NCBI RefSeq assembly: GCF_000527035.1
Contig: NZ_AZUK01000002.1
Span: forward strand, 62,001-126,000
Reading direction: 5' to 3'
DNA: 64,000 bases
From: Tolumonas lignilytica
Lineage (GTDB): Bacteria > Pseudomonadota > Gammaproteobacteria > Enterobacterales > Aeromonadaceae
In this document: positions 1 through 64,000 of the stretch, one piece after another
How the letters are laid out: each line of letters begins with the position of its first letter
How positions within the stretch are numbered: the stretch's first letter is position 1
Program-made: the position numbers and the translations under genes
The notes under the pieces: generated by a model
What the model was told of the DNA's origin: nothing
Database searches by the model: none
Seen by the model: the letters and a program-made list of their open reading frames with translations, nothing else

Positions 1-1466
1 GCATCTATCGGTTCGGGCCCGAATCGCAAGTGGGAGATTGTTTTTGAGCCCGATTTTTTCGAGTCGTAGACAAAATAGCCCTGCGCATAATATTCGGGTA
101 AATCCCCAATGATTTTGATACTGTTTTTGTTTGCACCTACCGTACCGTCGGCACCCAGCCCAAAAAACAGAGCCCGGATCTGATTGGCGGGTTCGATTTG
201 CCATGATTCATCCCACGGTAAACTCAAGTAAGTCACATCATCGATGATCCCGATGGTAAAGAAGTTATTGGCGGTTGGTTTCTGTTGTTCTTCAAAAACT
301 GCCTTGACCATGGCGGGTGTAAATTCTTTGGACGAGAGCCCATATCGGCCACCGCTGATCGTGGGGAATGTCTGCCACAATTCCTTTTGAATGCCGAATA
401 CAAAGGCACTGACGGCATCTTGATATAACGGTTCACCACCAGCACCGGGTTCTTTTGTTCGATCCAGCACCGAAACAAATCGGGTGGTTGCCGGAAAGGC
501 CTTTATAAAATGCTCGGTAGGAAATGGCCGATACAGATGCACCGTGACAATACCGTATTTTCCTCCTGAGGCATTAAGGGCTTTGACTGTCTGTTTAACG
601 GTTGAGGCGCCTGAGCCCATGATGACGATGACATGCTCGGCATCATCCGCACCCTCATATTCCACTAGGTGATATTGTCGTCCGGTGATCTGCGCAAATT
701 GCGCCATGGTTTCTTCTGTCAGGGCAGGCACTTTGTCATAGAAAGCGTTGATGGTTTCCCTGCTTTGGAAGTAGGTATCAGGGTTCTGAGCCGTTCCTCT
801 GATAAAGGGCTGATCGGGGTTTAACGCGCGCATTCTGTGCTCTCGCACCCACTGATCACAAATCATCTGCCTTATCTGCTCATCCGAAAGACGGGAAATT
901 TTGTTCACTTCGTGTGATGTTCGGAATCCATCAAAAAAGTGCAGGAAGGGAATGCGAGATTTTAATGTCACCGCGTGGGCAATCATGGCCATATCCTGCG
1001 CCTGCTGCACGGAACCAGAGGAGAGCAGTGCAAAACCGGTTGTTCTGGTGGCCATGACATCCTGATGATCGCCAAAAATCGACAAACCCTGTGCGGCAAG
1101 AGAGCGGGAGGCTACGTGAAAAACGGCTGACGTCAGTTCTCCGGCAATTTTGTACATATTCGGGATCATGAGCATCAACCCTTGCGAGGCCGTGAATGTC
1201 GTACTCAGTGCCCCGGCTTGTAATGCACCATGCACAGCACCGGCTGCGCCTCCCTCATGCTGCATTTCAATGATCGTCGGGATATCGCCCCAGATATTGG
1301 GAATGTGTTGTGTTGCCCATTCATCGGCCAGTTCTGCCATGGTTGATGACGGCGTGATCGGGTAAATCGCGCAAATTTCACTGACTTTATAAGCGACCCA
1401 GGCTGCGGCTTCGTTGCCGTCTGTCATCACCATGTCAGATGGAGGCACTTCATGATCTTTATTCAT
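1..1466 (-). CDS. nifJ: pyruvate:ferredoxin (flavodoxin) oxidoreductase, N-terminal part (cut by window edge)
   Basis: The minus strand is open from the ATG at 1466 to position 1, about 488 codons; the rest lies outside the window. The enzyme oxidises pyruvate with CoA to acetyl-CoA and CO2 and passes electrons to ferredoxin or flavodoxin in the cytoplasm. The N-terminus carries the family hallmark YPITPSS with surrounding residues of the pyruvate-binding domain I, a conserved TASQGL segment around residue 100, and NFFTIGIIDDVT late in the visible part, typical of single-chain NifJ-type PFORs. The start ATG overlaps the stop of the upstream oxidoreductase gene (ATGA at 1463-1466), so the two are translationally coupled and probably act together. 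The family is clear; the exact 2-oxoacid substrate is by homology. Confidence 0.9.
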   Translation of the reverse strand, partial: MNKDHEVPPSDMVMTDGNEAAAWVAYKVSEICAIYPITPSSTMAELADEWATQHIPNIWGDIPTIIEMQHEGGAAGAVHGALQAGALSTTFTASQGLMLMIPNMYKIAGELTSAVFHVASRSLAAQGLSIFGDHQDVMATRTTGFALLSSGSVQQAQDMAMIAHAVTLKSRIPFLHFFDGFRTSHEVNKISRLSDEQIRQMICDQWVREHRMRALNPDQPFIRGTAQNPDTYFQSRETINAFYDKVPALTEETMAQFAQITGRQYHLVEYEGADDAEHVIVIMGSGASTVKQTVKALNASGGKYGIVTVHLYRPFPTEHFIKAFPATTRFVSVLDRTKEPGAGGEPLYQDAVSAFVFGIQKELWQTFPTISGGRYGLSSKEFTPAMVKAVFEEQQKPTANNFFTIGIIDDVTYLSLPWDESWQIEPANQIRALFFGLGADGTVGANKNSIKIIGDLPEYYAQGYFVYDSKKSGSKTISHLRFGPEPID

Positions 1467-3097
1467 GTCCGCGGCTCCTCATTGATCATTTCGATTGCAT
1501 GACAAGGGCATTGGTTATAGCACGCCGCACAGCCGGTGCATTTGTCGTAATCAATGCGATATCCCAGCCCTTTGCCCAATTTCTGGATCGCTTCTTCAGG
1601 GCAGGAACCATAACAACCATCGCATTCAAAGCAGTTGCCGCAGGAATAACAGCGTGCGGCTTCATAGCGTGCCTGTTCAGCACTGAGCCCGCCAATGATT
1701 TCGTCAAACCCTTCGCGTTCTTCCGGGGTGACAACGGGTTGGCTGGTGGCGTCGGCATCGGTGTCATACCAAAGATGCAACTTGGAGTAGGGTATGACAG
1801 GGTTTGTCTTAGGTTTGACATAGGGTTGATTGCGAAGCCAGCCATCAATGTGGCGTGCAGCCTTTTTACCATGACCTGTGGCAATGGTGACGGTTCTTTC
1901 TGACGGCACCATATCACCGCCAGCAAAAATGCCCGGAACACTCGTCATCATGTGTTCATCAACTACCACCACGCCGTCTTCATGCAATTTGATATTGGGG
2001 ATCCGCTCAATCACGGACAGATCGACCTGCTGCCCCAAGGCCAGAATGACATTGTCAGCTTCCAGCGTTTCATATCGCCCTGTCGGTTGTGGATGGCCGC
2101 TCGGATCTAATTCCATTTCTTCGATGGTTAACGTGGTGCCGTCGATTTCCCGAATGGTCCGCAGCCAGTTAATAATGACACCTTCCTCCAAGGCTTCTTC
2201 CGCCTCGAATGGATGCGCAGGCATGTGTTCTTTATCCCTGCGATAGATGATCACGGCTTCTTCAGCCCCTAAGCGGTGGGCGGTACGTGCGGCATCCATG
2301 GCGGTGTTGCCGCCGCCATAAATCGCTACCCGACGACCTAATTTAGGCACTTCACCGCGTTCAACGGCAGACAAATAGCTGACGGCATCAAAAATTTTTC
2401 CAGCATCGCGCATAGGGATGTCGATCCGTCTTGCCAAGTGAGCGCCTATTGCCAAAAACACAGCGTCGAACCCGTTGTCTTCTTTGACTTTCAATACATC
2501 GGTCACTTTTTGATTCAGTTTTAATGTAATGCCGAGATCCAGTATCTGTTGGATTTCACGATCTAAAACATCCCGCGGCATACGATAGGCGGGAATCCCG
2601 AATCGCATCATGCCGCCTGGCATCGGCCCTGCTTCGTGGATTTCGACTTCATGCCCCAGTCGTCTCAGTTGCCATGCGCATGATAGACCGGAAGGCCCGG
2701 CACCGATGACCAATACCTTTTTACCGCTCTTTGCCACATTCAGGGCGGGTTTCCACCCTTGCTGAATGGCTAAATCTCCGATAAATCGTTCTACGGCATG
2801 AATACTGACAGCCTGATCAACCTGTTTCCGGTTGCAGGCATTCTCACACGGGTGATAACAAACTCGGCCATGAACCGCAGGCATCGGATTGTTGGCGATC
2901 AGACATTGCCAGGCTTCCTCGTAGCGTTCGGCTTGTGCCAGTGACAGCCATTCCTGAATATTTTCTCCGGCAGGACATGCATAATTACAAGGAGGGAGAG
3001 AATTCATATAAATCGGATGCGTTCGCCGGATGGGGCCTGTACCGGTGGGTATATGCAGATCGGGTGGCGAAGTCATATCGTGCGCTGATTTTTTCAT
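1463..3097 (-). CDS. GltD-like NAD(P)-dependent Fe-S flavoprotein oxidoreductase with C-terminal ferredoxin domain
   Basis: A 544-residue protein related to the small subunit of glutamate synthase. In order it shows an N-terminal Fe-S domain with CNYACPAGENIQEWL (about residue 38), an FAD-binding Rossmann motif GAGPSGLSCAWQL (about 133), an NAD(P)-binding motif YGGGNTAMDAA (about 260), the GIFAGGD segment near 390, and a C-terminal double 4Fe-4S domain with CSCGNCFECDGC-type and CTGCAACYNQCPC cysteine clusters. A good Shine-Dalgarno (AAGGGCG) precedes the ATG at 3097. The gene is coupled by a 4-bp overlap to the PFOR gene, so it plausibly moves electrons between PFOR-reduced ferredoxin and NAD(P). 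This partner role is inferred from context; there is no glutamate synthase large subunit beside it. Confidence 0.85.
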   Translation of the reverse strand: MKKSAHDMTSPPDLHIPTGTGPIRRTHPIYMNSLPPCNYACPAGENIQEWLSLAQAERYEEAWQCLIANNPMPAVHGRVCYHPCENACNRKQVDQAVSIHAVERFIGDLAIQQGWKPALNVAKSGKKVLVIGAGPSGLSCAWQLRRLGHEVEIHEAGPMPGGMMRFGIPAYRMPRDVLDREIQQILDLGITLKLNQKVTDVLKVKEDNGFDAVFLAIGAHLARRIDIPMRDAGKIFDAVSYLSAVERGEVPKLGRRVAIYGGGNTAMDAARTAHRLGAEEAVIIYRRDKEHMPAHPFEAEEALEEGVIINWLRTIREIDGTTLTIEEMELDPSGHPQPTGRYETLEADNVILALGQQVDLSVIERIPNIKLHEDGVVVVDEHMMTSVPGIFAGGDMVPSERTVTIATGHGKKAARHIDGWLRNQPYVKPKTNPVIPYSKLHLWYDTDADATSQPVVTPEEREGFDEIIGGLSAEQARYEAARCYSCGNCFECDGCYGSCPEEAIQKLGKGLGYRIDYDKCTGCAACYNQCPCHAIEMINEEPRT

Positions 3098-3269
3098 ATC
3101 ACGCCCTTAGCAGAATGCTTATAGAAACTGTAGCTCATAGAAAGCATATTCTCCTTTTGGTATATGCGCGTTTACTCATGAATTTCCATCAAAAATACAT
3201 GCCACATCCGCAGTGTTAAGGTATTGTTAACACCTATTTATTTAGCCTCTACTAATATAGGTCTTCATT

Positions 3270-4037
3270 ATGCTTGTGGTCATATTGCGATATGTACTGG
3301 TGTCTTACCTCTTTTTGTTTCAATGCGTGATGGCTGAAGAACCGCTTCCGGCGGCAATAAAGGCATTTGAAAAACAAGGCATGCGTATTGTCGGTCGTTT
3401 TGATGCACCAAATGGTATGCAGGGATATGCGGCGGAATATCAAAAACAAGGGATAACCTTATATGCAAGCCGTGATGGCAAATTCGTAATCAGCGGTTAT
3501 CTTTATGACGCCAAAGGTAATAATCTTTCGTTGAAACCCTTGAACGAATTAGTCTATGCGCCGATGGCTAAACAGGTCTGGTCGAAGTTGCAAAAAAGCA
3601 CTTGGATCGCTGATGGTCAGGCTAATGCGCCGAAAATTATCTATATGTTTTCAGATCCCAACTGTCCTTACTGCAACCGCTTTTGGCAGCAGGCCCGTCC
3701 TTGGGTAGACAGTGGTAAGGTTCAGATACGGCATATTCTGGTGGGAATTCTCAGTCACGATAGCCCGACCAAAGCGGCGGCCTTGTTGACGATGAAAGAT
3801 CCCGCTAAGGGTTTGCTGGAATACGAAAAAAGCCAAGGGAAGAACGGCTTGAAACCGTTAGATCCTATTCCAGCGGCAATACAAAAAAAGTTGGATGATA
3901 ATCAGCTATTGATGGATGAACTGGGATCAGTTGCCACACCAACCTTATTGTATTTTGATGACAATGGGCATTTGCAGCAACAACAAGGAATGCCAGAACA
4001 AAACGAACTGAGCAAAGTGCTTGGGCAGTTGAATTAA
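3270..4037 (+). CDS. dsbG: periplasmic thiol:disulfide isomerase/chaperone DsbG
   Basis: A 255-residue protein, close to the 248 residues of the E. coli protein. An N-terminal signal peptide ends near MA-EEP (about residue 23), followed by the dimerisation domain and a thioredoxin-fold domain with the active site CPYC at residues 132-135. The flanking segment NRFWQQARPWVDSGKVQ is strongly DsbG-like, as is the cis-proline region SVATPTLLYF. It acts in the periplasm on misfolded or sulfenylated proteins and is normally kept reduced by DsbD. The start is the ATG just before the hydrophobic leader; its ribosome site is weak. The DsrE-like gene 14 bp downstream is probably co-transcribed. Confidence 0.9.
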   Translation: MLVVILRYVLVSYLFLFQCVMAEEPLPAAIKAFEKQGMRIVGRFDAPNGMQGYAAEYQKQGITLYASRDGKFVISGYLYDAKGNNLSLKPLNELVYAPMAKQVWSKLQKSTWIADGQANAPKIIYMFSDPNCPYCNRFWQQARPWVDSGKVQIRHILVGILSHDSPTKAAALLTMKDPAKGLLEYEKSQGKNGLKPLDPIPAAIQKKLDDNQLLMDELGSVATPTLLYFDDNGHLQQQQGMPEQNELSKVLGQLN

Positions 4038-4051
4038 GCAGGGTTTAAACC

Positions 4052-4522
4052 ATGAAAGGTATCATTGATATATCCCGGCAACGCGTCATTGGTTCTGCTG
4101 GGCAGGTAAAAAAATGGGATGGAGAAGTGCTCTTTCCTGAAACGCGTAGCTACAAGATTTTATTTACCCTCAATAATCTGGATAGTGCCGCAGAGGGTAT
4201 TCAACCTGCGGTTGATAAAATTGCCCGAGCGATAAATCTGTATGCATTGGCTTCGGTTTCTCTTGATCATCTCGCCGTGGTTGTATTGGTTGCGGGAGCG
4301 GCTGTCGAACTCTTTAATACAGAGCACAGTGTCTATGAAAAAAATCAGGCGGTATTACAGGAGTTAGTCGATGCCGGCGTTTCTTTTATGATTTGTAGTC
4401 AGGCGCTGGCTGGCAAAGGTATAGCCGCGACGAGTTTGCCGCCTTTTGTGGATATTGTGCTTTCTGCGATGACAGCATCGGTGGAATTGCAAACACAGGG
4501 ATATGCAGTGTTAACACTCTGA
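4052..4522 (+). CDS. DsrE/DsrF-like family protein
   Basis: A 156-residue protein with no signal peptide. The second half resembles the DsrE/DsrF-like fold: a buried beta strand (VSLDHLAVVVLVAG), then VLQELVDAGVSFMICSQALA, where the Cys after the strand is at the position used by sulfur-handling DsrE-like proteins, and a C-terminal AMTASVELQTQGYAVLTL. Proteins of this fold often bind or relay sulfur through the conserved cysteine; no substrate can be read from sequence. It follows dsbG with a 14-bp gap and likely shares its transcript, which suggests a thiol-related role (inference). A 14-bp hairpin lies just behind the stop codon. Confidence 0.65.
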   Translation: MKGIIDISRQRVIGSAGQVKKWDGEVLFPETRSYKILFTLNNLDSAAEGIQPAVDKIARAINLYALASVSLDHLAVVVLVAGAAVELFNTEHSVYEKNQAVLQELVDAGVSFMICSQALAGKGIAATSLPPFVDIVLSAMTASVELQTQGYAVLTL

Positions 4523-4526
4523 CCAC

Positions 4527-4560
4527 TAAGGGCAAAAATGCAAAACCATTTTTGCCCTTA
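4527..4560. terminator. 14-bp perfect hairpin after the dsbG unit
   Basis: TAAGGGCAAAAATG at 4527-4540 is repeated inverted at 4547-4560, with a 6-nt loop. It lies 4 bases behind the DsrE-like stop codon. No T-run follows on either strand, so it may be a factor-dependent terminator or a transcript-stabilising structure. Confidence 0.5.
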
Positions 4561-4767
4561 TCCATTCTGGTTTTACCTTCGACGATACCTTTTCCCACCC
4601 AATACAAAATGATGTACATGCTCACACAGGAATTTATCTGTGTGATAAGTCTATATCCGCTTGAAATGTATGGTTAATTAGTTATCTAAATTAGTTCTAT
4701 CGATATAACGAATTTAGATATAGAAAATATTGGTGCTACTCTGACGGAGTCGATGAGGAGTACCACC

Positions 4768-5832
4768 ATGAATCAGAATATTAGATTACCGTTTACTACA
4801 GGTGAGGCGATTAAAACGCATTTCACCGGGCTGTTTTTAACTGCGGGTGTGGCCATTGCCGGATTGGTTTTAGCGCAAAATTCAATTGCGCAGCATTGGG
4901 GATTCAGTGCCCTGACAATTGCCATTGCGTTGGGGATCGTGCTGGGGAATACGCTGTATCCGCGTATCGCGGTGGGATGTGCCTCCGGTGTGGGGATCGC
5001 AAAACAGCAATTACTGCGTATTGGTATTGTACTTTATGGCTTGCGGATCACCTTTCAGCAAATCGAAGGGGTTGGCATAGATGCCATTCTGACCGACTGT
5101 CTGGTACTGAGTTCTACCTTTATGTTGGCCTACTGGGTGGGAACCCGGTTGCTTAAACTGGATCGGGATACCGCACTTTTAATTGGGGCGGGGAGTTCAA
5201 TTTGTGGGGCGGCGGCAGTGATGGCAACAGAGCCGGTCGTGCGTGCTCAGGCCAGCAAGGTCAGTATTGCTGTCGCAACTGTGGTGGTGTTTGGTACGGC
5301 GGGCATGTTTTTGTATCCGGTACTTTATCATCTGGGCGTTTCTTTATTTCCTATATTTCAGAATCAAAACAGTTATGGCATCTACGCAGGTTCTACGATT
5401 CACGAAGTAGCCCAAGTTTTTGCGGCGGGCCAGGCGATAGGCTCTAAGGCAGCAGACACCGCCGTCATCGTAAAAATGATCCGCGTGATGATGTTGGCAC
5501 CTTTCTTGTTATTACTTTCAGGATGGCTGCGATTGCGTTCAGATGAGGGATCAGCTCAGAGCCGCAAATTAACGATACCTTGGTTTGCTGTGTTGTTTAT
5601 CGTTATGGCAGGTGTCAATTCTTTGCACCTGTTACCAGCCACGCTGACCCGTGAGTTGATTGTGCTGGATAACTTTTTACTGGCCATGGCTATGGCTGCA
5701 TTGGGCTTAACAACTCATATGGGGGCGATCCGGTCAACGGGGATCAAACCACTGATTCTGGGCGGATTTCTGTTTGTGTATTTGATTCTGGGTGGTGGAT
5801 TTATCAATTGGCTGGTGGCGTTTTTTTTCTAA
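4768..5832 (+). CDS. yeiH: YeiH/YadS-type UPF0324 membrane protein, putative sulfate exporter family
   Basis: About 354 residues with roughly ten membrane segments. The family pattern is clear: LTIAIALGIVLGN early, GVGIAKQQLLRIGIVLYGLRIT, the conserved SICGAAAVMA in the middle and STIHEVAQVFAAG later. An upstream in-frame ATG at 4753 exists, but the ATG at 4768 is preceded by GAGGAG at 4755-4760 with 7-base spacing, so 4768 is taken as the start. Members sit in the inner membrane; the name putative sulfate exporter comes from family annotation, and transport has not been shown for most members. It is followed after 29 bp by modD on the same strand. Confidence 0.85.
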   Translation: MNQNIRLPFTTGEAIKTHFTGLFLTAGVAIAGLVLAQNSIAQHWGFSALTIAIALGIVLGNTLYPRIAVGCASGVGIAKQQLLRIGIVLYGLRITFQQIEGVGIDAILTDCLVLSSTFMLAYWVGTRLLKLDRDTALLIGAGSSICGAAAVMATEPVVRAQASKVSIAVATVVVFGTAGMFLYPVLYHLGVSLFPIFQNQNSYGIYAGSTIHEVAQVFAAGQAIGSKAADTAVIVKMIRVMMLAPFLLLLSGWLRLRSDEGSAQSRKLTIPWFAVLFIVMAGVNSLHLLPATLTRELIVLDNFLLAMAMAALGLTTHMGAIRSTGIKPLILGGFLFVYLILGGGFINWLVAFFF

Positions 5833-5861
5833 TCTGCCAGCTATATTAAAAGGATTTTGTC

Positions 5862-6695
5862 ATGCGCTGTGTGTTGACCGATGAACAATTGTTGAAATTA
5901 TTACACGATGATGTGCCCTTTGGTGACCTGACGACAGAGCTGTTGCTGGCATCAGAGAAACCGATACAGATCAGCTTTGCTGCCCGACAAGACATGACCG
6001 TCTGTTGTGTGGAAGAGACGACTCGGCTGTTTGAATTGTGTGGTGCAAAAAGTGAGCGGTTCGTTTCATCGGGGCAATTGGCAAAAAAAGGGACGGTATT
6101 ACTGACAGCAACAGGGCAAACCGATGCCCTGTTTGCTGTCTGGAAAGCAACGCAAATACTGGTGGAGTGGGCCAGCGGAGTGGCCAGTGCAACCCGTGCG
6201 CTGGTCGATGCGGCCGGTTCGGTTCCGGTTGCCTGTACCCGCAAGCAGACACCGGGCACCAAGGTTCTCTCTGTTAAGGCAGTGAAAGCGGGGGGCGGTG
6301 TTATTCATCGACTGGGGCTATCAGAGAGTATTTTACTGTTTGCGGAACACCGGCAATTTCTGGATGAAACCCCCGAGGCGATTTTGCAGCGATTAAAAAC
6401 TCAGGCGCCAGAACATCGTCGGGTGGTTGAAGTGCATGATCTGGATGATGCTAAGCGCTGGGCCAGTGCCGGGGCAGAAGTTTTACAGATGGATAAATTT
6501 TCGCTGGAGAATGTCCGGGCCTGTTCCGCATTTTGTCGGGAGAATCAGTTGCCTGTCATACTGGCTGCGGCTGGAGGTGTAAACGTGAAAAATGCAGCCG
6601 ACTATGTGGCCGCGGGGGCGGGATTATTAGTAACGTCAGCCCCCTATCATGCTGAACCCAAAGATGTGCAAGTGACCTTCACTGAGGTGAAGTAG
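5862..6695 (+). CDS. modD: ModD, NadC-like pyrophosphorylase linked to molybdenum transport
   Basis: A 277-residue protein of the quinolinate phosphoribosyltransferase fold. Features include DVPFGDLTTELLL near the start, ILVEWASGVASATR (about residue 103), the CTRKQTPGTKVLSVKAVKAG segment (about 126) and GGVIHRLGLSESILLF, followed by a C-terminal barrel with QMDKFS and ILAAAGGVN. ModD is usually found with molybdate transport genes; its reaction is not firmly established, and the NadC-like fold suggests a phosphoribosyl transfer. Here the neighbour is yeiH, not modABC, so the link to molybdate is by family name only. The ribosome site AAAAGGA is well placed. Confidence 0.85.
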   Translation: MRCVLTDEQLLKLLHDDVPFGDLTTELLLASEKPIQISFAARQDMTVCCVEETTRLFELCGAKSERFVSSGQLAKKGTVLLTATGQTDALFAVWKATQILVEWASGVASATRALVDAAGSVPVACTRKQTPGTKVLSVKAVKAGGGVIHRLGLSESILLFAEHRQFLDETPEAILQRLKTQAPEHRRVVEVHDLDDAKRWASAGAEVLQMDKFSLENVRACSAFCRENQLPVILAAAGGVNVKNAADYVAAGAGLLVTSAPYHAEPKDVQVTFTEVK

Positions 6696-6715
6696 CCCGC
6701 TGAAACCTGCGGGCT
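6694..6715. terminator. hairpin between convergent modD and methyltransferase genes
   Basis: AGCCCGC at 6694-6700 pairs with GCGGGCT at 6709-6715 around an 8-nt loop, starting inside the modD stop codon. It lies between convergent genes. No clear T-run follows, so termination strength is uncertain. Confidence 0.5.
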
Positions 6716-6748
6716 GTGGTCGCATGATTAGCGTTCTGTCTGGGGGCG

Positions 6749-7357
6749 TTAATCTTTTCTGGCGATGATGATAAAAACCGGAAACTCGACTTCTTGATCG
6801 TTGATGATTTTCTTGTTGATAAAACCAGTCTGGGAGGCAACAAGCGTCAGCCCACTGTCGAGGAATAGTTGTTCAATTTCAGATCGTTCAAAGCCGTGAT
6901 GCGGAACGGTTTCTTCACTGTGAAAGGTGCCGTCTTCTTTGTCTAAATCGCAGATACAGAGGTAACCGTCAGAGGTCAGCGCCGTGATGAGTTCCCTAAT
7001 TTTATTTTGGTAATTGGGGATATGGTGCATCACCATGGAGCTGAAAATCAGATCATATTTTGAATCAATAGCGGTTGTATTAAGATCTAATACATGCGCG
7101 TTTTGATGTGCAAAGTTTTTTATCTTCTCTTCTACCTGAGCCAGCATACCCTTTGATGTATCACCGAAGGTGAGCGTTCCTACCTTATCAATAAGATTGA
7201 ACCCGAGTAAGCCAGTGCCTGCACCAAACTCCAGAGCATTCATTTGCGGAGTAAGCGGAATGTTCTCGATGATTTGTTCTGCGATCGCTTTAGCCTGTGC
7301 AACACGTTGTTGTTTTAAATCCCAAGTGGTAGCTGCAGCATCAAAATAAGCCGTCAT
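6749..7357 (-). CDS. class I SAM-dependent methyltransferase
   Basis: A 202-residue cytoplasmic protein. Motif I, LEFGAGTGLLGFNL, is at about residues 43-56 and binds S-adenosylmethionine. LTFGDTSKGMLAQV gives the acidic post-motif II strand, and DLIFSSMVMHHI is the post-strand-4 signature of small-molecule methyltransferases. The overall organisation is that of UbiE/Methyltransf_25 proteins. The substrate cannot be told from sequence. It stands alone, convergent with modD and separated by 100 bp from the terminator of the upstream reductase. Confidence 0.8.
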   Translation of the reverse strand: MTAYFDAAATTWDLKQQRVAQAKAIAEQIIENIPLTPQMNALEFGAGTGLLGFNLIDKVGTLTFGDTSKGMLAQVEEKIKNFAHQNAHVLDLNTTAIDSKYDLIFSSMVMHHIPNYQNKIRELITALTSDGYLCICDLDKEDGTFHSEETVPHHGFERSEIEQLFLDSGLTLVASQTGFINKKIINDQEVEFPVFIIIARKD

Positions 7358-7411
7358 TTTTTCTGTCTCTGTGAGTTAATTTAACTTTCGCTAATATGCC
7401 ATATTGGATAT

Positions 7412-7434
7412 AAAAAAGGGTAGCAATGCTACCC
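7412..7434 (-). terminator. rho-independent terminator of the transporter-enoate reductase operon
   Basis: On the minus strand GGGTAGC (7434-7428) pairs with GCTACCC (7424-7418) around a 3-nt loop and is followed by a T-run (7417-7412). It lies 27 bp behind the stop of the enoate-reductase-like gene and should end the operon that begins near 10,700. Confidence 0.8.
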
Positions 7435-7460
7435 CTGTTATTTATTAAAACACCTTGGAT

Positions 7461-9410
7461 TTACACATCTAACGCAGCATGGTGGCCCTGATAGACCGCC
7501 GTGGTGATGGTGGATACTTTCACACAGTCACCTATTTGCGATACCAGTGGTGCGGAATCCCACAACTCATCAACGACAGCACGACGAGAACGCTGACCCA
7601 GTGCACAGACGACACTGGAACCCGGGATCAAAATTTGCTGATCGTTCTGATCTGCACAAATCACCCCATCAGACGTCACTTCGAGCGCTTTATGATTAGG
7701 GAACACCTCAATGCCGGATTTTTCGATTTCAGCCAACAATAACGGACGGTGACGAACGTTGGCATCTGGCGATAAATCGGTATTCATTTCCACCAAGCGG
7801 ACTTTCTTGCCTTCACGGGCAAAGTGGATGGCCGCTTCACAACCTGCCAGTCCGCCGCCTAATACAACGACGTCATTGGTCACTTTCTCTTTGCGATGAT
7901 GATAATCGTTGATCAAGACAACCCGATCGCTGTCCAAGCCTTTGATCGGTGGCATCAAGGGTTCAGATCCAACAGCCAGGATCATGACATCGGCACCGAT
8001 GTTATCGGCATATTCCTTATTCACTTCTGTATTCAGGCGAATGTCGACACCGGCTTCTTCACAGAGTTTGCCTAATGTCACACCCAGTTGATACATCTCA
8101 TATTTGAATGGGATCGCCTGCTCGCCAATCAGAATGCCGCCGACCTCATCGTTTTTTTCACAGAGGATCACCTCATGACCGCGTTTGGCTGCAGTGAGTG
8201 CAGCCTGTAAACCGCCGGGGCCACCACCTACCACCAAGACCTTTTTCTTGTGTGCGGCTGGCAAAATTTCCATACCATTGAGTTCCCGACCGATGATCGG
8301 ATTCACAGTACAGCGACGAGTGGCTGTCTGCGCCCGTTCCGCCATGCAGGTATAGCAACGCAGGCAGCGAACAATATACTCGTCGCGGTTCATGGTGATC
8401 TTTTTCGGTAACTCCGGATCAGCCAACAATGCACGTGCCATTTCCACGATATCGGCTTTACCTGACGCAATGATATCTTCCATCATTTGGGGATCGTTCA
8501 AACCACCAATGGTTGCCACCGGAACCTGAACCTGTTTCTTGATGGCCTCGGCCAGATACACATTACTGCCGTGCGGTAAAAACATGGAGGGATGGGTCAC
8601 GCCGAAGCCGCGTTGATACGTGCCGGCAGACACATGCAGCAAATTGATGCGGCTTTCGAGTAATTTTGCGATCTCAATGCCTTCATTCAGATCATAACCA
8701 CCGTCAAACAGTTCTGAACCACTCATACGAAATTCAATCGGGAAGCCTGGTCCGACCGCTTTGCGGATGCTATCTAAAACTTCCTGTGCAAACCGAACCC
8801 GGTTTTCCAGTGTTCCGCCGTAACGATCGGTTCGTTTATTGAAATAGGGTGATAAAAACTGGTTAATCAGCCAGCCATGGCCACCATGTACCATCACCAT
8901 TTCAAAACCGGCTTTTTTCGCAAGTGCCGCTTTCTCACCGTAGGCGGCAACAATTTCGTTAATCAGCTCTTGGGTCAGTTCACGAACTTCGCGCCCATCG
9001 GGGCGGATTCCGGCGCTGGGGCCCCATTGGCACAAGCCTTCTTTTTTGTTTTTATCTGTCAGATAGGTGCCTGCATACTGCCCAGAATGAGACAATTCGA
9101 CACTGGCGATCGCACCATGCCGGCGGATCGCATCGGCGGTGTAGGTAAAGCTCGCCAGTGATCCTGGGGTATGCAGATCCAGATGATACATATGCGAACC
9201 TTCTGTTTCAGGATGCACCACCAGTTCACTGACCGTTACATTGGCGGCACCACCTTTGGCGCGATATTCATAAAAGGCTGTGGAAGCCGGACCAATCGTG
9301 CAGTCAGCCGTAATATCAGTGCCGCCCATAGGGGCACCAAACATTCTGTTACGGAAATATACATTCCCGATTTTAATTGGCTGACACAGATGTGGATATT
9401 TTCTTTTCAT
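7461..9410 (-). CDS. FadH/enoate-reductase-type NADH:flavin oxidoreductase (FMN, 4Fe-4S, FAD)
   Basis: A 649-residue three-domain enzyme of the 2,4-dienoyl-CoA/2-enoate reductase family. An old-yellow-enzyme barrel (residues about 1-340) carries HGGHGWLINQFLSP and RTDRYGGTLENR. A cysteine cluster for one 4Fe-4S follows (CLRCYTC with a later Cys, about 345-370). Then come an FAD-binding Rossmann motif VVGGGPGGLQAALTA (about 393) and a second dinucleotide site VVLGGGLAGCEAA (about 515). Such enzymes reduce activated C=C bonds, including cinnamate-type acids, using NADH. Its start lies 17 bp behind the stop of the OFA transporter, so the two form an operon. With the PadR operator upstream, an aromatic 2-enoate substrate is a reasonable inference, not proven. 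Confidence 0.85.
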   Translation of the reverse strand: MKRKYPHLCQPIKIGNVYFRNRMFGAPMGGTDITADCTIGPASTAFYEYRAKGGAANVTVSELVVHPETEGSHMYHLDLHTPGSLASFTYTADAIRRHGAIASVELSHSGQYAGTYLTDKNKKEGLCQWGPSAGIRPDGREVRELTQELINEIVAAYGEKAALAKKAGFEMVMVHGGHGWLINQFLSPYFNKRTDRYGGTLENRVRFAQEVLDSIRKAVGPGFPIEFRMSGSELFDGGYDLNEGIEIAKLLESRINLLHVSAGTYQRGFGVTHPSMFLPHGSNVYLAEAIKKQVQVPVATIGGLNDPQMMEDIIASGKADIVEMARALLADPELPKKITMNRDEYIVRCLRCYTCMAERAQTATRRCTVNPIIGRELNGMEILPAAHKKKVLVVGGGPGGLQAALTAAKRGHEVILCEKNDEVGGILIGEQAIPFKYEMYQLGVTLGKLCEEAGVDIRLNTEVNKEYADNIGADVMILAVGSEPLMPPIKGLDSDRVVLINDYHHRKEKVTNDVVVLGGGLAGCEAAIHFAREGKKVRLVEMNTDLSPDANVRHRPLLLAEIEKSGIEVFPNHKALEVTSDGVICADQNDQQILIPGSSVVCALGQRSRRAVVDELWDSAPLVSQIGDCVKVSTITTAVYQGHHAALDV

Positions 9411-9427
9411 ACGACATATTCCGAAAA

Positions 9428-10684
9428 TTATTTATTTGAGAAGACAAGGCCAGTTACTGTCTTTTTATTCATCATGCGATAAATAAAGGTGAGTGCTAAA
9501 CCAGCGATGCTGAAACCAATACCAATTAAAAAGGCATATTTGAAACTATTGGTTGCATTAGATACCGCCATCATGATGCTCGGGCCGACGTATCCTGCAA
9601 TTGCAAAACCTGAGAACATGATCCCGAAATTCACACTGTTATTTTTGGCACCGAATTGATCGGCAGTGAATCCAGGAAATACCCCCATAAAAGAACCGAA
9701 GCAAATACCGACAATAGAAATGCCGATATAAAATGTTTGTGTATCGCCTTGACCAGAAATATAAAGGAAGTACAAACCAAATATGGATAACAGACAGGCC
9801 AGTGACAGCGTATTAATCCGGCCGATTTTGTCTGAAATAACACCGGCACAGACGCGCCCTACAACGTTAAACAATGCCAGTGTTGACACGACACCTGTTG
9901 CTGCAATGACAGACATTCCAATCATGCGTTGTGCCAGTGGGGATGCCAGCGCGATGCACATCAGGCCTGCTACCGCACCGCAGGTCAGCAACAAAATCAA
10001 CACATAGAACGTTGGGGTTTGCAGCATTTCTTTCCAGTCTTTGTCATTAGATCCTTGAGATAGTGCGGTTTTAGGTGGCGTCCAGCCTGCAGGTTGGAAA
10101 TTGACGGGACATTTTTGAATAAAGAAAGCGCAACAACAGATAATCAGAGTAAAAGCAGCGCCAATAATTTTAAATGCCGCAATCACGCCCATTTTCTGAG
10201 TAATGGCAGCCGCAATCGGGGGAATAATCACCGAGCTGATCCCGAATAAGGCTGTCGTTAAACCACCCACTAAACCACGTTTATCTGGGAAAAATTTAAT
10301 TGAGGTGCTGATGGTGGCACCATAAACCATACCTAAACCAAGGCCGGTTAAAATACCGTAGCTTAATATTAAATGATTTAACTGGGTGGCAAATCCGGAT
10401 AAAAACATTCCGCCACCAAACATCAAACCACCAAATAAAACAACCAGTCGTGGTCCGAATTTATCGTTAATTTTTCCACCAGAAATCATGGTGATTGGTC
10501 CAATTGAGTTTGCGACGACAAAAACAATTGATAAATTGGGGGGTGTTAAATTAATGCCATTGAATTGACTTAAATATTTAGCCATTGGTGCGGAAAATAC
10601 GCTCCAGGCATACATAGAACCAATGCATAAATTAATAAAACAGCTGGCGATTAATATAAACCACCTCTTTTTTGAATAATCCAT
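9428..10684 (-). CDS. OFA-family major facilitator (oxalate/formate-antiporter type)
   Basis: About 418 residues with twelve predicted membrane segments. The N-terminus KKRWFILIASCFINLCIGS followed by YAWSVFSAPMAKYL is the signature of the OFA subfamily, which exchanges small organic anions across the inner membrane. An in-frame ATG lies further upstream at 10729, but the ATG at 10684 has AGGAG just before it and directly precedes MDYSKKRW, so 10684 is chosen. It is the first gene of a two-gene operon with the enoate-reductase-like enzyme and probably imports that enzyme's substrate or exchanges it for the product (inference from context). Confidence 0.85.
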   Translation of the reverse strand: MDYSKKRWFILIASCFINLCIGSMYAWSVFSAPMAKYLSQFNGINLTPPNLSIVFVVANSIGPITMISGGKINDKFGPRLVVLFGGLMFGGGMFLSGFATQLNHLILSYGILTGLGLGMVYGATISTSIKFFPDKRGLVGGLTTALFGISSVIIPPIAAAITQKMGVIAAFKIIGAAFTLIICCCAFFIQKCPVNFQPAGWTPPKTALSQGSNDKDWKEMLQTPTFYVLILLLTCGAVAGLMCIALASPLAQRMIGMSVIAATGVVSTLALFNVVGRVCAGVISDKIGRINTLSLACLLSIFGLYFLYISGQGDTQTFYIGISIVGICFGSFMGVFPGFTADQFGAKNNSVNFGIMFSGFAIAGYVGPSIMMAVSNATNSFKYAFLIGIGFSIAGLALTFIYRMMNKKTVTGLVFSNK

Positions 10685-10786
10685 ATTGTCACTCCTGCTT
10701 TTATTTTTAATTAAACAATTTATTAACAATTAATACATTAATTAAACATGTTGCTTAAATGGCTTTTATTTAAGCTAATCCGTCAA

Positions 10787-10818
10787 CTATAAACATGTCA
10801 ATATTTACATGTTTATAG
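10787..10818. promoter_or_regulatory. PadR-type operator: perfect 12-bp inverted repeat
   Basis: CTATAAACATGT at 10787-10798 is repeated inverted as ACATGTTTATAG at 10807-10818 with an 8-bp spacer. Its core is ATGT-N8-ACAT, the operator pattern described for PadR in lactic acid bacteria. It is centred in the 226-bp gap between the divergent transporter and PadR genes, about 100 bp from each start. Extra ACATGT half-sites at 10745 and 10820 flank it. Confidence 0.75.
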
Positions 10819-10910
10819 TTACATGTATTTTGTGATGCATCTCTGTTTATTGTTTGAAAGGATCCGCTTTGTTATGCTGCGGCGAGAATTGTTCAGATCG
10901 GATGATCACG

Positions 10911-11459
10911 ATGAGAGTACTTAAATACGCCATTTTGGGGTTGTTAAACCGCCAGCCCATGACGGGCTATGACATCGGGAAAGAGTTCAATTACGAACTT
11001 GCGGAGTTCTGGCACGCGAAGCACAGTCAGATCTATACCGAATTGAAAAAGCTGCATGATGAAGGGTTAGTCACTTACGATATTGAAATCAGTGGCGACA
11101 TTCTGGAGAAGAAGCAATACACCATTACCGATGCAGGTAAGAGTGACCTGATCAAGTGGTTGCATAAAGATGAGTTAATTGAACGAACAGCCAAGGATGT
11201 TTTTCGGGTACGGATGTATTTTTCAAATAATCTGGATCTGGAAAGCTGCATCAAACTGCTGGAAAGTCAGAAGATGCAGCATAAGCGTCGGTTGAATCAA
11301 CTGAAAAAAACGTCAGAACAATATCCGGAAGTGCCCCCTCATGATAGCGACCGTTTTGGTGATTTTATCGTGCTGGAAAGTGCCATTATGCGGGAAGAGA
11401 GTATTTTGAATTGGATTGATAAATGTATTGTTTACTGCCAACAGGCGAAAAATAACTAG
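10911..11459 (+). CDS. PadR-family transcriptional regulator
   Basis: A 182-residue DNA-binding repressor. The winged helix starts with MRVLKYAILGLLNRQPMTGYDIGK and continues to FWHAKHSQIYTELKKLHDEGL, the PadR signature; the C-terminal half (from residue about 90) is the helical Vir_act_alpha_C-like dimerisation domain. ATGs at 10854 and 10902 are in frame, but 10911 begins the conserved domain exactly as in other members. Family members release DNA on binding phenolic or other small ligands. Its divergent position across a textbook PadR operator indicates that it controls both itself and the transporter-reductase operon. Confidence 0.88.
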   Translation: MRVLKYAILGLLNRQPMTGYDIGKEFNYELAEFWHAKHSQIYTELKKLHDEGLVTYDIEISGDILEKKQYTITDAGKSDLIKWLHKDELIERTAKDVFRVRMYFSNNLDLESCIKLLESQKMQHKRRLNQLKKTSEQYPEVPPHDSDRFGDFIVLESAIMREESILNWIDKCIVYCQQAKNN

Positions 11460-11530
11460 TGCACATCATCTGATGTCTTGCGTGTTTTAAACCGTTGTAA
11501 ATCTGGCAGCGGTGAGTTCATGCCATGTCC

Positions 11531-12409
11531 TTATTTAAAGGATAACGCGATTGTCAGCAGAACGGGCAATGTAAATAGGCTTAAAAAGTTCCCAAACAGA
11601 ACCATTGAGGCTACTTTAAATGGCTCTATCTCAAGCCGTTCTGCAAACAGATAATTCATGACGGCGGGCGGTAACATTGAAAATAATAACATCATCTGCA
11701 GATGCATCGTTGTGAGAGGAATGAACGTATAGATGACGCTAAATGTGATCCCCCCTGTGACTAACGACAACAGCGTGCAGGCCAGCCCAATTTTCAAACC
11801 GCTGAAACGCATATGACGCATCTGCGAACCTAACGACAGCAGCATGATCGGCACCGCAGTTTGACCGAGTAAGCTGGTGGCCTCATGAAGAGGGTGCCAG
11901 ACGCCCGTGTGGGATAAGTTGAGTGCAAGTGCCAAGGCTGCAGCAAGAAAGATGGGCATTCGGATAACTTGCTTCAACGGATTTTCTTTACTCAGAATGG
12001 CCAAACCGAGACTAACATGTGCACACGTTGAAACCACAAATAAAAGCACTGCCGATGCCATCGCTTTTTCCCCAAAGGTATAGGTAAATAAAGGGATGGC
12101 AAAATTCCCACTGTTGCGGAACATGAACGGCGGTGTCCAGGCTTTGTAATTCAATTTCAGTATCCGGCATAGCGGCCACATCAATAAACCGGGAACTAAA
12201 ATGGCCAGCAGAGCAGCACTCAATAGCGGTACTTTCGTGGTATCCAGTGGCATCGTACTGACAGAGGCAAAAACCAGCGCTGGAATAAATACATCCATAT
12301 TGAGGCGACTGATAGGGCGCAACTCAATGTTCATCCAGCGCGCAATGCAAAACCCTGCCAGAACCAGAGAAAATAGCGGGAACAGAATGCCAATCACTAA
12401 TTCAAACAT
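11531..12409 (-). CDS. AEC-family (auxin efflux carrier-like) transporter
   Basis: A 292-residue inner-membrane protein with about ten hydrophobic segments. It starts with FELVIGILFPLFSLVLAGFC and has the helix-breaking MFRNSGNFAIPL segment (about residue 96) and the internal repeat SLGSQMRHMRF, as in bacterial AEC permeases for malate, malonate or amino acids. The start overlaps the aminotransferase gene by 8 bp, so the two are coupled and the permease may export or import the aminotransferase substrate (inference). Confidence 0.8.
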   Translation of the reverse strand: MFELVIGILFPLFSLVLAGFCIARWMNIELRPISRLNMDVFIPALVFASVSTMPLDTTKVPLLSAALLAILVPGLLMWPLCRILKLNYKAWTPPFMFRNSGNFAIPLFTYTFGEKAMASAVLLFVVSTCAHVSLGLAILSKENPLKQVIRMPIFLAAALALALNLSHTGVWHPLHEATSLLGQTAVPIMLLSLGSQMRHMRFSGLKIGLACTLLSLVTGGITFSVIYTFIPLTTMHLQMMLLFSMLPPAVMNYLFAERLEIEPFKVASMVLFGNFLSLFTLPVLLTIALSFK

Positions 12410-13586
12410 AAGATGCTCTGTTTTTTAAGGCGGCCTGCAAACGTTCCAGCGCAATGGACAGGCTCTGGTGATTTGTTCCGTAACAGACACGCAAATGTCC
12501 ACGGCCTGCGGTACCGAATGCTTCTCCTGGCGCAACACCGACTTTTGAATGTTCAATCATGTCCAGAATAAACGGCTGACTGTTATCGGGTAATCCATCT
12601 ACTTTCAGGAACGCATAAAAAGTGGCCGGCATTTCATATAGAGTGACGCCGGGTAGATTACCTAATGCTTGTTGTACCATTGAACGGGAATGACGGAAGC
12701 GATCGACGGTCTGTTGTAAGAAATCTTCGCCTTTTTCAATGGCTGCGACGCCTGCCGCTTGAACAAAAGCGGGGGCACAGGAGACATTAAATTCAATCAG
12801 TTTCGTAATGGTTGGACGAAGCAGTTTCGGCAATGTGAGCCATCCTAAACGCCATCCGGTCATGCACCAGGCTTTAGAAAAGCTATTACACACGATCACA
12901 TGATCGCGCTCATCCAAATACTGACAGAATGAAGGTGCGGAAGTTCCTTCATACACATGGCGGTTATAGACCTCATCCGAAATGATCCATAATCCGGTTT
13001 GACGAGAAAAATCAATTATCGCTTTGACTTGTTTCTCGTTTGCCATCCAACCGGTGGGATTGGCCGGTGAATTAATAATTAACGCTCTGGCGCCTTTCAG
13101 CACAGTCAAAAAGGCGTCCATATCCAGATCAAACTGTCCATCCTGTTGCGTCAGTGGAAATTCAATGACCTCCGCTCCCAGCAAACGAGGGATCGCCATG
13201 AGCGTTGGAAATGCAGGCGTGATAACCACAACTTTATCTCCGGGCTTCAACACCGTTTGAGCGGCGAGCATCACCGCATTGGTTCCAGAGAGGGTTACGA
13301 CTATGTTTTCTTCATCAAACGGACGACCAAAAAGATTTGTTTGGTAGTACGCCAGGCTTTGCCGTAATTGCGGGATCCCATTGTTTGGCGTGTACATGGT
13401 TTGCCCCTGATTCAAGCTTTCGATAGCGGCCTGTCTGATAAAATCAGGAGTGCTAATATCGGATTCCCCAAACCATAGCGGGATCACTCCGGGCTGCGAC
13501 ATTCCAAAATTAGCAATTACCCGGATCGATGACTCGTTTAATTTTGCCGCGATTGGGCTGATATCATTCTGGATTGATGGATGCAT
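12402..13586 (-). CDS. class I/II pyridoxal-phosphate-dependent aminotransferase
   Basis: A 394-residue cytoplasmic enzyme. It shows the substrate-side GESDISTPDFI, the PLP-phosphate region TLSGTNAVMLAAQ, SPANPTGWM (Asn and Pro of the cofactor site), SDEVYNRHVYEG (Asp and Tyr), and the Schiff-base lysine in NSFSKAWCMTGWRLGW (about residue 242). The C-terminal arginine that binds the substrate carboxylate lies in HLRVCYG. Substrate is not deducible. It is divergent from an Lrp-family gene 139 bp away, which probably regulates it, and is coupled to an AEC permease. Confidence 0.85.
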   Translation of the reverse strand: MHPSIQNDISPIAAKLNESSIRVIANFGMSQPGVIPLWFGESDISTPDFIRQAAIESLNQGQTMYTPNNGIPQLRQSLAYYQTNLFGRPFDEENIVVTLSGTNAVMLAAQTVLKPGDKVVVITPAFPTLMAIPRLLGAEVIEFPLTQQDGQFDLDMDAFLTVLKGARALIINSPANPTGWMANEKQVKAIIDFSRQTGLWIISDEVYNRHVYEGTSAPSFCQYLDERDHVIVCNSFSKAWCMTGWRLGWLTLPKLLRPTITKLIEFNVSCAPAFVQAAGVAAIEKGEDFLQQTVDRFRHSRSMVQQALGNLPGVTLYEMPATFYAFLKVDGLPDNSQPFILDMIEHSKVGVAPGEAFGTAGRGHLRVCYGTNHQSLSIALERLQAALKNRASYV

Positions 13587-13725
13587 ATTTTCCTTCCCTG
13601 GCGAACGTACGTTATTAAATAATCTTACGCCCCGGCATAGGAATTACCTTTCTTTTACGGCATGACAATCACTATTTGTTGAATTATTCTTTCTATGATT
13701 TAGTTAAAAATGAAGGATTATTTCA

Positions 13726-14196
13726 ATGAGCAAGTTAGATAAGGTTGATGTTGCCATGTTGCGGCTTTTGCAACAGGATGGCCGCATTGCGAATGCAAAG
13801 CTTGCTGTGGAACTTTCGTTGAGCGAAACACCATGTTGGCGGCGTCTCAAGCGGTTAGAAGAAGAAAATTATATTGAGGGTTATCAGGCGAATTTAAATC
13901 GTCGCAAACTCGGATTCGGCGTGATGGTGTTTGTGCAACTGACCTGCATCAAGCATGATGTTGAAACGACCAGAGCATTCGAATCAATCATTCAAAATTG
14001 TGACAATGTGCTTTCATGTCACAACACATCGGGTGAATCTGATTTTTTGCTGCAGGTTGTGGCAAAAGATTTGGATGACTACAGTCATTTTGTGGAAACG
14101 GTGTTGCGACAATTACCGGGCGTTTCAGTGATCAGCTCAAACATTTCGCTGCGCGAGTTAAAATCGTCGTCGAAACTACCGATAAATCATATCTAA
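13726..14196 (+). CDS. Lrp/AsnC-family transcriptional regulator
   Basis: A 156-residue protein with an N-terminal helix-turn-helix (LDKVDVAMLRLLQQDGRIANAKLA onward, recognition helix near SETPCWRRLKRLEEE) and a C-terminal RAM ligand-binding domain (about residues 65-145, with CHNTSGESDFLLQVVA). A good AAGGA ribosome site precedes the ATG. Such proteins respond to amino acids. Transcribed away from the aminotransferase/AEC pair, it is the likely local regulator of that pair. Confidence 0.88.
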   Translation: MSKLDKVDVAMLRLLQQDGRIANAKLAVELSLSETPCWRRLKRLEEENYIEGYQANLNRRKLGFGVMVFVQLTCIKHDVETTRAFESIIQNCDNVLSCHNTSGESDFLLQVVAKDLDDYSHFVETVLRQLPGVSVISSNISLRELKSSSKLPINHI

Positions 14197-14264
14197 ACAT
14201 TGAGAGTAAAATTCTGCTATCCCATCATAAATGTCTGCAAAGCTGGTGAGGTTTGGTTCGTCAT

Positions 14265-15164
14265 ATGATTAAAGAAAATATAAATGACTTACTCTCTTTT
14301 CTTGAGGTTGCTGGTGAGCGGAATTTCACCAAAGCAGCAGTAAAACTGGGTGTTTCACAGTCCGCATTAAGTCATACAATTAAGGCTCTAGAGGCACGGC
14401 TAGGCGTCCGACTATTGAACCGAACCACCCGGAGTGTGTCATTGACGGAGGCGGGGGAGCGGCTTTTACTCTCTTTTTCCCCTCGGATCAGTGAAATGGA
14501 AGAGGAACTGGTTGCGATCCGTGAACAGCAAACCAGACCCAGTGGCAAAATCAGGATCTCCACGCCGGAATATGCCGCCCATCATGTGATCTGGCCGTTT
14601 CTGGAGACATTTCTTCCTAAATATCCAGATATTCATTTTGAGGTGATTATCGAAAACAGTTTCACGGATATTGTGGCAGAGCGTTTTGACGCGGGCGTGC
14701 GTTTAGGGGAACAAGTTGCAAAAGATATGATAGCAACACGGATCTCTTCTGATTTAAGAATGCAGGTTGTCGGTGCGCCTTCCTATTTTGAGAAACATTC
14801 CAACCCCGTCACACCGAATGACTTGCAACAACACCAATGTATCAATTTAAAGCCGTCACTGGCTCGAAGTGTGTATGCCTGGGAGTTTGCAAAAGATGAA
14901 CACATCATCAGTGTCAAAGTGGAAGGTCAGCTTATATTCAATACCTCCTTACAAATTAAAAATGCAGCATTAGCCGGGTTTGGGCTTGGATATTTGCCTT
15001 ATGACATGGTGAAATCAGAAATTGAATCGGGTTTACTTGTGAATGTTTTGGATGCTTGGTGTCCGTCATTCAACGGGTTTCATCTGTATTATCCAAGCCG
15101 AAAACAACACACCAAGGCCTTCAAAATTTTTCTGGAAGAACTAAAAGCCGCTCGTGCCAGTTAG
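14265..15164 (+). CDS. LysR-family transcriptional regulator
   Basis: About 299 residues. The N-terminal winged helix is typical: LLSFLEVAGERNFTKAA, SQSALSHTIKALEARLG and LLNRTTRSVSLTEAG. A periplasmic-binding-protein-like effector domain occupies about residues 90-295. A TTG start at 14253 is possible, but the ATG at 14265 places the helix-turn-helix at the usual distance from the N-terminus. Sequence features match the DNA-binding regulators often placed next to quinol/aldehyde detoxification genes. The cupin gene 178 bp downstream is the best candidate partner. Confidence 0.87.
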   Translation: MIKENINDLLSFLEVAGERNFTKAAVKLGVSQSALSHTIKALEARLGVRLLNRTTRSVSLTEAGERLLLSFSPRISEMEEELVAIREQQTRPSGKIRISTPEYAAHHVIWPFLETFLPKYPDIHFEVIIENSFTDIVAERFDAGVRLGEQVAKDMIATRISSDLRMQVVGAPSYFEKHSNPVTPNDLQQHQCINLKPSLARSVYAWEFAKDEHIISVKVEGQLIFNTSLQIKNAALAGFGLGYLPYDMVKSEIESGLLVNVLDAWCPSFNGFHLYYPSRKQHTKAFKIFLEELKAARAS

Positions 15165-15342
15165 AACGTACAACATTTTTTGTTTGAGTTAGTGATAAGG
15201 CTGTAAATATATAATGTTGAGTTGTCATTAAAATTATGAATTTTTTTCATGAATGTAATGAAACATCGAATCATTATTTGATAATAGGAAAAGATTAAGA
15301 TGAGCCTGAAATTTTTAATCAATCATTTGAATTGGAAAAATC

Positions 15343-15741
15343 ATGGCGCTAACAAAAGTACAAGAGAGACAATCTTTTAAAGGTCCAGAAAATTGGTTCA
15401 CGGGGCATGTGCGTGTCGAAATGTTGTTTACACCACAAGCAAAAGCAAGAACCAGTGCGGGTTCCGTGACGTTTGAGCCAGAAGCTCGAACTGCATGGCA
15501 TTCTCATCCAATCGGCCAATCACTGATTGTAACCGCAGGCGTTGGTTACGTTCAGTTCTGGGGTGAAGAGCGACAAGAGATCGTTTCCGGCGATGTAGTC
15601 TGGATACCTGCAGGTGTTAAACACTGGCATGGTGCTTCTGAAAAAATGGCCATGACACATATTGCTGTGCAAGAAGAAGAGAATGGCAGTGCCGCGGATT
15701 GGATGGAGTTAGTTTCCGACGCGCAGTATGCTGGAATATAG
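15343..15741 (+). CDS. single-domain cupin, (R)-mandelonitrile-lyase-like
   Basis: A 132-residue beta-barrel protein. Metal ligands are visible in WHSHPIGQSLIV (two His and a Gln) and in PAGVKHWHGA. The start pattern QSFKGPENWFTGHVRVE and the end MTHIAVQE-DWMELVSDAQY match the cupin hydroxynitrile lyases known from Granulicella and similar bacterial cupins, as I recall them. Those enzymes bind Mn or another divalent metal, but most relatives have unknown natural substrates and sit next to LysR regulators, as here. Fold is certain, reaction is not. Confidence 0.75.
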   Translation: MALTKVQERQSFKGPENWFTGHVRVEMLFTPQAKARTSAGSVTFEPEARTAWHSHPIGQSLIVTAGVGYVQFWGEERQEIVSGDVVWIPAGVKHWHGASEKMAMTHIAVQEEENGSAADWMELVSDAQYAGI

Positions 15742-15777
15742 TCACTGCGCTGCGCTTTATACAAATATTTTAAATAA

Positions 15778-15802
15778 AAAGGTCAGTATCACACTGACCT
15801 TT
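15778..15802. terminator. bidirectional terminator between cupin and lipoprotein genes
   Basis: AAAGGTCAGT (15778-15787) pairs with ACTGACCTTT (15793-15802) around a 5-nt loop. The A-rich left flank gives a T-run on the minus strand, so it should end the minus-strand transcript best, and it also follows the plus-strand cupin gene by 36 bp. Confidence 0.7.
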
Positions 15803-15809
15803 ATGAATA

Positions 15810-16241
15810 TCATTTTTTCACTTGGAATGAGTCCATTATTTTCAATAATACTGCAATTTTTTTCTGGCATTCCGCCTGTATTGGATTATCAGCACGAATT
15901 GCTTCTAAAGCACCATCAATAGCTTTATCAATTTTATGCCAATCACTAGCAGCTCTTGGTTTTAGTCCTGCCTCAGCAGAATCCCATGCTAATTCCAAAT
16001 CTTTAATTCGAGTTTTTGCGCCCGATAAATCATTTTTATCAACTAAAACCACCACATCAGCTACGATTGTTCTGAATTGAGATAAATCACCTAATTTTGA
16101 AACTGTATTTTGGGGGCTGGAGTCGGAGGATGTTGATCCTTGATTTACACTTGTTGTATCTGGTTTAGAACAGCCAACGGTAAATCCTAATAAGATGGTT
16201 GAGACTATTATTGGAATACATAAAAAGCGAGTATTTTTCAT
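15810..16241 (-). CDS. small putative lipoprotein of unknown function
   Basis: A 143-residue protein with a basic N-terminus, a hydrophobic stretch and a Cys at about residue 24 (GFTVGCSKP), consistent with a signal peptidase II lipobox, although the residue at -3 is not the usual Leu. A serine-rich linker follows, then a helical domain of about 100 residues ([27 protein letters not shown], later [18 protein letters not shown]). It may sit in the periplasm on a membrane. The gene lies 30 bp behind the membrane-protein gene upstream and probably shares its transcript. No function recognised. Confidence 0.7.
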
Positions 16242-16271
16242 TGTTAACTATCTCCATCATATATAAACGAA

Positions 16272-17060
16272 TTATTCAGAAAATTGTGGGTTGATTACTT
16301 TTGTTGAAATAGTGAATTGTGCAGTCCCGACTAAAATTATTATAACTGATAAAAATAATACACTCGTCCACATAGCGCCCATGCCGAGTCCACCATATGT
16401 TTTAGATTGAGTTAATAAATCGCCTAATGCAGCACCAAAGGGACGAGTTAAGATATATCCTATCCAGAATGTTAATACGGGATTACCACCTAAACGGAAT
16501 AACAGATATGAAGCTAAAATCATCGCACCAAAAGCAATAGCACCAATACTGAATCCAAGTGATAATGCTTCGGTTGCTAAATCACCAGCAGCGGTTCCTA
16601 AAGCAAAGGTGCATAATATGGCGGACCAATAAAATAATTCACGGCGAGATGTCGTTATTTCATGAATCGATAATGTTCGTTCTATGGTATACCAAACCAT
16701 GAATATTATTGCCAATCCGATAGCAAATATAGTTGTACTTATATAAAGACTGACACCTAATTTGTCAGTTAATAAATCAGTGATTTGGGTACCGACAATA
16801 CTGACCAGAACGACAGTGAGCCAATAAATCCAAGGTGTATAAGTTTTTGATACAAGTTGTTTTCCGAGCGCGATGGTCAAAAATATAGCCATTATCGCAC
16901 TGGTTAATCCTTGTCCTAACCCCGCATTTACAGCCAGATAATCCGCACCGGTTTCACCAACCGTCGTCGACAGTATTTTGATAACCCAAAATGTAAGTGT
17001 CACTGCAGGCACTTTATTGAGTATTTCTCTGATACCAGAATTTGTTTGGTTTTCCATCAT
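16272..17060 (-). CDS. COG4705-type polytopic membrane protein
   Basis: A 262-residue inner-membrane protein with about eight hydrophobic segments. Two halves look like an internal repeat: TFWVIKILSTTVGETGADYL near the start and TFWIGYILTRPFGAALGDLL near residue 200, each pairing an aromatic-rich helix with a Gly-Asp-Leu motif. This repeat pattern is that of an uncharacterised membrane-anchored family. A second in-frame ATG follows directly. No function is known to me; genes upstream and downstream on the same strand encode an ArnT-like transferase and a small lipoprotein. Confidence 0.7.
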   Translation of the reverse strand: MMENQTNSGIREILNKVPAVTLTFWVIKILSTTVGETGADYLAVNAGLGQGLTSAIMAIFLTIALGKQLVSKTYTPWIYWLTVVLVSIVGTQITDLLTDKLGVSLYISTTIFAIGLAIIFMVWYTIERTLSIHEITTSRRELFYWSAILCTFALGTAAGDLATEALSLGFSIGAIAFGAMILASYLLFRLGGNPVLTFWIGYILTRPFGAALGDLLTQSKTYGGLGMGAMWTSVLFLSVIIILVGTAQFTISTKVINPQFSE

Positions 17061-17167
17061 TCAAGCCCATTAGTAATAAAAGGTAAAACTGATATTAAGT
17101 AACAATACTTAGTACAAACATAGAAAAAGAATAATGCTCTCTAATTTGAGAACATTAATGATTGATA

Positions 17168-18883
17168 TTATTTAATAGAGTTTATTTTTGGCGTGTAGTG
17201 ATAAATTTTTATATCACTGCTGTGCAAGCAATCTGGTTTGTCTATGACTGAATCGGTGCTAAATAGATACCAACTTTCATTGTGTCTATTTCCTAATAAT
17301 ATTCCTTTATTTATATCAAAGCATTTTTTAAGGTTAGATTTAGGGCCTAATACCCATCGATTAGGTTGTGATTTTATCCATACAGATGCGGCATTAACCT
17401 GAGAGCTTTTATCCTGATGATATGAAAAATGATATATATCTCTATTTGCGAATAACAAGAATTGTTCTCGCATGTTGGTTAATAAAATTTCTTGGTTTGG
17501 CTGAGTGATGCTTTCAGCCTTTAACATAATTCCTTGCGGGGTTCTGAGATCATTTATTAACGGATAAGCCCATAGACCATAATGCAACCAGAATAGAGTA
17601 AGTACGGAAAGTAAAGCCGTTATTCGTTGCTTACGTAATATCAAATTTACCAAAATTCCAGAGATACCTAACGATAAGGCTAGCGGTACAGGCGATGAAA
17701 TCTCTGCCAGATGACTATTCAAATTAGGTTTAATTAAAAGAACAATTCCTGTAGCAATGAAAACAATGGGGACTAACCAGCTAAGACCTTTCATCAATCG
17801 AATGGGGATCTTGCGATTGATGATATTTGGTAAAAATAATGCACTTAACATAGCAAATGGGATTGTTGCTGGTGTCATGTATACGCCACGTTTACCTGGT
17901 GATATTGAAAAAAATACAATGATTAAAATGAGGTAGGTAACCAGAATAATTACAGGAATATTTCGGTTTCTGATTTCATTTTTACACTGTAGAACTATCC
18001 ACGGTAATAGCAATGACCAGGGTAGCCAAAATGGCGGAATGACATTCAGAAGGTAGTACCAGAAGGGCTTTATGTGTTGCCATGAGTTTGCATAGCGAGT
18101 GACAGTTTGGTGAAATAAAATATTATCCCGATATGCTGTATATATCGGATCTGCGTGCATTTTAACCGCAACCAGCATGGGAATAAGCCATAATCCACAA
18201 GCCATTAACATAATAAATGGGCCTGAAAAAGCTTTTAACCAATCGGATTTAGTGGCTGCTTTTATTTTCTGGAAATGTGTATAAATTGCGGGAATCAATA
18301 TAAATAGTGCTAAAATACCAACCCCTTTTGTAATAATTCCAAGACCAGCAGCGAACCACCCTAAATAATACCAACGCCATCCTCCTGATGTTAAAAGAAA
18401 TCGCAAAAACCCATAGCAACCTAATGTAACGAAGAACGTTACTAATTCATCAATCTGTGCTTGCTTTCCTTGAACAGTAAACTGAACGGTAAACAATAAT
18501 AATAAACCGGCTCTGAAAGCAACGGAATTGCCCCATAGGCGACGTGACATGTCGTAAACAAGCGTGATACAACCTAAACCTGCAACTAGTGATGGAATTA
18601 AGAACGCAATGCGCATTGAATGGGTGAGCCAATAAATTGCTGCAATACCCCACATAAACATTGGCGGTTTATCGGGATATATTTCTCCTCCCCGAAAAGG
18701 GAATAACCATTGGCCAGTATCAACCATTTGTTTTGCGATTAATGCAAATCGAGGTTCGTCTGCTGGCCATGGATCACGTAGGCCCAACCCTGCGCCAAGT
18801 AACAACAAAGCTACGCCGAGAAGAAACAACAAATTTAGGCGGTCGTTATCAAAACCATGTAGTGTAAAACGATCTGAGATCAT
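17168..18883 (-). CDS. ArnT-like integral-membrane glycosyltransferase (GT-C fold)
   Basis: A 571-residue protein with an N-terminal membrane helix, then the key first periplasmic loop DPWPADEPRFALIAKQMV, where the Asp-Glu pair forms the catalytic and metal site of GT-C enzymes. IYPDKPPMFMWGIAAIYWL follows, then about ten further membrane helices and a soluble C-terminal domain after residue 430. It belongs to the dolichyl-phosphate-mannose/ArnT superfamily, which transfers a sugar from undecaprenyl phosphate onto lipid A or another envelope acceptor. The substrate is not clear, and no arnBCADEF genes are nearby. Confidence 0.8.
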   Translation of the reverse strand: MISDRFTLHGFDNDRLNLLFLLGVALLLLGAGLGLRDPWPADEPRFALIAKQMVDTGQWLFPFRGGEIYPDKPPMFMWGIAAIYWLTHSMRIAFLIPSLVAGLGCITLVYDMSRRLWGNSVAFRAGLLLLFTVQFTVQGKQAQIDELVTFFVTLGCYGFLRFLLTSGGWRWYYLGWFAAGLGIITKGVGILALFILIPAIYTHFQKIKAATKSDWLKAFSGPFIMLMACGLWLIPMLVAVKMHADPIYTAYRDNILFHQTVTRYANSWQHIKPFWYYLLNVIPPFWLPWSLLLPWIVLQCKNEIRNRNIPVIILVTYLILIIVFFSISPGKRGVYMTPATIPFAMLSALFLPNIINRKIPIRLMKGLSWLVPIVFIATGIVLLIKPNLNSHLAEISSPVPLALSLGISGILVNLILRKQRITALLSVLTLFWLHYGLWAYPLINDLRTPQGIMLKAESITQPNQEILLTNMREQFLLFANRDIYHFSYHQDKSSQVNAASVWIKSQPNRWVLGPKSNLKKCFDINKGILLGNRHNESWYLFSTDSVIDKPDCLHSSDIKIYHYTPKINSIK

Positions 18884-19054
18884 GCTAATTCCTGAATTTT
18901 TAACATCAAGAAGAACAAACTTTTGCTGTATCGAATTTATTATTTTTTACTTAGATGAAACTTAAAGTGATAAATATTTTTTTAATTTAAGTTTAATTTA
19001 AGTTTTTCATCTTATACTGTAATGCAGACTTCGTTTTTGTTGAGAGAATAATAA

Positions 19055-19432
19055 GTGAACAAAACAAGTAAATACTCATGTTATTTCAATGCGAAAACGA
19101 TTGTGTTGTTGCTATCTGTATTGGGCATTTTATTTTTTATCGGAAATAGATTCATTTTCCCAACTTATACAAAACAGGTTTCCGTTTATTTTATAGATCA
19201 CGTCCCTAAACATACGAGACGAGGAGTAGGTGGTGTGCGAGAACTATCGTCGGCGTCATGGAGTGCTCACATCCTTGTTGATGGGAAAAATGTGGTTTGT
19301 GATATTCCAAGCTCGTTATATATGATGTTAAAAAACTCAACAGACAACGCACGATTTGCTGTACTGCATTATCGTCATGCTATTTTTTCAGATGCATTGG
19401 TTTGTGAGCGGTTAGATGCGCCCAATAATTAA
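19055..19432 (+). CDS. hypothetical single-pass membrane protein
   Basis: A 125-residue protein beginning at a GTG. One strong membrane helix covers residues about 15-35 (TIVLLLSVLGILFFIGNRFIF), with an outside soluble domain of about 90 residues containing two cysteines (VVCDIP and ALVCERL). It is divergent from the ArnT-like gene with 171 bp between them. I do not recognise the family. The GAGAGA upstream of the GTG is a moderate ribosome site. Confidence 0.55.
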   Translation: MNKTSKYSCYFNAKTIVLLLSVLGILFFIGNRFIFPTYTKQVSVYFIDHVPKHTRRGVGGVRELSSASWSAHILVDGKNVVCDIPSSLYMMLKNSTDNARFAVLHYRHAIFSDALVCERLDAPNN

Positions 19433-19647
19433 CAATAACGGGAAATAAAAAACACTCATCGTTTCGTGAATGGTGTGGTATTGCCAGTGATAAAAACGTA
19501 ACGCAAAAAGATGAATTCAAATATATGTTTCCCTTAGACCAATCTCTCTGTTATTTTCTGAATTGACGGTGCAGTCTGTTATTTTTTCCTACTATTGGAA
19601 TGATATTCACCCATTGGCTGCGTGATAAGAACAATAAAGGAGGTGCC

Positions 19648-19929
19648 ATGGGGCGACCGAAAATCCCTAGGAATATTTGTGGTAAACCCGCCGATAGTTG
19701 CTTTAAGCCGAACGGTATTCCAATGAGTGAACTAGAAAAAATCGATTTGGCACCAGACGAATTTGAGGCTCTGCGGCTAGTTGATTTACAAGGGATGCTT
19801 CAGCAGGATGCCGCTGTCGTAATGGGTGTTTCACGTCAAACGTTAGCTAATTTGGTCAAGGCAGCTCGTTGCAAAGTGGTTGATTGTCTGGTGCATGGCA
19901 AAGCACTGATCATGCATCAGCTAGACTAG
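19648..19929 (+). CDS. DUF134/UPF0251 helix-turn-helix protein
   Basis: A 93-residue protein with the family start MGRPKIPRNICGKPADSCFKPNG, containing conserved cysteines, followed by a sigma-70 region-4-like helix-turn-helix (LAPDEFEALRLVDLQGMLQQDAA, then GVSRQTLANLVKAARCKVVD). A near-perfect AAAGGAGGT ribosome site directly upstream fixes the start at 19648 over an ATG at 19600. Members are found next to NifX/NifB-like proteins in anaerobes and are thought to be regulators, possibly redox sensing through the cysteines (inference). It likely controls the following three genes. Confidence 0.85.
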   Translation: MGRPKIPRNICGKPADSCFKPNGIPMSELEKIDLAPDEFEALRLVDLQGMLQQDAAVVMGVSRQTLANLVKAARCKVVDCLVHGKALIMHQLD

Positions 19930-20084
19930 TTCATGTAAACGTCGTGTATGAGTCATCCTGAGTGGACTGCATTCAGGTTTCGTCAGGCGAGCACCTTCTT
20001 TTTCCAAAAAAATCCTCTTATCGAAACACCTGTTCGAACTGAACAAGTGGCAAAGATGTTCATCTTAAATTTAGAGTTAATATT

Positions 20085-20123
20085 GCATATGCTAATTAAT
20101 GCCACTATATTTGGCATATGCCA
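20085..20123. promoter_or_regulatory. pair of palindromes upstream of the NifX-like gene
   Basis: GCATATGC at 20085-20092 and the 12-bp palindrome TGGCATATGCCA at 20112-20123 share the same core, with centres 29 bp apart. They lie in the 358-bp gap between the DUF134 gene and the NifX-like gene, where no convincing gene is seen. They may be an operator for the DUF134 protein; this is a guess from position and symmetry. Confidence 0.3.
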
Positions 20124-20287
20124 TTTATTATTGTTCCTGATTTTCAGGATGTGAATGTTTGAAAGGCAATGTCGCATCATGGAGCAGCAATAATTGGCTG
20201 CATCTGGTCACACTCGTTACTGTAATTTGCAGGAAGTTATCAGGTACGGGCAGACCACTCGGTTTTTTGATATAGGAGTCACGTCTG

Positions 20288-20824
20288 ATGATTACTGCTA
20301 TTCCCATGAATGAAGATCGCATCGCCAATCATTTTTCTAAGGCTGATCACTTTGTTTTTGTTAATGAAAATGGTGATGTTTTATCCCGTATGGTCAATCC
20401 GGCTTTGAATGCAAATTGTTCAGGAAAGAATGCGTTACTGACCCTGTTACAGGCTGAAAATACGCAACAGATCTTCGTACGTAATATCGGCGAGCGGATT
20501 TTGGGCAAGTTGTTAGAAAACCAGTTTGCGGTATTTCAGGTCAACAGTAACCGTCAGAACATCAGTGAACTGGTGACTGCCGATACGAATAACTTTATGC
20601 AAATGACCAGCCCGTCACAGGGGCGTCCATCTACGAACTATGAAGCCAAACATGCAAACGGTGGTTGTGGCTGTGAACATGATGGGCATGAAAAGCAGCA
20701 CGCGTGTTGTGGCAGTAAAGACCCTTCACAGGAACAAGTTCATCAGCATGGTGCAGGACGCTGTTGTCAAAAGACAGATAAACAAACTACAGATCATCAT
20801 GGCAAAGGGCGTTGCTGTCATTGA
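20288..20824 (+). CDS. NifX/NifB-type (FeMo-cofactor-binding fold) protein with Cys/His-rich tail
   Basis: A 178-residue protein. Residues 1-110 match the dinitrogenase iron-molybdenum cofactor fold (MITAIPMNEDRIANHFSKADHFVF; a later GKNALLTLLQAENTQQIFVRNIGERILGKL). From about residue 120 the tail is unusually rich in Cys and His (GGCGCEHDGHEKQHACCG, AGRCCQ, GRCCH) and looks like a metal or Fe-S cluster binding region. No nif genes are near, so this is one of the many NifX-like proteins outside nitrogen fixation, probably handling a metal cluster. It belongs with the DUF134 regulator and the two genes behind it. Confidence 0.8.
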   Translation: MITAIPMNEDRIANHFSKADHFVFVNENGDVLSRMVNPALNANCSGKNALLTLLQAENTQQIFVRNIGERILGKLLENQFAVFQVNSNRQNISELVTADTNNFMQMTSPSQGRPSTNYEAKHANGGCGCEHDGHEKQHACCGSKDPSQEQVHQHGAGRCCQKTDKQTTDHHGKGRCCH

Positions 20825-20869
20825 TAAGGTTTGAATTTAATTATTTCTGTTTATAAACAAGGAGTCATC

Positions 20870-21223
20870 ATGGCAAAAAGCTACAAAGAAATTAATCAGG
20901 ATCAACGTCAGTTTGGTTCGGCATACCGCAAAGCCAGCCCGGAAACCATGAACGCATTTCTGGCTTTACACAAAGCGGCCATGCTCGAAGGAGCTGTCAG
21001 TATTAAACATAAAGAGCTGATTGCCACAGGGATAGCCATTGCAGCCCGTTGTGATGGTTGTATTGCTGCACATGTTGCTGCAGCATTGAAAGCGGGTGCT
21101 ACCAAGCAGGAACTTATTGAGACCATCGATGTCGCGATATTGATGGGTGGTGGTCCAGCAGTGATTTATGGCACACAGGCATTGGCAGCCGTCGAAGAGT
21201 TATCTGCTGAATTGAATCAATGA
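20870..21223 (+). CDS. AhpD-like/carboxymuconolactone-decarboxylase-family protein
   Basis: A 117-residue protein. The active-site helix reads ELIATGIAIAARCDGCIAAHVAAALKAGA: a CXXC (CDGC) followed by His two residues on, the peroxidase/disulfide-reductase signature of small AhpD-like CMD proteins. The ATG at 20870 has a strong AAGGAG ribosome site; an upstream in-frame ATG at 20831 lacks one. It probably works in thiol-linked redox chemistry. It lies 45 bp behind the NifX-like gene in the same operon. Confidence 0.85.
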   Translation: MAKSYKEINQDQRQFGSAYRKASPETMNAFLALHKAAMLEGAVSIKHKELIATGIAIAARCDGCIAAHVAAALKAGATKQELIETIDVAILMGGGPAVIYGTQALAAVEELSAELNQ

Positions 21224-21275
21224 CCGCAGAATTGAATGTCCGTTTCTATATGCCTTTGTTCGTGGGTGATCCAGC

Positions 21276-22118
21276 GTGAGTTGCCGGTTTGAGCTAACTG
21301 TTATTTGCGACAATCAGGCCGAGGATGATTTACTTTCCGAGCATGGTCTCTCATTTCGGATCCGTGCGGACGGACATTTGATTTTGTTCGATACCGGCAG
21401 TGGTGAGACACTGCTACCTAATGCAGCGAAACTGAAGGTCGACCTGACAGAGCTCTCTCATCTGATATTAAGTCACGGGCATTACGATCATACCGGTGGG
21501 GTTGCTCAGATTCTCGCAGCCAATAAACATTGTTCGGTGATTGCACATCCATGTGTTCTTTCTGAGCGCTATAGTCGTCATGCTGAACGCCCTGTTAAAC
21601 GGATCGGTATGCCTGTTGCTGCGCAGGCAGCCTTGCAGCAGTTGGATTCAGTTCAGTTACACTGTAGCGCAGCCGTTTCATTTATCAGTGACAACATCGG
21701 TATCACCGGATTTGTGCCTCGCACTCATACCTTTGAAGATACCGGCGGACCATTTTATCTTGATGAAGCAGGACTGTACGCTGATCTAATCCCTGATGAT
21801 CAGGCGTTATGGATAAATACCCCGCAAGGCATTGTGATTATCTTAGGCTGTTGTCATTCTGGATTGCTCAATACAGTTGAGTATATTCGTCAATTGAATG
21901 AGGGGGCTCGTATCGCTGGAATTATCGGTGGGTTGCATCTGCTGCATGCGTCTTCAGAGAGGCTTGAACAGTCGGTTACCTATTTGAAAAAGCTCAGGCC
22001 ACAGTTCATCTATGCCGGGCATTGCACTGGTGACGACGTTATCGTCATGTTGCGCGAAAATTTGCGGGAGACAGCTGTTGGTCAATTCCGCGCAGGTATG
22101 CGGATAGGCACTGAATAA
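21276..22118 (+). CDS. metallo-beta-lactamase-fold hydrolase
   Basis: A 280-residue protein starting at a GTG. The metal-binding motif LSHGHYDHTGG is at about residues 68-78; further ligands are HTF (about 157), GCCHSGLLN (about 191) and the final GHCTGDD (about 249). The shape, with an N-terminal CDNQAEDD and a FDTGSG motif, matches MBL enzymes similar to the dihydropterin-linked hydrolase family. Substrate unknown. Position at the end of the DUF134-NifX-AhpD cluster suggests a shared redox or metal role (inference). Confidence 0.8.
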   Translation: MSCRFELTVICDNQAEDDLLSEHGLSFRIRADGHLILFDTGSGETLLPNAAKLKVDLTELSHLILSHGHYDHTGGVAQILAANKHCSVIAHPCVLSERYSRHAERPVKRIGMPVAAQAALQQLDSVQLHCSAAVSFISDNIGITGFVPRTHTFEDTGGPFYLDEAGLYADLIPDDQALWINTPQGIVIILGCCHSGLLNTVEYIRQLNEGARIAGIIGGLHLLHASSERLEQSVTYLKKLRPQFIYAGHCTGDDVIVMLRENLRETAVGQFRAGMRIGTE

Positions 22119-22218
22119 AACGGTTTATCAATTAAACAGGAATACAAAATATGTTCAGAGCATTTATATTACTGAGTGCTTTCATGTGCAGTTAGTACCA
22201 GCGAGTGGCTAATAGATG

Positions 22219-22920
22219 TCAGCACAGGTGCTGCATTTGCACTAATTTATCCGTAATAAAATGCTTGCGATTCACCATTTTAATAGCCAGCTTTTCGCTA
22301 CCATCATTTAGTAGAATAGTGTTTATGATGGCCTCGTCAGCGATCCTACTGACACGGGCCAAAGCATCAATTAACTGTAATTCACTCATTGAACCAAACA
22401 GTTCATATGCATGACGGTTATCTTGCTGGGTTCTTAAGGTATCAATTTCATTGACGTCATCACTAAATGCTTTGTCTTTGGGATCGCCACAGGCTCTAAA
22501 TAGCAAAGCACCACCAATATCGATGGTGAGAACTTGCCCATTCAATACCCCCTGATTATCACCGTGCAATCCAAGTGCATCCCAATTGGCTGTCCACGCA
22601 TGAACTGCAAACCATTGCTGGGCTTGTCGGCGCTCATCTTCAGAAAATTGAGCAAGGTTTTGTTTATCTAATTTTTCCCAGAGGGTCGCGATTTGGTTCG
22701 GTTCAACAGTAGGGATATAGGTAAGGGTTGGCGCACCAGCGAGCTGATAAAGCTTTGCCGCAATCCATTCATTCTTAGCAAGCATGGGCGATTCCAACTC
22801 TTTCACATAATAACGTTGTCCATTATCGTCTTCAAAAATACCGGCAAAATTACTACCAAGTTGGCCGCCGACCCGTGTCATGAGTGAAGTATCGATCGGT
22901 TGCGAAATCGGGTTATTCAT
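22219..22920 (-). CDS. putative kinase-fold protein paired with phosphatase
   Basis: About 233 residues when started at the ATG at 22920, which overlaps the phosphatase gene by 8 bp; a start further upstream at 22980 would overlap it more. The N-terminal part GGQLGSNFAGIFEDDNGQRYYVKE resembles a glycine-rich loop plus conserved lysine. HGDNQGVLNGQVLTIDIGGALLF near residue 145 resembles the catalytic HxDxxxxN and DxG-like metal-binding parts of HipA/aminoglycoside-kinase-like folds. These are weak, visual similarities. Coupling to a phosphatase hints at a phosphorylation switch (inference). Confidence 0.5.
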   Translation of the reverse strand: MNNPISQPIDTSLMTRVGGQLGSNFAGIFEDDNGQRYYVKELESPMLAKNEWIAAKLYQLAGAPTLTYIPTVEPNQIATLWEKLDKQNLAQFSEDERRQAQQWFAVHAWTANWDALGLHGDNQGVLNGQVLTIDIGGALLFRACGDPKDKAFSDDVNEIDTLRTQQDNRHAYELFGSMSELQLIDALARVSRIADEAIINTILLNDGSEKLAIKMVNRKHFITDKLVQMQHLC

Positions 22921-23473
22921 CCATGATCGCCTTCGTTGATCGCACCAGAGAAAGTTGTCCCGGCGTTTCAATAGCACCATGTCGGCGATGTCTCACCAGG
23001 CGAATAGCTTCTACAGGTTCCATGCCTAATTCCACTAAAAGACGACTCGCGATCATACCCGCCCGGCCTAAACCACCTTTACAGTGCACCAGTATATTTT
23101 CTTTGGCTCGTAACCGATTTCGAATAATTTTACCTTCTTCCAGCCAACGAACCTCAAATTGCTGATCGGGCACAGAAAAGTCTTTGATAGGGAGATGGAT
23201 CCAATGAATACCACGTTTAGTCACTTCTTGTCCTAATTCAGTGACTTTTAACGCACGCAGCTCATCAGACTCCATTAAAGTTAAAACAATACGGGCATTC
23301 CAGGCTTCAATAATATCTAAATCTGCCTGGAGGTCTCTTTCCCAGATACCGGTTACTGCATATCGATCGTATTTACCTGGACAAAAGGTGATCCCGATAA
23401 AGCCAAAACTTTCATTGGCTCGTACTTCTGCAATTTTCAGAGGATGTGTATGGCTGGTTCTTATTAACGTCAT
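22913..23473 (-). CDS. dual-specificity/tyrosine protein phosphatase
   Basis: A 186-residue cytoplasmic protein. The phosphatase signature CX5R is seen in ILVHCKGGLGRAGMIASRLL (about residues 128-147), preceded by an IHLPIKDFSVPDQQFE segment that carries the general-acid Asp. The arrangement is close to the CDKN3-like dual-specificity phosphatase family, which is found in scattered bacteria. The stop codon lies inside the start of the kinase-like gene, so the two are coupled. The substrate is unknown; the partner gene product is an obvious candidate. Confidence 0.8.
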   Translation of the reverse strand: MTLIRTSHTHPLKIAEVRANESFGFIGITFCPGKYDRYAVTGIWERDLQADLDIIEAWNARIVLTLMESDELRALKVTELGQEVTKRGIHWIHLPIKDFSVPDQQFEVRWLEEGKIIRNRLRAKENILVHCKGGLGRAGMIASRLLVELGMEPVEAIRLVRHRRHGAIETPGQLSLVRSTKAIMDE

Positions 23474-23651
23474 TGCATTCCTTTCCCAATAAATAAGAAC
23501 GTTTATAGCAGACTAAAGAAACCCCATGTCTTGGCGTTGATACTGGTCAACTCTCTGGATAATTTAGATGAATAAATGTCAAAAATAGAGGACAGAAATT
23601 GGTGAGGAATGAGATTTGGAGTTCACCTAACGCAAAGGCGCCATAAACAAA

Positions 23652-23677
23652 AAGAGCACTGATTTCTCAGTGCTCTT
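23652..23677 (-). terminator. strong terminator behind the tRNA-like remnant
   Basis: On the minus strand AAGAGCACTGA (23677-23667) pairs with TCAGTGCTCTT (23662-23652) around a 4-nt loop and is followed by TTTG. It sits 12 bases beyond a tRNA-Ser-like 3' end read on the same strand, the arrangement expected at the end of a tRNA gene. Confidence 0.7.
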
Positions 23678-23689
23678 CTCGCTAGAAGA

Positions 23690-23715
23690 TGGCGGTGAGT
23701 GAGAGATTCGAATGC
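23690..23715 (-). other. tRNA-Ser-like 3' end remnant (possible attachment site)
   Basis: Read on the minus strand the 26 bases go GCATTCGAATCT, then CTCACTCACCGCCA. This resembles the T-loop (TTCGAATC) and acceptor end of serine tRNAs with a GCCA end, though the T-arm stem pairs poorly. Nothing upstream on that strand (23716-23900) folds as the rest of a tRNA. The terminator beyond it fits a tRNA end. Such 3' copies are typically left when an island integrates into a tRNA gene. The rest of 23474-24091 (about 600 bp) shows no supported gene. Confidence 0.45.
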
Positions 23716-24091
23716 TCAAAACCACTATACAATCTGTGATAAATCAATTGGTTATCTAAATATTCTTGCAATTTCATTACAAATTGACACAGCCAATTGC
23801 AATGACCCAATAGAGAAAAGATAGCACAATATAGTTGAAACCAGGTATCTGTTTTCATCGTTCGCATAGATAAAACTATGCAAGAACATGATGTAATTAA
23901 ACAACAATGCCGAGTTGGCGACTGTAGCTAATGAAGTGTAAATTTACCTCTATTTTGCCGCAAAAAATTAGTTATAGCACGGTGTCTGAAACAGTACTTT
24001 CTGCATATCAATAACAATCAATACATCCACAGTGATTACCCTATTAATGCAAATAGGACAGTTCAGAAATACGGAATTTGTATTATGCCAT

Positions 24092-24556
24092 TCAATCAAA
24101 TGCGCGGGAGAGGGTTGCCGGATTACCAAGATAGGTACCTGGAGTGCTGATATCTTTTGTTACCACGGCGCCAGCACCAATAACCGCACCAGAACAGATC
24201 TTGACAGGTAATATAGTCACATTGGAACCAATCGTAACATTATTTGCGATATTCGTTTTTCCCCAAGATTGTGGATCCGGATTGGGGATGCCAGTTTTGA
24301 ATAAATCATTGGCAAACATGACACCATGTCCTATGAAACAATCATCACCGATCGTGACAAATTCGCAGATAAACGTATGCGATTGCACTTTGGTTCGTTT
24401 ACCAATAACGACGTTTTTCTGGATCTCAACAAAAGGGCCAATAAAAGCATCATCATCAATTTGACTGCCATACAAATTCACTGGCTCGATAATGGTGACA
24501 TTATGACCAAACTGCATGTTGTGAATACCGGATCGGCGTATTACAGGTTTTGCCAT
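24092..24556 (-). CDS. left-handed beta-helix (hexapeptide repeat) acyltransferase
   Basis: A 154-residue protein made almost wholly of hexapeptide repeats, for example FIGPFVEIQKNVVIGKRTKV, FVTIGDDCFIGHGVMF and NVTIGSNVTILPVKICSGAVIGAGAVVTKD. This forms the left-handed beta-helix of the WbbJ/maltose-acetyltransferase superfamily, which works as a trimer with acetyl-CoA. The product is typically an acetylated sugar for surface polysaccharide, but no polysaccharide cluster lies here. It may share a transcript with the Nudix gene 50 bp upstream. Confidence 0.8.
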   Translation of the reverse strand: MAKPVIRRSGIHNMQFGHNVTIIEPVNLYGSQIDDDAFIGPFVEIQKNVVIGKRTKVQSHTFICEFVTIGDDCFIGHGVMFANDLFKTGIPNPDPQSWGKTNIANNVTIGSNVTILPVKICSGAVIGAGAVVTKDISTPGTYLGNPATLSRAFD

Positions 24557-24606
24557 TTTATGACTCCGTTGCAGTGTTCCATCTTATTGAGTTCCGGATT
24601 GTTATT

Positions 24607-25344
24607 TTAAGTTTGAGCAAAAAAGGTTTCCTGTTTCTTATGTGGACCGTCATTACCGTCTAGTTTCATAAGTGCTAACCCTGACGATTGGACTAATGAT
24701 GCAATCATCTGTCGATTGAAGAGGGCATTTCTTTCGTCATTGATATACTCGGAAATGGATACCCATTTTGCATCCTCGATTTCATCTGTATCTTGAATAC
24801 AAATGCGTTCGGATAGCGGCGTTAATCGACACACAAAATACAGATTGGATTTTCCAAACTGGAATGGATGTTTGGTGGTAAAGCCGACTATCGATTCAAA
24901 CGTTGCTTCAATCCCCGTTTCTTCCAATACCTCTCGGACTATGGCTGATCCAATGCGTTCGCCCAGTTCGATATGGCCGCCCGGCAATTTATAACCATTC
25001 ATGCCGTGTTCTTTGATCACTAAGATCTGCTGGTGTGGATTGCACACGATCGCACCAGCTCCCAAGGTATGTGTCGGGATAAAAGGAACAAATGTGGTTG
25101 AAGGGGCCTTACGGATCAGTGTTAATTCCGATTCTAGGCAATTATGAAAGACAAAACCCAGATCAGTAGCGGGTTTGATCAAATGTGATTTATCAATTGG
25201 TAGCGTTAACCAGATCAGGTTTTTATTTTCAGTGACAGCAAAGTGTATGATTTCTGATAGGTGTTTATGAAATTGATCAGCGCTGTCAGGAATAGAAAGT
25301 GGGTCGACAATAACACCATTAAATTTATCTAGCTCAAATTTCAC
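24607..25344 (-). CDS. NUDT6-like Nudix hydrolase with pre-Nudix domain
   Basis: A 245-residue protein. Residues 1-85 form the pre-Nudix region (ENKNLIWLTLPIDKSHLIKPATDLGF), related to acetyltransferase folds. The Nudix box is complete: GGHIELGERIGSAIVREVLEETGI, shown here as GGHIEL and REVLEETG, at about residues 122-145. Such enzymes hydrolyse nucleoside diphosphate derivatives. It is followed by the acyltransferase gene on the same strand. Confidence 0.8.
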   Translation of the reverse strand: MKFELDKFNGVIVDPLSIPDSADQFHKHLSEIIHFAVTENKNLIWLTLPIDKSHLIKPATDLGFVFHNCLESELTLIRKAPSTTFVPFIPTHTLGAGAIVCNPHQQILVIKEHGMNGYKLPGGHIELGERIGSAIVREVLEETGIEATFESIVGFTTKHPFQFGKSNLYFVCRLTPLSERICIQDTDEIEDAKWVSISEYINDERNALFNRQMIASLVQSSGLALMKLDGNDGPHKKQETFFAQT

Positions 25345-25397
25345 AGCAGGGCCCTTCTGAGTATCTAAAGTAAAAGAGTTAAAAATGAAGGCGGATT

Positions 25398-25832
25398 TTA
25401 CTCATTACTGATGATGTATCTCTGCGCGACAGCATTTGCTTCATTTTCGAAGATTGCCATCGCAGTAGTCATGGGTTTAAAGCCTAATTTTTGGTAAAAA
25501 GGTTCTTTACCAGGAACGGCATAGAGGATGATTTTTTTGTGGCCTGCGGATAAATTGATCAATCGTGAGACGATCTCTTTGCCGATGTGTAACCCTTGAT
25601 ATTCGGGTAAAACTGCGACATCGCAGATATAAGAACAGTCAACACCATCCGCTAAAGCGCGTCCCGCAGCCACTAAATTATTTGCATCATAAACAAAACA
25701 TTTAAACATACTGTTGTTGAATGCGATTTTTAAACCATCCGCGGTTTTGTTACCCAGAGGTGCGGCATGGTACATGGCAGCCAGCGCGTGCCAGTCCAGA
25801 TCATCAGATACGAAACGCCATCTTAATTCCAT
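25398..25832 (-). CDS. GNAT-family N-acetyltransferase
   Basis: A 144-residue protein. Motif A of the GNAT fold is seen in ICDVAVLPEYQGLHIGKEIV (about residues 69-88), which holds the acetyl-CoA pyrophosphate loop QGLHIG, and motif B in FYQKLGFKPMTTAMAIF. The size and short N-terminus match small YhbS/ArgA-like GNATs acting on amines of unknown identity. It stands alone on the minus strand between two genes of the same strand. Confidence 0.8.
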   Translation of the reverse strand: MELRWRFVSDDLDWHALAAMYHAAPLGNKTADGLKIAFNNSMFKCFVYDANNLVAAGRALADGVDCSYICDVAVLPEYQGLHIGKEIVSRLINLSAGHKKIILYAVPGKEPFYQKLGFKPMTTAMAIFENEANAVAQRYIISNE

Positions 25833-25912
25833 TTAATTGTCCCAGTCCAAATGATAACGATCACCATAAAATGGATGTAAGAATATTGGTGTGTCGTGAG
25901 GGGTCTGACATC

Positions 25913-26155
25913 TCATTGGAGTGATACAACGATAACTTTTTCAACGCCATGTTCTTTCACCCGCAACGTCGATGAATAGATCTGGTGGCTTTTGTTTGCC
26001 TGAATAATAGCGGATAAATCGATCCCTTTATCTGCTAATGCAGACAGCACCGTTGTAGGCATAAGTTTCTTTGCTGCCCGGACAACGAAGAAAGGAATGT
26101 TGATTGTGACGTTGGATTGCCCATTGATGAATTTTTCAATCACAAGCGTGCTCAT
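25913..26155 (-). CDS. hypothetical 80-residue protein
   Basis: An 80-residue ORF of alternating polar and hydrophobic residues: a start LVIEKFINGQSNVTINIPFFVV, a central helix LSALADKGIDLSAIIQ and an end strand VEKVIVVSL. The pattern suggests a small folded cytoplasmic protein. I do not recognise a family. It has normal codon use and no overlap with another gene, which supports it as real. Confidence 0.5.
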   Translation of the reverse strand: MSTLVIEKFINGQSNVTINIPFFVVRAAKKLMPTTVLSALADKGIDLSAIIQANKSHQIYSSTLRVKEHGVEKVIVVSLQ

Positions 26156-26376
26156 TTATACCTCAGCGAATTATTGATCCACAAAAAACTATTCCGCCAC
26201 GATCGCATTATGATGCCGAATGGCTTTTTTGTTAGCAAATGAAACCTGATACTTCACAGCTACGTATTTTGGAGGGTATCAGGAAGCTGTAAACAAAGTT
26301 GAGTCACATGAGTTTGCTTTTGTAAAATTTAAGCCTATAAATGTTAGCGTTCAATGATCAAATAATTGGAAGAATA

Positions 26377-26685
26377 ATGAAAAAAATTGGGTTATTACTG
26401 GTCGGTGTATTGCTTTCAACATCAGTGCTAGCAGAAGGAGCAATGCGCTGTGGTAGTTCAATCATTTCGGTTGGGGATACCAAATCAGAAATGCTAATGA
26501 AATGTGGAACACCGATAAGCTCAGATGTGAAAACGACAGTCACAAAGAATGAAAATGGGTCAAAATCAGTCATTCAAACGGGCGAAATTTTCACTATGGA
26601 TATGGGAAAAGATAAATTCATGGCGCTGGTAACAGTCGAAAATGGCGTGATCACGCACATTGAAGATGGCCCACGTCACGAATAA
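26377..26685 (+). CDS. DUF2845-like secreted small protein
   Basis: A 102-residue protein. A signal peptide KKIGLLLVGVLLSTSVLAEG ends near residue 20. The mature part begins MRCGSSIISVGDTKSEMLMKCG, a pair of cysteines and a VGD motif typical of the DUF2845 family of periplasmic proteins, which resemble BamE-like lipoproteins. The start at 26377 has GGAAG upstream; an in-frame ATG at 26341 would put charged residues before the signal. Function unknown. Confidence 0.75.
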   Translation: MKKIGLLLVGVLLSTSVLAEGAMRCGSSIISVGDTKSEMLMKCGTPISSDVKTTVTKNENGSKSVIQTGEIFTMDMGKDKFMALVTVENGVITHIEDGPRHE

Positions 26686-27257
26686 TCAAAACAACACTGG
26701 CTGGGTCAGTTCTTAGTCAGAATTCATTTGAACTACGTTTTGCACCACAATCTTTCTGCCATATAATGCTTTTGGACAAAAATGAGTTGGCAGCTTTCCC
26801 AAAATTCAAGAGATTGGATTAGATTTTATTATGCGAACAGGAAGTACTAAGTATCTGGGATTTTCGATTGTAGCTTCTATAAGCAGCAACTTAACAGAGC
26901 AAAAACGTTGTTCTATAAAATCGCTGCGTAAGATAACACTGTGCCAATGGTAGAGGTTTGTAGCGCTTAGTTTAGGAGCATCACCAAAAACTGCTCATTA
27001 TGTTATCTTTGATAGGACTCTTTCTGTATTAATAAGCACTGTTTTCAATAAGATATAATAAGCTGTGCTATTATGGTTGCATGTTTTTATCGGGTTTTAA
27101 TCTATTGGTTTCTTGATAAGTGCGATTTGTCCCCTATTCCCAACACTAGCTTCTCTCGATGTATACAGCAGCCGTTAACTAAGTAGATTTGTGCCGTTCT
27201 TCATCTTTGTTTTCACATCTCTGCGTGTTTCGTGCGTTCAAATTTTTTTGGTGATAT
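26686..27257. other. AT-rich non-coding stretch at the island border
   Basis: No gene is supported in these 572 bases. Base composition and codon use change here from the metabolic part to the AT-rich accessory part. The last 200 bases contain AT-rich promoter-like runs for the operon that starts at 27258, but no clear operator. Confidence 0.4.
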
Positions 27258-28874
27258 ATGACTAACAGTGATATTCAGTTTTTAACAGGCTTTGAGTGGG
27301 CGGAAGTTCGACTTGCTACATTTGACCAACGGTTGTTGTTTGCGAGTGTGCATCTATTACCCAAAGGAAGAACTAAGCCCGAGATAATGAATGGAGTTGA
27401 GACGCATAAGCTCCCTAGGAAGGGGGGAACTCTATACTTCCGACGAACTGTATTAACAGCTAAAGATGCTGTGAAATGGTACAGAGCTATGGAAGAGACG
27501 CCCGTAACACCAGTCCCTTCTTGTAATACAGATCGAGATAGTCAATTTGATGGTATGCCAATCAGAAATACAAAAATGATTGATGACCCTATTTGGCCAA
27601 CTCTAGGATTACCCTATAACAATAGTCTATTTTCAAATCTAGAGACGGTAGATCCTGCTCCCTTTATTGGAAATACCTCTTCGAGAGTTCACCGTCGTTT
27701 TGGCGATGGTAAAGGTTTCGAAGCTATATTGAACGATAGCTCTGCGCTGACTTTTTTGGCAAGAAGGTTGCACATTAAACTTGACTCTCATCCCGAGTAT
27801 TTGGGAAGTATTGTATTACTAGCTCCCGATCCTGTGATAAGTAAGATTGATAATTTCGTTATACCTAACACCAATAGTAATGGTGATGAATATATTTTCT
27901 ATAGATTCGTTCCGAGAGTTGGGCAAACACTTGAGGATCTGAAGCTTATAACATTTGACGAACAAGCAAGCTTACTATCAAGTTTTGAAGTACTAGATGT
28001 CCCGAAAAATGGAATTATAAAGGTCAATAAAGGCAGTTGTATTGGGAAGTATGGTTATGTTGTTACTCACCCTGTTCACGGCATTCTAGCTTACCATCAG
28101 CCTACGGGGTATCTAAGAGCTGTAAATGTAAGTATTGGAGTAGTAGGCGAAACGAGAGAGGTACGCGTACCTATAGGAGAATCAAAGAAGGCTAGCAGTA
28201 TTGATTATGAAGTGAATAGAATATCAAGAAGTAATTCCAATTATGGCTATGACCATATTCCACCCAATGTTAATGCACGAGTTGGAACTGCTGCTAGAGC
28301 GCGTGAGAGACTGTCAGAAGCATTTAGACTTGATCAAAAATGGTTTGGAAAAGGAACTAGAAAGGAAGCTATGGCTTTTATTCGACAAAGAATAAGCAGA
28401 GCTAGGAGTCGAGTCATTATTGCGGATCCGTACTTTGGTATTTTACAGATCCCCCAATTCTTATTAGCTATAACTAGTAATGATGTAAAAATCGAGCTAT
28501 TGACGTCTAGATTAGCCTTTGAAAGTAGCACGCCAACTGACGAAGATGGGAGAACTAAAAATCTTTCCACTAGTGTCGAAGCCAAGGTGCAGCAATTCAA
28601 TGAAGAGGTTGAACGGATAAAAAAAGGAGGGAATCCTGACTTTGATGTAATGGTTTTAAATGGTAAATCACCTGAGCTGCACGATAGATTCCTTGTTATT
28701 GATGATGATGTATGGTTCATGGGGAACTCTCTTAATACGTTAGGGAGTAGAGCATCTATGGTAATTAAGCTACCTAACCCAGATGAAGTACTTTCCGCTT
28801 TAAGGGATTTTCACAATAAATCAGAGAAGTTTAGTGATTATATAAAAAGTATAAAAGATATAGCTGGAGATTAA
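27258..28874 (+). CDS. VPA1262-like N-terminal domain fused to phospholipase-D-like domain
   Basis: A 538-residue protein, first of a three-gene operon. Residues 1 to about 360 resemble a conserved accessory-gene domain that I associate with the VPA1262 family of Vibrio (from memory). The C-terminal 170 residues look like one half of a phospholipase-D-superfamily domain: SRVIIADPYFGILQIPQFLL, then LHDRFLVIDDDVWFMGNSLN with H475 and D482 in an HxR-x4-D variant of the HKD motif. PLD nucleases need two such motifs, so it probably pairs with itself or with the next gene product. Neighbours and isolation point to a defence role (inference). Confidence 0.6.
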   Translation: MTNSDIQFLTGFEWAEVRLATFDQRLLFASVHLLPKGRTKPEIMNGVETHKLPRKGGTLYFRRTVLTAKDAVKWYRAMEETPVTPVPSCNTDRDSQFDGMPIRNTKMIDDPIWPTLGLPYNNSLFSNLETVDPAPFIGNTSSRVHRRFGDGKGFEAILNDSSALTFLARRLHIKLDSHPEYLGSIVLLAPDPVISKIDNFVIPNTNSNGDEYIFYRFVPRVGQTLEDLKLITFDEQASLLSSFEVLDVPKNGIIKVNKGSCIGKYGYVVTHPVHGILAYHQPTGYLRAVNVSIGVVGETREVRVPIGESKKASSIDYEVNRISRSNSNYGYDHIPPNVNARVGTAARARERLSEAFRLDQKWFGKGTRKEAMAFIRQRISRARSRVIIADPYFGILQIPQFLLAITSNDVKIELLTSRLAFESSTPTDEDGRTKNLSTSVEAKVQQFNEEVERIKKGGNPDFDVMVLNGKSPELHDRFLVIDDDVWFMGNSLNTLGSRASMVIKLPNPDEVLSALRDFHNKSEKFSDYIKSIKDIAGD

Positions 28875-28876
28875 CC

Positions 28877-29560
28877 GTGTTTAATAAAGTTGCTCCAAAA
28901 GTTAATATATCAAAAAAAATTACTAAGCTTGAAAATGAAATATTGTGGCCTGCACAGAAAGGGTTTGGTAACTTACCTAATGGGGATTTAAGTAAGTTTC
29001 CAAAAATGGATGCTATAGTGAATAGAAAAAACGCCTTTATGACTAATCCATTACAAACATTTTGGACTGCTATTTCTAACGCAAAAGAAAGAATTTGGAT
29101 TATTGATCCATATATATTTGAGCCAGAAAATAATAAGAATAGCAGACAAAATAGAATCCAATTCATAATTGACCAGTTACATGAGACGTTAGAAGCTTGT
29201 GATATTAAAGTGATTACCAAGTCTCATAATACTATTGAGAATAAAAATATTGATAATGATATACTAATCCAATTTAAGGAGCACGCTCAGTTACTTAATG
29301 GACTAAAAAGCAAAGGTTTAACAATATGTGATATAGATATTAAGTTTAATTTAACGACAAACTTTGATTATATTCATGACCGTTTTGCAATAATAGATGA
29401 TGAACTTTGGCATTTTGGCGCTACAGTTGGCGGTTTTCACTCTCTAGTTAGCGCTGCGACTAGAGGATGGGATGCAAACGAGCATGGCGCAATAGAATTT
29501 TTTAAATTAGTGTGGTCAACTGAAGGTATAGTAGGCAAAAATGAAAATAAAATGGCCTAG
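28877..29560 (+). CDS. phospholipase-D-like protein, second operon member
   Basis: A 227-residue protein that starts at GTG, with GGAG eight bases upstream, two bases behind the previous stop. ERIWIIDPYIFEPEN (about residue 75) and YIHDRFAIIDDELWHFGATVGG (H167, R169, D174) show the same variant HKD half-motif as the first gene. Each protein has one half-site, which is unusual and suggests a homo- or heterodimeric active centre. The end overlaps the next gene by 20 bp. Confidence 0.65.
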   Translation: MFNKVAPKVNISKKITKLENEILWPAQKGFGNLPNGDLSKFPKMDAIVNRKNAFMTNPLQTFWTAISNAKERIWIIDPYIFEPENNKNSRQNRIQFIIDQLHETLEACDIKVITKSHNTIENKNIDNDILIQFKEHAQLLNGLKSKGLTICDIDIKFNLTTNFDYIHDRFAIIDDELWHFGATVGGFHSLVSAATRGWDANEHGAIEFFKLVWSTEGIVGKNENKMA

Positions 29561-31493
29561 AGAAAAGAAAAATGAATCTTATACAGATGGCATTGATGTA
29601 AGAAAGGAATTAAGTTTCTTTATTGAAAATTATGAAGAGTCTTTTTTAGAAAAATGCAGTACTTTAATTGATTCTATTGTTAAAGATGGAGTTAAATACC
29701 CAGAGCTTCAATCAGAAATAAAACATATCATTAAAAATATTGATGTGGACTATTCAACTGAAGATTATCTAGATCTTATATCTACGTGGGCATGTGTATT
29801 AGCAATGGTAAAGTCCCCGAGCTTAAATACATGGTTGAATATAAAAAATATTTTTTATCATTCCAACAATATTATGTATTGGTTAGAGGATTCTATTTTT
29901 GTTCATGCTAAAATTCATCCTAAAGATAGAAAAGTATTTATTACTCTTTCGGAACTAGTAATTGATGCTTTAGAGTTGAATAAGGGAAATTTAATCCCTG
30001 ATAGATATGGAAAGTCAGTTGATAATCTATTACACCGCTGGAAAAAAACATCTGAAAAGCTGACAGAGATTTGGTGGGGATTAAGAGGTGGCGATTCATG
30101 GCTGTATAATTGTGAGTTTGTATTATTCTCCGTATTCAAAACCTTTGATAAAACACAGTTTATCAAAAAGATATCTAGTTCCGAAAACCCTTATCTGATT
30201 GATGCGACCCTTTATGCTATAGGTGTCGATAACTGTTACTCTTGTTGGGAAGATGCTGTAAAGTCTGCTCCAATTGCATTCTCTGAAGATGGTGGATGGA
30301 ATGGATCTATTCTATTGCCCCTACTTTTAGTTGCAGCACGTAGGAATGTTCAACAAGCCGTAAGCCATTTGCCTCAATTTAATTTACCTTCAGAAGATGA
30401 AGCTAAAGCCAAAGCCGAAATTGCTGAATTAACTTCTTCTATTGCTGCGTTGTTAAACAAGAGAAGTGATGCACTCCCATTGTTTGCACGCTGGTCTACT
30501 TGGTTAATGCGAGAGATTATTGTCTCAAATGATTCTGATGAGGATAATGTAACCTCGCCAAATTTCATCAATCATTCGCTAATTAAAGAGATTGGAAAAT
30601 CACTACCATCAGACTGCATATTTCAGGTCTTATCGAAGGAAGTGCCATTGTGGGAGAATTGGATATATAGGTCTGTTCTAACAGTTCATTCATACAACGG
30701 CTTTATTCAACCTCAAGATTGTGAATCGTTTATAGATGAATGGAACCTCAAGTTCGAAGATTGGAAAACAGAAAAAGGTAGGCAGCTTATCGAAAGTTCC
30801 AGTTTGTTTAATATGCAAGGCCAAGAAATCCCAAGCCCATCTAATCAATTCTTAGCATACTCATTTGCTATGTCAGAATCTCCTACCTCTAATTGGAAAC
30901 ATTTATGGTCTAACACAAGGTTATTAAGAGAAATCGTTGAGCTTGGGGACATCGAGGATAGTAGATTAGATCGATACAAAGGAAGTACAGAAGCTGTAAA
31001 GTTAATTTGGTTAGCTTTTTCTGTCGGGATTGCTACTTTAGATCAGCTAGTTCAACAGTATATTGATAGAAAAAATATCTCAAAAGATGAAATACTAAAC
31101 TTATATCGAGCACTATTAGGGGCTTCTAATGAAATGAAAGAGATTAATTATTTCATTGATATAGAGAAGTGGGAAAAAGCTTCGCTGGTGCTGTTTTTAA
31201 GGCGTCTACATTGGGACTCTGAAGTCGGAAAAATAGAAGTGTTCGATTCACGAGATAAACCATCATTTGCAGATTTAGTGGAGCAGTCAACTCATGACGT
31301 TGTATTTTTTTGGAGGTTCATTGAATATGCTATAGGGTATGAAGATCATTTGCTAAACAAAATCGAACTACCGAAGTCTAGGGTTGTTGAACTTGTTGAT
31401 GATATCAAACTGATAAAAAGCGCTAGTGATCGAAAATATAGTATAGATCTAAAAGTCATTGAAAAATGTGCCAAACGATTACTAGATAGCTAG
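29541..31493 (+). CDS. large helical protein of unknown function, third operon member
   Basis: A 650-residue acidic protein with no recognised motif, signal peptide or membrane segment. It reads as mostly alpha-helical repeats throughout, for example LDLISTWACVLAMV and ILPLLLVAARRNVQQAV-like stretches, with many Trp and Leu, like the scaffold or sensor proteins of defence operons. Its first 20 bp overlap the second gene, so translation is coupled. It is the last gene of the operon; behind it lie about 160 bp and then an insertion sequence. Confidence 0.6.
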   Translation: MKIKWPREKKNESYTDGIDVRKELSFFIENYEESFLEKCSTLIDSIVKDGVKYPELQSEIKHIIKNIDVDYSTEDYLDLISTWACVLAMVKSPSLNTWLNIKNIFYHSNNIMYWLEDSIFVHAKIHPKDRKVFITLSELVIDALELNKGNLIPDRYGKSVDNLLHRWKKTSEKLTEIWWGLRGGDSWLYNCEFVLFSVFKTFDKTQFIKKISSSENPYLIDATLYAIGVDNCYSCWEDAVKSAPIAFSEDGGWNGSILLPLLLVAARRNVQQAVSHLPQFNLPSEDEAKAKAEIAELTSSIAALLNKRSDALPLFARWSTWLMREIIVSNDSDEDNVTSPNFINHSLIKEIGKSLPSDCIFQVLSKEVPLWENWIYRSVLTVHSYNGFIQPQDCESFIDEWNLKFEDWKTEKGRQLIESSSLFNMQGQEIPSPSNQFLAYSFAMSESPTSNWKHLWSNTRLLREIVELGDIEDSRLDRYKGSTEAVKLIWLAFSVGIATLDQLVQQYIDRKNISKDEILNLYRALLGASNEMKEINYFIDIEKWEKASLVLFLRRLHWDSEVGKIEVFDSRDKPSFADLVEQSTHDVVFFWRFIEYAIGYEDHLLNKIELPKSRVVELVDDIKLIKSASDRKYSIDLKVIEKCAKRLLDS

Positions 31494-31725
31494 AGTGACT
31501 GTCATTTTATACGCTGAACCAGTGGTCAACGCTGGTTGTCTAACGCTCGGATACTACGTGCGTATCAGTATTCTGGAGGGAAGGTGATACCAGTCACAAC
31601 TCCTTGTTTTATGCTGAAATAACACAAGGCGCGAAAAGACATAGAAAATGGGATGGTAATCACCCCGTAAAATAACTGGCGTCAAAAGTAGAGTTTTCTC
31701 GTACGATAAACGCAGGAGATTCTTT

Positions 31726-31992
31726 ATGAAAACATCAAAATTTACTGACAGCCAAATCATGGCGATCCTCAAACAAGCTGAGGCTGGCACACCTGTTCCT
31801 GAATTATGCCGGGAGCATGGCATGAGTTCGGCGAGTTTTTACAAATGGCGAGCTAAATTCGGCGGCATGGATGCATCGCTGATGGCTCGTTTAAAGGAAC
31901 TTGAAACTGAAAATGCTCGGCTGAAAAAAATGTATGCCGAAGAGCGGCTCAAGGCCGAAGTGATCCAGGAAGCCATGGCAAAAAAGTGGTAA
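31726..31992 (+). CDS. IS3-family transposase OrfA
   Basis: An 88-residue protein with a helix-turn-helix (FTDSQIMAILKQAEAGTPV, then ELCREHGMSSASFYKWRAKF) and a leucine-zipper-like coiled coil (LKELETENARLKKMYAEERL), as in other IS3 OrfA proteins, which bind the element ends and make a fusion with OrfB by frameshift. The ORF is open and starts at a good AGGAG site. It overlaps orfB by a few bases. Confidence 0.85.
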   Translation: MKTSKFTDSQIMAILKQAEAGTPVPELCREHGMSSASFYKWRAKFGGMDASLMARLKELETENARLKKMYAEERLKAEVIQEAMAKKW

Positions 31993-32800
31993 AGCCGTCG
32001 CAGCGCAAAGCGATGGCACAAGATGCGGTTGCTAATCGAAAAATCAGCATCCGTTTAGCCTGTGCTGCATTTTGCATTAGCGAAACCTGCTACCGATACC
32101 AGCGCATCATGACGATGAGAATGCTGCAATTGCTGACTTGCTCGTTGATTTAACAGAGAAAGAAACAGATTGGGGCTTTGGGCTGTGTTTTCATTATTTG
32201 CGTAACGTCAAAGGTTTTGGTTGGAATCACAAACGGGTTTATCGAATTTACTGCGAATTGGCGTTAAATCTGCGGATAAAGCCACGTAGAAGGTTAAAAC
32301 GAAATGCGCCAGAACCGCTTTAAGAGCCAACGAAATCGAACCAAGTGTGGTCGATAGATTTTATGCATGACCAATTGGCTGATGGTCGAAGCTATCGACT
32401 GTTCAACGTGATTGATGACTTTAAACGTGAAAGGCTTGCGATTGAAGCAGGTTTTTCGTTACCGACAGTGCGTGTGATCCGAACCCTAAACCAACTACTT
32501 GAATGGCGAACAAAACCACTCGCAATCCGCTGCGACAATGGGCCGGAGTTTATTAGCCACGAATTTACGGAATGGGCGAAAAAGCATGAGATCAGGATTG
32601 ATTACATTCAACCAGGCAAGCCGCAGCAAAATGCGTACATCGAACGGCACAACAAGACGATCAGGTATAGCTGGGTAAGCAAACATTTATTTGATACGCT
32701 TGAAGAAGTTCAGGACTATGCCACAAAGTGGTTGTGGTTTTACAATCATGAACGGCCACATAAAGCCAATGGCGGTAAGCCACCATTGATGGCCGCATAA
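31986..32800 (+). pseudogene. IS3-family transposase OrfB (integrase core), broken
   Basis: The frame starting at GTG 31986 encodes VKPSQRKAMAQ and then ISIRLACAAFCISETCYRYQ; a frameshift near 32107 moves the reading to DENAAIADLLVDLTEKE. That second frame then has an in-frame TAA at 32321-32323, after which the DDE core continues with [20 protein letters not shown] and [14 protein letters not shown]. The three acidic residues are present, but two lesions make it non-functional unless recoded. Confidence 0.8.
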
Positions 32801-32906
32801 CCTCTACTTTTAACTGCGGTTAAAAATGGGAGGATTACCATGGACAAAGCCGTGCTGAAACGGGATTTTTTCCAAGGTTTTTTGCACGGTGCGGCATAGA
32901 AATAAA

Positions 32907-32934
32907 AAAAGGGTCGGATAATACCGACCCTTTT
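32907..32934 (-). terminator. rho-independent terminator of the lipoprotein gene
   Basis: AAAAGGGTCGG (32907-32917) pairs with CCGACCCTTTT (32924-32934) around ATAATA. On the minus strand the hairpin is followed by a T-run (the A-run 32901-32910 on the plus strand). It lies 20 bp past the stop of the minus-strand lipoprotein gene. Confidence 0.85.
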
Positions 32935-32954
32935 GTAGACAGTTAGCGTTTTGA

Positions 32955-33749
32955 CTACCGGAGTTTGGTGCGATAATAGATAATATTATCGCCCACGAAG
33001 GAATCGATAACCAGTGTTTGGTTACACGCTCCGACACGTTGTTGATGTTGACGGCCCATTGTCGAAATGCCGGAAATCGTCATTGTGGCACGATTACCAC
33101 AATTAAATCCCATGACGCCATCCCGAGTCCCCATGAAGTACACCGGTTCAGAACGACCACCAAAAATATCTACTGTTTCAGTTCTAACGTTGGTGGCGTC
33201 AAACTTAAAGACACGTTCATTAAGCAATGATTTTCGCATGTCATAATCAGCGATGACATACCATTCATGATCGCTTTCTAACTGAATTGCATAAAGCCAG
33301 TTCATGACAGTACCGCTAATTATATAACCAGTTAATGCAATTTTGGTTACACCTGGCATAACCCCAGAGCCAGCAATAGGAATTAAGTTTACCTGACTAT
33401 ATTTGTTGTCCGATGGAGACATAAATTTAAAGTCGTCCCAGGCAAATGTACCAGCTATTTCATATTGCCCTTTTTTTACCGTGATTGGGTAACGGGTGCC
33501 TTCATACAACATGCTAAATGTTATATCGGTTGGCGCGACCATGACGGGCAAACCAGATTTGTAGTTAACCGTGGTTTTTAGTACATCCCCTTGATAAGCA
33601 ATGAGTTGTTCTGAATAACCAGTCACTGGGCTTCGAGATATAGGTTTTATCTTAATGTGATCGGTATATTTTGAAAAATTTCCCTGAGTGGCACACCCGG
33701 TCAGCGCGGCAACAATAATGACCGCAGCGATTGATAGTTTTTTATTCAT
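32955..33749 (-). CDS. putative outer-membrane or periplasmic lipoprotein
   Basis: About 264 residues starting at MNKKLSIAAVIIVAALTGCATQ, a signal peptide with a clear lipobox LTGC, so it should be a lipoprotein. The mature protein is beta-rich (YPITVKKGQYEIAG, WYVIADYDMRKSLLNE) with a C-terminal pair of cysteines (FNCGNRATMT and GACNQTLVI). No family recognised. A longer version from a TTG at 33800 has a better ribosome site, but the ATG at 33749 gives a normal signal peptide, so I prefer it. It is followed by a strong terminator. Confidence 0.65.
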   Translation of the reverse strand: MNKKLSIAAVIIVAALTGCATQGNFSKYTDHIKIKPISRSPVTGYSEQLIAYQGDVLKTTVNYKSGLPVMVAPTDITFSMLYEGTRYPITVKKGQYEIAGTFAWDDFKFMSPSDNKYSQVNLIPIAGSGVMPGVTKIALTGYIISGTVMNWLYAIQLESDHEWYVIADYDMRKSLLNERVFKFDATNVRTETVDIFGGRSEPVYFMGTRDGVMGFNCGNRATMTISGISTMGRQHQQRVGACNQTLVIDSFVGDNIIYYRTKLR

Positions 33750-34388
33750 ATTTTTGTGAGAAACACTGCTTTTACGCAGTTGGAATAGCCATGAATACAA
33801 GCAATCTCCAGTTCTCTCCTCCGTTATAATTTTGTGGCTATTGTTTATTTATTGTGAATAAATTTAAAAGAAAATGAGACAATGAAAAAAATTGTGTTCG
33901 TTCTCAGTTGACTTAACGCTTGCTTATAGAATAACAGTATTTTTTAGCAAAAAAAAATAACAACAAGATTTTGATTTGTGTTGCTGATAGCGTTAGCCAT
34001 TAGCAACCGTATGCGTTGGGAAGTAGCCTTATTATTGGTCGAAAAATGCCGTATATGTCTCTCTTGCGTTGGAGTGGTTTTTGGGCTGCAACATATCCCA
34101 ACGTAGCTGGGGGTTTATCAATAGCCATTTAGATCATAAAAATTACAGGCTCCATGTAGCATTAGAAAAATTAGGTAAATTCAGATATCCAAAATTGTTA
34201 TGAACAATGAGACTAAGAAGGAATGGGGCAAATCCGAGCTACGGATTCTGCACCTAGGACCTCTGTAGACAAAGAGTTGCAACTTAAACACTCGACTCTC
34301 GTTGAATGCACTGAAGCAAAAGGGCATTTACACCTCATTGGGGTTTTAAAGTATGATTCAAACAATACTCATGCACATTCACTAACCT
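33750..34388. other. gap of about 640 bp without supported gene
   Basis: AT-rich, with no convincing ORF. A 61-codon ORF (34223-34408) overlaps the helicase start and looks random. A run of about 58 open codons ending at 34201 has no start. The stretch may hold the promoter of the helicase gene and remnants of a lost gene. Confidence 0.3.
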
Positions 34389-37259
34389 ATGTCGAATTTG
34401 TGTTTTGATTTCAAACCATCATTTCTGTTTCGACTGTTTACTCACGGTGTAAACAGGCTCTCTATCTCACCCGATGATTTGAATTTCTGTGGGAAAAATC
34501 AGAAGAAATCAAAAGTACCCTTTGCTGATTTGACTCATTTACCGGCGACGCATTCATGGCTGTTTTTCCATACGGTGGAATTCAAAACGTCGCAGGGATT
34601 GTTCAAACTCCGTGGATTGTCTAAAACACAGGCGTTATTTGCTAAAAAGCAAATTGATACCTTTTGGTATTTAAGTCGGGTAGGGCAGGTACAAACCTGG
34701 CTGAAAGAAATTAGAGAAGAGCTACACAAACCACATTATCTTCGCTCATCACAGTGGTTAGTGCTGCAACAGCGAATTGAAACAGACAAGGCATGGCTAC
34801 CTGCTTTGCCTCCGACTGGCTTGCTGGAGGCAAACATTGAGCAATTATTTTTTGATGTTTCCGAAATCCTAACAAATCCGCTCAAGTTCCTAAAAGCATC
34901 CCGTGAGCAACATATCAATCAGCAACTGCAACGCTATGGTTCGCTATTCGATACCGTCGAATCATCACCGCTAACGGATAAACAACGGTTAGCGTGCATT
35001 GTTGATGACAATAACAACTTAGTTCTGGCGGGGGCAGGTACTGGGAAAACGAGTACCGTAATTGGGCGTGTCGCTTATTTAGTACAAAGTGGTCTGGCAG
35101 ATCCAAGCGAAATATTGCTATTAGCTTTTGCTAACAAAGCGCAGCAGGAGATGCGTGAACGTCTCCAGTCCCGATTAGGTATTGATGGTGTTTCGGTCAA
35201 TACCTTCCATAGTCTTGGCCTTCAGATTTTGGCGGCGGTGGAACATGGCAAACCGAGTATTTCGAAGTACGCTGAAGATGCCTCACTCAAGACCTATTTG
35301 GTCGAGCAAACCTTTCAGAAGCTTCAGCAGGATGAAAGCTATCGTCAGCAATTGCTGCTGTATTTTGAAAAATGGTTATTTCCTGAGGAAAATCCGTTCG
35401 AATTTCAGTCCTATGGCGATTACATCAATTACTTGAACGATAATGAAATCCGGACACTGAAGAATGAAAAGGTAAAAAGCTTTGCTGAATGTCAGATAGC
35501 CAATTATCTCTTTAAAAACGGCATCGAATATCAATATGAAGCGAAATATAAGATTGATACCCGTACACCAGAATTCCGTACTTATCAGCCAGATTTCTAC
35601 TTGCCGGAATATGACATCTACATCGAGCATTTTGGTATCGACCGACAAAGCAACACAGCGCCTTACGTTGACCGGGAAAAATATCTGCAAGGGATGCGGT
35701 GGAAGCGGGCACTACATGCTGAACATCGCACCCAATTAATTGAGACGTTCCACTATGAACAGCAGGAACAAATACTCCTCATGGAGCTTGAGAAAAAGCT
35801 GAAGAAAGTCGGAGTGGTATTTGAACCTTTACCTGCTGACTCGGTGCTTGAAACCCTACGCGAATTCGGGGCCATTACAGCCTTTTCAAGGCTGCTATCA
35901 GATCTGTTATCTCAATATAAAAATGCTCATCTGACCGATGAAGAATTAGCTAAAAAAATCCTCCAAGCTAAAAAGCCCGACCAGATGCAGGCTGCGATGA
36001 CACTCTTAAAACCCATTGTTGAAGTTTATCAGCAAGCGCTTGTAAGTGAGGGAGCTATTGATTTCGATGACATGATTGGTCTGGCTTATGATTATGTCAG
36101 GGATGGGCTTTACCATTCCCGCTGGAAATATATTCTGATTGATGAATATCAGGACATCTCGTTACCCAGAGCAAAGCTGGTAAAAGCCTTACATGACCAA
36201 CAACCAGAAGGCTCACTGTTCTGTGTCGGTGATGATTGGCAGTCTATCTACCGGTTTACAGGAAGCGATATTCATCTCACTTCAGAGTTTCAAACATTCT
36301 TTGGGTATACTCAAATCACAAAGCTGGATAAAACGTTCCGTTTCAACAGCAGCATTAATGAGATCGCCAGTCGGTTTGTGTTGAAGAACCCAATTCAATT
36401 GAAAAAAGAAATTACATCACATCGCCAGGTTGAAAATCGGGCGGTTTCGCTGATGAGAACCAATAAACAGACACCGCAGGCTGTTGATGAAATTCTTGTG
36501 TCACTCGCCAGAGAGGCTAAGCCTGGCTCAAGTGTGTATTTCCTGGCCCGATTTAGAGAGCTACTGCCCAATCTGGAATGCCGTAAAACCATTGAGCAGA
36601 AGTATCGGACAAATTTTGAATTTAGGTATGACACTATTCATGCATCCAAGGGAAAGGAAGCTGATTATGTGGTGTTGCTCGGCTTAACACAGGGAAAATA
36701 TGGGCTGCCTTCGGGGATTGTAACCCATCCACTCATTAACGCTTTGCAACCTGAGACTGAAGCCTTTCCGGATGCGGAAGAAAGGCGTTTATTTTATGTC
36801 GCATTGACGCGTGCGAAACATAAAGTCGTTATTGTCACCAATATGCTGAAAGCGTCTGAGTTTATTAAAGAGCTTATTGAGGATGGCTATCCACTAGCGT
36901 TAGACGAGTTTGAATGCACACTGGAACAAAGAAATGCACAAGCATTACCTTGTCCTACTTGCAAGACTGGCACGTTAATATTGCGTGACAGTGTTCGTGG
37001 TAAATTTATGGGGTGTTCCAATTACCCGCTTTGCAAACATATTCGCCATGCATGTCCGAATTGCTATTCGGAAATGAGTGAAGCCAACGGCTCTCGTACG
37101 TGTGTGAATATACACTGCCGGACTCGTATTCAAATTTGTCCGCAATGTGGTGGAGATCTGATTTTACGTAAAGGACAATATGGCCAATTTTATGGTTGCT
37201 CAAATTATCGCGGTGTAGAAAAACCGAGCTGCGGTTATACACTAAAAGCCAACCATTAA
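34389..37259 (+). CDS. helD: HelD-like UvrD-family helicase with inserted nuclease-like domain and zinc fingers
   Basis: A 956-residue SF1 helicase, much longer than E. coli HelD (684). It has a HelD-type N-terminal region, then Walker A LAGAGTGKTS (about residue 214), LAFANKAQQEM, then an extra domain, motif II DEYQDIS (about 584), GDDWQSIYRF, motif V SKGKEADYVVLLG and motif VI VALTRAKHKVV. The extra domain (about 365-440) shows FAECQIANYLF (E367), YQPDFYL (D402) and IYIEHFG (E413), an EPDx-E arrangement like restriction-type nucleases. The last 100 residues carry CPTC, GCSNYPLC, CPNC and CPQCGG clusters, topoisomerase-like zinc fingers. It probably unwinds and cuts DNA (inference). Confidence 0.8.
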   Translation: MSNLCFDFKPSFLFRLFTHGVNRLSISPDDLNFCGKNQKKSKVPFADLTHLPATHSWLFFHTVEFKTSQGLFKLRGLSKTQALFAKKQIDTFWYLSRVGQVQTWLKEIREELHKPHYLRSSQWLVLQQRIETDKAWLPALPPTGLLEANIEQLFFDVSEILTNPLKFLKASREQHINQQLQRYGSLFDTVESSPLTDKQRLACIVDDNNNLVLAGAGTGKTSTVIGRVAYLVQSGLADPSEILLLAFANKAQQEMRERLQSRLGIDGVSVNTFHSLGLQILAAVEHGKPSISKYAEDASLKTYLVEQTFQKLQQDESYRQQLLLYFEKWLFPEENPFEFQSYGDYINYLNDNEIRTLKNEKVKSFAECQIANYLFKNGIEYQYEAKYKIDTRTPEFRTYQPDFYLPEYDIYIEHFGIDRQSNTAPYVDREKYLQGMRWKRALHAEHRTQLIETFHYEQQEQILLMELEKKLKKVGVVFEPLPADSVLETLREFGAITAFSRLLSDLLSQYKNAHLTDEELAKKILQAKKPDQMQAAMTLLKPIVEVYQQALVSEGAIDFDDMIGLAYDYVRDGLYHSRWKYILIDEYQDISLPRAKLVKALHDQQPEGSLFCVGDDWQSIYRFTGSDIHLTSEFQTFFGYTQITKLDKTFRFNSSINEIASRFVLKNPIQLKKEITSHRQVENRAVSLMRTNKQTPQAVDEILVSLAREAKPGSSVYFLARFRELLPNLECRKTIEQKYRTNFEFRYDTIHASKGKEADYVVLLGLTQGKYGLPSGIVTHPLINALQPETEAFPDAEERRLFYVALTRAKHKVVIVTNMLKASEFIKELIEDGYPLALDEFECTLEQRNAQALPCPTCKTGTLILRDSVRGKFMGCSNYPLCKHIRHACPNCYSEMSEANGSRTCVNIHCRTRIQICPQCGGDLILRKGQYGQFYGCSNYRGVEKPSCGYTLKANH

Positions 37260-37408
37260 TTCACGGTTAGTTATGCGAAAAAATGCAAACTGGATTTTTT
37301 CAGATAAGATAGGACTGCATTTGTTATGCTTCAAGACGCAGTCCCGCTTGAATTTTATTATGCTCTCCAGAGCGTTTACCTTTTTATTTGAAAATTACAG
37401 GTACAACC

Positions 37409-37810
37409 ATGAGTGATTTCATCAAAACGTTTACTAATGCGCGTAGTTTAAAAGCGGCTGTTCGTGATTTAACGCTTGAACAATTGCAGGAAGGTTTTGC
37501 AAAGCTGACTGATATTGTTGAAGAACGCCGTAGAACAGAAGCTGCAAATCAGGCAAAAGAATCTGCGCGTTTGCAAAAAATTGAAGAAATGCGTGCTTTA
37601 TTAGCTTCAAAAGGGTTGGATATCGCTGATTTAATTTCTGCATCAACTGATACGGCTAAATCAGTTGGTAAAAGAGAACCACGTCCTGCGAAATACAAAT
37701 ACATTGATGAAAATGGCAATGAAAAAAACTGGACTGGTCAGGGACGTACACCACTTACAATTCAAAAAGCATTAAATGAAGGTAAATCATTAAGTGAATT
37801 CTCCATTTAA
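37409..37810 (+). CDS. H-NS/StpA-family nucleoid protein
   Basis: About 133 residues. The N-terminal oligomerisation helix MSDFIKTFTNARSLKAAVRDLTLEQL closely resembles H-NS, a linker follows, and the C-terminal DNA-binding domain has AKYKYIDENGNEKNWTGQGRTPLTIQKAL; the binding loop is GQGRTP where H-NS has a QGR core. An in-frame ATG at 37388 lies upstream, but the ATG at 37409 gives the conserved start. H-NS silences AT-rich foreign DNA; an island-borne copy may regulate its own island. A strong terminator follows. Confidence 0.85.
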   Translation: MSDFIKTFTNARSLKAAVRDLTLEQLQEGFAKLTDIVEERRRTEAANQAKESARLQKIEEMRALLASKGLDIADLISASTDTAKSVGKREPRPAKYKYIDENGNEKNWTGQGRTPLTIQKALNEGKSLSEFSI

Positions 37811-37827
37811 TATTGAATGGATTTATT

Positions 37828-37855
37828 AAAAGGATGCTAAAAGCATCCTTTTTTA
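37828..37855 (+). terminator. rho-independent terminator of the H-NS-like gene
   Basis: AAAAGGATGC (37828-37837) pairs with GCATCCTTTT (37843-37852) around a 5-nt loop, followed by more T residues. It lies 18 bp behind the stop codon. Confidence 0.85.
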
Positions 37856-37996
37856 TTGCCATGAAACACGTCTTGAAAAAATATTAAAAATAATTGAAAA
37901 AATATTGCCTTTTTTGTGGGTTTTTAAAAATTATTTACTATAATCCAATTGCGGTTGAAAATTCATTTACCTTAAATTCTTACTAAGGAGTTCTTT

Positions 37997-38386
37997 ATGG
38001 ACGTAGCTATGTCTATTTGTAAAGATGCTTTCAATGTTGATATGGAAATTTATTATGCTGCTGCAAATGTATTAGGGATGGTAAGGCCAACCCTGAAACA
38101 ATTAAAAAGCCAGAAAGACAAAGAGGTGTTTATTTCATCCAATGAAATGCAGCATATTAAGAATTATGATTTTTCTGATAATGCATTAACGGTTCGTTTG
38201 GCTTATTTGCACTTTGTATTGATTAAACTGCAAGATCATGAGTTTCTTGAACAAGTTAGTAATTATATTCGAGAAGGTGTTTTTCCGATCCAGACTTTGG
38301 AGTTTATGGAGCAATCGCTGGGTATTGTCGTTAAATATACCGACGGTACGGAAACCTTTAAGAGTTCAAAACTAATGAGACACTAA
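37997..38386 (+). CDS. unknown small protein, first of a paralogous pair
   Basis: A 129-residue protein with a strong AAGGAG ribosome site. Mostly helical: an N-terminal AFNVDMEIYYAAANVLG and a C-terminal helical domain LAYLHFVLIKLQDHEFLEQV, then PIQTLEFMEQSLGIVVKY. Its C-terminal 54 residues align without gaps to the gene downstream, with about 11 identities (Ala-Tyr at the start, Leu, His, Pro, Leu, Glu, Leu, Tyr, Gly, Phe). No family recognised. Confidence 0.65.
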   Translation: MDVAMSICKDAFNVDMEIYYAAANVLGMVRPTLKQLKSQKDKEVFISSNEMQHIKNYDFSDNALTVRLAYLHFVLIKLQDHEFLEQVSNYIREGVFPIQTLEFMEQSLGIVVKYTDGTETFKSSKLMRH

Positions 38387-38467
38387 GCTGGAATGGAAAT
38401 GAAGAATGGAAAAATGGAATATCAGCCAGGGACGGTATTCATGAATATTTAATTTGAGGAAATAATT

Positions 38468-38854
38468 ATGGCTAATAATTTTCAGGTTGCTCTAACTAAA
38501 ATTTGGAATGTGATTGATACGAATTGGCTGCGTAAAGCTAAAACGTTAAATGAAGGTTCTTTTGTTGTTTTACCAATTGAAGTTACACAAGGACATTTTG
38601 CGCAATTAAAACAAGGTCTGATTTCATCCTTAGACTACTCGGAACGCATGGCTTACTGCTTTATGCTGGCATATGCGCTTGAAAAGCATCATATTGTCGA
38701 TACGATCCGCGAGATGATGTACCAGCGAGAATGTCCTGTAACAGAACTACTGGCGATTGAAGAAGCGCTTAACGTGCTATTCATGTATGTCACTGGTGAG
38801 GCCTGTTTTCTTTATCAGGAACCGTCATACCGATCAGTAACGCAAACCCGCTAA
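38468..38854 (+). CDS. unknown small protein, second of a paralogous pair
   Basis: A 128-residue helical protein with GAGG upstream of the ATG. The domain MAYCFMLAYALEKHHIVDT, then CPVTELLAIEEALNVLFMY matches the C-terminal part of the protein 80 bp upstream residue for residue in spacing. N-terminal halves differ. The pair likely arose by duplication and has diverged strongly; function unknown. Confidence 0.65.
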   Translation: MANNFQVALTKIWNVIDTNWLRKAKTLNEGSFVVLPIEVTQGHFAQLKQGLISSLDYSERMAYCFMLAYALEKHHIVDTIREMMYQRECPVTELLAIEEALNVLFMYVTGEACFLYQEPSYRSVTQTR

Positions 38855-38873
38855 CCTTCCTTTCATCCGTGAT

Positions 38874-38906
38874 GATGAGGCTAATAAAAATAATAATTGC
38901 CTCATC
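38874..38906. terminator. hairpin between convergent small genes
   Basis: GATGAGGC (38874-38881) pairs with GCCTCATC (38899-38906) around a 17-nt AT-rich loop, exactly in the gap between the convergent genes ending at 38854 and 38915. Confidence 0.4.
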
Positions 38907-38914
38907 CACACAAC

Positions 38915-39382
38915 CTAATTCAACGAGTTTTCCGGAATTTTGCTTGTTTTGTTTTCAAAACAGGGATAATGCTGTGCAAATTGCAGTGTTAATCGAGGCG
39001 TTCCAATTTTAATTTCTCTGTCCATAAACTCATTGATTGCTCGCAAAAAGCCATTGTAGTCTTGCAATGTATTAAAGCGGGGGATCACATCATTACGAAA
39101 ATCAGAGGTTATTTTATTTATATAAAATTGGAAAAGATGACGTATTTTCATTTTATAGTTGTTATCCATCGCGAAGCCTTCAGTTTGATCTATTTTGCCT
39201 AAAGATTCTAAAGTAAGCGCATTTATTTTATCCCTGCGCTTTTTAAATGGTTTGCCTAAAGCCAAACGAGACAGGATTTCATGCTCAAGAGCGCGATCTA
39301 CGAAAAGGTTATAGATGATTGCATTTCTATTTTGAATGATAGATAGAGAAAATTGACTGCATTTAATGACTATTGGTTTCAT
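38915..39382 (-). CDS. hypothetical protein
   Basis: A 155-residue basic, helical protein with no signal peptide or membrane segment; it starts MKPIVIKCSQFSLSIIQNRN and has a charged middle KPFKKRRDKINAL and RHLFQFYINKITSDFRNDV. No family recognised. Its upstream region contains, about 245 bp before the start, an eight-copy 8-bp repeat tract. Confidence 0.5.
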   Translation of the reverse strand: MKPIVIKCSQFSLSIIQNRNAIIYNLFVDRALEHEILSRLALGKPFKKRRDKINALTLESLGKIDQTEGFAMDNNYKMKIRHLFQFYINKITSDFRNDVIPRFNTLQDYNGFLRAINEFMDREIKIGTPRLTLQFAQHYPCFENKTSKIPENSLN

Positions 39383-39625
39383 TTTTATTATTCTGTTTAT
39401 TATAGTTTACAACAAACAAAGCAATGATATCAATTAAGTTGATAAATATATTATGATATTATAGAGATTTTGATGTGTCGGTGGCGGGAATGGTTACGGT
39501 GGTATATTTTAAAGTATAATTTCAGAGTGTGATATTTGTAGGCAGGTGGGGCGCGGTGGAAATGTTTCATGTTATTGAGAATTAATTCAGCCTGGATCTG
39601 TGAATTTACACTGGTATATATTCCG

Positions 39626-39703
39626 CTGTTTTTCTGTTTTTCTGTTTTTCTGTTTTTCTGTTTTTCTGTTTTTCTGTTTTTCTGTTTTTCTGTTTTCTGT
39701 TTT
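39626..39703. repeat. short tandem repeat of CTGTTTTT, 8 perfect copies plus partial ones
   Basis: The 8-bp unit CTGTTTTT repeats exactly from 39626 to 39689 and then twice more in shortened form (CTGTTTT) to 39703. It lies in the 538-bp non-coding stretch 39383-39920 between the end of the large ATPase gene and the start of a minus-strand gene. Slippage can change copy number, and such tracts near promoters are known to cause phase variation in other bacteria. The rest of this gap is AT-rich with no supported gene. Confidence 0.85.
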
Positions 39704-39920
39704 GGTCGCTTTAAAATGTGTTTGATGTATTGGAGTTTATACTAACTTTCCGTTGTTGGAGGAAAATATATTTTTTCTCCTTGAAGTGATTGTGTCCTCC
39801 CTTTATTTCTCTTCTACAATTGTGGCTAATGTCAGTATTTACCAGACACCACGAATATTATGGTGCCAGGTATTTTTTCTAAAGTGTTTTATGATCAACC
39901 ACGTTTATTGGTGAATAGGG

Positions 39921-42797
39921 TCATTTTGCGAATATCTCTGCCATAAATTCATCTATTTCTTCGTCTGATAGTTGCTTTGTCTCATTGTTGATTGAGGCCA
40001 TTATGCTAATGCCGCTATTGTTTTCAGCTAATATTGTGGCAGGCCGATGCGTCGAAAAGATGCCCGAGATATCAATATTGTCCTCAATGCATGGTGCCAT
40101 TTCCCACGGGCATCCTCCTTCATCATATCTGGATAGATATTCATTCATGGCAGCGTTTTCAGCAGCATCTGTATTTACTACAGTCATAAGCTCAGGGTTG
40201 GGCTTCTGTTCTCGCTCATGCTTGATTTGTTGTGATGGTAAGGCTTTAGATTTGCGTGTGCTTGCCGGGGGTATAGAAGCTGCTGGATATATATTCGGCT
40301 CTGGAATTATTACCGTTTCACCCGCTTGGATGGATTCGCCTAGTTTGGCTATGAGCTTGGGGTTATTTTTCTTAAAGTACGTTTCAGCTTGTTCAAGAAT
40401 AGCCGACCTTTTTACGGTATAGGCAAAGTTCCGGACCCCGTCATGGCCTGCGATCTTGTGTGTTGTGCGTACTTCTTCCAGACCTAAGTTTTCCAAGATG
40501 ATCCTGACAAACCGGGATGCACGTTTCCATGTTGGAAATATGCCGCACATTTCTTTAAACAGATAATTTGCGCTGATCGGCGAATCACCTAATTCAATGT
40601 TTCCATGCTGGATAAAATCAACAACCTGCCTGGCATCAGAATTTGTATATTGTCCGAACCAATCCGCACTGTCTATATTCAAGAGCTGAAGTATGCGTTT
40701 TAAGAATAACGATTTTGCTCGATCATTCGCGCTTTCTGTATAGTCGGATTTATGGAGGTATATCAGTCGCTGATAGAAGAGAAGTCCCTTCTGGTCATAA
40801 AAATTGATCACATCCTCAGTGATTGAAGTCACCTGAAGGGTATGAAATAGGTTGTAAGCCAGTAGATCCAGGTATTCCTTCTTGTTGGTCTGGTCGTCTT
40901 TTCGAATAAGGCGAGCTGCTTCCTGTCTGGTAATGGGGACATCGACCGATTTCAGATAGTCATCTCTGAATAGCTTCTCTTCTGCTGCACCGACTTTTCG
41001 GGCAGCATGTCCTTCTTTTCGTGCGACCCGGTCTGGTTTAACCTGAACGATTTTGAAATTAAGCTGGCTCAGGATCAGCAATACCTTACATCGGTAGTTC
41101 GCTCGTAGTTTGTTTTCAAACACGATCCGGTCAACAATTTTGCTGATGTAAGTATCATTCTTACTGGTTTCGATGAGGTCATTGGTAAAGCTATCTGGGG
41201 TAGTGAATTTTGTCAGTTCATCAACCAAGATCACTTGTCGGTCGGTATAGCGGTTATAGACTGAGTTGAACATGGCAAAATGAATGTCAGTGACCTTTCT
41301 GAAGCGCCTCATGCATTGGATGATATTCGTTGGCAGGATTGTACCGGCTGCAAATACGAAGACAGAACTGAAACGGGTTGTTTCAATACTGATCCCTGAG
41401 TTAATGACGGGAGTGATAATGCATAGCTGATAGGCTTCGAGATTCTGGTTCAGATCAGCTAAGAATTCCTTTCCTTCGGGTTTAGCGACGAATTCTCCGT
41501 CAATCAGGATGCTTTTCGTTTTCAACGAAGGAACGGCAGCTTCCAGACTGGACTTTAATTCGTATATTTTTTCTTTTCCTGCATCGCAGAACAACGCCAC
41601 ATTTTCACCATTTTTCAGGCGATTGATCAGTACATTAACCGCCTGATTGATGCCGCTTTTGGTATCGTAATAAGCGATCGTTTGCTGATATTGATAGGGG
41701 GTGGGAGGGGCAACAATGTAGATCTTGGCATCCGTAACTGATTTTAGCCAGTGGACCGTATCATCAGACATAAGTGCATCGGCAGCGACCACTACCGACG
41801 ATGATCTTAATTGTTGTTCGAGATTTCTGAGTGTCCTGGCTCGGTTGTCTAAGGAGCCATTACCAACGGCATGTCCGGCAAGGTGAGATCTGACTTCTTC
41901 AATTTCATCAATAATCGTCACGCGGCTTTCCTGATTAAACCTTTCGAAATGCATCAGAAAGGTTGAATTGACCACCGAGAACAATCCTTTGGGTAATTGG
42001 TCAGAATTGTCAGTGATAGCCGTTTGATAATGGCAGGGATCGCCAAGCTTATCCGCCAGCATCGATCGCTTACAGCTTATAAAATGCGGGTGAAACTCAC
42101 TCTCCATATATCGATTGAAGATAGGTCTGAGCACATTAGATGTCTTACCGGAGCCCATCCCGCCTGTTAGTAGGAAAACTACTTTTCCCTCTTTCTGACG
42201 TTTGTCCTCAATGAAATCTAATAATGTACTGTCATAAGGACGATGGAGCATTGTTGTATCGGGGATATCCGGTTCAGGACTATGAAACTTGAGTACATTT
42301 TGATAGGCCTGTTCAAATTGTTTCGTTACGTATTGTTGTAGCCAGGCAACCGACTCTTCATTTCTCGCCGGATAGTATTTCAATAATTCGAGTAATTTAG
42401 TTTCCGCTTCATGCCGCATTTCATTGGTGAAAAACGAATTGCTTCTCATTTCTACTAGCTTTTTAAAGTGTTCTTTGAAGCGATAGGCCGTGGGCGCATG
42501 GCGGACCTGCAATTCAGTAAAGACATCGATGTCGCTGCGTGCTCGAGCGCTTACAAACGTATTATCGATTTTAAGATCAGTTTTATATTTCTTCGCAAGC
42601 TCTAGGGCTTCATAGGCATTGGCTGGATCGCAATGAATCGTGATAGGAAGACTTTGGTATCTCTCATCAATAGCCAGTTTTTCTAAATTTGATTTCATGT
42701 TCCCGAAGAACGGAGTAACCGAGGCAGGAAGTCCGTCAATCTGTGTCCTGGCGACAGCGATACTTTTAATTTCATGCGATGGAATTGCGGTAGACAT
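39921..42797 (-). CDS. large SF2-like helicase/ATPase, origin-binding/CyRepA1-like
   Basis: A 958-residue protein. Walker A GGMGSGKTSNV (about residue 215), Walker B VTIIDEIEEV (about 295), a late motif ITPVINSGISIE (about 465) and QCMRRFRKV (about 495) form the helicase core. The TPV-x-SGIS-(D/E) and R-x-R pattern is that seen in herpes-type origin-binding helicases and in replication proteins of some plasmids (family recalled, not searched). The C-terminal 450 residues show no known motif. A shorter paralogue lies at 46425. It may be a replication protein of an integrated element, or a defence helicase. No clear ribosome site precedes the ATG. Confidence 0.65.
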   Translation of the reverse strand: MSTAIPSHEIKSIAVARTQIDGLPASVTPFFGNMKSNLEKLAIDERYQSLPITIHCDPANAYEALELAKKYKTDLKIDNTFVSARARSDIDVFTELQVRHAPTAYRFKEHFKKLVEMRSNSFFTNEMRHEAETKLLELLKYYPARNEESVAWLQQYVTKQFEQAYQNVLKFHSPEPDIPDTTMLHRPYDSTLLDFIEDKRQKEGKVVFLLTGGMGSGKTSNVLRPIFNRYMESEFHPHFISCKRSMLADKLGDPCHYQTAITDNSDQLPKGLFSVVNSTFLMHFERFNQESRVTIIDEIEEVRSHLAGHAVGNGSLDNRARTLRNLEQQLRSSSVVVAADALMSDDTVHWLKSVTDAKIYIVAPPTPYQYQQTIAYYDTKSGINQAVNVLINRLKNGENVALFCDAGKEKIYELKSSLEAAVPSLKTKSILIDGEFVAKPEGKEFLADLNQNLEAYQLCIITPVINSGISIETTRFSSVFVFAAGTILPTNIIQCMRRFRKVTDIHFAMFNSVYNRYTDRQVILVDELTKFTTPDSFTNDLIETSKNDTYISKIVDRIVFENKLRANYRCKVLLILSQLNFKIVQVKPDRVARKEGHAARKVGAAEEKLFRDDYLKSVDVPITRQEAARLIRKDDQTNKKEYLDLLAYNLFHTLQVTSITEDVINFYDQKGLLFYQRLIYLHKSDYTESANDRAKSLFLKRILQLLNIDSADWFGQYTNSDARQVVDFIQHGNIELGDSPISANYLFKEMCGIFPTWKRASRFVRIILENLGLEEVRTTHKIAGHDGVRNFAYTVKRSAILEQAETYFKKNNPKLIAKLGESIQAGETVIIPEPNIYPAASIPPASTRKSKALPSQQIKHEREQKPNPELMTVVNTDAAENAAMNEYLSRYDEGGCPWEMAPCIEDNIDISGIFSTHRPATILAENNSGISIMASINNETKQLSDEEIDEFMAEIFAK

Positions 42798-43588
42798 ATG
42801 ATTTATTGAAGAAAAAGTAATGATTTATCTTACCTGAGTCGAAGGCAAACTCCATACAACTAGCAGGGATAATGCGGTACAGATTTTATGAATGAATAGC
42901 CCTGTCACACTAACTGCACACATTTTCTATCTGACATTGAAGCCATTGATTGCGAAGAACGAAGCATCAGGTGCTTCCATTTTTCCAAATGGCACCCTTT
43001 CCCATGGAAGTAAGAATCAGCATTACTAAAAAAAGATTTAGAGCTATCAGTTATGCTTCGCATAACAGTTAAGTCCATTTCTGTGTCTTTTATATATCTA
43101 TTTATAAAGTGATACATTAATTTGGACACTAATCTTTTTGACCAGGCAGAACAGGCCAGATTGCATGGCTGGCGCACACGTTGACTTTGGATGTTTTTCA
43201 TTCAAAAAGACGGGCTATATTTCATTACTCACGAAAGAAACTAATTCCGCGGCGTTATTTGTAACTTAGTGCACCTGATAAATAAAAATTGCTGAAATAT
43301 GTCCTCGGCTGGTTCAGGGTTAGGATTGTTTGTTGGGGTTAATATTTATTAATTTAAATAAAGCGATAAGTTGAGACTATATTTAAATAAGACATTGACA
43401 GTAATATTTTATATTTATAAATATCGTGTCAAATTATTTATTGCTTTTATAATAACTTATTTAAATTGAATTATTTATTGACGGTGATATAATCATTTCA
43501 TTGATTCGAAAGGCGAATTAATAGCAGTAAGCATATATCTTGTTATATTTGAATTAATTATTAATCTTATTTTTTAAGAGGGTTTTAT
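42798..43588. other. 790-bp stretch without a convincing gene
   Basis: Between the large ATPase gene and the plus-strand gene at 43589. It contains a compact hairpin GTTATGC-ttc-GCATAAC at 43050-43066 and long AT-rich runs near 43340-43570 that likely include the promoter of the next gene. A 98-codon minus-strand ORF (42905-43201) is unlikely to be real. Confidence 0.35.
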
Positions 43589-44002
43589 ATGTCTGATTTT
43601 AATATTGAACGTATTGTGGAATTAGCTAGCCCTGATGCTGGATGTGAAATTATATATGCTAAAAAACGCCCATCCATCAAATGGAGTGACAGTGCATTAA
43701 CGGTGAATGTCGATTGCATTATGGAACGTTCATATATAGATCTATTAAATACCATGTCTCATGTGGCAATTTCAAGAGAGGTTCTTTATGGGCATGATTG
43801 TTATGTGTTCGACTTTTATGATTTCGAAGGTACATTAATTCCACCAGGATTTGTGTTTGGTGTCGAATATTCAGATAAGTTATTAGAGCATGGGGAGGAG
43901 GGTAAAAGATATTTCTTAGAGTTAACATTAGAAGGTGAGCGTATTGCAGTGTTGCCTGCAATAATAGAACGAATTATCGAAAACGACGAAATGATTCATT
44001 GA
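43589..44002 (+). CDS. hypothetical acidic protein
   Basis: A 137-residue acidic protein with a good ribosome site (AAGAGGG). Beta-rich, with aromatic and acidic clusters: SYIDLLNTMSHVAISREVL, then YVFDFYDFEGTLIPPGF and EEGKRYFLELTLEGERIAVL. No known family; it opens a set of four plus-strand genes in the AT-rich zone. Confidence 0.55.
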   Translation: MSDFNIERIVELASPDAGCEIIYAKKRPSIKWSDSALTVNVDCIMERSYIDLLNTMSHVAISREVLYGHDCYVFDFYDFEGTLIPPGFVFGVEYSDKLLEHGEEGKRYFLELTLEGERIAVLPAIIERIIENDEMIH

Positions 44003-44046
44003 GTTTGTTATGAATTATTTTACTATTAATTAAATAGAGAGGTTTT

Positions 44047-44805
44047 ATGGATAATAAATATGAGCGAACACGTATTATTATGGGGTTTGGAAATAAGTTT
44101 TCTGATGTGTTTTCAAATGAATTTTGGCGTAAAGCTGAAAAATTACATACAGATAATATTTCGGGTAAGTATCCATTGTCATTGCGATGGCCTCAAAAAT
44201 GTTATGTGCCCGAGCAGGTTTGGCTGGCATTTTTAGTTAAAGAAGACGTTCCGATAGAGATTATCGATGAAGTTAAATACTATTTCAGTACATTAGCTGC
44301 TTGGAGTTCAAGTTTACTAACATACAGGATAGACAGTAAAGCCTTTAATTTTGCATATAAAAATCAATTCCCAGACATATTGCCAGTATCCCAGATAGTT
44401 AATTTTATTAATGGTGCTTGTTTTTTTGAAATGATAGATTTCAATAATGTCAATGGCTTCTTTATTAGTCTTGATTATAACATGGATGATAAATTATATA
44501 TTCTTAAGGTTTTGCTAGAGAAAGATAATGAACGGATACCATTAGTGGTTGAATTGGGTAATTGGAGTCTTGATGAAGGTATTAGGAAAGGATTAAGTCG
44601 AGAGTTCGATATACAAGGAAATGAAATGGATTCAACAGTAGAATACGTAATTTCTTGGGTTGAGCCCATTTTAAAACTAATTCTTTGCTTTGAAAATAAT
44701 AAGCTTGTTATTAATGAGATAGATAATTGTAAAACTCGTGATTTTTTGCGCATCACAAAGCAATCAATGGGAATAAAAGAATATAATGTATCTTGCAATA
44801 AATAA
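44047..44805 (+). CDS. unknown protein, family shared with the gene at 45465
   Basis: A 252-residue protein. In the C-terminal half it reads IDFNNVNGFFISLDYNMDDKLYILKVLL, then VELGNWSLDEGIRKGL; the gene at 45465 has IDCENLEGCFVNIEWNIDDEFYEIKIL and LGEWDVLTGIKKSL at the same places, so the two are paralogues. Also shared is the N-terminal (F/P)-N-x-FW pattern. No membrane segment. Function unknown. Confidence 0.6.
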   Translation: MDNKYERTRIIMGFGNKFSDVFSNEFWRKAEKLHTDNISGKYPLSLRWPQKCYVPEQVWLAFLVKEDVPIEIIDEVKYYFSTLAAWSSSLLTYRIDSKAFNFAYKNQFPDILPVSQIVNFINGACFFEMIDFNNVNGFFISLDYNMDDKLYILKVLLEKDNERIPLVVELGNWSLDEGIRKGLSREFDIQGNEMDSTVEYVISWVEPILKLILCFENNKLVINEIDNCKTRDFLRITKQSMGIKEYNVSCNK

Positions 44806-44976
44806 GATGAATATATTTATTATTTTATCTATATTGTCTTGTAAATAAGCTTGTCTGTTTAAAAAATATTGTTAATACTCCATTAATGCCTGATGTGATT
44901 ATGAATTCAGCTTTATGGTTTTTCTTTGTTAATAAATAATTTTAATTGTTTTTTATAATGTCGAGGTGTGATTGTT

Positions 44977-45387
44977 ATGATTTTTATTTCCAATAATGGT
45001 GTAAAAGTTCTGGATACAAATTACTGGGAAAGTGACATGGCCGAAAGCGGTCTACTTTTCCTTAGTTGGAACGACGGTGCTGGCCGGTTGTTGATCCCTA
45101 AATGCCAAGAAAATCTGCTGAGAGAAATGAAAAGTGGTAAATATGTAATCATTACTCGTGGTATGTATAACAACGTAGATTCTTTAGAAATCATGTTTGA
45201 AGATAACTCTGAATCTCCATTTGTAGTTTTTATATCTATGGGGCAAACGGACAGGTTGATTCCAAAATCGGACAAGCATGGGATCTTCGATTTCACTATC
45301 TTGGTTGAGAATGGAGAAGTTGCAAAGTTTAAAGCAAAATATCGTAGAACTAAGCGTTTACCCTGCATGACGCCAATGAATTTTTAA
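44977..45387 (+). CDS. hypothetical protein
   Basis: A 136-residue protein, start set at the ATG at 44977 because GAGGTG lies eight bases upstream; a GTG at 44968 is less suitable. Beta-strand-rich: FISNNGVKVLDTNYWESD, then LLFLSWNDGAGRLLIPKC and KYVIITRGMYNNVDSLEI. It sits between the two paralogous genes and is likely part of the same transcript. Unrecognised. Confidence 0.55.
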   Translation: MIFISNNGVKVLDTNYWESDMAESGLLFLSWNDGAGRLLIPKCQENLLREMKSGKYVIITRGMYNNVDSLEIMFEDNSESPFVVFISMGQTDRLIPKSDKHGIFDFTILVENGEVAKFKAKYRRTKRLPCMTPMNF

Positions 45388-45464
45388 TGGCTAATTTTTA
45401 AAATTAACCTCTGAAGCTAATTGCCACCTTCGGTAATACTGGAATTTTATTTTGGAGAATATAT

Positions 45465-46151
45465 ATGTGTCAAAAATTTAACCCTTATCATTTTGTTTCG
45501 GATTATGAAATCTTATTTCCTAATTTATTTTGGGTGGATATTGAAAGGACAAGCAATTTTAACTGTTTAAGTCGCTTTGGATGGCCCATTTGTTGTTATC
45601 TTCCAGAATCACATTGGGAGACTTTATTGAAATTTCATCAAATATCATTTGATGGTTTCGTGGAGGTAATAAACCCTAGTAAATTCCTTTTACCCCTATC
45701 TTCGATAGGTGCGTGGCGAAAGCTGTCATTAACCTGTTGTATTGCCGAAGATGATTATTTATCTGCTGAAGAGTTACCTACTCCAAATGTACTGCCTGTA
45801 GAAAAAATTATTGATGCAGCTAAAGATTCCCCTTATTTAGATTTCATCGATTGTGAAAATCTGGAAGGCTGTTTTGTCAATATTGAATGGAATATCGATG
45901 ATGAGTTTTATGAGATAAAAATACTTTATGTGGTTGATGATGACTTTTATCCTGTATGGATAACCTTGGGTGAGTGGGATGTTTTAACGGGCATTAAAAA
46001 ATCATTACAACGTAGAGATAAATTGTCAGAAAATGAATCAAACAAAATTGCAAACCTCTTATATGTTCGTGCAACATCAATTGTGAAAATTCTTCTTCAA
46101 ATTGAAAAGGAGGAAATAAAATTGCAACAAAATATTCCTGGGACACTTTAA
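45465..46151 (+). CDS. unknown protein, paralogue of the gene at 44047
   Basis: A 228-residue acidic protein. PNLFWVDIERTSNF near the start, PVEKIIDAAKDSPYLDFIDC in the middle, and NIEWNIDDEFYEIKIL with LGEWDVLTGIKKSL align with the 44047 product. GGAGAA upstream of the ATG serves as ribosome site. No known domain. Duplicated gene pairs of this sort are common in mobile elements. Confidence 0.6.
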   Translation: MCQKFNPYHFVSDYEILFPNLFWVDIERTSNFNCLSRFGWPICCYLPESHWETLLKFHQISFDGFVEVINPSKFLLPLSSIGAWRKLSLTCCIAEDDYLSAEELPTPNVLPVEKIIDAAKDSPYLDFIDCENLEGCFVNIEWNIDDEFYEIKILYVVDDDFYPVWITLGEWDVLTGIKKSLQRRDKLSENESNKIANLLYVRATSIVKILLQIEKEEIKLQQNIPGTL

Positions 46152-46316
46152 ATCATTTGTGTGATTATATTGAATAATGCGTACACATTGATTTAATCTG
46201 CTTAAAACACCGGATGTATAAGGTTTCTGCTGACTGAGAAAATCATATAACTACGAATATGACTACTTTATTTAATAACTTATTTGTTTGCATGTTACGT
46301 GTAATGTGGTGTGGAG

Positions 46317-46341
46317 AAATCCAGTGCCTCGCACTGGATTT
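46317..46341. terminator. 11-bp perfect hairpin between convergent genes
   Basis: AAATCCAGTGC (46317-46327) pairs with GCACTGGATTT (46331-46341) around a 3-nt loop. It lies between the paralogue gene ending at 46151 and the ATPase gene ending at 46425, with AT-rich flanks on both sides, and probably stops transcription from both directions. Confidence 0.6.
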
Positions 46342-46424
46342 AATTCTAATTTCTAATGAATATTTACCTTGTTAATTTCGCTCGTTATAAAATCCTCGTT
46401 ATACCTATCTATAAATTTTATGTT

Positions 46425-48644
46425 TTAATTGATTTGGCTGTGATCCGCTACACGAATAACCTTATAAACCCGCAAGCGTTTCCCATCTATTGCTGCACCT
46501 CTGTTAGCTTCCGTGGTTTCCAAATTTAGAAAGTGGCGCAGAACATTATCAATCACACTTTTAGCCTTTTTGCTGTTTAGGCTGGAATGAAACCCGTTAT
46601 CTTGCAGTATCTTTTTCACTGGATCTGATAGACCGTTTATCTCTATTGATTCATTTTGTAACCAATGGAGGACATGAGCGAAGTGAGCCTGATTACATTC
46701 ACCAGTAAACGTGCTGTTGTCGATAGCGAGCTTTTGCAGCAATTTATTCAAAAACAGATACAAACGGTAATCAGAAACTTTCATCAATGTTGGATCTTCG
46801 TTACGCAGCAATTGCGCGTAGTCGATAGTCAAAGAGAAATTTGATTCCGATTTTAGTGCTTTACTTACAGTTATTTTTTTCGCATCAGCAATCATTTGTT
46901 TGCCAGCTTTTGCAAGATCATGGTTTTTCTCCAATAGATTGAGTTGGAAACCGTGTAATAGCATTAGCTGGAGTACATTACGTCTGTAACCTCTTCTGAG
47001 TTGTTGCTCGTTAAACTTGCGATTGAGTAATGCGCAAACGGCGGGGTTTTGTTTTATGTCGTCAAATTGCGCCCCACATATTTCACGAAATTTTGATTTA
47101 GATAGCTCAGCAAAAAGTAGTTGGTCTGGGCTCTTAAATTCATTTTGTTCCGCCATACCTGCTGAAATGAATACATCGACCACTTTAGCTTTACGATAAC
47201 GGAAAAGTGTCTGTAATAATTGAAGGGGATGAATGGTTTGATGGCTCAGGACATAAACTTTGTCGAATAAAACATCAGTGATACTTATGCCGGACGTGAC
47301 CACAGGACTGAACTGAATATATTGATAATTGCATTTGTTGCTAAAGAGATCATTGAGATCATATAGCTGAATAGTATTTGCATCCACTTGCAGTGCACTG
47401 GAACAAAATTGAGCACAATAACTAAAATATTTGTCAAATTGGGGTTTATCTGGCGTGTTCGCGCAGTCAGTAAACATCAACACTCGTTTGCCGGATTTTA
47501 GGTCACCGACTAGATTAGCGAAAAATTCCGCTTCACTGGGGTGAAGGTCAACTTGAGGATAGGAACAAGGAATATCTCCGCCATTGCATATGTAGATCGG
47601 CTTATCGGAATGTTTTGCAATTTCATCAATAGTTTCAGTACTAATAAATGCGTCTGCAAGTACAACCGTGTGACTTCGTCTAATTTGTAGGAAGAGCTGT
47701 TCCAAGATCTCTATTTTGGATTCGAATGAACCATTACCTATGGCGTTGCTGATGCAATGAGAAAGAACATCTTCAATTTCATCAATCAGTAATATGTTGC
47801 TTTGTTCGCGGATCAATGCAAATAGTAGACCCAAGAGGGTGTTTACGACCCCGCAAACACCCTGACTGAATTCAGTGATGTCTGCATATTGACTCTCAAG
47901 TTTCTCAAAGACCGTTTCGTAATGTCTGGCATCAGAGATCATGATTTTAGCAAGGGAACGTTTTGCGCTCATAAGCAAAGGATATAGTTGTAATGCAGAA
48001 AAATGCTCGAACAGAGGGAGCATCACTTTTTGCGATTTTCCACTAGCCATGGGCCCAGAGAGGATGTAGATCCCTGGATTGTTTTGGATGTGCTCGACTA
48101 GTTTTTTACCATATGGAATTGAAAGATGCTCAACTTTGGATGCCGATTGAACTGTCGAAACCCGATTCAAAAATTGTTCGTTTAGTCTAAAACGCGACAA
48201 TAATTGCTCATATACTTTAGGGATAAATGCATCGCGGTAGACATGGGGGTATGAAACCATCTGTTCTGATATGGCTGCGATTGCATCTTCAAGTGTTGCA
48301 TAAGGCGAGGGGATACGAGCAAATAAGCTTGTGGCCAGTAATGCGATTGCCTCATTCTGTTCTACTTCGGTATAAGCATACTTTATAAGCAATAGTGCCT
48401 GTTCAAGTTTATTGAGATTTGAAATTCTTATGGATTTATCTTCAATAAAAAGTTTGAAGTATTTTTCAAATGTGAATTTTAGTAATGTAAAAGCATCATT
48501 TCTGGTTGCGTTTACAGAAAATTTAATCTCATCAGTCTGTAAGGATTGAATAACTGAAATTAATGAATCACTATTTACATTAATAATTTTATTGTCATTG
48601 GTTTTTATATTAAATTTTGATTTTGTGTTTTTTTCTGTTTTCAT
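46425..48644 (-). CDS. SF2-like ATPase, shorter paralogue of the 39921 gene
   Basis: A 739-residue protein. It shares with the 958-residue protein the Walker A GPMASGKSQKV (about residue 198), a following SAKRSLAKIM, Walker B ILLIDEIEDV (about 288), AIGNGSFESKIEILEQL, the motif FSPVVTSGISI (about 451) and LFRYRKAKVVDVFIS (about 481). The order and spacing match throughout the ATPase core. The N-terminal 150 residues and the C-terminus differ. In the SGIS motif both have conserved Ser-Gly-Ile. Role unknown; likely linked to replication or maintenance of a mobile element. Confidence 0.65.
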   Translation of the reverse strand: MKTEKNTKSKFNIKTNDNKIINVNSDSLISVIQSLQTDEIKFSVNATRNDAFTLLKFTFEKYFKLFIEDKSIRISNLNKLEQALLLIKYAYTEVEQNEAIALLATSLFARIPSPYATLEDAIAAISEQMVSYPHVYRDAFIPKVYEQLLSRFRLNEQFLNRVSTVQSASKVEHLSIPYGKKLVEHIQNNPGIYILSGPMASGKSQKVMLPLFEHFSALQLYPLLMSAKRSLAKIMISDARHYETVFEKLESQYADITEFSQGVCGVVNTLLGLLFALIREQSNILLIDEIEDVLSHCISNAIGNGSFESKIEILEQLFLQIRRSHTVVLADAFISTETIDEIAKHSDKPIYICNGGDIPCSYPQVDLHPSEAEFFANLVGDLKSGKRVLMFTDCANTPDKPQFDKYFSYCAQFCSSALQVDANTIQLYDLNDLFSNKCNYQYIQFSPVVTSGISITDVLFDKVYVLSHQTIHPLQLLQTLFRYRKAKVVDVFISAGMAEQNEFKSPDQLLFAELSKSKFREICGAQFDDIKQNPAVCALLNRKFNEQQLRRGYRRNVLQLMLLHGFQLNLLEKNHDLAKAGKQMIADAKKITVSKALKSESNFSLTIDYAQLLRNEDPTLMKVSDYRLYLFLNKLLQKLAIDNSTFTGECNQAHFAHVLHWLQNESIEINGLSDPVKKILQDNGFHSSLNSKKAKSVIDNVLRHFLNLETTEANRGAAIDGKRLRVYKVIRVADHSQIN

Positions 48645-48843
48645 TTCATCTATTTCGTCTTTGGTTGAAAATTATCACGAAATGATTTTTTGTCAATGAT
48701 TTATTTTAAAAAATTATTTTTATATAATTATAGTCAAATATTAAATTATCCGGACAAAAGATGGTTTTATAAATTAGTTATCGAACGATAACTAATAATT
48801 GATGATTGCATCATCATTATATTCCATTTGAATATGTGATTGC

Positions 48844-49041
48844 TTATATCATTAAGGTAAAATAATAAGATTTAATTAATTCGATGGAATTTACATCATT
48901 AATGTATGTATCCATACTTTCTCTTAATGCACTGATCAAATCTAGCAGTGTAACGCCATCTTTCAGTAACGCTTGGCATACTTCGATTAGCTCATCTGCG
49001 GTACTGCGTTTATTGATAGCATGTGTGATTTCGTAAAACAT
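48844..49041 (-). CDS. hypothetical 65-residue protein
   Basis: A small helical, acidic ORF: MFYEITHAINKRSTADELIE, then CQALLKDGVTLLDLISALRESMDTYI. The helical pattern with regular leucines looks like a folded protein. It lies alone between the ATPase and the broken Nudix gene. Unrecognised. Confidence 0.45.
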   Translation of the reverse strand: MFYEITHAINKRSTADELIEVCQALLKDGVTLLDLISALRESMDTYINDVNSIELIKSYYFTLMI

Positions 49042-49119
49042 TACTCAAACCGCTCATCTGTTAACCCCAAGAATAGGGGATAGCTACTCAATTGCTGGCC
49101 TGCTTGTTTCCAAAACAGC

Positions 49120-49524
49120 CTAAAATTTCCTGCTGACCACTACACCCGAGTAATTCAGACAATCACTAATACGTAGCTGCTGTACCGTACTGAGTTTATT
49201 AATGTCCCAGAACTGCCATTCGGTATGTTCATGGCTTAACTGAATGGCCGATGTATCCGGTAACAGACAACGAAAAATGAATGCTTGCGAGTTGTATGCG
49301 GAGTGGTAGTACACACCAGTCAGTGCGTCCACCATCACCGCTGTATTCAGTTCTTCCTGACATTCACGGAGGAGGGCATCATGAATGGTTTCTCCCGGTT
49401 CTAATGCACCACCAGGTAATCCCCATGACAACGAGCCATAATTTGCTTTCAGGAGCAAAACCTAGTTGTGCTCATTCAAGATCACTGCGTGTGAACTTAG
49501 CCGAAACAGATCATTAAAAGCCAT
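49120..49524 (-). pseudogene. Nudix hydrolase with an in-frame amber codon
   Basis: The frame begins at ATG 49524 (MAFNDLFRLSSHAVILNEHN), hits TAG at 49462-49464 (codon 21), and then continues VLLLKANYGSLSWGLPGGAL. The Nudix box follows as GGALEPGETIHDALLRECQEE with the remaining part of the enzyme to YSGVVVSRKF. So the only lesion is one stop codon. Translation from the internal ATG at 49458 would lack the first strand of the fold. Either a recent pseudogene or an amber-suppressed gene. Confidence 0.75.
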
Positions 49525-49657
49525 TAAGCCACCGCTTATTCTGAGGCAATGGTGTCATTGTACGCTTATCGGGCGAATGTTCAGCTTATGTTTAAACGGC
49601 TTAGGCAGAGATTCACTGCTGGGGCAATGACAGTTCAGTTACTCAATGAGTGCGTAT

Positions 49658-49929
49658 TTAGATATTTTCACGGCCTACGTTTGGCTTATTGTTCCAACAT
49701 TGAAGTTCGGGGTCGTTACGCTGTGCTTCAAAATCAGTATTAGCTATAAGTTCTTTTAGATTAAACGTTGGATTTACTGGCTTAACAAAGATTCCATCGT
49801 GTTCCCGGGCTATAGTGACCTTAGAGCCTTGCTTTAGTGCATTTCTGATAGCCATTGTGCGGGAATAGTTAGCCCAATTGAATTTCCTACTTTGGTAAGT
49901 GTTCGTTCATTTTGGCATCCGGCGGTCAT
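49658..49929 (-). pseudogene. MazE/ChpAI-like antitoxin, frameshifted
   Basis: The minus-strand frame from ATG 49929 gives TLTKVGNSIGLTIPAQW, the SpoVT/AbrB-type DNA-binding core of MazE antitoxins, and then goes out of frame near 49853. The other frame continues with ALKQGSKVTIAREHDGIFVK and PTFNLKELIANTDFEA, then PNVGRENI, the toxin-binding tail. No MazF-like toxin gene is visible next to it. A dead remnant of a toxin-antitoxin pair. Confidence 0.7.
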
Positions 49930-50177
49930 GGTGTAATTGTAAGTAGCTAAAATGCAGTTACAGTGTCGAGTTTTGTGACAATGACATACCAGCCCGCATC
50001 AATACAACAGATGGAGGTTCTGGTGTCAAATCATAGCCTCCGATGAGTCAATTTTGCTTAACTCAAGAAACGATGTGTAAGCATTTGAGTATAAATTTGT
50101 TGAGAATATGCACAATATTTTATACATAACGCCTGCTGGGTTATAAGTTCACATGATGACCTGATAAGACGGTTTGT

Positions 50178-50417
50178 ATGGGAATTAATGAAGCGAAAGC
50201 GAGATCCGGAACGATGCTAATGAATGATCAAATCGAGCCTATTGGAAATCTTAAAAAAGAAAATTCAATCCCTGCTGTAAAGTCTTCTCAAGAATTTCAA
50301 CTTACAGAAGAACAGAAAATGGCGCTTGTTAAGGTGCGGTTTTCAGACATTGGCGATAACGATTTGGTCGATGGCGATACTTTTTTCAAAGAACTGGATT
50401 CTGGAATATACGATTAA
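50178..50417 (+). CDS. hypothetical small acidic protein
   Basis: A 79-residue ORF with a weak ribosome site. The C-terminal QLTEEQKMALVKVRFSDIGD, then FFKELDSGIYD could be a short antitoxin-like tail. Alternative ATGs are at codons 13 and 15. No family recognised. It may be a remnant or a small regulatory protein. Confidence 0.4.
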   Translation: MGINEAKARSGTMLMNDQIEPIGNLKKENSIPAVKSSQEFQLTEEQKMALVKVRFSDIGDNDLVDGDTFFKELDSGIYD

Positions 50418-50448
50418 TTTGGGTTAGTCATATGTAATGGCAAAAACA

Positions 50449-50479
50449 ATTGAATGGCGTACTGCGTACGCTGTTCAAT
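50449..50479 (-). terminator. terminator-like hairpin downstream of the Fic gene
   Basis: ATTGAATGGCGTAC (50449-50462) pairs with GTACGCTGTTCAAT (50466-50479); all 14 pairs form if two G-U pairs are counted, with a 3-nt loop. On the minus strand TTGTTTTTG follows directly, so it likely ends the Fic transcript. Confidence 0.65.
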
Positions 50480-50575
50480 GATCCATATGAATTGGTCTGA
50501 ATAGGTATATTTTTATAATATACATAGGAAAAACAACACATTCGGACAAATATGCATTCATCGGTATAAAAAGCT

Positions 50576-51673
50576 TCATGAGTTCCGAATGACGTACCGA
50601 GTGCTGCGACCACCTGCATCAGTTTTAGATAAGCAACCGAGTTCAACTAAATGAGCTAGATGACGTGTTGCAGTAGCTCGGCTGACTTTAGCGACCTTCT
50701 GGTATTGACTGCTGTTGATGCCAGACTCGAAGTCACCATCCAGCAAACGGTTTAGTACCCGAACTTGTTCTGTTGATAATTTGGTTTGATCGACATTGCG
50801 CCAAAAATTAGTTTTAGCAACGGTTTGTTCAATCATTCGCATTGAACCTAGCAGCGTATCATTCAGTGTTGTCAGAAACCAGACGAGCCAAGGAGTAATG
50901 TTCATTTCTCTCTTTTGAGTCTGCTCTAAGATTTCGTAATACGACTTCTTATGCGCAAGAATACTGACCGACATTGCATAAAAACGGATCGATAATTTTT
51001 CACCTTGTGCCAGTGCCAAATCAGTTAAAAGTCGTGTAATGCGACCATTCCCATCATCAAGCGGATGTAATGTTACAAACCACAAATGTGTGATAGCAGC
51101 ACGAAGTAATGGATCTAATTCAGCATCGGATCGTGAATCATTAAACCATCGAATGAAATGCTGTAATTCCGTTTCAAGGATGTCTCTGGGAGGTGCTTCA
51201 AAATGAACTGTTGGTTTATCAATCCGACCAGAAACAACCTGCATCGGTGTTTCACCGCGCAAGACTCCACCCTGAACTGGATTAAATAAGGTATAGCCAA
51301 CAGGGAATAGCAATTCATGCCAACACAATATGCGTGCAAGAGATAAAGGTTGATCGAGCTGGGTGATGGCATCAATCATCATTTCAGCTAAACCGTTGGT
51401 TTGTTCTGTTGTGGGATATTGCTGTTCTTCCTTGATCCCTAATTTATTTGCAAGAGACGAACGAACAGAGAAAGCATTGAGCTTTTCGCCTTCAATAGCG
51501 CTTGAATGAACGATATTAGCTAGAAGTGTATCGAGCGTTGCTTGTTGCTGGTTTTTTAAACTCATTCGGCCCAGTAACAAACCTTGATTGAAATGAGCTT
51601 CGCGTAACAATGGAGCGATTACAGTCTGGTCCCAATCAAAATCAGGCCATTCTGGTTGTTGCCAGATCCACAT
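50576..51673 (-). CDS. Fic-domain AMP-transferase with N-terminal DUF4172 and winged helix
   Basis: About 365 residues. The N-terminal part MWIWQQPEWPDFDWD is typical of DUF4172 Fic proteins, the inhibitory helix reads SSAIEGE (about residues 57-63), and the Fic catalytic loop is HPLDDGNGRITRLL (His about 210), a slight variant of HPFxDGNGR. The C-terminal region SQYQKVAKVSRATATRHL is a winged helix. The start at 51673 has GGTGAGG upstream. Such enzymes add AMP to proteins and are held off by the inhibitory helix. It is isolated, with its own likely terminator. Confidence 0.85.
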   Translation of the reverse strand: MWIWQQPEWPDFDWDQTVIAPLLREAHFNQGLLLGRMSLKNQQQATLDTLLANIVHSSAIEGEKLNAFSVRSSLANKLGIKEEQQYPTTEQTNGLAEMMIDAITQLDQPLSLARILCWHELLFPVGYTLFNPVQGGVLRGETPMQVVSGRIDKPTVHFEAPPRDILETELQHFIRWFNDSRSDAELDPLLRAAITHLWFVTLHPLDDGNGRITRLLTDLALAQGEKLSIRFYAMSVSILAHKKSYYEILEQTQKREMNITPWLVWFLTTLNDTLLGSMRMIEQTVAKTNFWRNVDQTKLSTEQVRVLNRLLDGDFESGINSSQYQKVAKVSRATATRHLAHLVELGCLSKTDAGGRSTRYVIRNS

Positions 51674-51945
51674 ACCGAACCTCACCATGAGCCGAATAGT
51701 TAGATTATTCTACTCATTAAGTGAGTAGAATATAAGTGGTATTTGAATCATTCAATGCAAATTACAGTTTTAACGATGGGACTAACTGTATTTGAAGCTT
51801 TAGAGGAACGCTAGAAAAACAAGTATTACTGTTGCTGATTGTCGGGTTGTATACATGAGTGTAGATTGAGACCAAATAGCCTCATGTTACTGAGGCAGAA
51901 TAGAAAAGCTTTCTAGCTTAACTTCCTCACTTTTTTGGAAACTGA

Positions 51946-52494
51946 ATGAATATCTTAGTTGTTATTGATATGCAAAAAGCCCTTTTCGACGTTCCCCGTT
52001 TCAACTCTGGATCGGTAATTTCAAACATCAATAAATTGATTGAAGCAACTCGAACTTCTGGTGGAAAAGTCATTCATGTTCAACACAATGGTGATGAAAC
52101 GGAAGGTTTGGAACCGTACAGCAGCGGATGGCAGATCCTGAATGAAATAGATCATCAGTCAGAAGATGTCTTCATACAAAAAACAATTTGCGATTCGTTT
52201 TATGAAACTGAATTAGAGAATGTAATTGATGGTTTAGTCCCTGATCAGGTCATTTTCTGCGGTTGTGCCACAGATTTTTGTGTTGATACCACAATCCGTG
52301 CAGCAGTCAGTCATGAACTACCAGTTGTTGTTGCTTCTGATGCGCATACCACGGCTGATAGACCACATCTTAATGCTGAAGAGATCATCAAACATCACAA
52401 TTGGATGTGGAAAAACTTGATTGTATCGGCGGGTGAGATTGTTGTTGATGAAACGGATTCAATATTAGAAACGTTTAGTTTCCAGTATCACTAG
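51946..52494 (+). CDS. isochorismatase-family cysteine hydrolase
   Basis: A 182-residue cytoplasmic enzyme. The catalytic Asp is in LVVIDMQKALF (D8), the lysine in IQKTICDSFY-like position after residue 80, and the catalytic cysteine in CGCATDFCVDTTIRAAV (C about 111). The family includes nicotinamidases and pyrazinamidases as well as other amidohydrolases; substrate not known. It is monocistronic. Confidence 0.8.
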   Translation: MNILVVIDMQKALFDVPRFNSGSVISNINKLIEATRTSGGKVIHVQHNGDETEGLEPYSSGWQILNEIDHQSEDVFIQKTICDSFYETELENVIDGLVPDQVIFCGCATDFCVDTTIRAAVSHELPVVVASDAHTTADRPHLNAEEIIKHHNWMWKNLIVSAGEIVVDETDSILETFSFQYH

Positions 52495-52558
52495 TTCGAG
52501 ACTGAGACTTGCACGTTAATCAATTGACCAAGCACTCGATCTCCTTCCTTGCGAAAAA

Positions 52559-52581
52559 AGCCTACCGATACTGGGTAGGCT
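52559..52581 (-). terminator. hairpin with minus-strand T-run
   Basis: AGCCTACC (52559-52566) pairs with GGTAGGCT (52574-52581). Read on the minus strand, the hairpin is followed by TTTTTTCG, so its best reading is a minus-strand terminator. The remaining part of the 350-bp gap 52495-52844 shows no gene. Confidence 0.45.
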
Positions 52582-52844
52582 AAGAATGAAAGAATAAAAA
52601 TACAATGTCAAAAGCATTATCGGTGAAGTCGGCAGTATCCAATAGCTGCTAGAACTTTATGGATAGGTATTTGCTGTGATAATTAATTGTAAAGAATACT
52701 TGAATTACCATATGAGGACGATCCATTACCAAATAATCCGTTTTCATAACTTGGAAAAATTACCAAAATTCCCCACATCCTTTCAGAACTGATTGCTCTT
52801 AAGCTGATTTTGCTCTCGAACAACACATTAATTAAGGAGTGATC

Positions 52845-52982
52845 ATGAGCAATTCAAAACCATTTACTTCATCCGATAAAAGTCGTATCCAAGGCAGCCA
52901 GGCTAAACAAAATGGTGGAAAAACTGAGTCTGGGAGCTTTCCCGCTCGAGTTCAACATTTAGTCGATCGTAAATCGAAATAA
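52845..52982 (+). CDS. small SMP-like protein, first of a pair
   Basis: A 45-residue protein beginning MSNSKPFTSSDKSRIQGSQA, with AAGGAG eight bases before the ATG. SRIQGSQAKQNGGKTESGSF resembles short seed-maturation-like (SMP) segments, which are hydrophilic and disordered. It is separated from the next small gene by 12 bp and each has a good ribosome site, so both are likely translated. Confidence 0.65.
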   Translation: MSNSKPFTSSDKSRIQGSQAKQNGGKTESGSFPARVQHLVDRKSK

Positions 52983-52994
52983 GGAGATTGGACG

Positions 52995-53114
52995 ATGGCT
53001 AGAGATAAAAATGCAGATGACAATCGTTCACGACAACTGAATCCAGAGAACGATGCTTATTGGCAAAGTAGGGGATATGATGAACGTCCTTCTGATGAAG
53101 ATGATGACGACTGA
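52995..53114 (+). CDS. small acidic protein, second of a pair
   Basis: A 39-residue protein starting MARDKNADDNRSRQLNPEND and ending in DEDDDD, with a ribosome site AAGGAG 9 bases before the ATG. The sequence RDKNADDNRSRQLNPENDAYW matches small conserved proteins I recall in enteric genomes next to SMP-like ORFs. Function unknown, maybe stress-linked. Confidence 0.65.
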   Translation: MARDKNADDNRSRQLNPENDAYWQSRGYDERPSDEDDDD

Positions 53115-53138
53115 GTTATTTTGAAATGTAGGTGGGAA

Positions 53139-54212
53139 TCAAATCCCCACCTGCTTTCTTAACTCATGAAGGTAAATATCATACCTTTCAAAGCATGAAG
53201 CCAAATTCGCTCGATTTGAAAGTGGGAAAATAGCATATTTTGTAGTTTTCCTTTTACCAATAAAACAGTTCTTCATATTGGTTAAGAGGAGGGCGATCTT
53301 CCAGTGAATCCAAGCGTTATGTATTGACCCCATGATTTGCGTTTCATCAAATTCAGAGTATTTAAGTTTTGCTATATGAGACATCCACTGGATGAATTTT
53401 GATTCAGTCGGTCTTTCAACATCGGCTTTCCATTTCTGGACAGTTGTTCTCAAATCTTCATCACTATTGCAACTTTTTCTGATGCTCCCTGCGAACTTGG
53501 CCCACATATCGATTTTGGCAGCGGTAGGGTTAAATTTTTCGAATGGTTCCCTTGGTATGATGGCGGTGAAGTAGCCATCAGGTCTTAAGTTGGGATTCGT
53601 TCGCAAGAGGTCTTCAAGATCAACACAAGCGATGAGGTATAGCATGACACCGATATCAGTCATGATGAAGATTTCTTTTACCTTCTGGTCTGTCACCCAT
53701 TTGTCTATCGGTAGATTTGATAAATAATTTTTAGATTCTAAATAGATTTCATGCGGTAAAAATCTTTGCAGAAGACTTGTATCTAAGAAAACTTCTTTTC
53801 GTAGAGCTGGTTGTGCTGAAGCAAATGCTCTGGTGAATGTGATCATTTCATCAATCAGTTTAAGACCTTCGTTGATTAAAGAAAATGAGTATTGAGAGTT
53901 ACTCTGGCTTACAACCTTGTCCATACCTAAAAAAAAGGTTTTGTATGCAATCAGATGCTTTTCACTTTTGAAGTAGCTTTCTGAACTCAAATCAATATCG
54001 ATGGCTTGTTGAATTCGATGAATCTTTGCTTCGCGTGCAGGCGTCATTTTGACTTCAATGCCTTGAGACTCGAGTTCTTTATATCTTTCTAATGTTTTCA
54101 GACTTATTGGAAAAGGGGTTCCTGTTTTATCTTCGAAAATTTGAATGAATTTTGCGTCAACATTAATCACATCAAACCATTGGAAAACTAATTCAATGGG
54201 GAACATAAACAT
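53139..54212 (-). CDS. hypothetical protein
   Basis: A 357-residue protein, helical in its N-terminal half (QVFQWFDVINVDAKFIQIF, ALRKEVFLDTSLLQRFLPH) with a hydrophobic VKEIFIMTDIGVMLYLIACV stretch near residue 190 that may be buried rather than membrane-spanning. The C-terminal part is basic (CFIGKRKTTKYAIFPL). I do not recognise a family. It is convergent with the small-gene pair and divergent from the hsdR fragment. Confidence 0.5.
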   Translation of the reverse strand: MFMFPIELVFQWFDVINVDAKFIQIFEDKTGTPFPISLKTLERYKELESQGIEVKMTPAREAKIHRIQQAIDIDLSSESYFKSEKHLIAYKTFFLGMDKVVSQSNSQYSFSLINEGLKLIDEMITFTRAFASAQPALRKEVFLDTSLLQRFLPHEIYLESKNYLSNLPIDKWVTDQKVKEIFIMTDIGVMLYLIACVDLEDLLRTNPNLRPDGYFTAIIPREPFEKFNPTAAKIDMWAKFAGSIRKSCNSDEDLRTTVQKWKADVERPTESKFIQWMSHIAKLKYSEFDETQIMGSIHNAWIHWKIALLLTNMKNCFIGKRKTTKYAIFPLSNRANLASCFERYDIYLHELRKQVGI

Positions 54213-54334
54213 CTGAAATCACCTTTCCGCAGTAGTATCACGATTAAACAATCGTATTTTCTTGATAGGATACAATCAAATCTGACCCAAAGTGTGTAAA
54301 AATGTGCTCAATCGACTCGTGGAGCAGGCGGCAC

Positions 54335-55009
54335 ATGGGATTAGTGGATAAAACAAAACTGACAGAAACCGACATCATTACGAAATTTATTCTTCCTGCG
54401 GTGAAGAATGTTGGTTGGGATGATCTGATTCAAATCCGTCAGGAGGTAAAACTTCGTGATGGGAAGGTGATTGTCCGAGGGCAGGCCGCCGCACGTAAAA
54501 AGGTCAAATCTGCTGATATTGTTTTATACCATAAACCAAATATGCCACTGGCTGTCATTGAAGCCAAAGCGAACAAACATGAATTCGGAAAGGGAATGCA
54601 ACAGGCGTTGGATTATGCTGGTTTGCTGGAGGTTCCTTTTGTTTTTGCTTCAAATGGTGAAGATTTCATTTTCCATGACAAAACCAACCCCACTCAGTTA
54701 GAACAAGAATTACAGCTTGCTGACTTTCCAACGCCTAAAGCTCTTTGGGATAAATACTGCACTTGGAAAGGCTATACCACCGAACAGCTCCCTATTATTA
54801 CTCAAGATTACTACGATGACGGGAGTGGAAAATCTCCGCGTTATTATCAACTTCAGGCAATCAATAAAACGATTGGTTATACCTGCCTCGCTGCGAAAGC
54901 ATTATTATTTTTGAAATCGCCTTGCCAGCAGAAAATATTAAACTGTAGCTTTGCGAGCATGTTTGTGGGAGCTGTATCAATGCGTTCCTTAGTCCATTGC
55001 AGTAATTGA
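54335..55009 (+). pseudogene. truncated type I restriction enzyme subunit HsdR (N-terminal fragment)
   Basis: The start [20 protein letters not shown] and the following [20 protein letters not shown], then [24 protein letters not shown], which holds the nuclease motif E-x-K, are typical of type I HsdR. The match stops after [13 protein letters not shown] (about 54873), where the Walker A motif should follow. What follows to 55009 is unrelated. Neither HsdM nor HsdS is near. The rest of the subunit was lost by insertion or deletion. Confidence 0.8.
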
Positions 55010-55077
55010 TTCAAAAAATCAGAGTTAGCCTCTATCGAGATCTATTGGTTGTGCAAATTTTATATGAGGAATATTTC

Positions 55078-55887
55078 GTGTCTGAAGAATTATTACCTGT
55101 CGAAGATAAAAAGTTAAAAAAATATTATGTATATGAATTGGTCGATCCTATGACAAATGAGGTCTTCTATGTTGGGAAAGGTCAAGAGTATAGAGTTGAA
55201 CAACATGAGATCGAAGCTAAAAATGAAGAGGCTAACTCTAAAAAAATAAAAAAAATTCACGACATAACACAGCAGGGATACGAAGTAATAAAAAGAATAA
55301 TCGGTCGCTTTGATGAAGAGAACGAAGCTTTTTCTGTCGAAGCAACACTAATTCATTGGGTTTATGGTAAAAATAATCTGACAAACATTGCAGGTGGTCA
55401 TGGCTGTGATTCGATTAGACCGTATGGTGATAATTCAATTATTGAAGGGATTGATATACCGCCAAGAGAGCGATCAAATAACGGAGAATACTCAAACGTT
55501 GAAAAAAATAAAATAATTGAAAATGATATTGAAAATTTTATGGTTAACGTGAAAAATGAGTTGGAAAGAAAACTGAATCTGGAATTTTCAGAAATTAGAA
55601 TTGATCAATCAAGATTTACTGAAATCTATCACGAAATAAATGGGCTGAAAATTACTGTATTCTCTAATAACTCAAAAACAAGAAAGTTAAAGTTAGAAGT
55701 GCGACCATTAACATCAAAAAAAGAGCATGTTAAAAATGTAATAAATTTGTGTGAAAAGCAGTCAGTTATTAAGATAAAAAATGCAGGTAAATATGCTTTA
55801 ATCCCATCGCAAAAGCCAACGCAAGATATCGATGATATATGCCTATACTTTAATGTGGTTAAAGAGATAATTATCAACATATCTTAG
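55078..55887 (+). CDS. GIY-YIG-like nuclease domain protein
   Basis: About 269 residues when started at GTG 55078, with GAGGA eight bases upstream; a longer frame from 55006 would run through the remnant DNA. The start YYVYELVDPMTNEVFYVGKG followed by an Arg and a His (EYRVEQHE) resembles the eukaryotic LEM-3/Ankle1 type of GIY-YIG nuclease domain: YVYxL, FYVGKG, R and H. EATLIHWVYGKNNLTNIAGG carries the late Glu and Asn. The second half is unrelated and basic. Likely a DNA-cutting enzyme (inference). Confidence 0.65.
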   Translation: MSEELLPVEDKKLKKYYVYELVDPMTNEVFYVGKGQEYRVEQHEIEAKNEEANSKKIKKIHDITQQGYEVIKRIIGRFDEENEAFSVEATLIHWVYGKNNLTNIAGGHGCDSIRPYGDNSIIEGIDIPPRERSNNGEYSNVEKNKIIENDIENFMVNVKNELERKLNLEFSEIRIDQSRFTEIYHEINGLKITVFSNNSKTRKLKLEVRPLTSKKEHVKNVINLCEKQSVIKIKNAGKYALIPSQKPTQDIDDICLYFNVVKEIIINIS

Positions 55888-56056
55888 TAATAAATATAAA
55901 GCATAGTCCATAACTGTACTAAAAATCAGCCTTCAATACTAGAGTAAAGACCGTGGGATATTAAGTGTTCACTAAGTTTTTAGTGGACACTTAACTGGGT
56001 GGTTAATCGACGCCGATTTGTATCTACTGTTAAACTGTCACTTAGTATCGCTATTA

Positions 56057-56746
56057 CTATGGCTTGAATAAATATGATTTATATATTTTCCAATATTCAT
56101 ATTGCTTAAGTTTTTTTTCAACCTTAATGCCGTCATTAAATAATCGAGGTAAGTCTAATCTCGCGTCTTTATTTCCATTTGAGGCTGCGTTGTGGCACCA
56201 AATAAATGCCTTTTCAAAGTTAACGGGTGTGCCAATTCCATGTTCATAAAATTTCGACATTAAAAACATCGAATGCGTGTCATAACAAAATAATTCCCCG
56301 GATGCTAAATTCGTATCACTAGCTTTTTTACACCAAAAAAATGCCAAATCAAAATCTATAAAGTTAGACTCTGGGTTGGAATATATTAACGCTAATTCAT
56401 ATTGGCTTTTGGAACTAAATTGAGCTGATTTTGTATACCAATATATTGCTTTCTCAATGTTGCCATTATCTTTAAATAATAAAGCTAATTTTTCTTGTGC
56501 CTCTATATGTCCATTTTCTGCTGCTTTAATATACCAATCAAATGCCATTTCTTGAGATTTGGTTGTAGAATTAAATTTTGAATCACGAAGATACTCTTGG
56601 GCAAGATAAAATTGAGCATCTACATTTCCATTATTAGCAAGTTCAAGTAGTTGAGAGATATACTCCTCATCCATCTTTGTTCTTTTTATATTGTTTTCTA
56701 TTTCTTTAAAATCAATAAAAGCTGACAGATCTGGATTTGGGATCAT
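56057..56746 (-). CDS. Sel1-like repeat protein
   Basis: About 229 residues. Repeats of the Sel1/TPR type follow: AFDWYIKAAENGHIEAQEKLA, IEKAIYWYTKSAQFSSKSQYELALIY, then DLAFFWCKKASDTNLASGELF and FEKAFIWCHNAASNGNKDAR. The ATG at 56746 has GGAGG six bases upstream and is preferred to the TTG at 56773. Sel1 proteins are adaptors for protein contacts. No partner is evident. Confidence 0.75.
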   Translation of the reverse strand: MIPNPDLSAFIDFKEIENNIKRTKMDEEYISQLLELANNGNVDAQFYLAQEYLRDSKFNSTTKSQEMAFDWYIKAAENGHIEAQEKLALLFKDNGNIEKAIYWYTKSAQFSSKSQYELALIYSNPESNFIDFDLAFFWCKKASDTNLASGELFCYDTHSMFLMSKFYEHGIGTPVNFEKAFIWCHNAASNGNKDARLDLPRLFNDGIKVEKKLKQYEYWKIYKSYLFKP

Positions 56747-56956
56747 CTGAGCCTCCAATTTGAAGTTGGACAATACCTTTATTTGTTATTACTACTCCAA
56801 TAACTATGCTTATCTTTCTAGCTACAAAAAATCTGAGGCCATCGCAATTCATATGTACTCACTTCCTGTGGTAAATTTAACAAAGAATAATTTTGCTCTG
56901 TAGTCGTCATTTCAACTTGGTTTACTTACGAGCGGTCATTTTCAGTTCAAATTTCA

Positions 56957-57853
56957 TTAACTAAGTACCTTCCACCCAGGGGCTAAGATGGCATGTTCGA
57001 CACCATATAATGCGTGGTGATTTCTAAGTGCCAATAGTTTCCCTGTAAACTTGGATTCAGGTTCTGATGAACAATCCACCTGCCATAAATTCAATAGATA
57101 TCCTGCGAATGGTGCTCGTAGCTCGATTTTCAAAACACCATCAACCATGCCGTAATCTTTCATGATTGTCTGAGGAAACTCAATCGAAGGGTGGGGGATC
57201 AATTCTAGTTCGACAATCCTCTGCCATTGCTTGTCTTCAAGAATGCATTCATGAGCAAATACCTCCGTTGTTTCCAAAATTGCAGAATCAACACGAGTGA
57301 TCACGAAATCTCTGAAACCATTTCTTTTGCGATCAAAGGCCCGGAAATGCCAACGGATCCCGTTATCGACAATCGTATGTGGTACTACAACCCTTTCAGA
57401 AGGACCATTTTCGATAGATGTGTATGTGATTTTGATAGGTCGTTTCTGATAAATGGCTTCAGAAATTGTCGCGACTAGCGACAAATCAGGCTTGTTCAAT
57501 CGAAATGGAGAAACACAGGAAATAACAGTTTTAATATTCCCCATAAAACCATCACCGAATCCCTGACTTAATGTGGAAAGCGTTCTATTCACATCATAAT
57601 CAAACAGGGGTTTGAAAGATGAACTCTTCACATGCATTCGACGTTTTTCATCATATACGGCGTTGTCAGGTGCAAATTCCCGATATCTTGCAAAATCCTG
57701 AGTGGCGACTGAAGGTGCGACACCAAATCGTTCTGTCACCGAGTTTCGGTTGGCTTCACCCTTAAAATACAAAGTGAAATCAATATGAGCTAGTCGTTCT
57801 TGTTGTACCTGGCTCAGTTCAGAGAGCTTAGGTTTGATTTTTTCTACAGTCAT
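56957..57853 (-). CDS. WYL-domain transcriptional regulator of BrxR/CapW type
   Basis: About 298 residues. Residues 1-95 form an N-terminal winged helix (RLAHIDFTLYFKGEANRNSVTERFGVAPSVATQDFARYRE, split here as FTLYFKGEANRN and VATQDFARYRE), and the rest is a WYL ligand-binding domain with RPIKITYTSIENGPSERVVV and WHFRAFDRKRNGFRDFVITR. The order and linker match the BrxR/CapW regulators that repress BREX and CBASS operons, as I recall them. It is divergent from the Argonaute gene, 190 bp between starts. A GTG start at 57871 is possible but lacks a ribosome site. Confidence 0.8.
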   Translation of the reverse strand: MTVEKIKPKLSELSQVQQERLAHIDFTLYFKGEANRNSVTERFGVAPSVATQDFARYREFAPDNAVYDEKRRMHVKSSSFKPLFDYDVNRTLSTLSQGFGDGFMGNIKTVISCVSPFRLNKPDLSLVATISEAIYQKRPIKITYTSIENGPSERVVVPHTIVDNGIRWHFRAFDRKRNGFRDFVITRVDSAILETTEVFAHECILEDKQWQRIVELELIPHPSIEFPQTIMKDYGMVDGVLKIELRAPFAGYLLNLWQVDCSSEPESKFTGKLLALRNHHALYGVEHAILAPGWKVLS

Positions 57854-57869
57854 AGTGCCATTTAGTTTC

Positions 57870-57923
57870 ACTGTTTATATGTACAGTATCATTTATACCT
57901 AATAAAAAAAAGTAGGTAACCTA
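57870..57923. promoter_or_regulatory. candidate operators between regulator and Argonaute
   Basis: ACTGT at 57870-57874 pairs in inverted order with ACAGT at 57883-57887 (8-bp gap), and TAGGTAACCTA at 57913-57923 is a palindrome whose half TACCTA also occurs at 57896-57901. They lie in the divergent promoter region of the regulator and the Argonaute, where a WYL regulator would bind. Confidence 0.4.
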
Positions 57924-57978
57924 TTACAAATCGAGAAAATATGATCTACCATCAAGTCTCAATTGCTTATCCATGAAA

Positions 57979-58025
57979 AAAGTAATGTTACTTGGGAGCG
58001 CATCTGAACCAGAGGACATTACTTT
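57979..58025 (+). promoter_or_regulatory. 10-bp inverted repeat in the Argonaute leader
   Basis: AAAGTAATGT (57979-57988) is repeated inverted as ACATTACTTT (58016-58025), 27 bases apart, ending just before the ribosome site AAGGA of the Argonaute gene (58031). It may be an operator or an RNA hairpin that limits translation. The perfect match and position make chance less likely. Confidence 0.5.
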
Positions 58026-58042
58026 CCCAGAAGGAAATGTGA

Positions 58043-60280
58043 ATGTCGATGGAGTTAGGGCTCAATGCGTTACAACTGAGTAAAAATATCAACGGAACCA
58101 CGGTTCATGCTTACAAAGTCATCTATGACAAAAAGGATGAAAATAAGAATCCAACTCAGTTGATCCGCTCTGTTGCTTCAGCGATTGGAAAGCCCAACCA
58201 TTTTCCGCTAGTGACAAATTTAGGGCATGACTTAATTGTTACTCTAGCACCATTAGACGATTTAATTGTGGATACACCATGGCTTGTTGCGTGCTTAGAA
58301 CTCCATGGGCAGCTTGAATTAGATGCTAATATCCCACTTCATAATGGTGCCTTGCAGCGATTGGTCAATCAAGACCTAGCCAAAGCCGCATATCAGTTAG
58401 CATTTAACAAAAGTGGAACTATTGAATATCTGAACCAGGCAGGTACAGTCGCAATAAGGGAAAAGTCACCATCTGAACGAGTCCGCTTCAAAGCTACATT
58501 TCTTGATGTCTTTAAAACGATTGAATTAGATCCCCAAGTATTACCAGATGGTACAGTAATTATAGGGCTCCAATTAGCACATGGATTGATCGCTAAATCT
58601 GGTATATCACTACAATGGGTGATTGATCATCGTCCCAAATGGTTAGAGGTGATAAAAAGAGTTAGGCATAGATATCAAAGTGCAGATCGTGGAAAGATTG
58701 TCGCTGAATTTGATTCAGTACAGACCGAGCTTAATGGTTCGAGCATCTTGCCCTCCTTAGGCAAATCTTTATATGAATACCATGCAACGAAAGGCGAAAT
58801 AAAAGGAGATCTGCTTGAAGAGACCAAGACCTCCACAGTGGTCAAGGTGAAATATGGTAGCAAGAATGTATGTGACCATGCCGCTTGTCTGCTTGAGCCG
58901 GTATTCGATTTTGAGAGCTTGAGCAATATCGACCCAGATACATTAAACCGATTGGCCAGAGATTTAAAATGGCCCATGGAGGAGCGGATCCGTGAAGGCT
59001 TTAAACTGATCGACGGCTTAGCACTTCCGAACTTTTCATCCCGTCTTGTAAAACTAGAACCTGATCTATTACAACAGTTAAGGCTGAATATCAGCCACAT
59101 TCAATTGCAATTCAATCGTGGGCAGTCGAATAGCGAAAAAGATGTACTGCGATTTGGCGCTTATGCCCAGATGACTAGAAACATGATTGTTCCTGTCGTT
59201 GTCGGTGAAACTGCTGATATGGGTTTGGCTCAGAAAGTCTTCAATGATGTTTTCAATACCTTATCCCGAATTAATCCGTCACAACTGCCTAATATTGCAC
59301 CAAGTTACCCAATGCAAATCTGTGATGCTGATGAATTAGAAATGCGCTTACAGAAAAAATGTCCTGATAATGCAATTTTATTGATCGGATTAGCTCCAGG
59401 AGCTGATAAACGTGCCATACGTGATGTGGCATTTAGTAACAAACTTGCCACCCAATTTTTCAAATTAGACCATAAGCCTAACGTCTATCAGCAAAGCTCA
59501 TATGCTGGGAATATTGCAGCCGGTCTATTTAGTAAGGGGGGAGGGCAAATTTGTAAAATCAGTAATATGCCGGGTAATAGTGAGTTATTTATCGGTTTAG
59601 ATATGGCCGGTACAACAGTCAGAACACCGGGTTTTGCCTTCTTATTTACTCATGAGGGTACACAACTTGGCTGGCAATTAGCTGATAAGCAAATCGGTGA
59701 AAAAATGAGTGATGCAGAGTTGACTGATTTACTGACCCAAGCCGCAAAAGCTTATAAAAAAGAGATGGGTGAACAACCTAAACGAATGACATTACATCGG
59801 GATGGCAAGTTTTACGAGACTCTAGAGGTCGTTGAATCATTTGAATTGGCAACCGGTATTAAAGTTGACGTATTAGAAGTGTTGAAAAGCGGAGCTCCCG
59901 CTATTTATCGACGCACTTCGGTTTATGATCCTGACAAGAAAATTATCCAAAAATGTTTCACCAACCCGGAAGCAGGTGATGCATTTGTCATCAATGAAAA
60001 TGAAATTATCATTTCCACTTATAGCGGTGCTGAGCTAGGGAAAATGGACTCATTGATGAGTGTACGTTCGTTACGTTTGCGGAAACGTCATGGTGATACC
60101 GACCTAAAAACACTCGCAGAACAGGTTTTATATTTAAGCCGTATACACGGAGCATCATTGTACCGACATCCACGTTTACCGGTTACAACACATCATGCAG
60201 ATCGATTCAGTAAATTAAGAAAAGAAGTCCGGGTTGAGTCACTGGCCCAAATGGATCGGCTCTGTCCGGTGTATTTATAA
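58043..60280 (+). CDS. prokaryotic Argonaute with complete PIWI tetrad
   Basis: A 745-residue long-type Argonaute that likely uses small nucleic-acid guides to cut target DNA or RNA. MID: CPDNAILLIGLAPGADKRAIRD near residue 440. PIWI: D520 in LFIGLDMAGTTV, E553 in KQIGEKMSD, D587 in LHRDGKFYET and D720 in THHADRFSK. Spacings (33, 67, 200) resemble those of TtAgo (34, 68, 182), so the DEDD tetrad looks intact and the protein should be active. The N-terminal parts correspond to N and PAZ regions but are too diverged for motifs to be seen. Ribosome site AAGGAAA fits the ATG 58043. The stop is followed after 21 bp by the next gene. Confidence 0.85.
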   Translation: MSMELGLNALQLSKNINGTTVHAYKVIYDKKDENKNPTQLIRSVASAIGKPNHFPLVTNLGHDLIVTLAPLDDLIVDTPWLVACLELHGQLELDANIPLHNGALQRLVNQDLAKAAYQLAFNKSGTIEYLNQAGTVAIREKSPSERVRFKATFLDVFKTIELDPQVLPDGTVIIGLQLAHGLIAKSGISLQWVIDHRPKWLEVIKRVRHRYQSADRGKIVAEFDSVQTELNGSSILPSLGKSLYEYHATKGEIKGDLLEETKTSTVVKVKYGSKNVCDHAACLLEPVFDFESLSNIDPDTLNRLARDLKWPMEERIREGFKLIDGLALPNFSSRLVKLEPDLLQQLRLNISHIQLQFNRGQSNSEKDVLRFGAYAQMTRNMIVPVVVGETADMGLAQKVFNDVFNTLSRINPSQLPNIAPSYPMQICDADELEMRLQKKCPDNAILLIGLAPGADKRAIRDVAFSNKLATQFFKLDHKPNVYQQSSYAGNIAAGLFSKGGGQICKISNMPGNSELFIGLDMAGTTVRTPGFAFLFTHEGTQLGWQLADKQIGEKMSDAELTDLLTQAAKAYKKEMGEQPKRMTLHRDGKFYETLEVVESFELATGIKVDVLEVLKSGAPAIYRRTSVYDPDKKIIQKCFTNPEAGDAFVINENEIIISTYSGAELGKMDSLMSVRSLRLRKRHGDTDLKTLAEQVLYLSRIHGASLYRHPRLPVTTHHADRFSKLRKEVRVESLAQMDRLCPVYL

Positions 60281-60301
60281 ATTGGCAAGGATCACAAAAT
60301 T

Positions 60302-60847
60302 ATGACAAACGAAGAATTGATGATGTCTCTGCGGCATCATGAGTTTATTGGTCCATGCGCCATTCAATATAGATTAAAATGTGGTTGGACAAAGGCGAAA
60401 TATAAGTTAGATGAGTTAATAACTTTAGGATATGTTGATGAACAACAAGAGACAGTTTACCGGCATAAAAATCTAAGCTATGAACCTTTGCCAAAAAAAA
60501 CAATATATTCACCATACATTAGAATTTGGAAGGAGCCTATTGAGAAAAAATATTTTAACAAAAGTTTAAACATTAAGGATAAGATTCATTCCATATTGGG
60601 AAAAAACCAAAATCATAAAAAAATTGCAATTTTAACAGGGGATGCTAAGGAAAGACTTATCCTGAAAAAATGTAGTATTGCCAGAATTCAAAAGGTGGTG
60701 ATTAAAACACCATTACGACTTAAACTCCAAAATTTTAGAGTGATCATTATAACCGACAAGCTAATGGAAAAGCATTTTGGCTTTTGGGGGTTTAATCGAG
60801 TAAGAAAATTAAACTATGTTTCTAAGGTTTATTTGTTGTGTGCTTGA
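60302..60847 (+). CDS. small winged-helix-like protein in the Argonaute operon
   Basis: A 181-residue basic protein. Residues 1-50 (MTNEELMMSLRHHEFIGPCA, then IQYRLKCGWTKAKYKLDELI) have the helix-turn-helix pattern of FtsK-gamma-like winged helices, where a small domain binds DNA. The rest is basic, with KIAILTGDAKERLI and FRVIIITDKLMEKHFG. It starts 21 bp behind the Argonaute stop with an AAGGATC ribosome site, so it is in the same operon. Function unknown; DNA or RNA binding is inferred. Confidence 0.6.
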   Translation: MTNEELMMSLRHHEFIGPCAIQYRLKCGWTKAKYKLDELITLGYVDEQQETVYRHKNLSYEPLPKKTIYSPYIRIWKEPIEKKYFNKSLNIKDKIHSILGKNQNHKKIAILTGDAKERLILKKCSIARIQKVVIKTPLRLKLQNFRVIIITDKLMEKHFGFWGFNRVRKLNYVSKVYLLCA

Positions 60848-60859
60848 TGGGGTAGTAAG

Positions 60860-61600
60860 ATGGAATGTACAAATTCAACAATCAAGTTCTGTTTTAATAA
60901 AGAAAAGTATGGCGATATGGATTTTGTGGCTATAATAACTAAAAGTATAATGCCAGTTTTAGAATATTTTGATGATTATAAATTTGAAGAGACCAACAAT
61001 GTTGTTTCAAATTGTTTTGGTTTTTCTGATTATGATAGTTATTTAAATTCAGAAGATAAAAATAAACACCTGCACGAATCGATTTTACATGGCTTTTGCG
61101 ATAACCTTAAAAGTTATTTAAAAAAATCAGGTCGATTAGATCTTGAGAAGATACCTGATATTGCGATTGAAGAAAGCGTTCGCGGTTCATTTTTTGGAAT
61201 GTTACCGATTTATTTCAACTTGTTAGATATCTTTGAGTGTGGTAGGGAATTATTCGATCTTGAAAGTAATTTTCATCTCAAGAGAGATTGTATTATTAGA
61301 AAAATAATAGTTCCGGTAATTAAAGAACTTCAGATTAGTGATGCGCATTCAATCAGTGATGTTGTGAAGTTTTGTGAATTAGATTTCGTGTATGATTTAT
61401 ATTTGAAATTGAATAAATGGAAATACATGCGCAATTTGAAAATAATGAAAAGCTTTATGCGGAATTATGACAGTAAAACAGGAACATTTTCTGAGAATGC
61501 CAATGTTTGGTGGCATATCATTTTGCGTGAATATGGCTCATATGAATCCGTATTTGATAATTTTTTCTCTGGTGGGAATGTTAATGATTTTTTCAAATGA
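60860..61600 (+). CDS. unknown protein in the Argonaute operon
   Basis: A 246-residue acidic, helical protein, 12 bp behind the previous stop. There are no membrane segments. The sequence has DNLKSYLKKSGRLDLEKIPD, then LPIYFNLLDIFECGRELFDL and RKIIVPVIKELQISDAHSI, with aromatic clusters FSENANVWWHIILREYGSYE near the end. No family recognised. Tight spacing supports a shared transcript and role. Confidence 0.55.
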   Translation: MECTNSTIKFCFNKEKYGDMDFVAIITKSIMPVLEYFDDYKFEETNNVVSNCFGFSDYDSYLNSEDKNKHLHESILHGFCDNLKSYLKKSGRLDLEKIPDIAIEESVRGSFFGMLPIYFNLLDIFECGRELFDLESNFHLKRDCIIRKIIVPVIKELQISDAHSISDVVKFCELDFVYDLYLKLNKWKYMRNLKIMKSFMRNYDSKTGTFSENANVWWHIILREYGSYESVFDNFFSGGNVNDFFK

Positions 61601-61706
61601 TTTTTTTCTGGTGGTTAAAGTGGATATACACATTGATAATACATCAATGTGTATATTGTGAGTTCTTATACTTCAATAAATCTAAACATTTTTGTTAAGG
61701 ATATAT

Positions 61707-62432
61707 ATGTTTAAAATTCCAGAATTGCCATCTCAATTGCAAATGAATCAAGATAAGATACAAAAAATAGTACCAGAAAATCAATCATTTATGTATGAGA
61801 TCTCCCGGTGGGGTGAGCCTAGCCTGAATATGTCATCTCGTGATGAATGTAAAAAGATATTAGCAAAGTTCTCTGGAAAAATCAGTCGTGGCGATGTTAT
61901 ATCGATGGCTCAAAATTTCTTTAAAAAACAAACTGATGAAATTCTTGCGAGTGAACTGTTTTTTTCTGTTATGTTGTGGGGATGGAGTGATCAACCTATT
62001 GGAGTTCCACGTACAGATAATATATATTTGAGCAATTCTTCTGAACACATTGCTAAATCAATCATTCAAGCAGCTAAACACATCCAAATTGGAGATATAA
62101 TTTCTGCATATTCTACGTGGGATGTTAAATATTGCAAAATGGCTTTCATGACGAAAATGTTTTATTTTCTTGGTGTTGCCTCCGAGCAAAAGCCACTGCC
62201 ATTAATACTGGATGCAAATGTTGTGTCCAAGCTAGATCGATTGGGGCTAGACGCAACCAACTTCGCTTCTTGGACACTAGATAATAAATCAAACAAATAT
62301 GGTGTAACCGCTGATACTAAGCAAAGTCCAAGTAAATATAATAATTATGTAAATATGATGAACGTGTGGGCAGACCAATTAAGTTGCAGGCCAGATCAGT
62401 TAGAGATGTTTATATTTACTACTAATTTTTAA
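61707..62432 (+). CDS. OGG-fold DNA-glycosylase-like protein
   Basis: About 241 residues when started at the ATG at 61707 with AAGG before it. SRGDVISMAQNFFKKQ, then VMLWGWSDQPIGVPRTDNIY and AFMTKMFYFLGVASEQKPLPLILDA are shared with the OGG-fold domain family, a version of the 8-oxoguanine glycosylase fold found beside defence genes, as I recall it. A lysine (TKMFYF) and an Asp (LILDAN) mark the catalytic pair candidates. The role may be to remove or recognise altered bases (inference). Continues the operon. Confidence 0.6.
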   Translation: MFKIPELPSQLQMNQDKIQKIVPENQSFMYEISRWGEPSLNMSSRDECKKILAKFSGKISRGDVISMAQNFFKKQTDEILASELFFSVMLWGWSDQPIGVPRTDNIYLSNSSEHIAKSIIQAAKHIQIGDIISAYSTWDVKYCKMAFMTKMFYFLGVASEQKPLPLILDANVVSKLDRLGLDATNFASWTLDNKSNKYGVTADTKQSPSKYNNYVNMMNVWADQLSCRPDQLEMFIFTTNF

Positions 62433-62433
62433 T

Positions 62434-63075
62434 GTGATAGATGAACTAATCATGGATATAAACTATCAAGATATACTCTTTAGTCTACAGAGTAGATTGT
62501 CTGCAATCATTAAACATTCGAATCAACAGCAGGATTTTTATAGGAAATACAAAGATAATTTATGTGTTTATAACATTGCGGATTTGGTCGCCCACCCTCA
62601 CAAAAAACATTTATTTCCATTTAGAATAATTGGTTATGGTTCATTTAGCGTTGTTCTTAAACACCCTAAAATTTCTAATGTTGTTTTTAAGATCCATAGT
62701 GAAGATGGATTTAATGTGTATGCTGAGTATTGCAAAAATCTGGTAAAACCATTTAGCTTAATACATCCTGTAATTTATGAAACAGTGTTTGCTTGCAATA
62801 AATATGGTGAGCTATTTGATGAGGCTGTATATATAACAGTAATGGAGGAATTGTTTGAGTTGAGGCGGCCTATATGTAAAACAGGAGAGCTAATAAGCTA
62901 TATTCAAGAAATAAGAGATCTTTGCAAATACACAACTGAACATCACAAATTAATATCTGTTGATGTAAAAAATAACTTAATGCAGCGTATAGATGGTCAA
63001 ATAGTTTGCCCTGACCCTGTTGCTGCAATATTTCCAAATATAGATAGCGATCCTGATTCGGTTGATATTTATTAA
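62434..63075 (+). CDS. protein-kinase-like protein
   Basis: About 213 residues from GTG 62434, one base behind the previous stop; an ATG at 62452 would give 207 residues. FRIIGYGSFSVVLKHPKISN resembles a glycine-rich loop, VVFKI the lysine of strand 3, YITVMEELFELRRP the hinge, and SVDVKNNLMQ with CPDPVAA the catalytic loop and a DPV that replaces DFG. Short for a full kinase and with a changed metal motif, so it may be a degenerate kinase. Last clear gene of the operon. Confidence 0.55.
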   Translation: MIDELIMDINYQDILFSLQSRLSAIIKHSNQQQDFYRKYKDNLCVYNIADLVAHPHKKHLFPFRIIGYGSFSVVLKHPKISNVVFKIHSEDGFNVYAEYCKNLVKPFSLIHPVIYETVFACNKYGELFDEAVYITVMEELFELRRPICKTGELISYIQEIRDLCKYTTEHHKLISVDVKNNLMQRIDGQIVCPDPVAAIFPNIDSDPDSVDIY

Positions 63076-63477
63076 AATAGTTCACGGTGAAATCTGAGTT
63101 AAATTCTATTATTTTACATCAGTATTGTTATGCAGCTCAATTGTTTTAGGTGTATATTGTAAATATAAAAATATTAAGTGAGTCTTATGATTTTTTAATC
63201 ATAAGATTATGTGATATACATCAATGAATTTTGCAGGTTAGTGTTGGATTATTATATGGCTTTAAAATTGGTGATGATATTTTCATATAAAACATCTGGT
63301 CATTTAGCCAAGCCTAACAGCCAAGAGATATATGACAAATTATTACCTATAAGATGGAGTCATTTAAGTAAGGTTGGCATTAATAATTTATTTATCTCAG
63401 TTATTGTAACGTAGAATCTGTCAATTAGGAGTCATAATTAATCCGATCTTGGTATATTCTGGGAGTTTTTTTAAGAT
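63076..63477. other. gap with a hairpin after the Argonaute operon
   Basis: About 400 AT-rich bases. CTTATGATT (63184-63192) pairs with AATCATAAG (63197-63205), a 9-bp hairpin that could end the operon, though no T-run follows. A 67-codon ORF from a GTG at 63211 to 63414 has no ribosome site and is doubtful. Confidence 0.35.
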
Positions 63478-63873
63478 ATGGAAACATCATTAGATTGTTT
63501 AGACTACATTCGAGATCTCTCTGAAAACATTAGTTTTTCAATTCAGCGCATAATCGAACTTGAAAAAAAATGTAATGAATTTATTGATTTTCGAGAGAGT
63601 CATATTGATCTTTTATGTAAGATTTTAGGTGAAATATCACCAATATTACGTGGGGATTATTTTGATGAAAATCAAAAATTATTAATTGAGAAGTTGCCAG
63701 AACTTAAATCAGAGTTGGAAGGTAAAGTCGCATCGGCAAGAGAAAATAAAGTAAAATTAATTGATGAACAGGCCAATTTGGAAGCTAAGGTTGCCACTTT
63801 AAAGTTTATAATTAGAGAGAAGAATGATGATATCAGATTTAGAGAAAATGAAGCTGGAAATAAAAAAAATTAA
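63478..63873 (+). CDS. coiled-coil protein
   Basis: A 131-residue, very charged protein. The heptad-like stretch IELEKKCNEFIDFRESHI, then LPELKSELEGKVASARENKV and LIDEQANLEAKVATLKFIIR predicts a coiled coil over most of its length. No signal peptide or membrane segment. It overlaps the following gene by 50 bp in another frame. Unknown role. Confidence 0.55.
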   Translation: METSLDCLDYIRDLSENISFSIQRIIELEKKCNEFIDFRESHIDLLCKILGEISPILRGDYFDENQKLLIEKLPELKSELEGKVASARENKVKLIDEQANLEAKVATLKFIIREKNDDIRFRENEAGNKKN

Positions 63874-64000
63874 ATCAGACTTAAATGATTACAAATGCAA
63901 TGAGTTTATACATGAGATAGATTCAGATTTGGATCATATAGATATGATTGTGTCGGTTAACTGCCAATCAATGAATGATATTGTGAAAATGAGAGGAAAA
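63824..64000 (+). CDS. start of a further coiled-coil gene (cut by window edge)
   Basis: Open frame from ATG 63824 (ATG ATG ATA; the second ATG is also possible), 59 codons to the edge. MISDLEKMKLEIKKIKSDLN predicts a coiled coil again. GAGAG lies a few bases before the start. It overlaps the preceding gene by 50 bp, so the two are coupled. Confidence 0.5.
   Translation, partial: MMISDLEKMKLEIKKIKSDLNDYKCNEFIHEIDSDLDHIDMIVSVNCQSMNDIVKMRGK

Follow-up and report, generated by a model that had tools for sequence, protein, structure and literature searches.

A BrxR-family repressor gene divergent from an intact Argonaute gene in Tolumonas lignilytica, with a predicted operator between them

Long-A prokaryotic Argonautes (pAgos) such as CbAgo and TtAgo combine a PAZ domain, a MID pocket and a DEDD catalytic tetrad, and to our knowledge little is established about how cells turn their pAgos on. 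For other defence systems, two repressors of one family offer a comparison. The BrxR of E. fergusonii pEFER (EfBrxR) lies upstream of and codirectional with BREX, has an experimentally defined operator (R-BOX1) and requires its residue R17 for repression, according to the available part of PMC9122601. CapW represses the defence operon of CBASS (PMC9122588) and is reportedly activated by ssDNA (PMC13373217, available part). Among pAgos, a close case is that of V. cholerae, in which the WYL gene VC1772 lies upstream of ddmDE and is noted as a likely regulator, as a prediction only; DdmE, itself catalytically inactive, acts there together with the helicase-nuclease DdmD (PMC12409362, in the part of that paper available).

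The locus considered here lies in a 64-kb window, the whole stretch of T. lignilytica DNA that was analysed, and all coordinates are positions within it. A gene for a WYL protein (56957..57853, minus strand) is divergent from an Argonaute gene (58043..60280, plus strand), which is followed by four ORFs on its own strand. A re-checked list of ORFs agrees with the preliminary description in the positions and strands of all six, and profile matches, structure-sequence matches and coordinates bear out its central observation, a BrxR/CapW-class WYL protein divergent from an intact catalytic Argonaute. As with VC1772 and ddmDE, a WYL regulator adjoins a long pAgo gene. The statement that no such regulator was known for an Argonaute with this set of partners needs narrowing, since VC1772 precedes an inactive pAgo, DdmE (PMC12409362, as far as available). 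Membership of the DdmDE group itself was considered and rejected: the tetrad is intact, and the four downstream genes match no helicase or nuclease family.

By its sequence, the WYL gene encodes a true BrxR. Its product carries the WYL domain PF13280 (Pfam, E = 6.4e-13), and homology to the BrxR/CapW repressors extends across the wHTH, WYL and C-terminal domains. Residues 15-299 align to 7-292 of EfBrxR (PDB 7qfz, E = 5.9e-114) with 58% identity; the matches to S. maltophilia CapW (7tb6, E = 8.9e-32) and to another BrxR (7t8k, E = 1.2e-26) follow. CapW is thus of the same family but much less similar than EfBrxR, and the CBASS effector differs as well. The recognition stretch APSVATQDFARY is unchanged between EfBrxR and the window regulator, and the R of ERLAHID, which is the DNA-contacting R17 of EfBrxR, is present in both proteins. 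Of the six residues in the proposed ligand patch of EfBrxR, only three are identical (S143, K173, R184), and H174 is replaced by R. The ORF reaches a GTG at 57871, but alignment to EfBrxR makes the ATG at 57853 the more likely start.

A site resembling the known BrxR operator is predicted between the WYL gene and the Argonaute and is newly reported here. The site (57894..57920, no strand assigned, with the core ACCTA-N11-TAGGT at 57897-57917) shares 20 of its 27 bases with R-BOX1 and follows the 11-5-11 register of that operator. This is the best match in the window, and when the intergenic region was dinucleotide-shuffled 5000 times, no equally good match arose. The site is less symmetric than R-BOX1 (7 vs 10 of 11 pairs), and dyad symmetry failed as a stand-alone test, with 1673 of 2000 shuffles as good; the inverted-repeat operator that BrxR/CapW repressors have near their own start is recognised here by its likeness to R-BOX1, symmetry alone being not significant. 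The core is found upstream of all five BrxR genes with a helix of the AP-xxx-T-x-DF type (the window gene and four others) and of none of 14 other BrxR genes (L037-L047, L010-L012), and it is absent elsewhere in the loci scanned, with the helix type and the core both defined post hoc, once the first sites had been seen. Loci L034-L036 share only the core with the window site, and their full 27-mer R-BOX1 scores are not significant (27, 21 and 10 of 200 shuffles equal them). Genome-wide in G000, the bare core is not rare, occurring in eight places (five for the reversed control), seven of which are copies of one repeat with a different spacer; the A-rich version has one place at up to two mismatches genome-wide, and its control three. 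A promoter scan of the gap between the WYL and Argonaute genes found none on either strand. In L010-L012, the best symmetric 27-mers reach just 7 or 8 of 11 pairs, and a conserved block upstream of the WYL gene is a lead.

Judged from its domains and residues, the Argonaute is a full-length pAgo of the long-A type: it has PAZ, MID and Piwi domains, an intact tetrad and a basic guide pocket. It matches the PADLOC pAgo family PDLC02390 with 1149 bits, and the Pfam search for PIWI proposed earlier returned Piwi (E = 2.5e-10, 40.6 bits, cut-off 28.9), along with PAZ_3 (E = 1.1e-9, 39.2 bits, cut-off 27). The tetrad of the preliminary description, D520/E553/D587/D720, aligns with D478/E512/D546/D660 of TtAgo, and all 13 family members in the comparison, the window Argonaute among them, retain a DEDD tetrad. 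In the MID 5'-phosphate pocket, K456, R460, Q471 and K498 stand where TtAgo has R418, K422, Q433 and K457, so the pocket is basic, with conservative changes at the first two positions. Although the window Argonaute shares these features with CbAgo and TtAgo, it belongs to a proteobacterial family of its own, one in which a BrxR switch appears in two sub-lineages. Viral contigs held no relative of it by the two patterns used.

The pairing with a WYL gene recurs. Among the ten Argonaute loci with at least 0.8 kb of upstream sequence, four have a WYL gene divergent from the Argonaute and six have none, the nearest relative (L015) being one of the latter. In three other species, the same Argonaute clade is divergent from a second BrxR lineage, 28% identical to the window WYL protein. 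On a tree that covers the window Argonaute family alone, the pairing requires at least two changes, without significant clustering of the WYL label (56 of 500 shuffles are as low). Since the window protein is 58% identical to EfBrxR and only 28% identical to the WYL proteins of the three other species, these sequences favour two separate origins of the BrxR-Argonaute pairing; a single origin could also account for the pattern if the WYL gene was lost three times and changed fast.

The explanation that we hold to be reasonably likely is a two-gene module, in which a catalytically active and probably DNA-guided pAgo is under the control of the divergent BrxR repressor. It is carried by what the sequence shows: the family memberships, the intact residues of catalytic site and guide pocket, the likeness of the site to R-BOX1 and the recurrence; beyond these, we infer that BrxR represses the Argonaute promoter, that its ligand is ssDNA and that DNA serves as both guide and target. 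In resting cells, a BrxR dimer on the ACCTA-N11-TAGGT operator would keep its own expression low and, presumably, that of the Argonaute too. When ssDNA or another WYL ligand arises from invading replicons or from restriction or repair products, the repressor would be released, and the Argonaute would be made exactly when guide material, short 5'-phosphorylated DNA out of the same breaks, is available. A recognisable predicted operator beside an intact Argonaute offers a direct and cheap test of pAgo control. Furthermore, the presence of one BrxR-operator unit before BREX, type I restriction or an Argonaute suggests that regulators and weapons are swapped as modules.

The four downstream ORFs look like real genes, since all exceed the longest stop-free run in 500 base shuffles of their own stretch of DNA (maximum 156 codons) and show codon bias in their own frame. 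The ORF at 60302..60847 (plus strand, 181 aa) had been called winged-helix-like, a label that its sub-threshold profile matches leave unconfirmed: FtsK_gamma (E = 0.066, 13.4 bits, cut-off 30.6), the better-scoring coiled-coil family Vps52_CC (E = 0.016) and phrog_10070 (E = 0.013). Given its 21-bp gap, this ORFan is perhaps co-transcribed with the Argonaute, yet it is no conserved partner. The next ORFan (60860..61600, plus strand, 246 aa) has no Pfam match and no recognisable family, and its single-sequence structure model is unusable (pLDDT 38). The call of an OGG-fold putative DNA glycosylase (61707..62432, plus strand, 241 aa) is upheld by PF21790 (E = 2.7e-29, 102.8 bits, curated cut-off 27); a sequence search gave it no relative of solved structure. 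An alternative start for this gene is the TTG at 61692; the ATG at 61707 is preceded 5 nt upstream by AAGGA. The small protein-kinase-like gene (62434..63075, plus strand, 213 aa) begins 1 bp past it. Residues 6-145 of its product match phrog_15752 (E = 4.1e-9), annotated as a phage protein kinase, which we take to be of the T7 0.7 type; by eye it has a G-loop at 67, K86 and D177-x-K-N-N, there is no Pfam match, and its model is unusable (pLDDT 31).

One could read all six genes as a single defence system under the WYL switch, in which abasic sites made by the glycosylase feed guides, for example, or the kinase gates the effector. The Argonaute and the four genes share a strand with gaps of 21, 12, 106 and 1 bp, as described earlier, provided that the OGG-like gene starts at its ATG, and in a simple scan the gaps among them have no plus-strand promoter-like site. 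The proposed set of partners was not borne out, however, and a search for the six genes together at other Argonaute loci came up empty. Loci in which the Argonaute never adjoins its supposed partners would count against such a set, and this is the case for the four downstream genes, none of which is present at any of 12 other Argonaute loci; the WYL gene is exempt from this objection. For three of the four, the only hit was their own genome, among 128 order genomes (181-aa ORFan), 185 genomes (246-aa ORFan) and 274 class genomes (kinase-like), and the OGG family was found in 3 of 274 class and 2 of 299 phylum genomes, with all non-own matches (two and one) below the cut-off. Plasmids and viral contigs gave no relatives of any of the four, nor did phages for the two tried. 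In addition, the 106-bp gap precedes the glycosylase gene, and the four genes are GC-poorer (GC.295-.353, GC3.244-.304) than the matching WYL (.418/.362) and Argonaute (.416/.358) genes. The single six-gene system is therefore improbable. A fuller version of it, an inducible DNA-interference operon whose inducer is the guide, is equally hard to credit; in it, ssDNA from breaks would both lift BrxR and load the Argonaute, nicked abasic sites from the glycosylase would yield more guides, and the kinase would gate the response. If true, it would make the BrxR switch a universal plug, placed ahead of BREX, of type I restriction and of an Argonaute alike. Under the two-gene module, the four genes may share the Argonaute transcript yet look like local cargo, and the OGG-like gene may form a further, independent pair with the kinase-like one.

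The WYL and Argonaute genes may also be mere neighbours in a defence island, in which case BrxR would control its own gene alone, or else a restriction or BREX operon since lost, and the Argonaute would have landed alongside. Genes of the BrxR type are frequent in the host family, occurring in 39 of 75 genomes (its own included), so that a chance meeting is not absurd; within the genus, a sister BrxR is found ahead of a type I restriction operon (hsdM, hsdS, fic, hsdR), and an HsdR fragment (54302-55009) lies 2 kb from the WYL gene. The operator core is also nearer the WYL start than the Argonaute start (44 vs 126 bp), which makes autoregulation alone possible. Chance neighbours nevertheless seem doubtful, given that the head-to-head order recurs in three other species with a BrxR of another lineage, that the two genes match in GC and that the Argonaute is intact. 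Somewhat easier to entertain, though still tentative, is that the Argonaute primarily accompanies restriction or BREX systems, with the WYL gene as an optional extra, a view compatible with the two-gene module. In seven of the eight Argonaute loci with at least 8 kb of upstream sequence (L006, L010, L011, L013, L015, L017 and L020, from selected ORFs scanned), restriction or BREX genes are present in the upstream 10 kb, a count that has no control group, and defence islands cluster such genes anyway. HsdS in pAgo operons had also been noted already (PMC6299218, available part). In L020, the Argonaute ORF sits within a BREX operon, flanked by an AAA gene and pglZ, while the window locus has only the restriction gene fragment upstream. 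The two genes to the left of the WYL-Argonaute pair are GIY-YIG and Sel1, with a GC of.311 and.317, which is also below that of the pair.

All six open reading frames of the locus are present as the preliminary description placed them in the window (G000:C2:62001-126000 of a 3.63-Mb genome): a WYL regulator gene (56957-57853, minus strand), a divergent Argonaute gene (58043-60280, plus strand), and four plus-strand genes downstream. The Argonaute call is borne out by profile search, in which Piwi and PAZ_3 both exceed the Pfam cut-off, and the protein matches PADLOC model PDLC02390 at 1149 bits over model positions 2-719 of 719. A profile built from three members of the family also matches the structures of CbAgo, CpAgo, and TtAgo. 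The full catalytic tetrad claimed for the protein is confirmed, with D520, E553, D587, and D720 aligning with D478, E512, D546, and D660 of TtAgo (sequence taken from pTT27), and it is intact in all 13 family members compared, three of them partial. In the MID domain, K456, R460, Q471, and K498 align with R418, K422, Q433, and K457 of TtAgo. On these alignments, the protein would be expected to be an active pAgo using 5'-phosphate guides, and we infer that it uses DNA. The family is rare, being found in 3/369 genomes of the class, one of these being a weak partial match, and in 1/247 genomes of the order, the window's own. Eleven Argonaute loci (L010-L020) came from a single scan of the named genome collection, and the plasmid collection gave one full-length match (L006).

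The label of BrxR/CapW type also holds for the regulator, whose best solved relative is the BrxR of E. fergusonii (7qfz, E=5.9e-114). It is 58% identical to this protein (EfBrxR), has the same recognition stretch, and retains the arginine that is essential for EfBrxR repression (Picton et al., PMC9122601). The operator defined in that study, R-BOX1, lies at pEFER 12,820-12,846. Its 27-mer, read from the pEFER record, agrees with window 57894-57920 at 20/27 positions in the same 11-5-11 register. This is the top R-BOX1 match in the 64-kb window (the runner-up scores 18); in 5000 dinucleotide shuffles of the region between the two genes, a score of 20 was never reached. The core of the predicted operator, 57897-57917, lies 44 bp from the ATG of the WYL gene and 126 bp from that of the Argonaute. 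Inspection by eye shows the core overlapping a weak -35/-10 pair that belongs to the WYL gene (8/12 consensus bases, under the promoter-scan threshold). With the core in this position, we can only infer that BrxR controls the Argonaute promoter.

The core, ACCTA-N11-TAGGT, was sought in 399,300 bases including the window, some of them overlapping, with ten window-overlapping loci excluded. The search covered the sequence upstream of 14 additional BrxR relatives from the host family (L034-L047), other, weaker family matches being outside the set. Five distinct sites were found, in the window, pEFER, and three loci of the window's genus (L034, L035, and L036), each directly upstream of a BrxR gene with an AP-xxx-T-x-DF recognition helix. 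The core was not found upstream of the 11 relatives with other helices (L037-L047), at the three Argonaute-linked WYL genes of L010-L012, or in the remaining scanned stretches. Both the core and the helix pattern were set after the first sites had been seen, which makes the L035 site, together with the absences, the more independent evidence. EfBrxR and an Acinetobacter BrxR are reported to differ in both targets and contact residues (Luyten et al., PMC9122589), in keeping with a pairing of helix type and operator site. As a separate observation, ACCTATCCTACACAGGTAGGT has seven copies on G000:C1, a contig of the same genome (L051-L054 included); it is probably part of a dispersed repeat and agrees with the core by spacing only.

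Sister BrxR genes precede other defense systems. In a locus of the same genus (L048, genome G375), the gene is followed by a codirectional run of hsdM, hsdS, a fic gene, and hsdR, and L049 (genome G370) has the same ORF pattern. On pEFER, BrxR precedes the BREX operon, and in the window the gene beside it is the Argonaute, on the opposite strand. Among 13 Argonaute loci (the window, L006, and L010-L020), three (L016, L018, and L019) have under 0.25 kb of contig left upstream of the Argonaute. In 4 of the remaining 10, which include L014 with only 0.87 kb, a BrxR-like gene is divergent from the Argonaute: the window, L010 (Marinobacter persicus), L011 (Marinospirillum minutulum), and L012 (Nitrincola tapanii). 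When every ORF of at least 70 aa in the Argonaute loci was searched with a profile, no further BrxR-like gene came up.

The regulators of L010-L012 are 64-73% alike mutually and only about 28% like that of the window. The Argonaute tree (11 rows; L018 and L019 left out as short, L016 scored without WYL as its upstream is missing) requires two changes of the WYL label, both forced by starred branches. Thus, two BrxR lineages probably came head to head with one Argonaute clade on two occasions, and two separate pairings argue for function. Against this, the WYL label is not significantly clustered on the tree (56/500 shuffles are as low), six Argonaute loci have no WYL gene, and BrxR genes are frequent in the host family (39/75 genomes, the window's own included). 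A single origin of the pairing could also give this pattern, given three losses and fast change of the WYL gene. In L010-L012, the gap separating the WYL gene from the Argonaute contains a conserved block, GAGTCTG-n-TTGAAAATC...CAGATTGTA...TTCAGTATCGCA, with small differences in L010; this block may be the operator used by the second BrxR lineage.

In the reading favored here, Argonaute levels would stay low until an invader is betrayed by DNA breaks; single-stranded DNA is said to activate CapW (PMC13373217). The one direct precedent found for a WYL gene beside a pAgo, among the matches listed (mostly without subscription papers), is VC1772, noted upstream of ddmDE in the available part of a review (PMC12409362). 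One paper has both BrxR and argonaute, in unrelated places of its available text (PMC8565348). The main text of Picton et al. contains neither argonaute nor pAgo, and argonaute is absent from those of Blankenchip et al. (PMC9122588) and Luyten et al. The pair is not seen in the available portions of PMC4012209 or PMC7641849.

The four downstream genes had been proposed as a partner set, and this proposal is not upheld: none of them occurs in any of the 12 other Argonaute loci (BLAST E 0.01; at least 2 kb downstream of each). In GC and GC3 they differ from the WYL-Argonaute pair, as do two genes left of it. They may be on the Argonaute transcript, and neither comparison gives evidence of a common task with the Argonaute. 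As for the labels, 61707-62432 is a clear member of the OGG-fold family PF21790, and the kinase-like label of 62434-63075 stands in part, through one phage family match and motifs seen by eye. Elsewhere, the downstream neighbors of the Argonaute are a gene of unknown type and a GmrSD gene in L013 and a methyltransferase-HNH gene in L012. In L015 (Methylotuvimicrobium buryatense, region 9992-12919), an endonuclease/exonuclease/phosphatase-family gene lies 21 bp after the Argonaute; this Argonaute is the one most like the window's, and its neighbor is a different candidate partner.

Restriction or BREX genes lie upstream in 7/8 Argonaute loci with at least 8 kb of upstream sequence (L006, L010, L011, L013, L015, L017, and L020), as counted from size-picked ORFs; the eighth, the window, has a fragment of hsdR. 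Such genes gather in defense islands in any case. In L020 (Aromatoleum anaerobium, 9-16013), a 458-aa Argonaute ORF lacking the N-terminal part is set among BREX genes, with pglZ and brxL following it and an AAA ATPase gene on its other side. The accessible text of Ryazansky et al. (PMC6299218) lists HsdS among pAgo operon genes and defines an operon by same-strand genes, a definition outside which a divergent regulator would fall; the term WYL is absent from the main text as available. In the window, an EcoAI-type HsdR N-terminal fragment (54302-55009) is followed by a GIY-YIG gene (55006-55887) matching defense model PD-T4-3; the two are what is left of a restriction locus some 3 kb away from the Argonaute. 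In L002, which adjoins the window on its right, a relaxase gene is preceded by a small gene (11215-13090), and a HerA-like/SIR2-like pair lies at 14979-17947. The Argonaute is thus next to a mobilization module with further cargo that is likely defensive.
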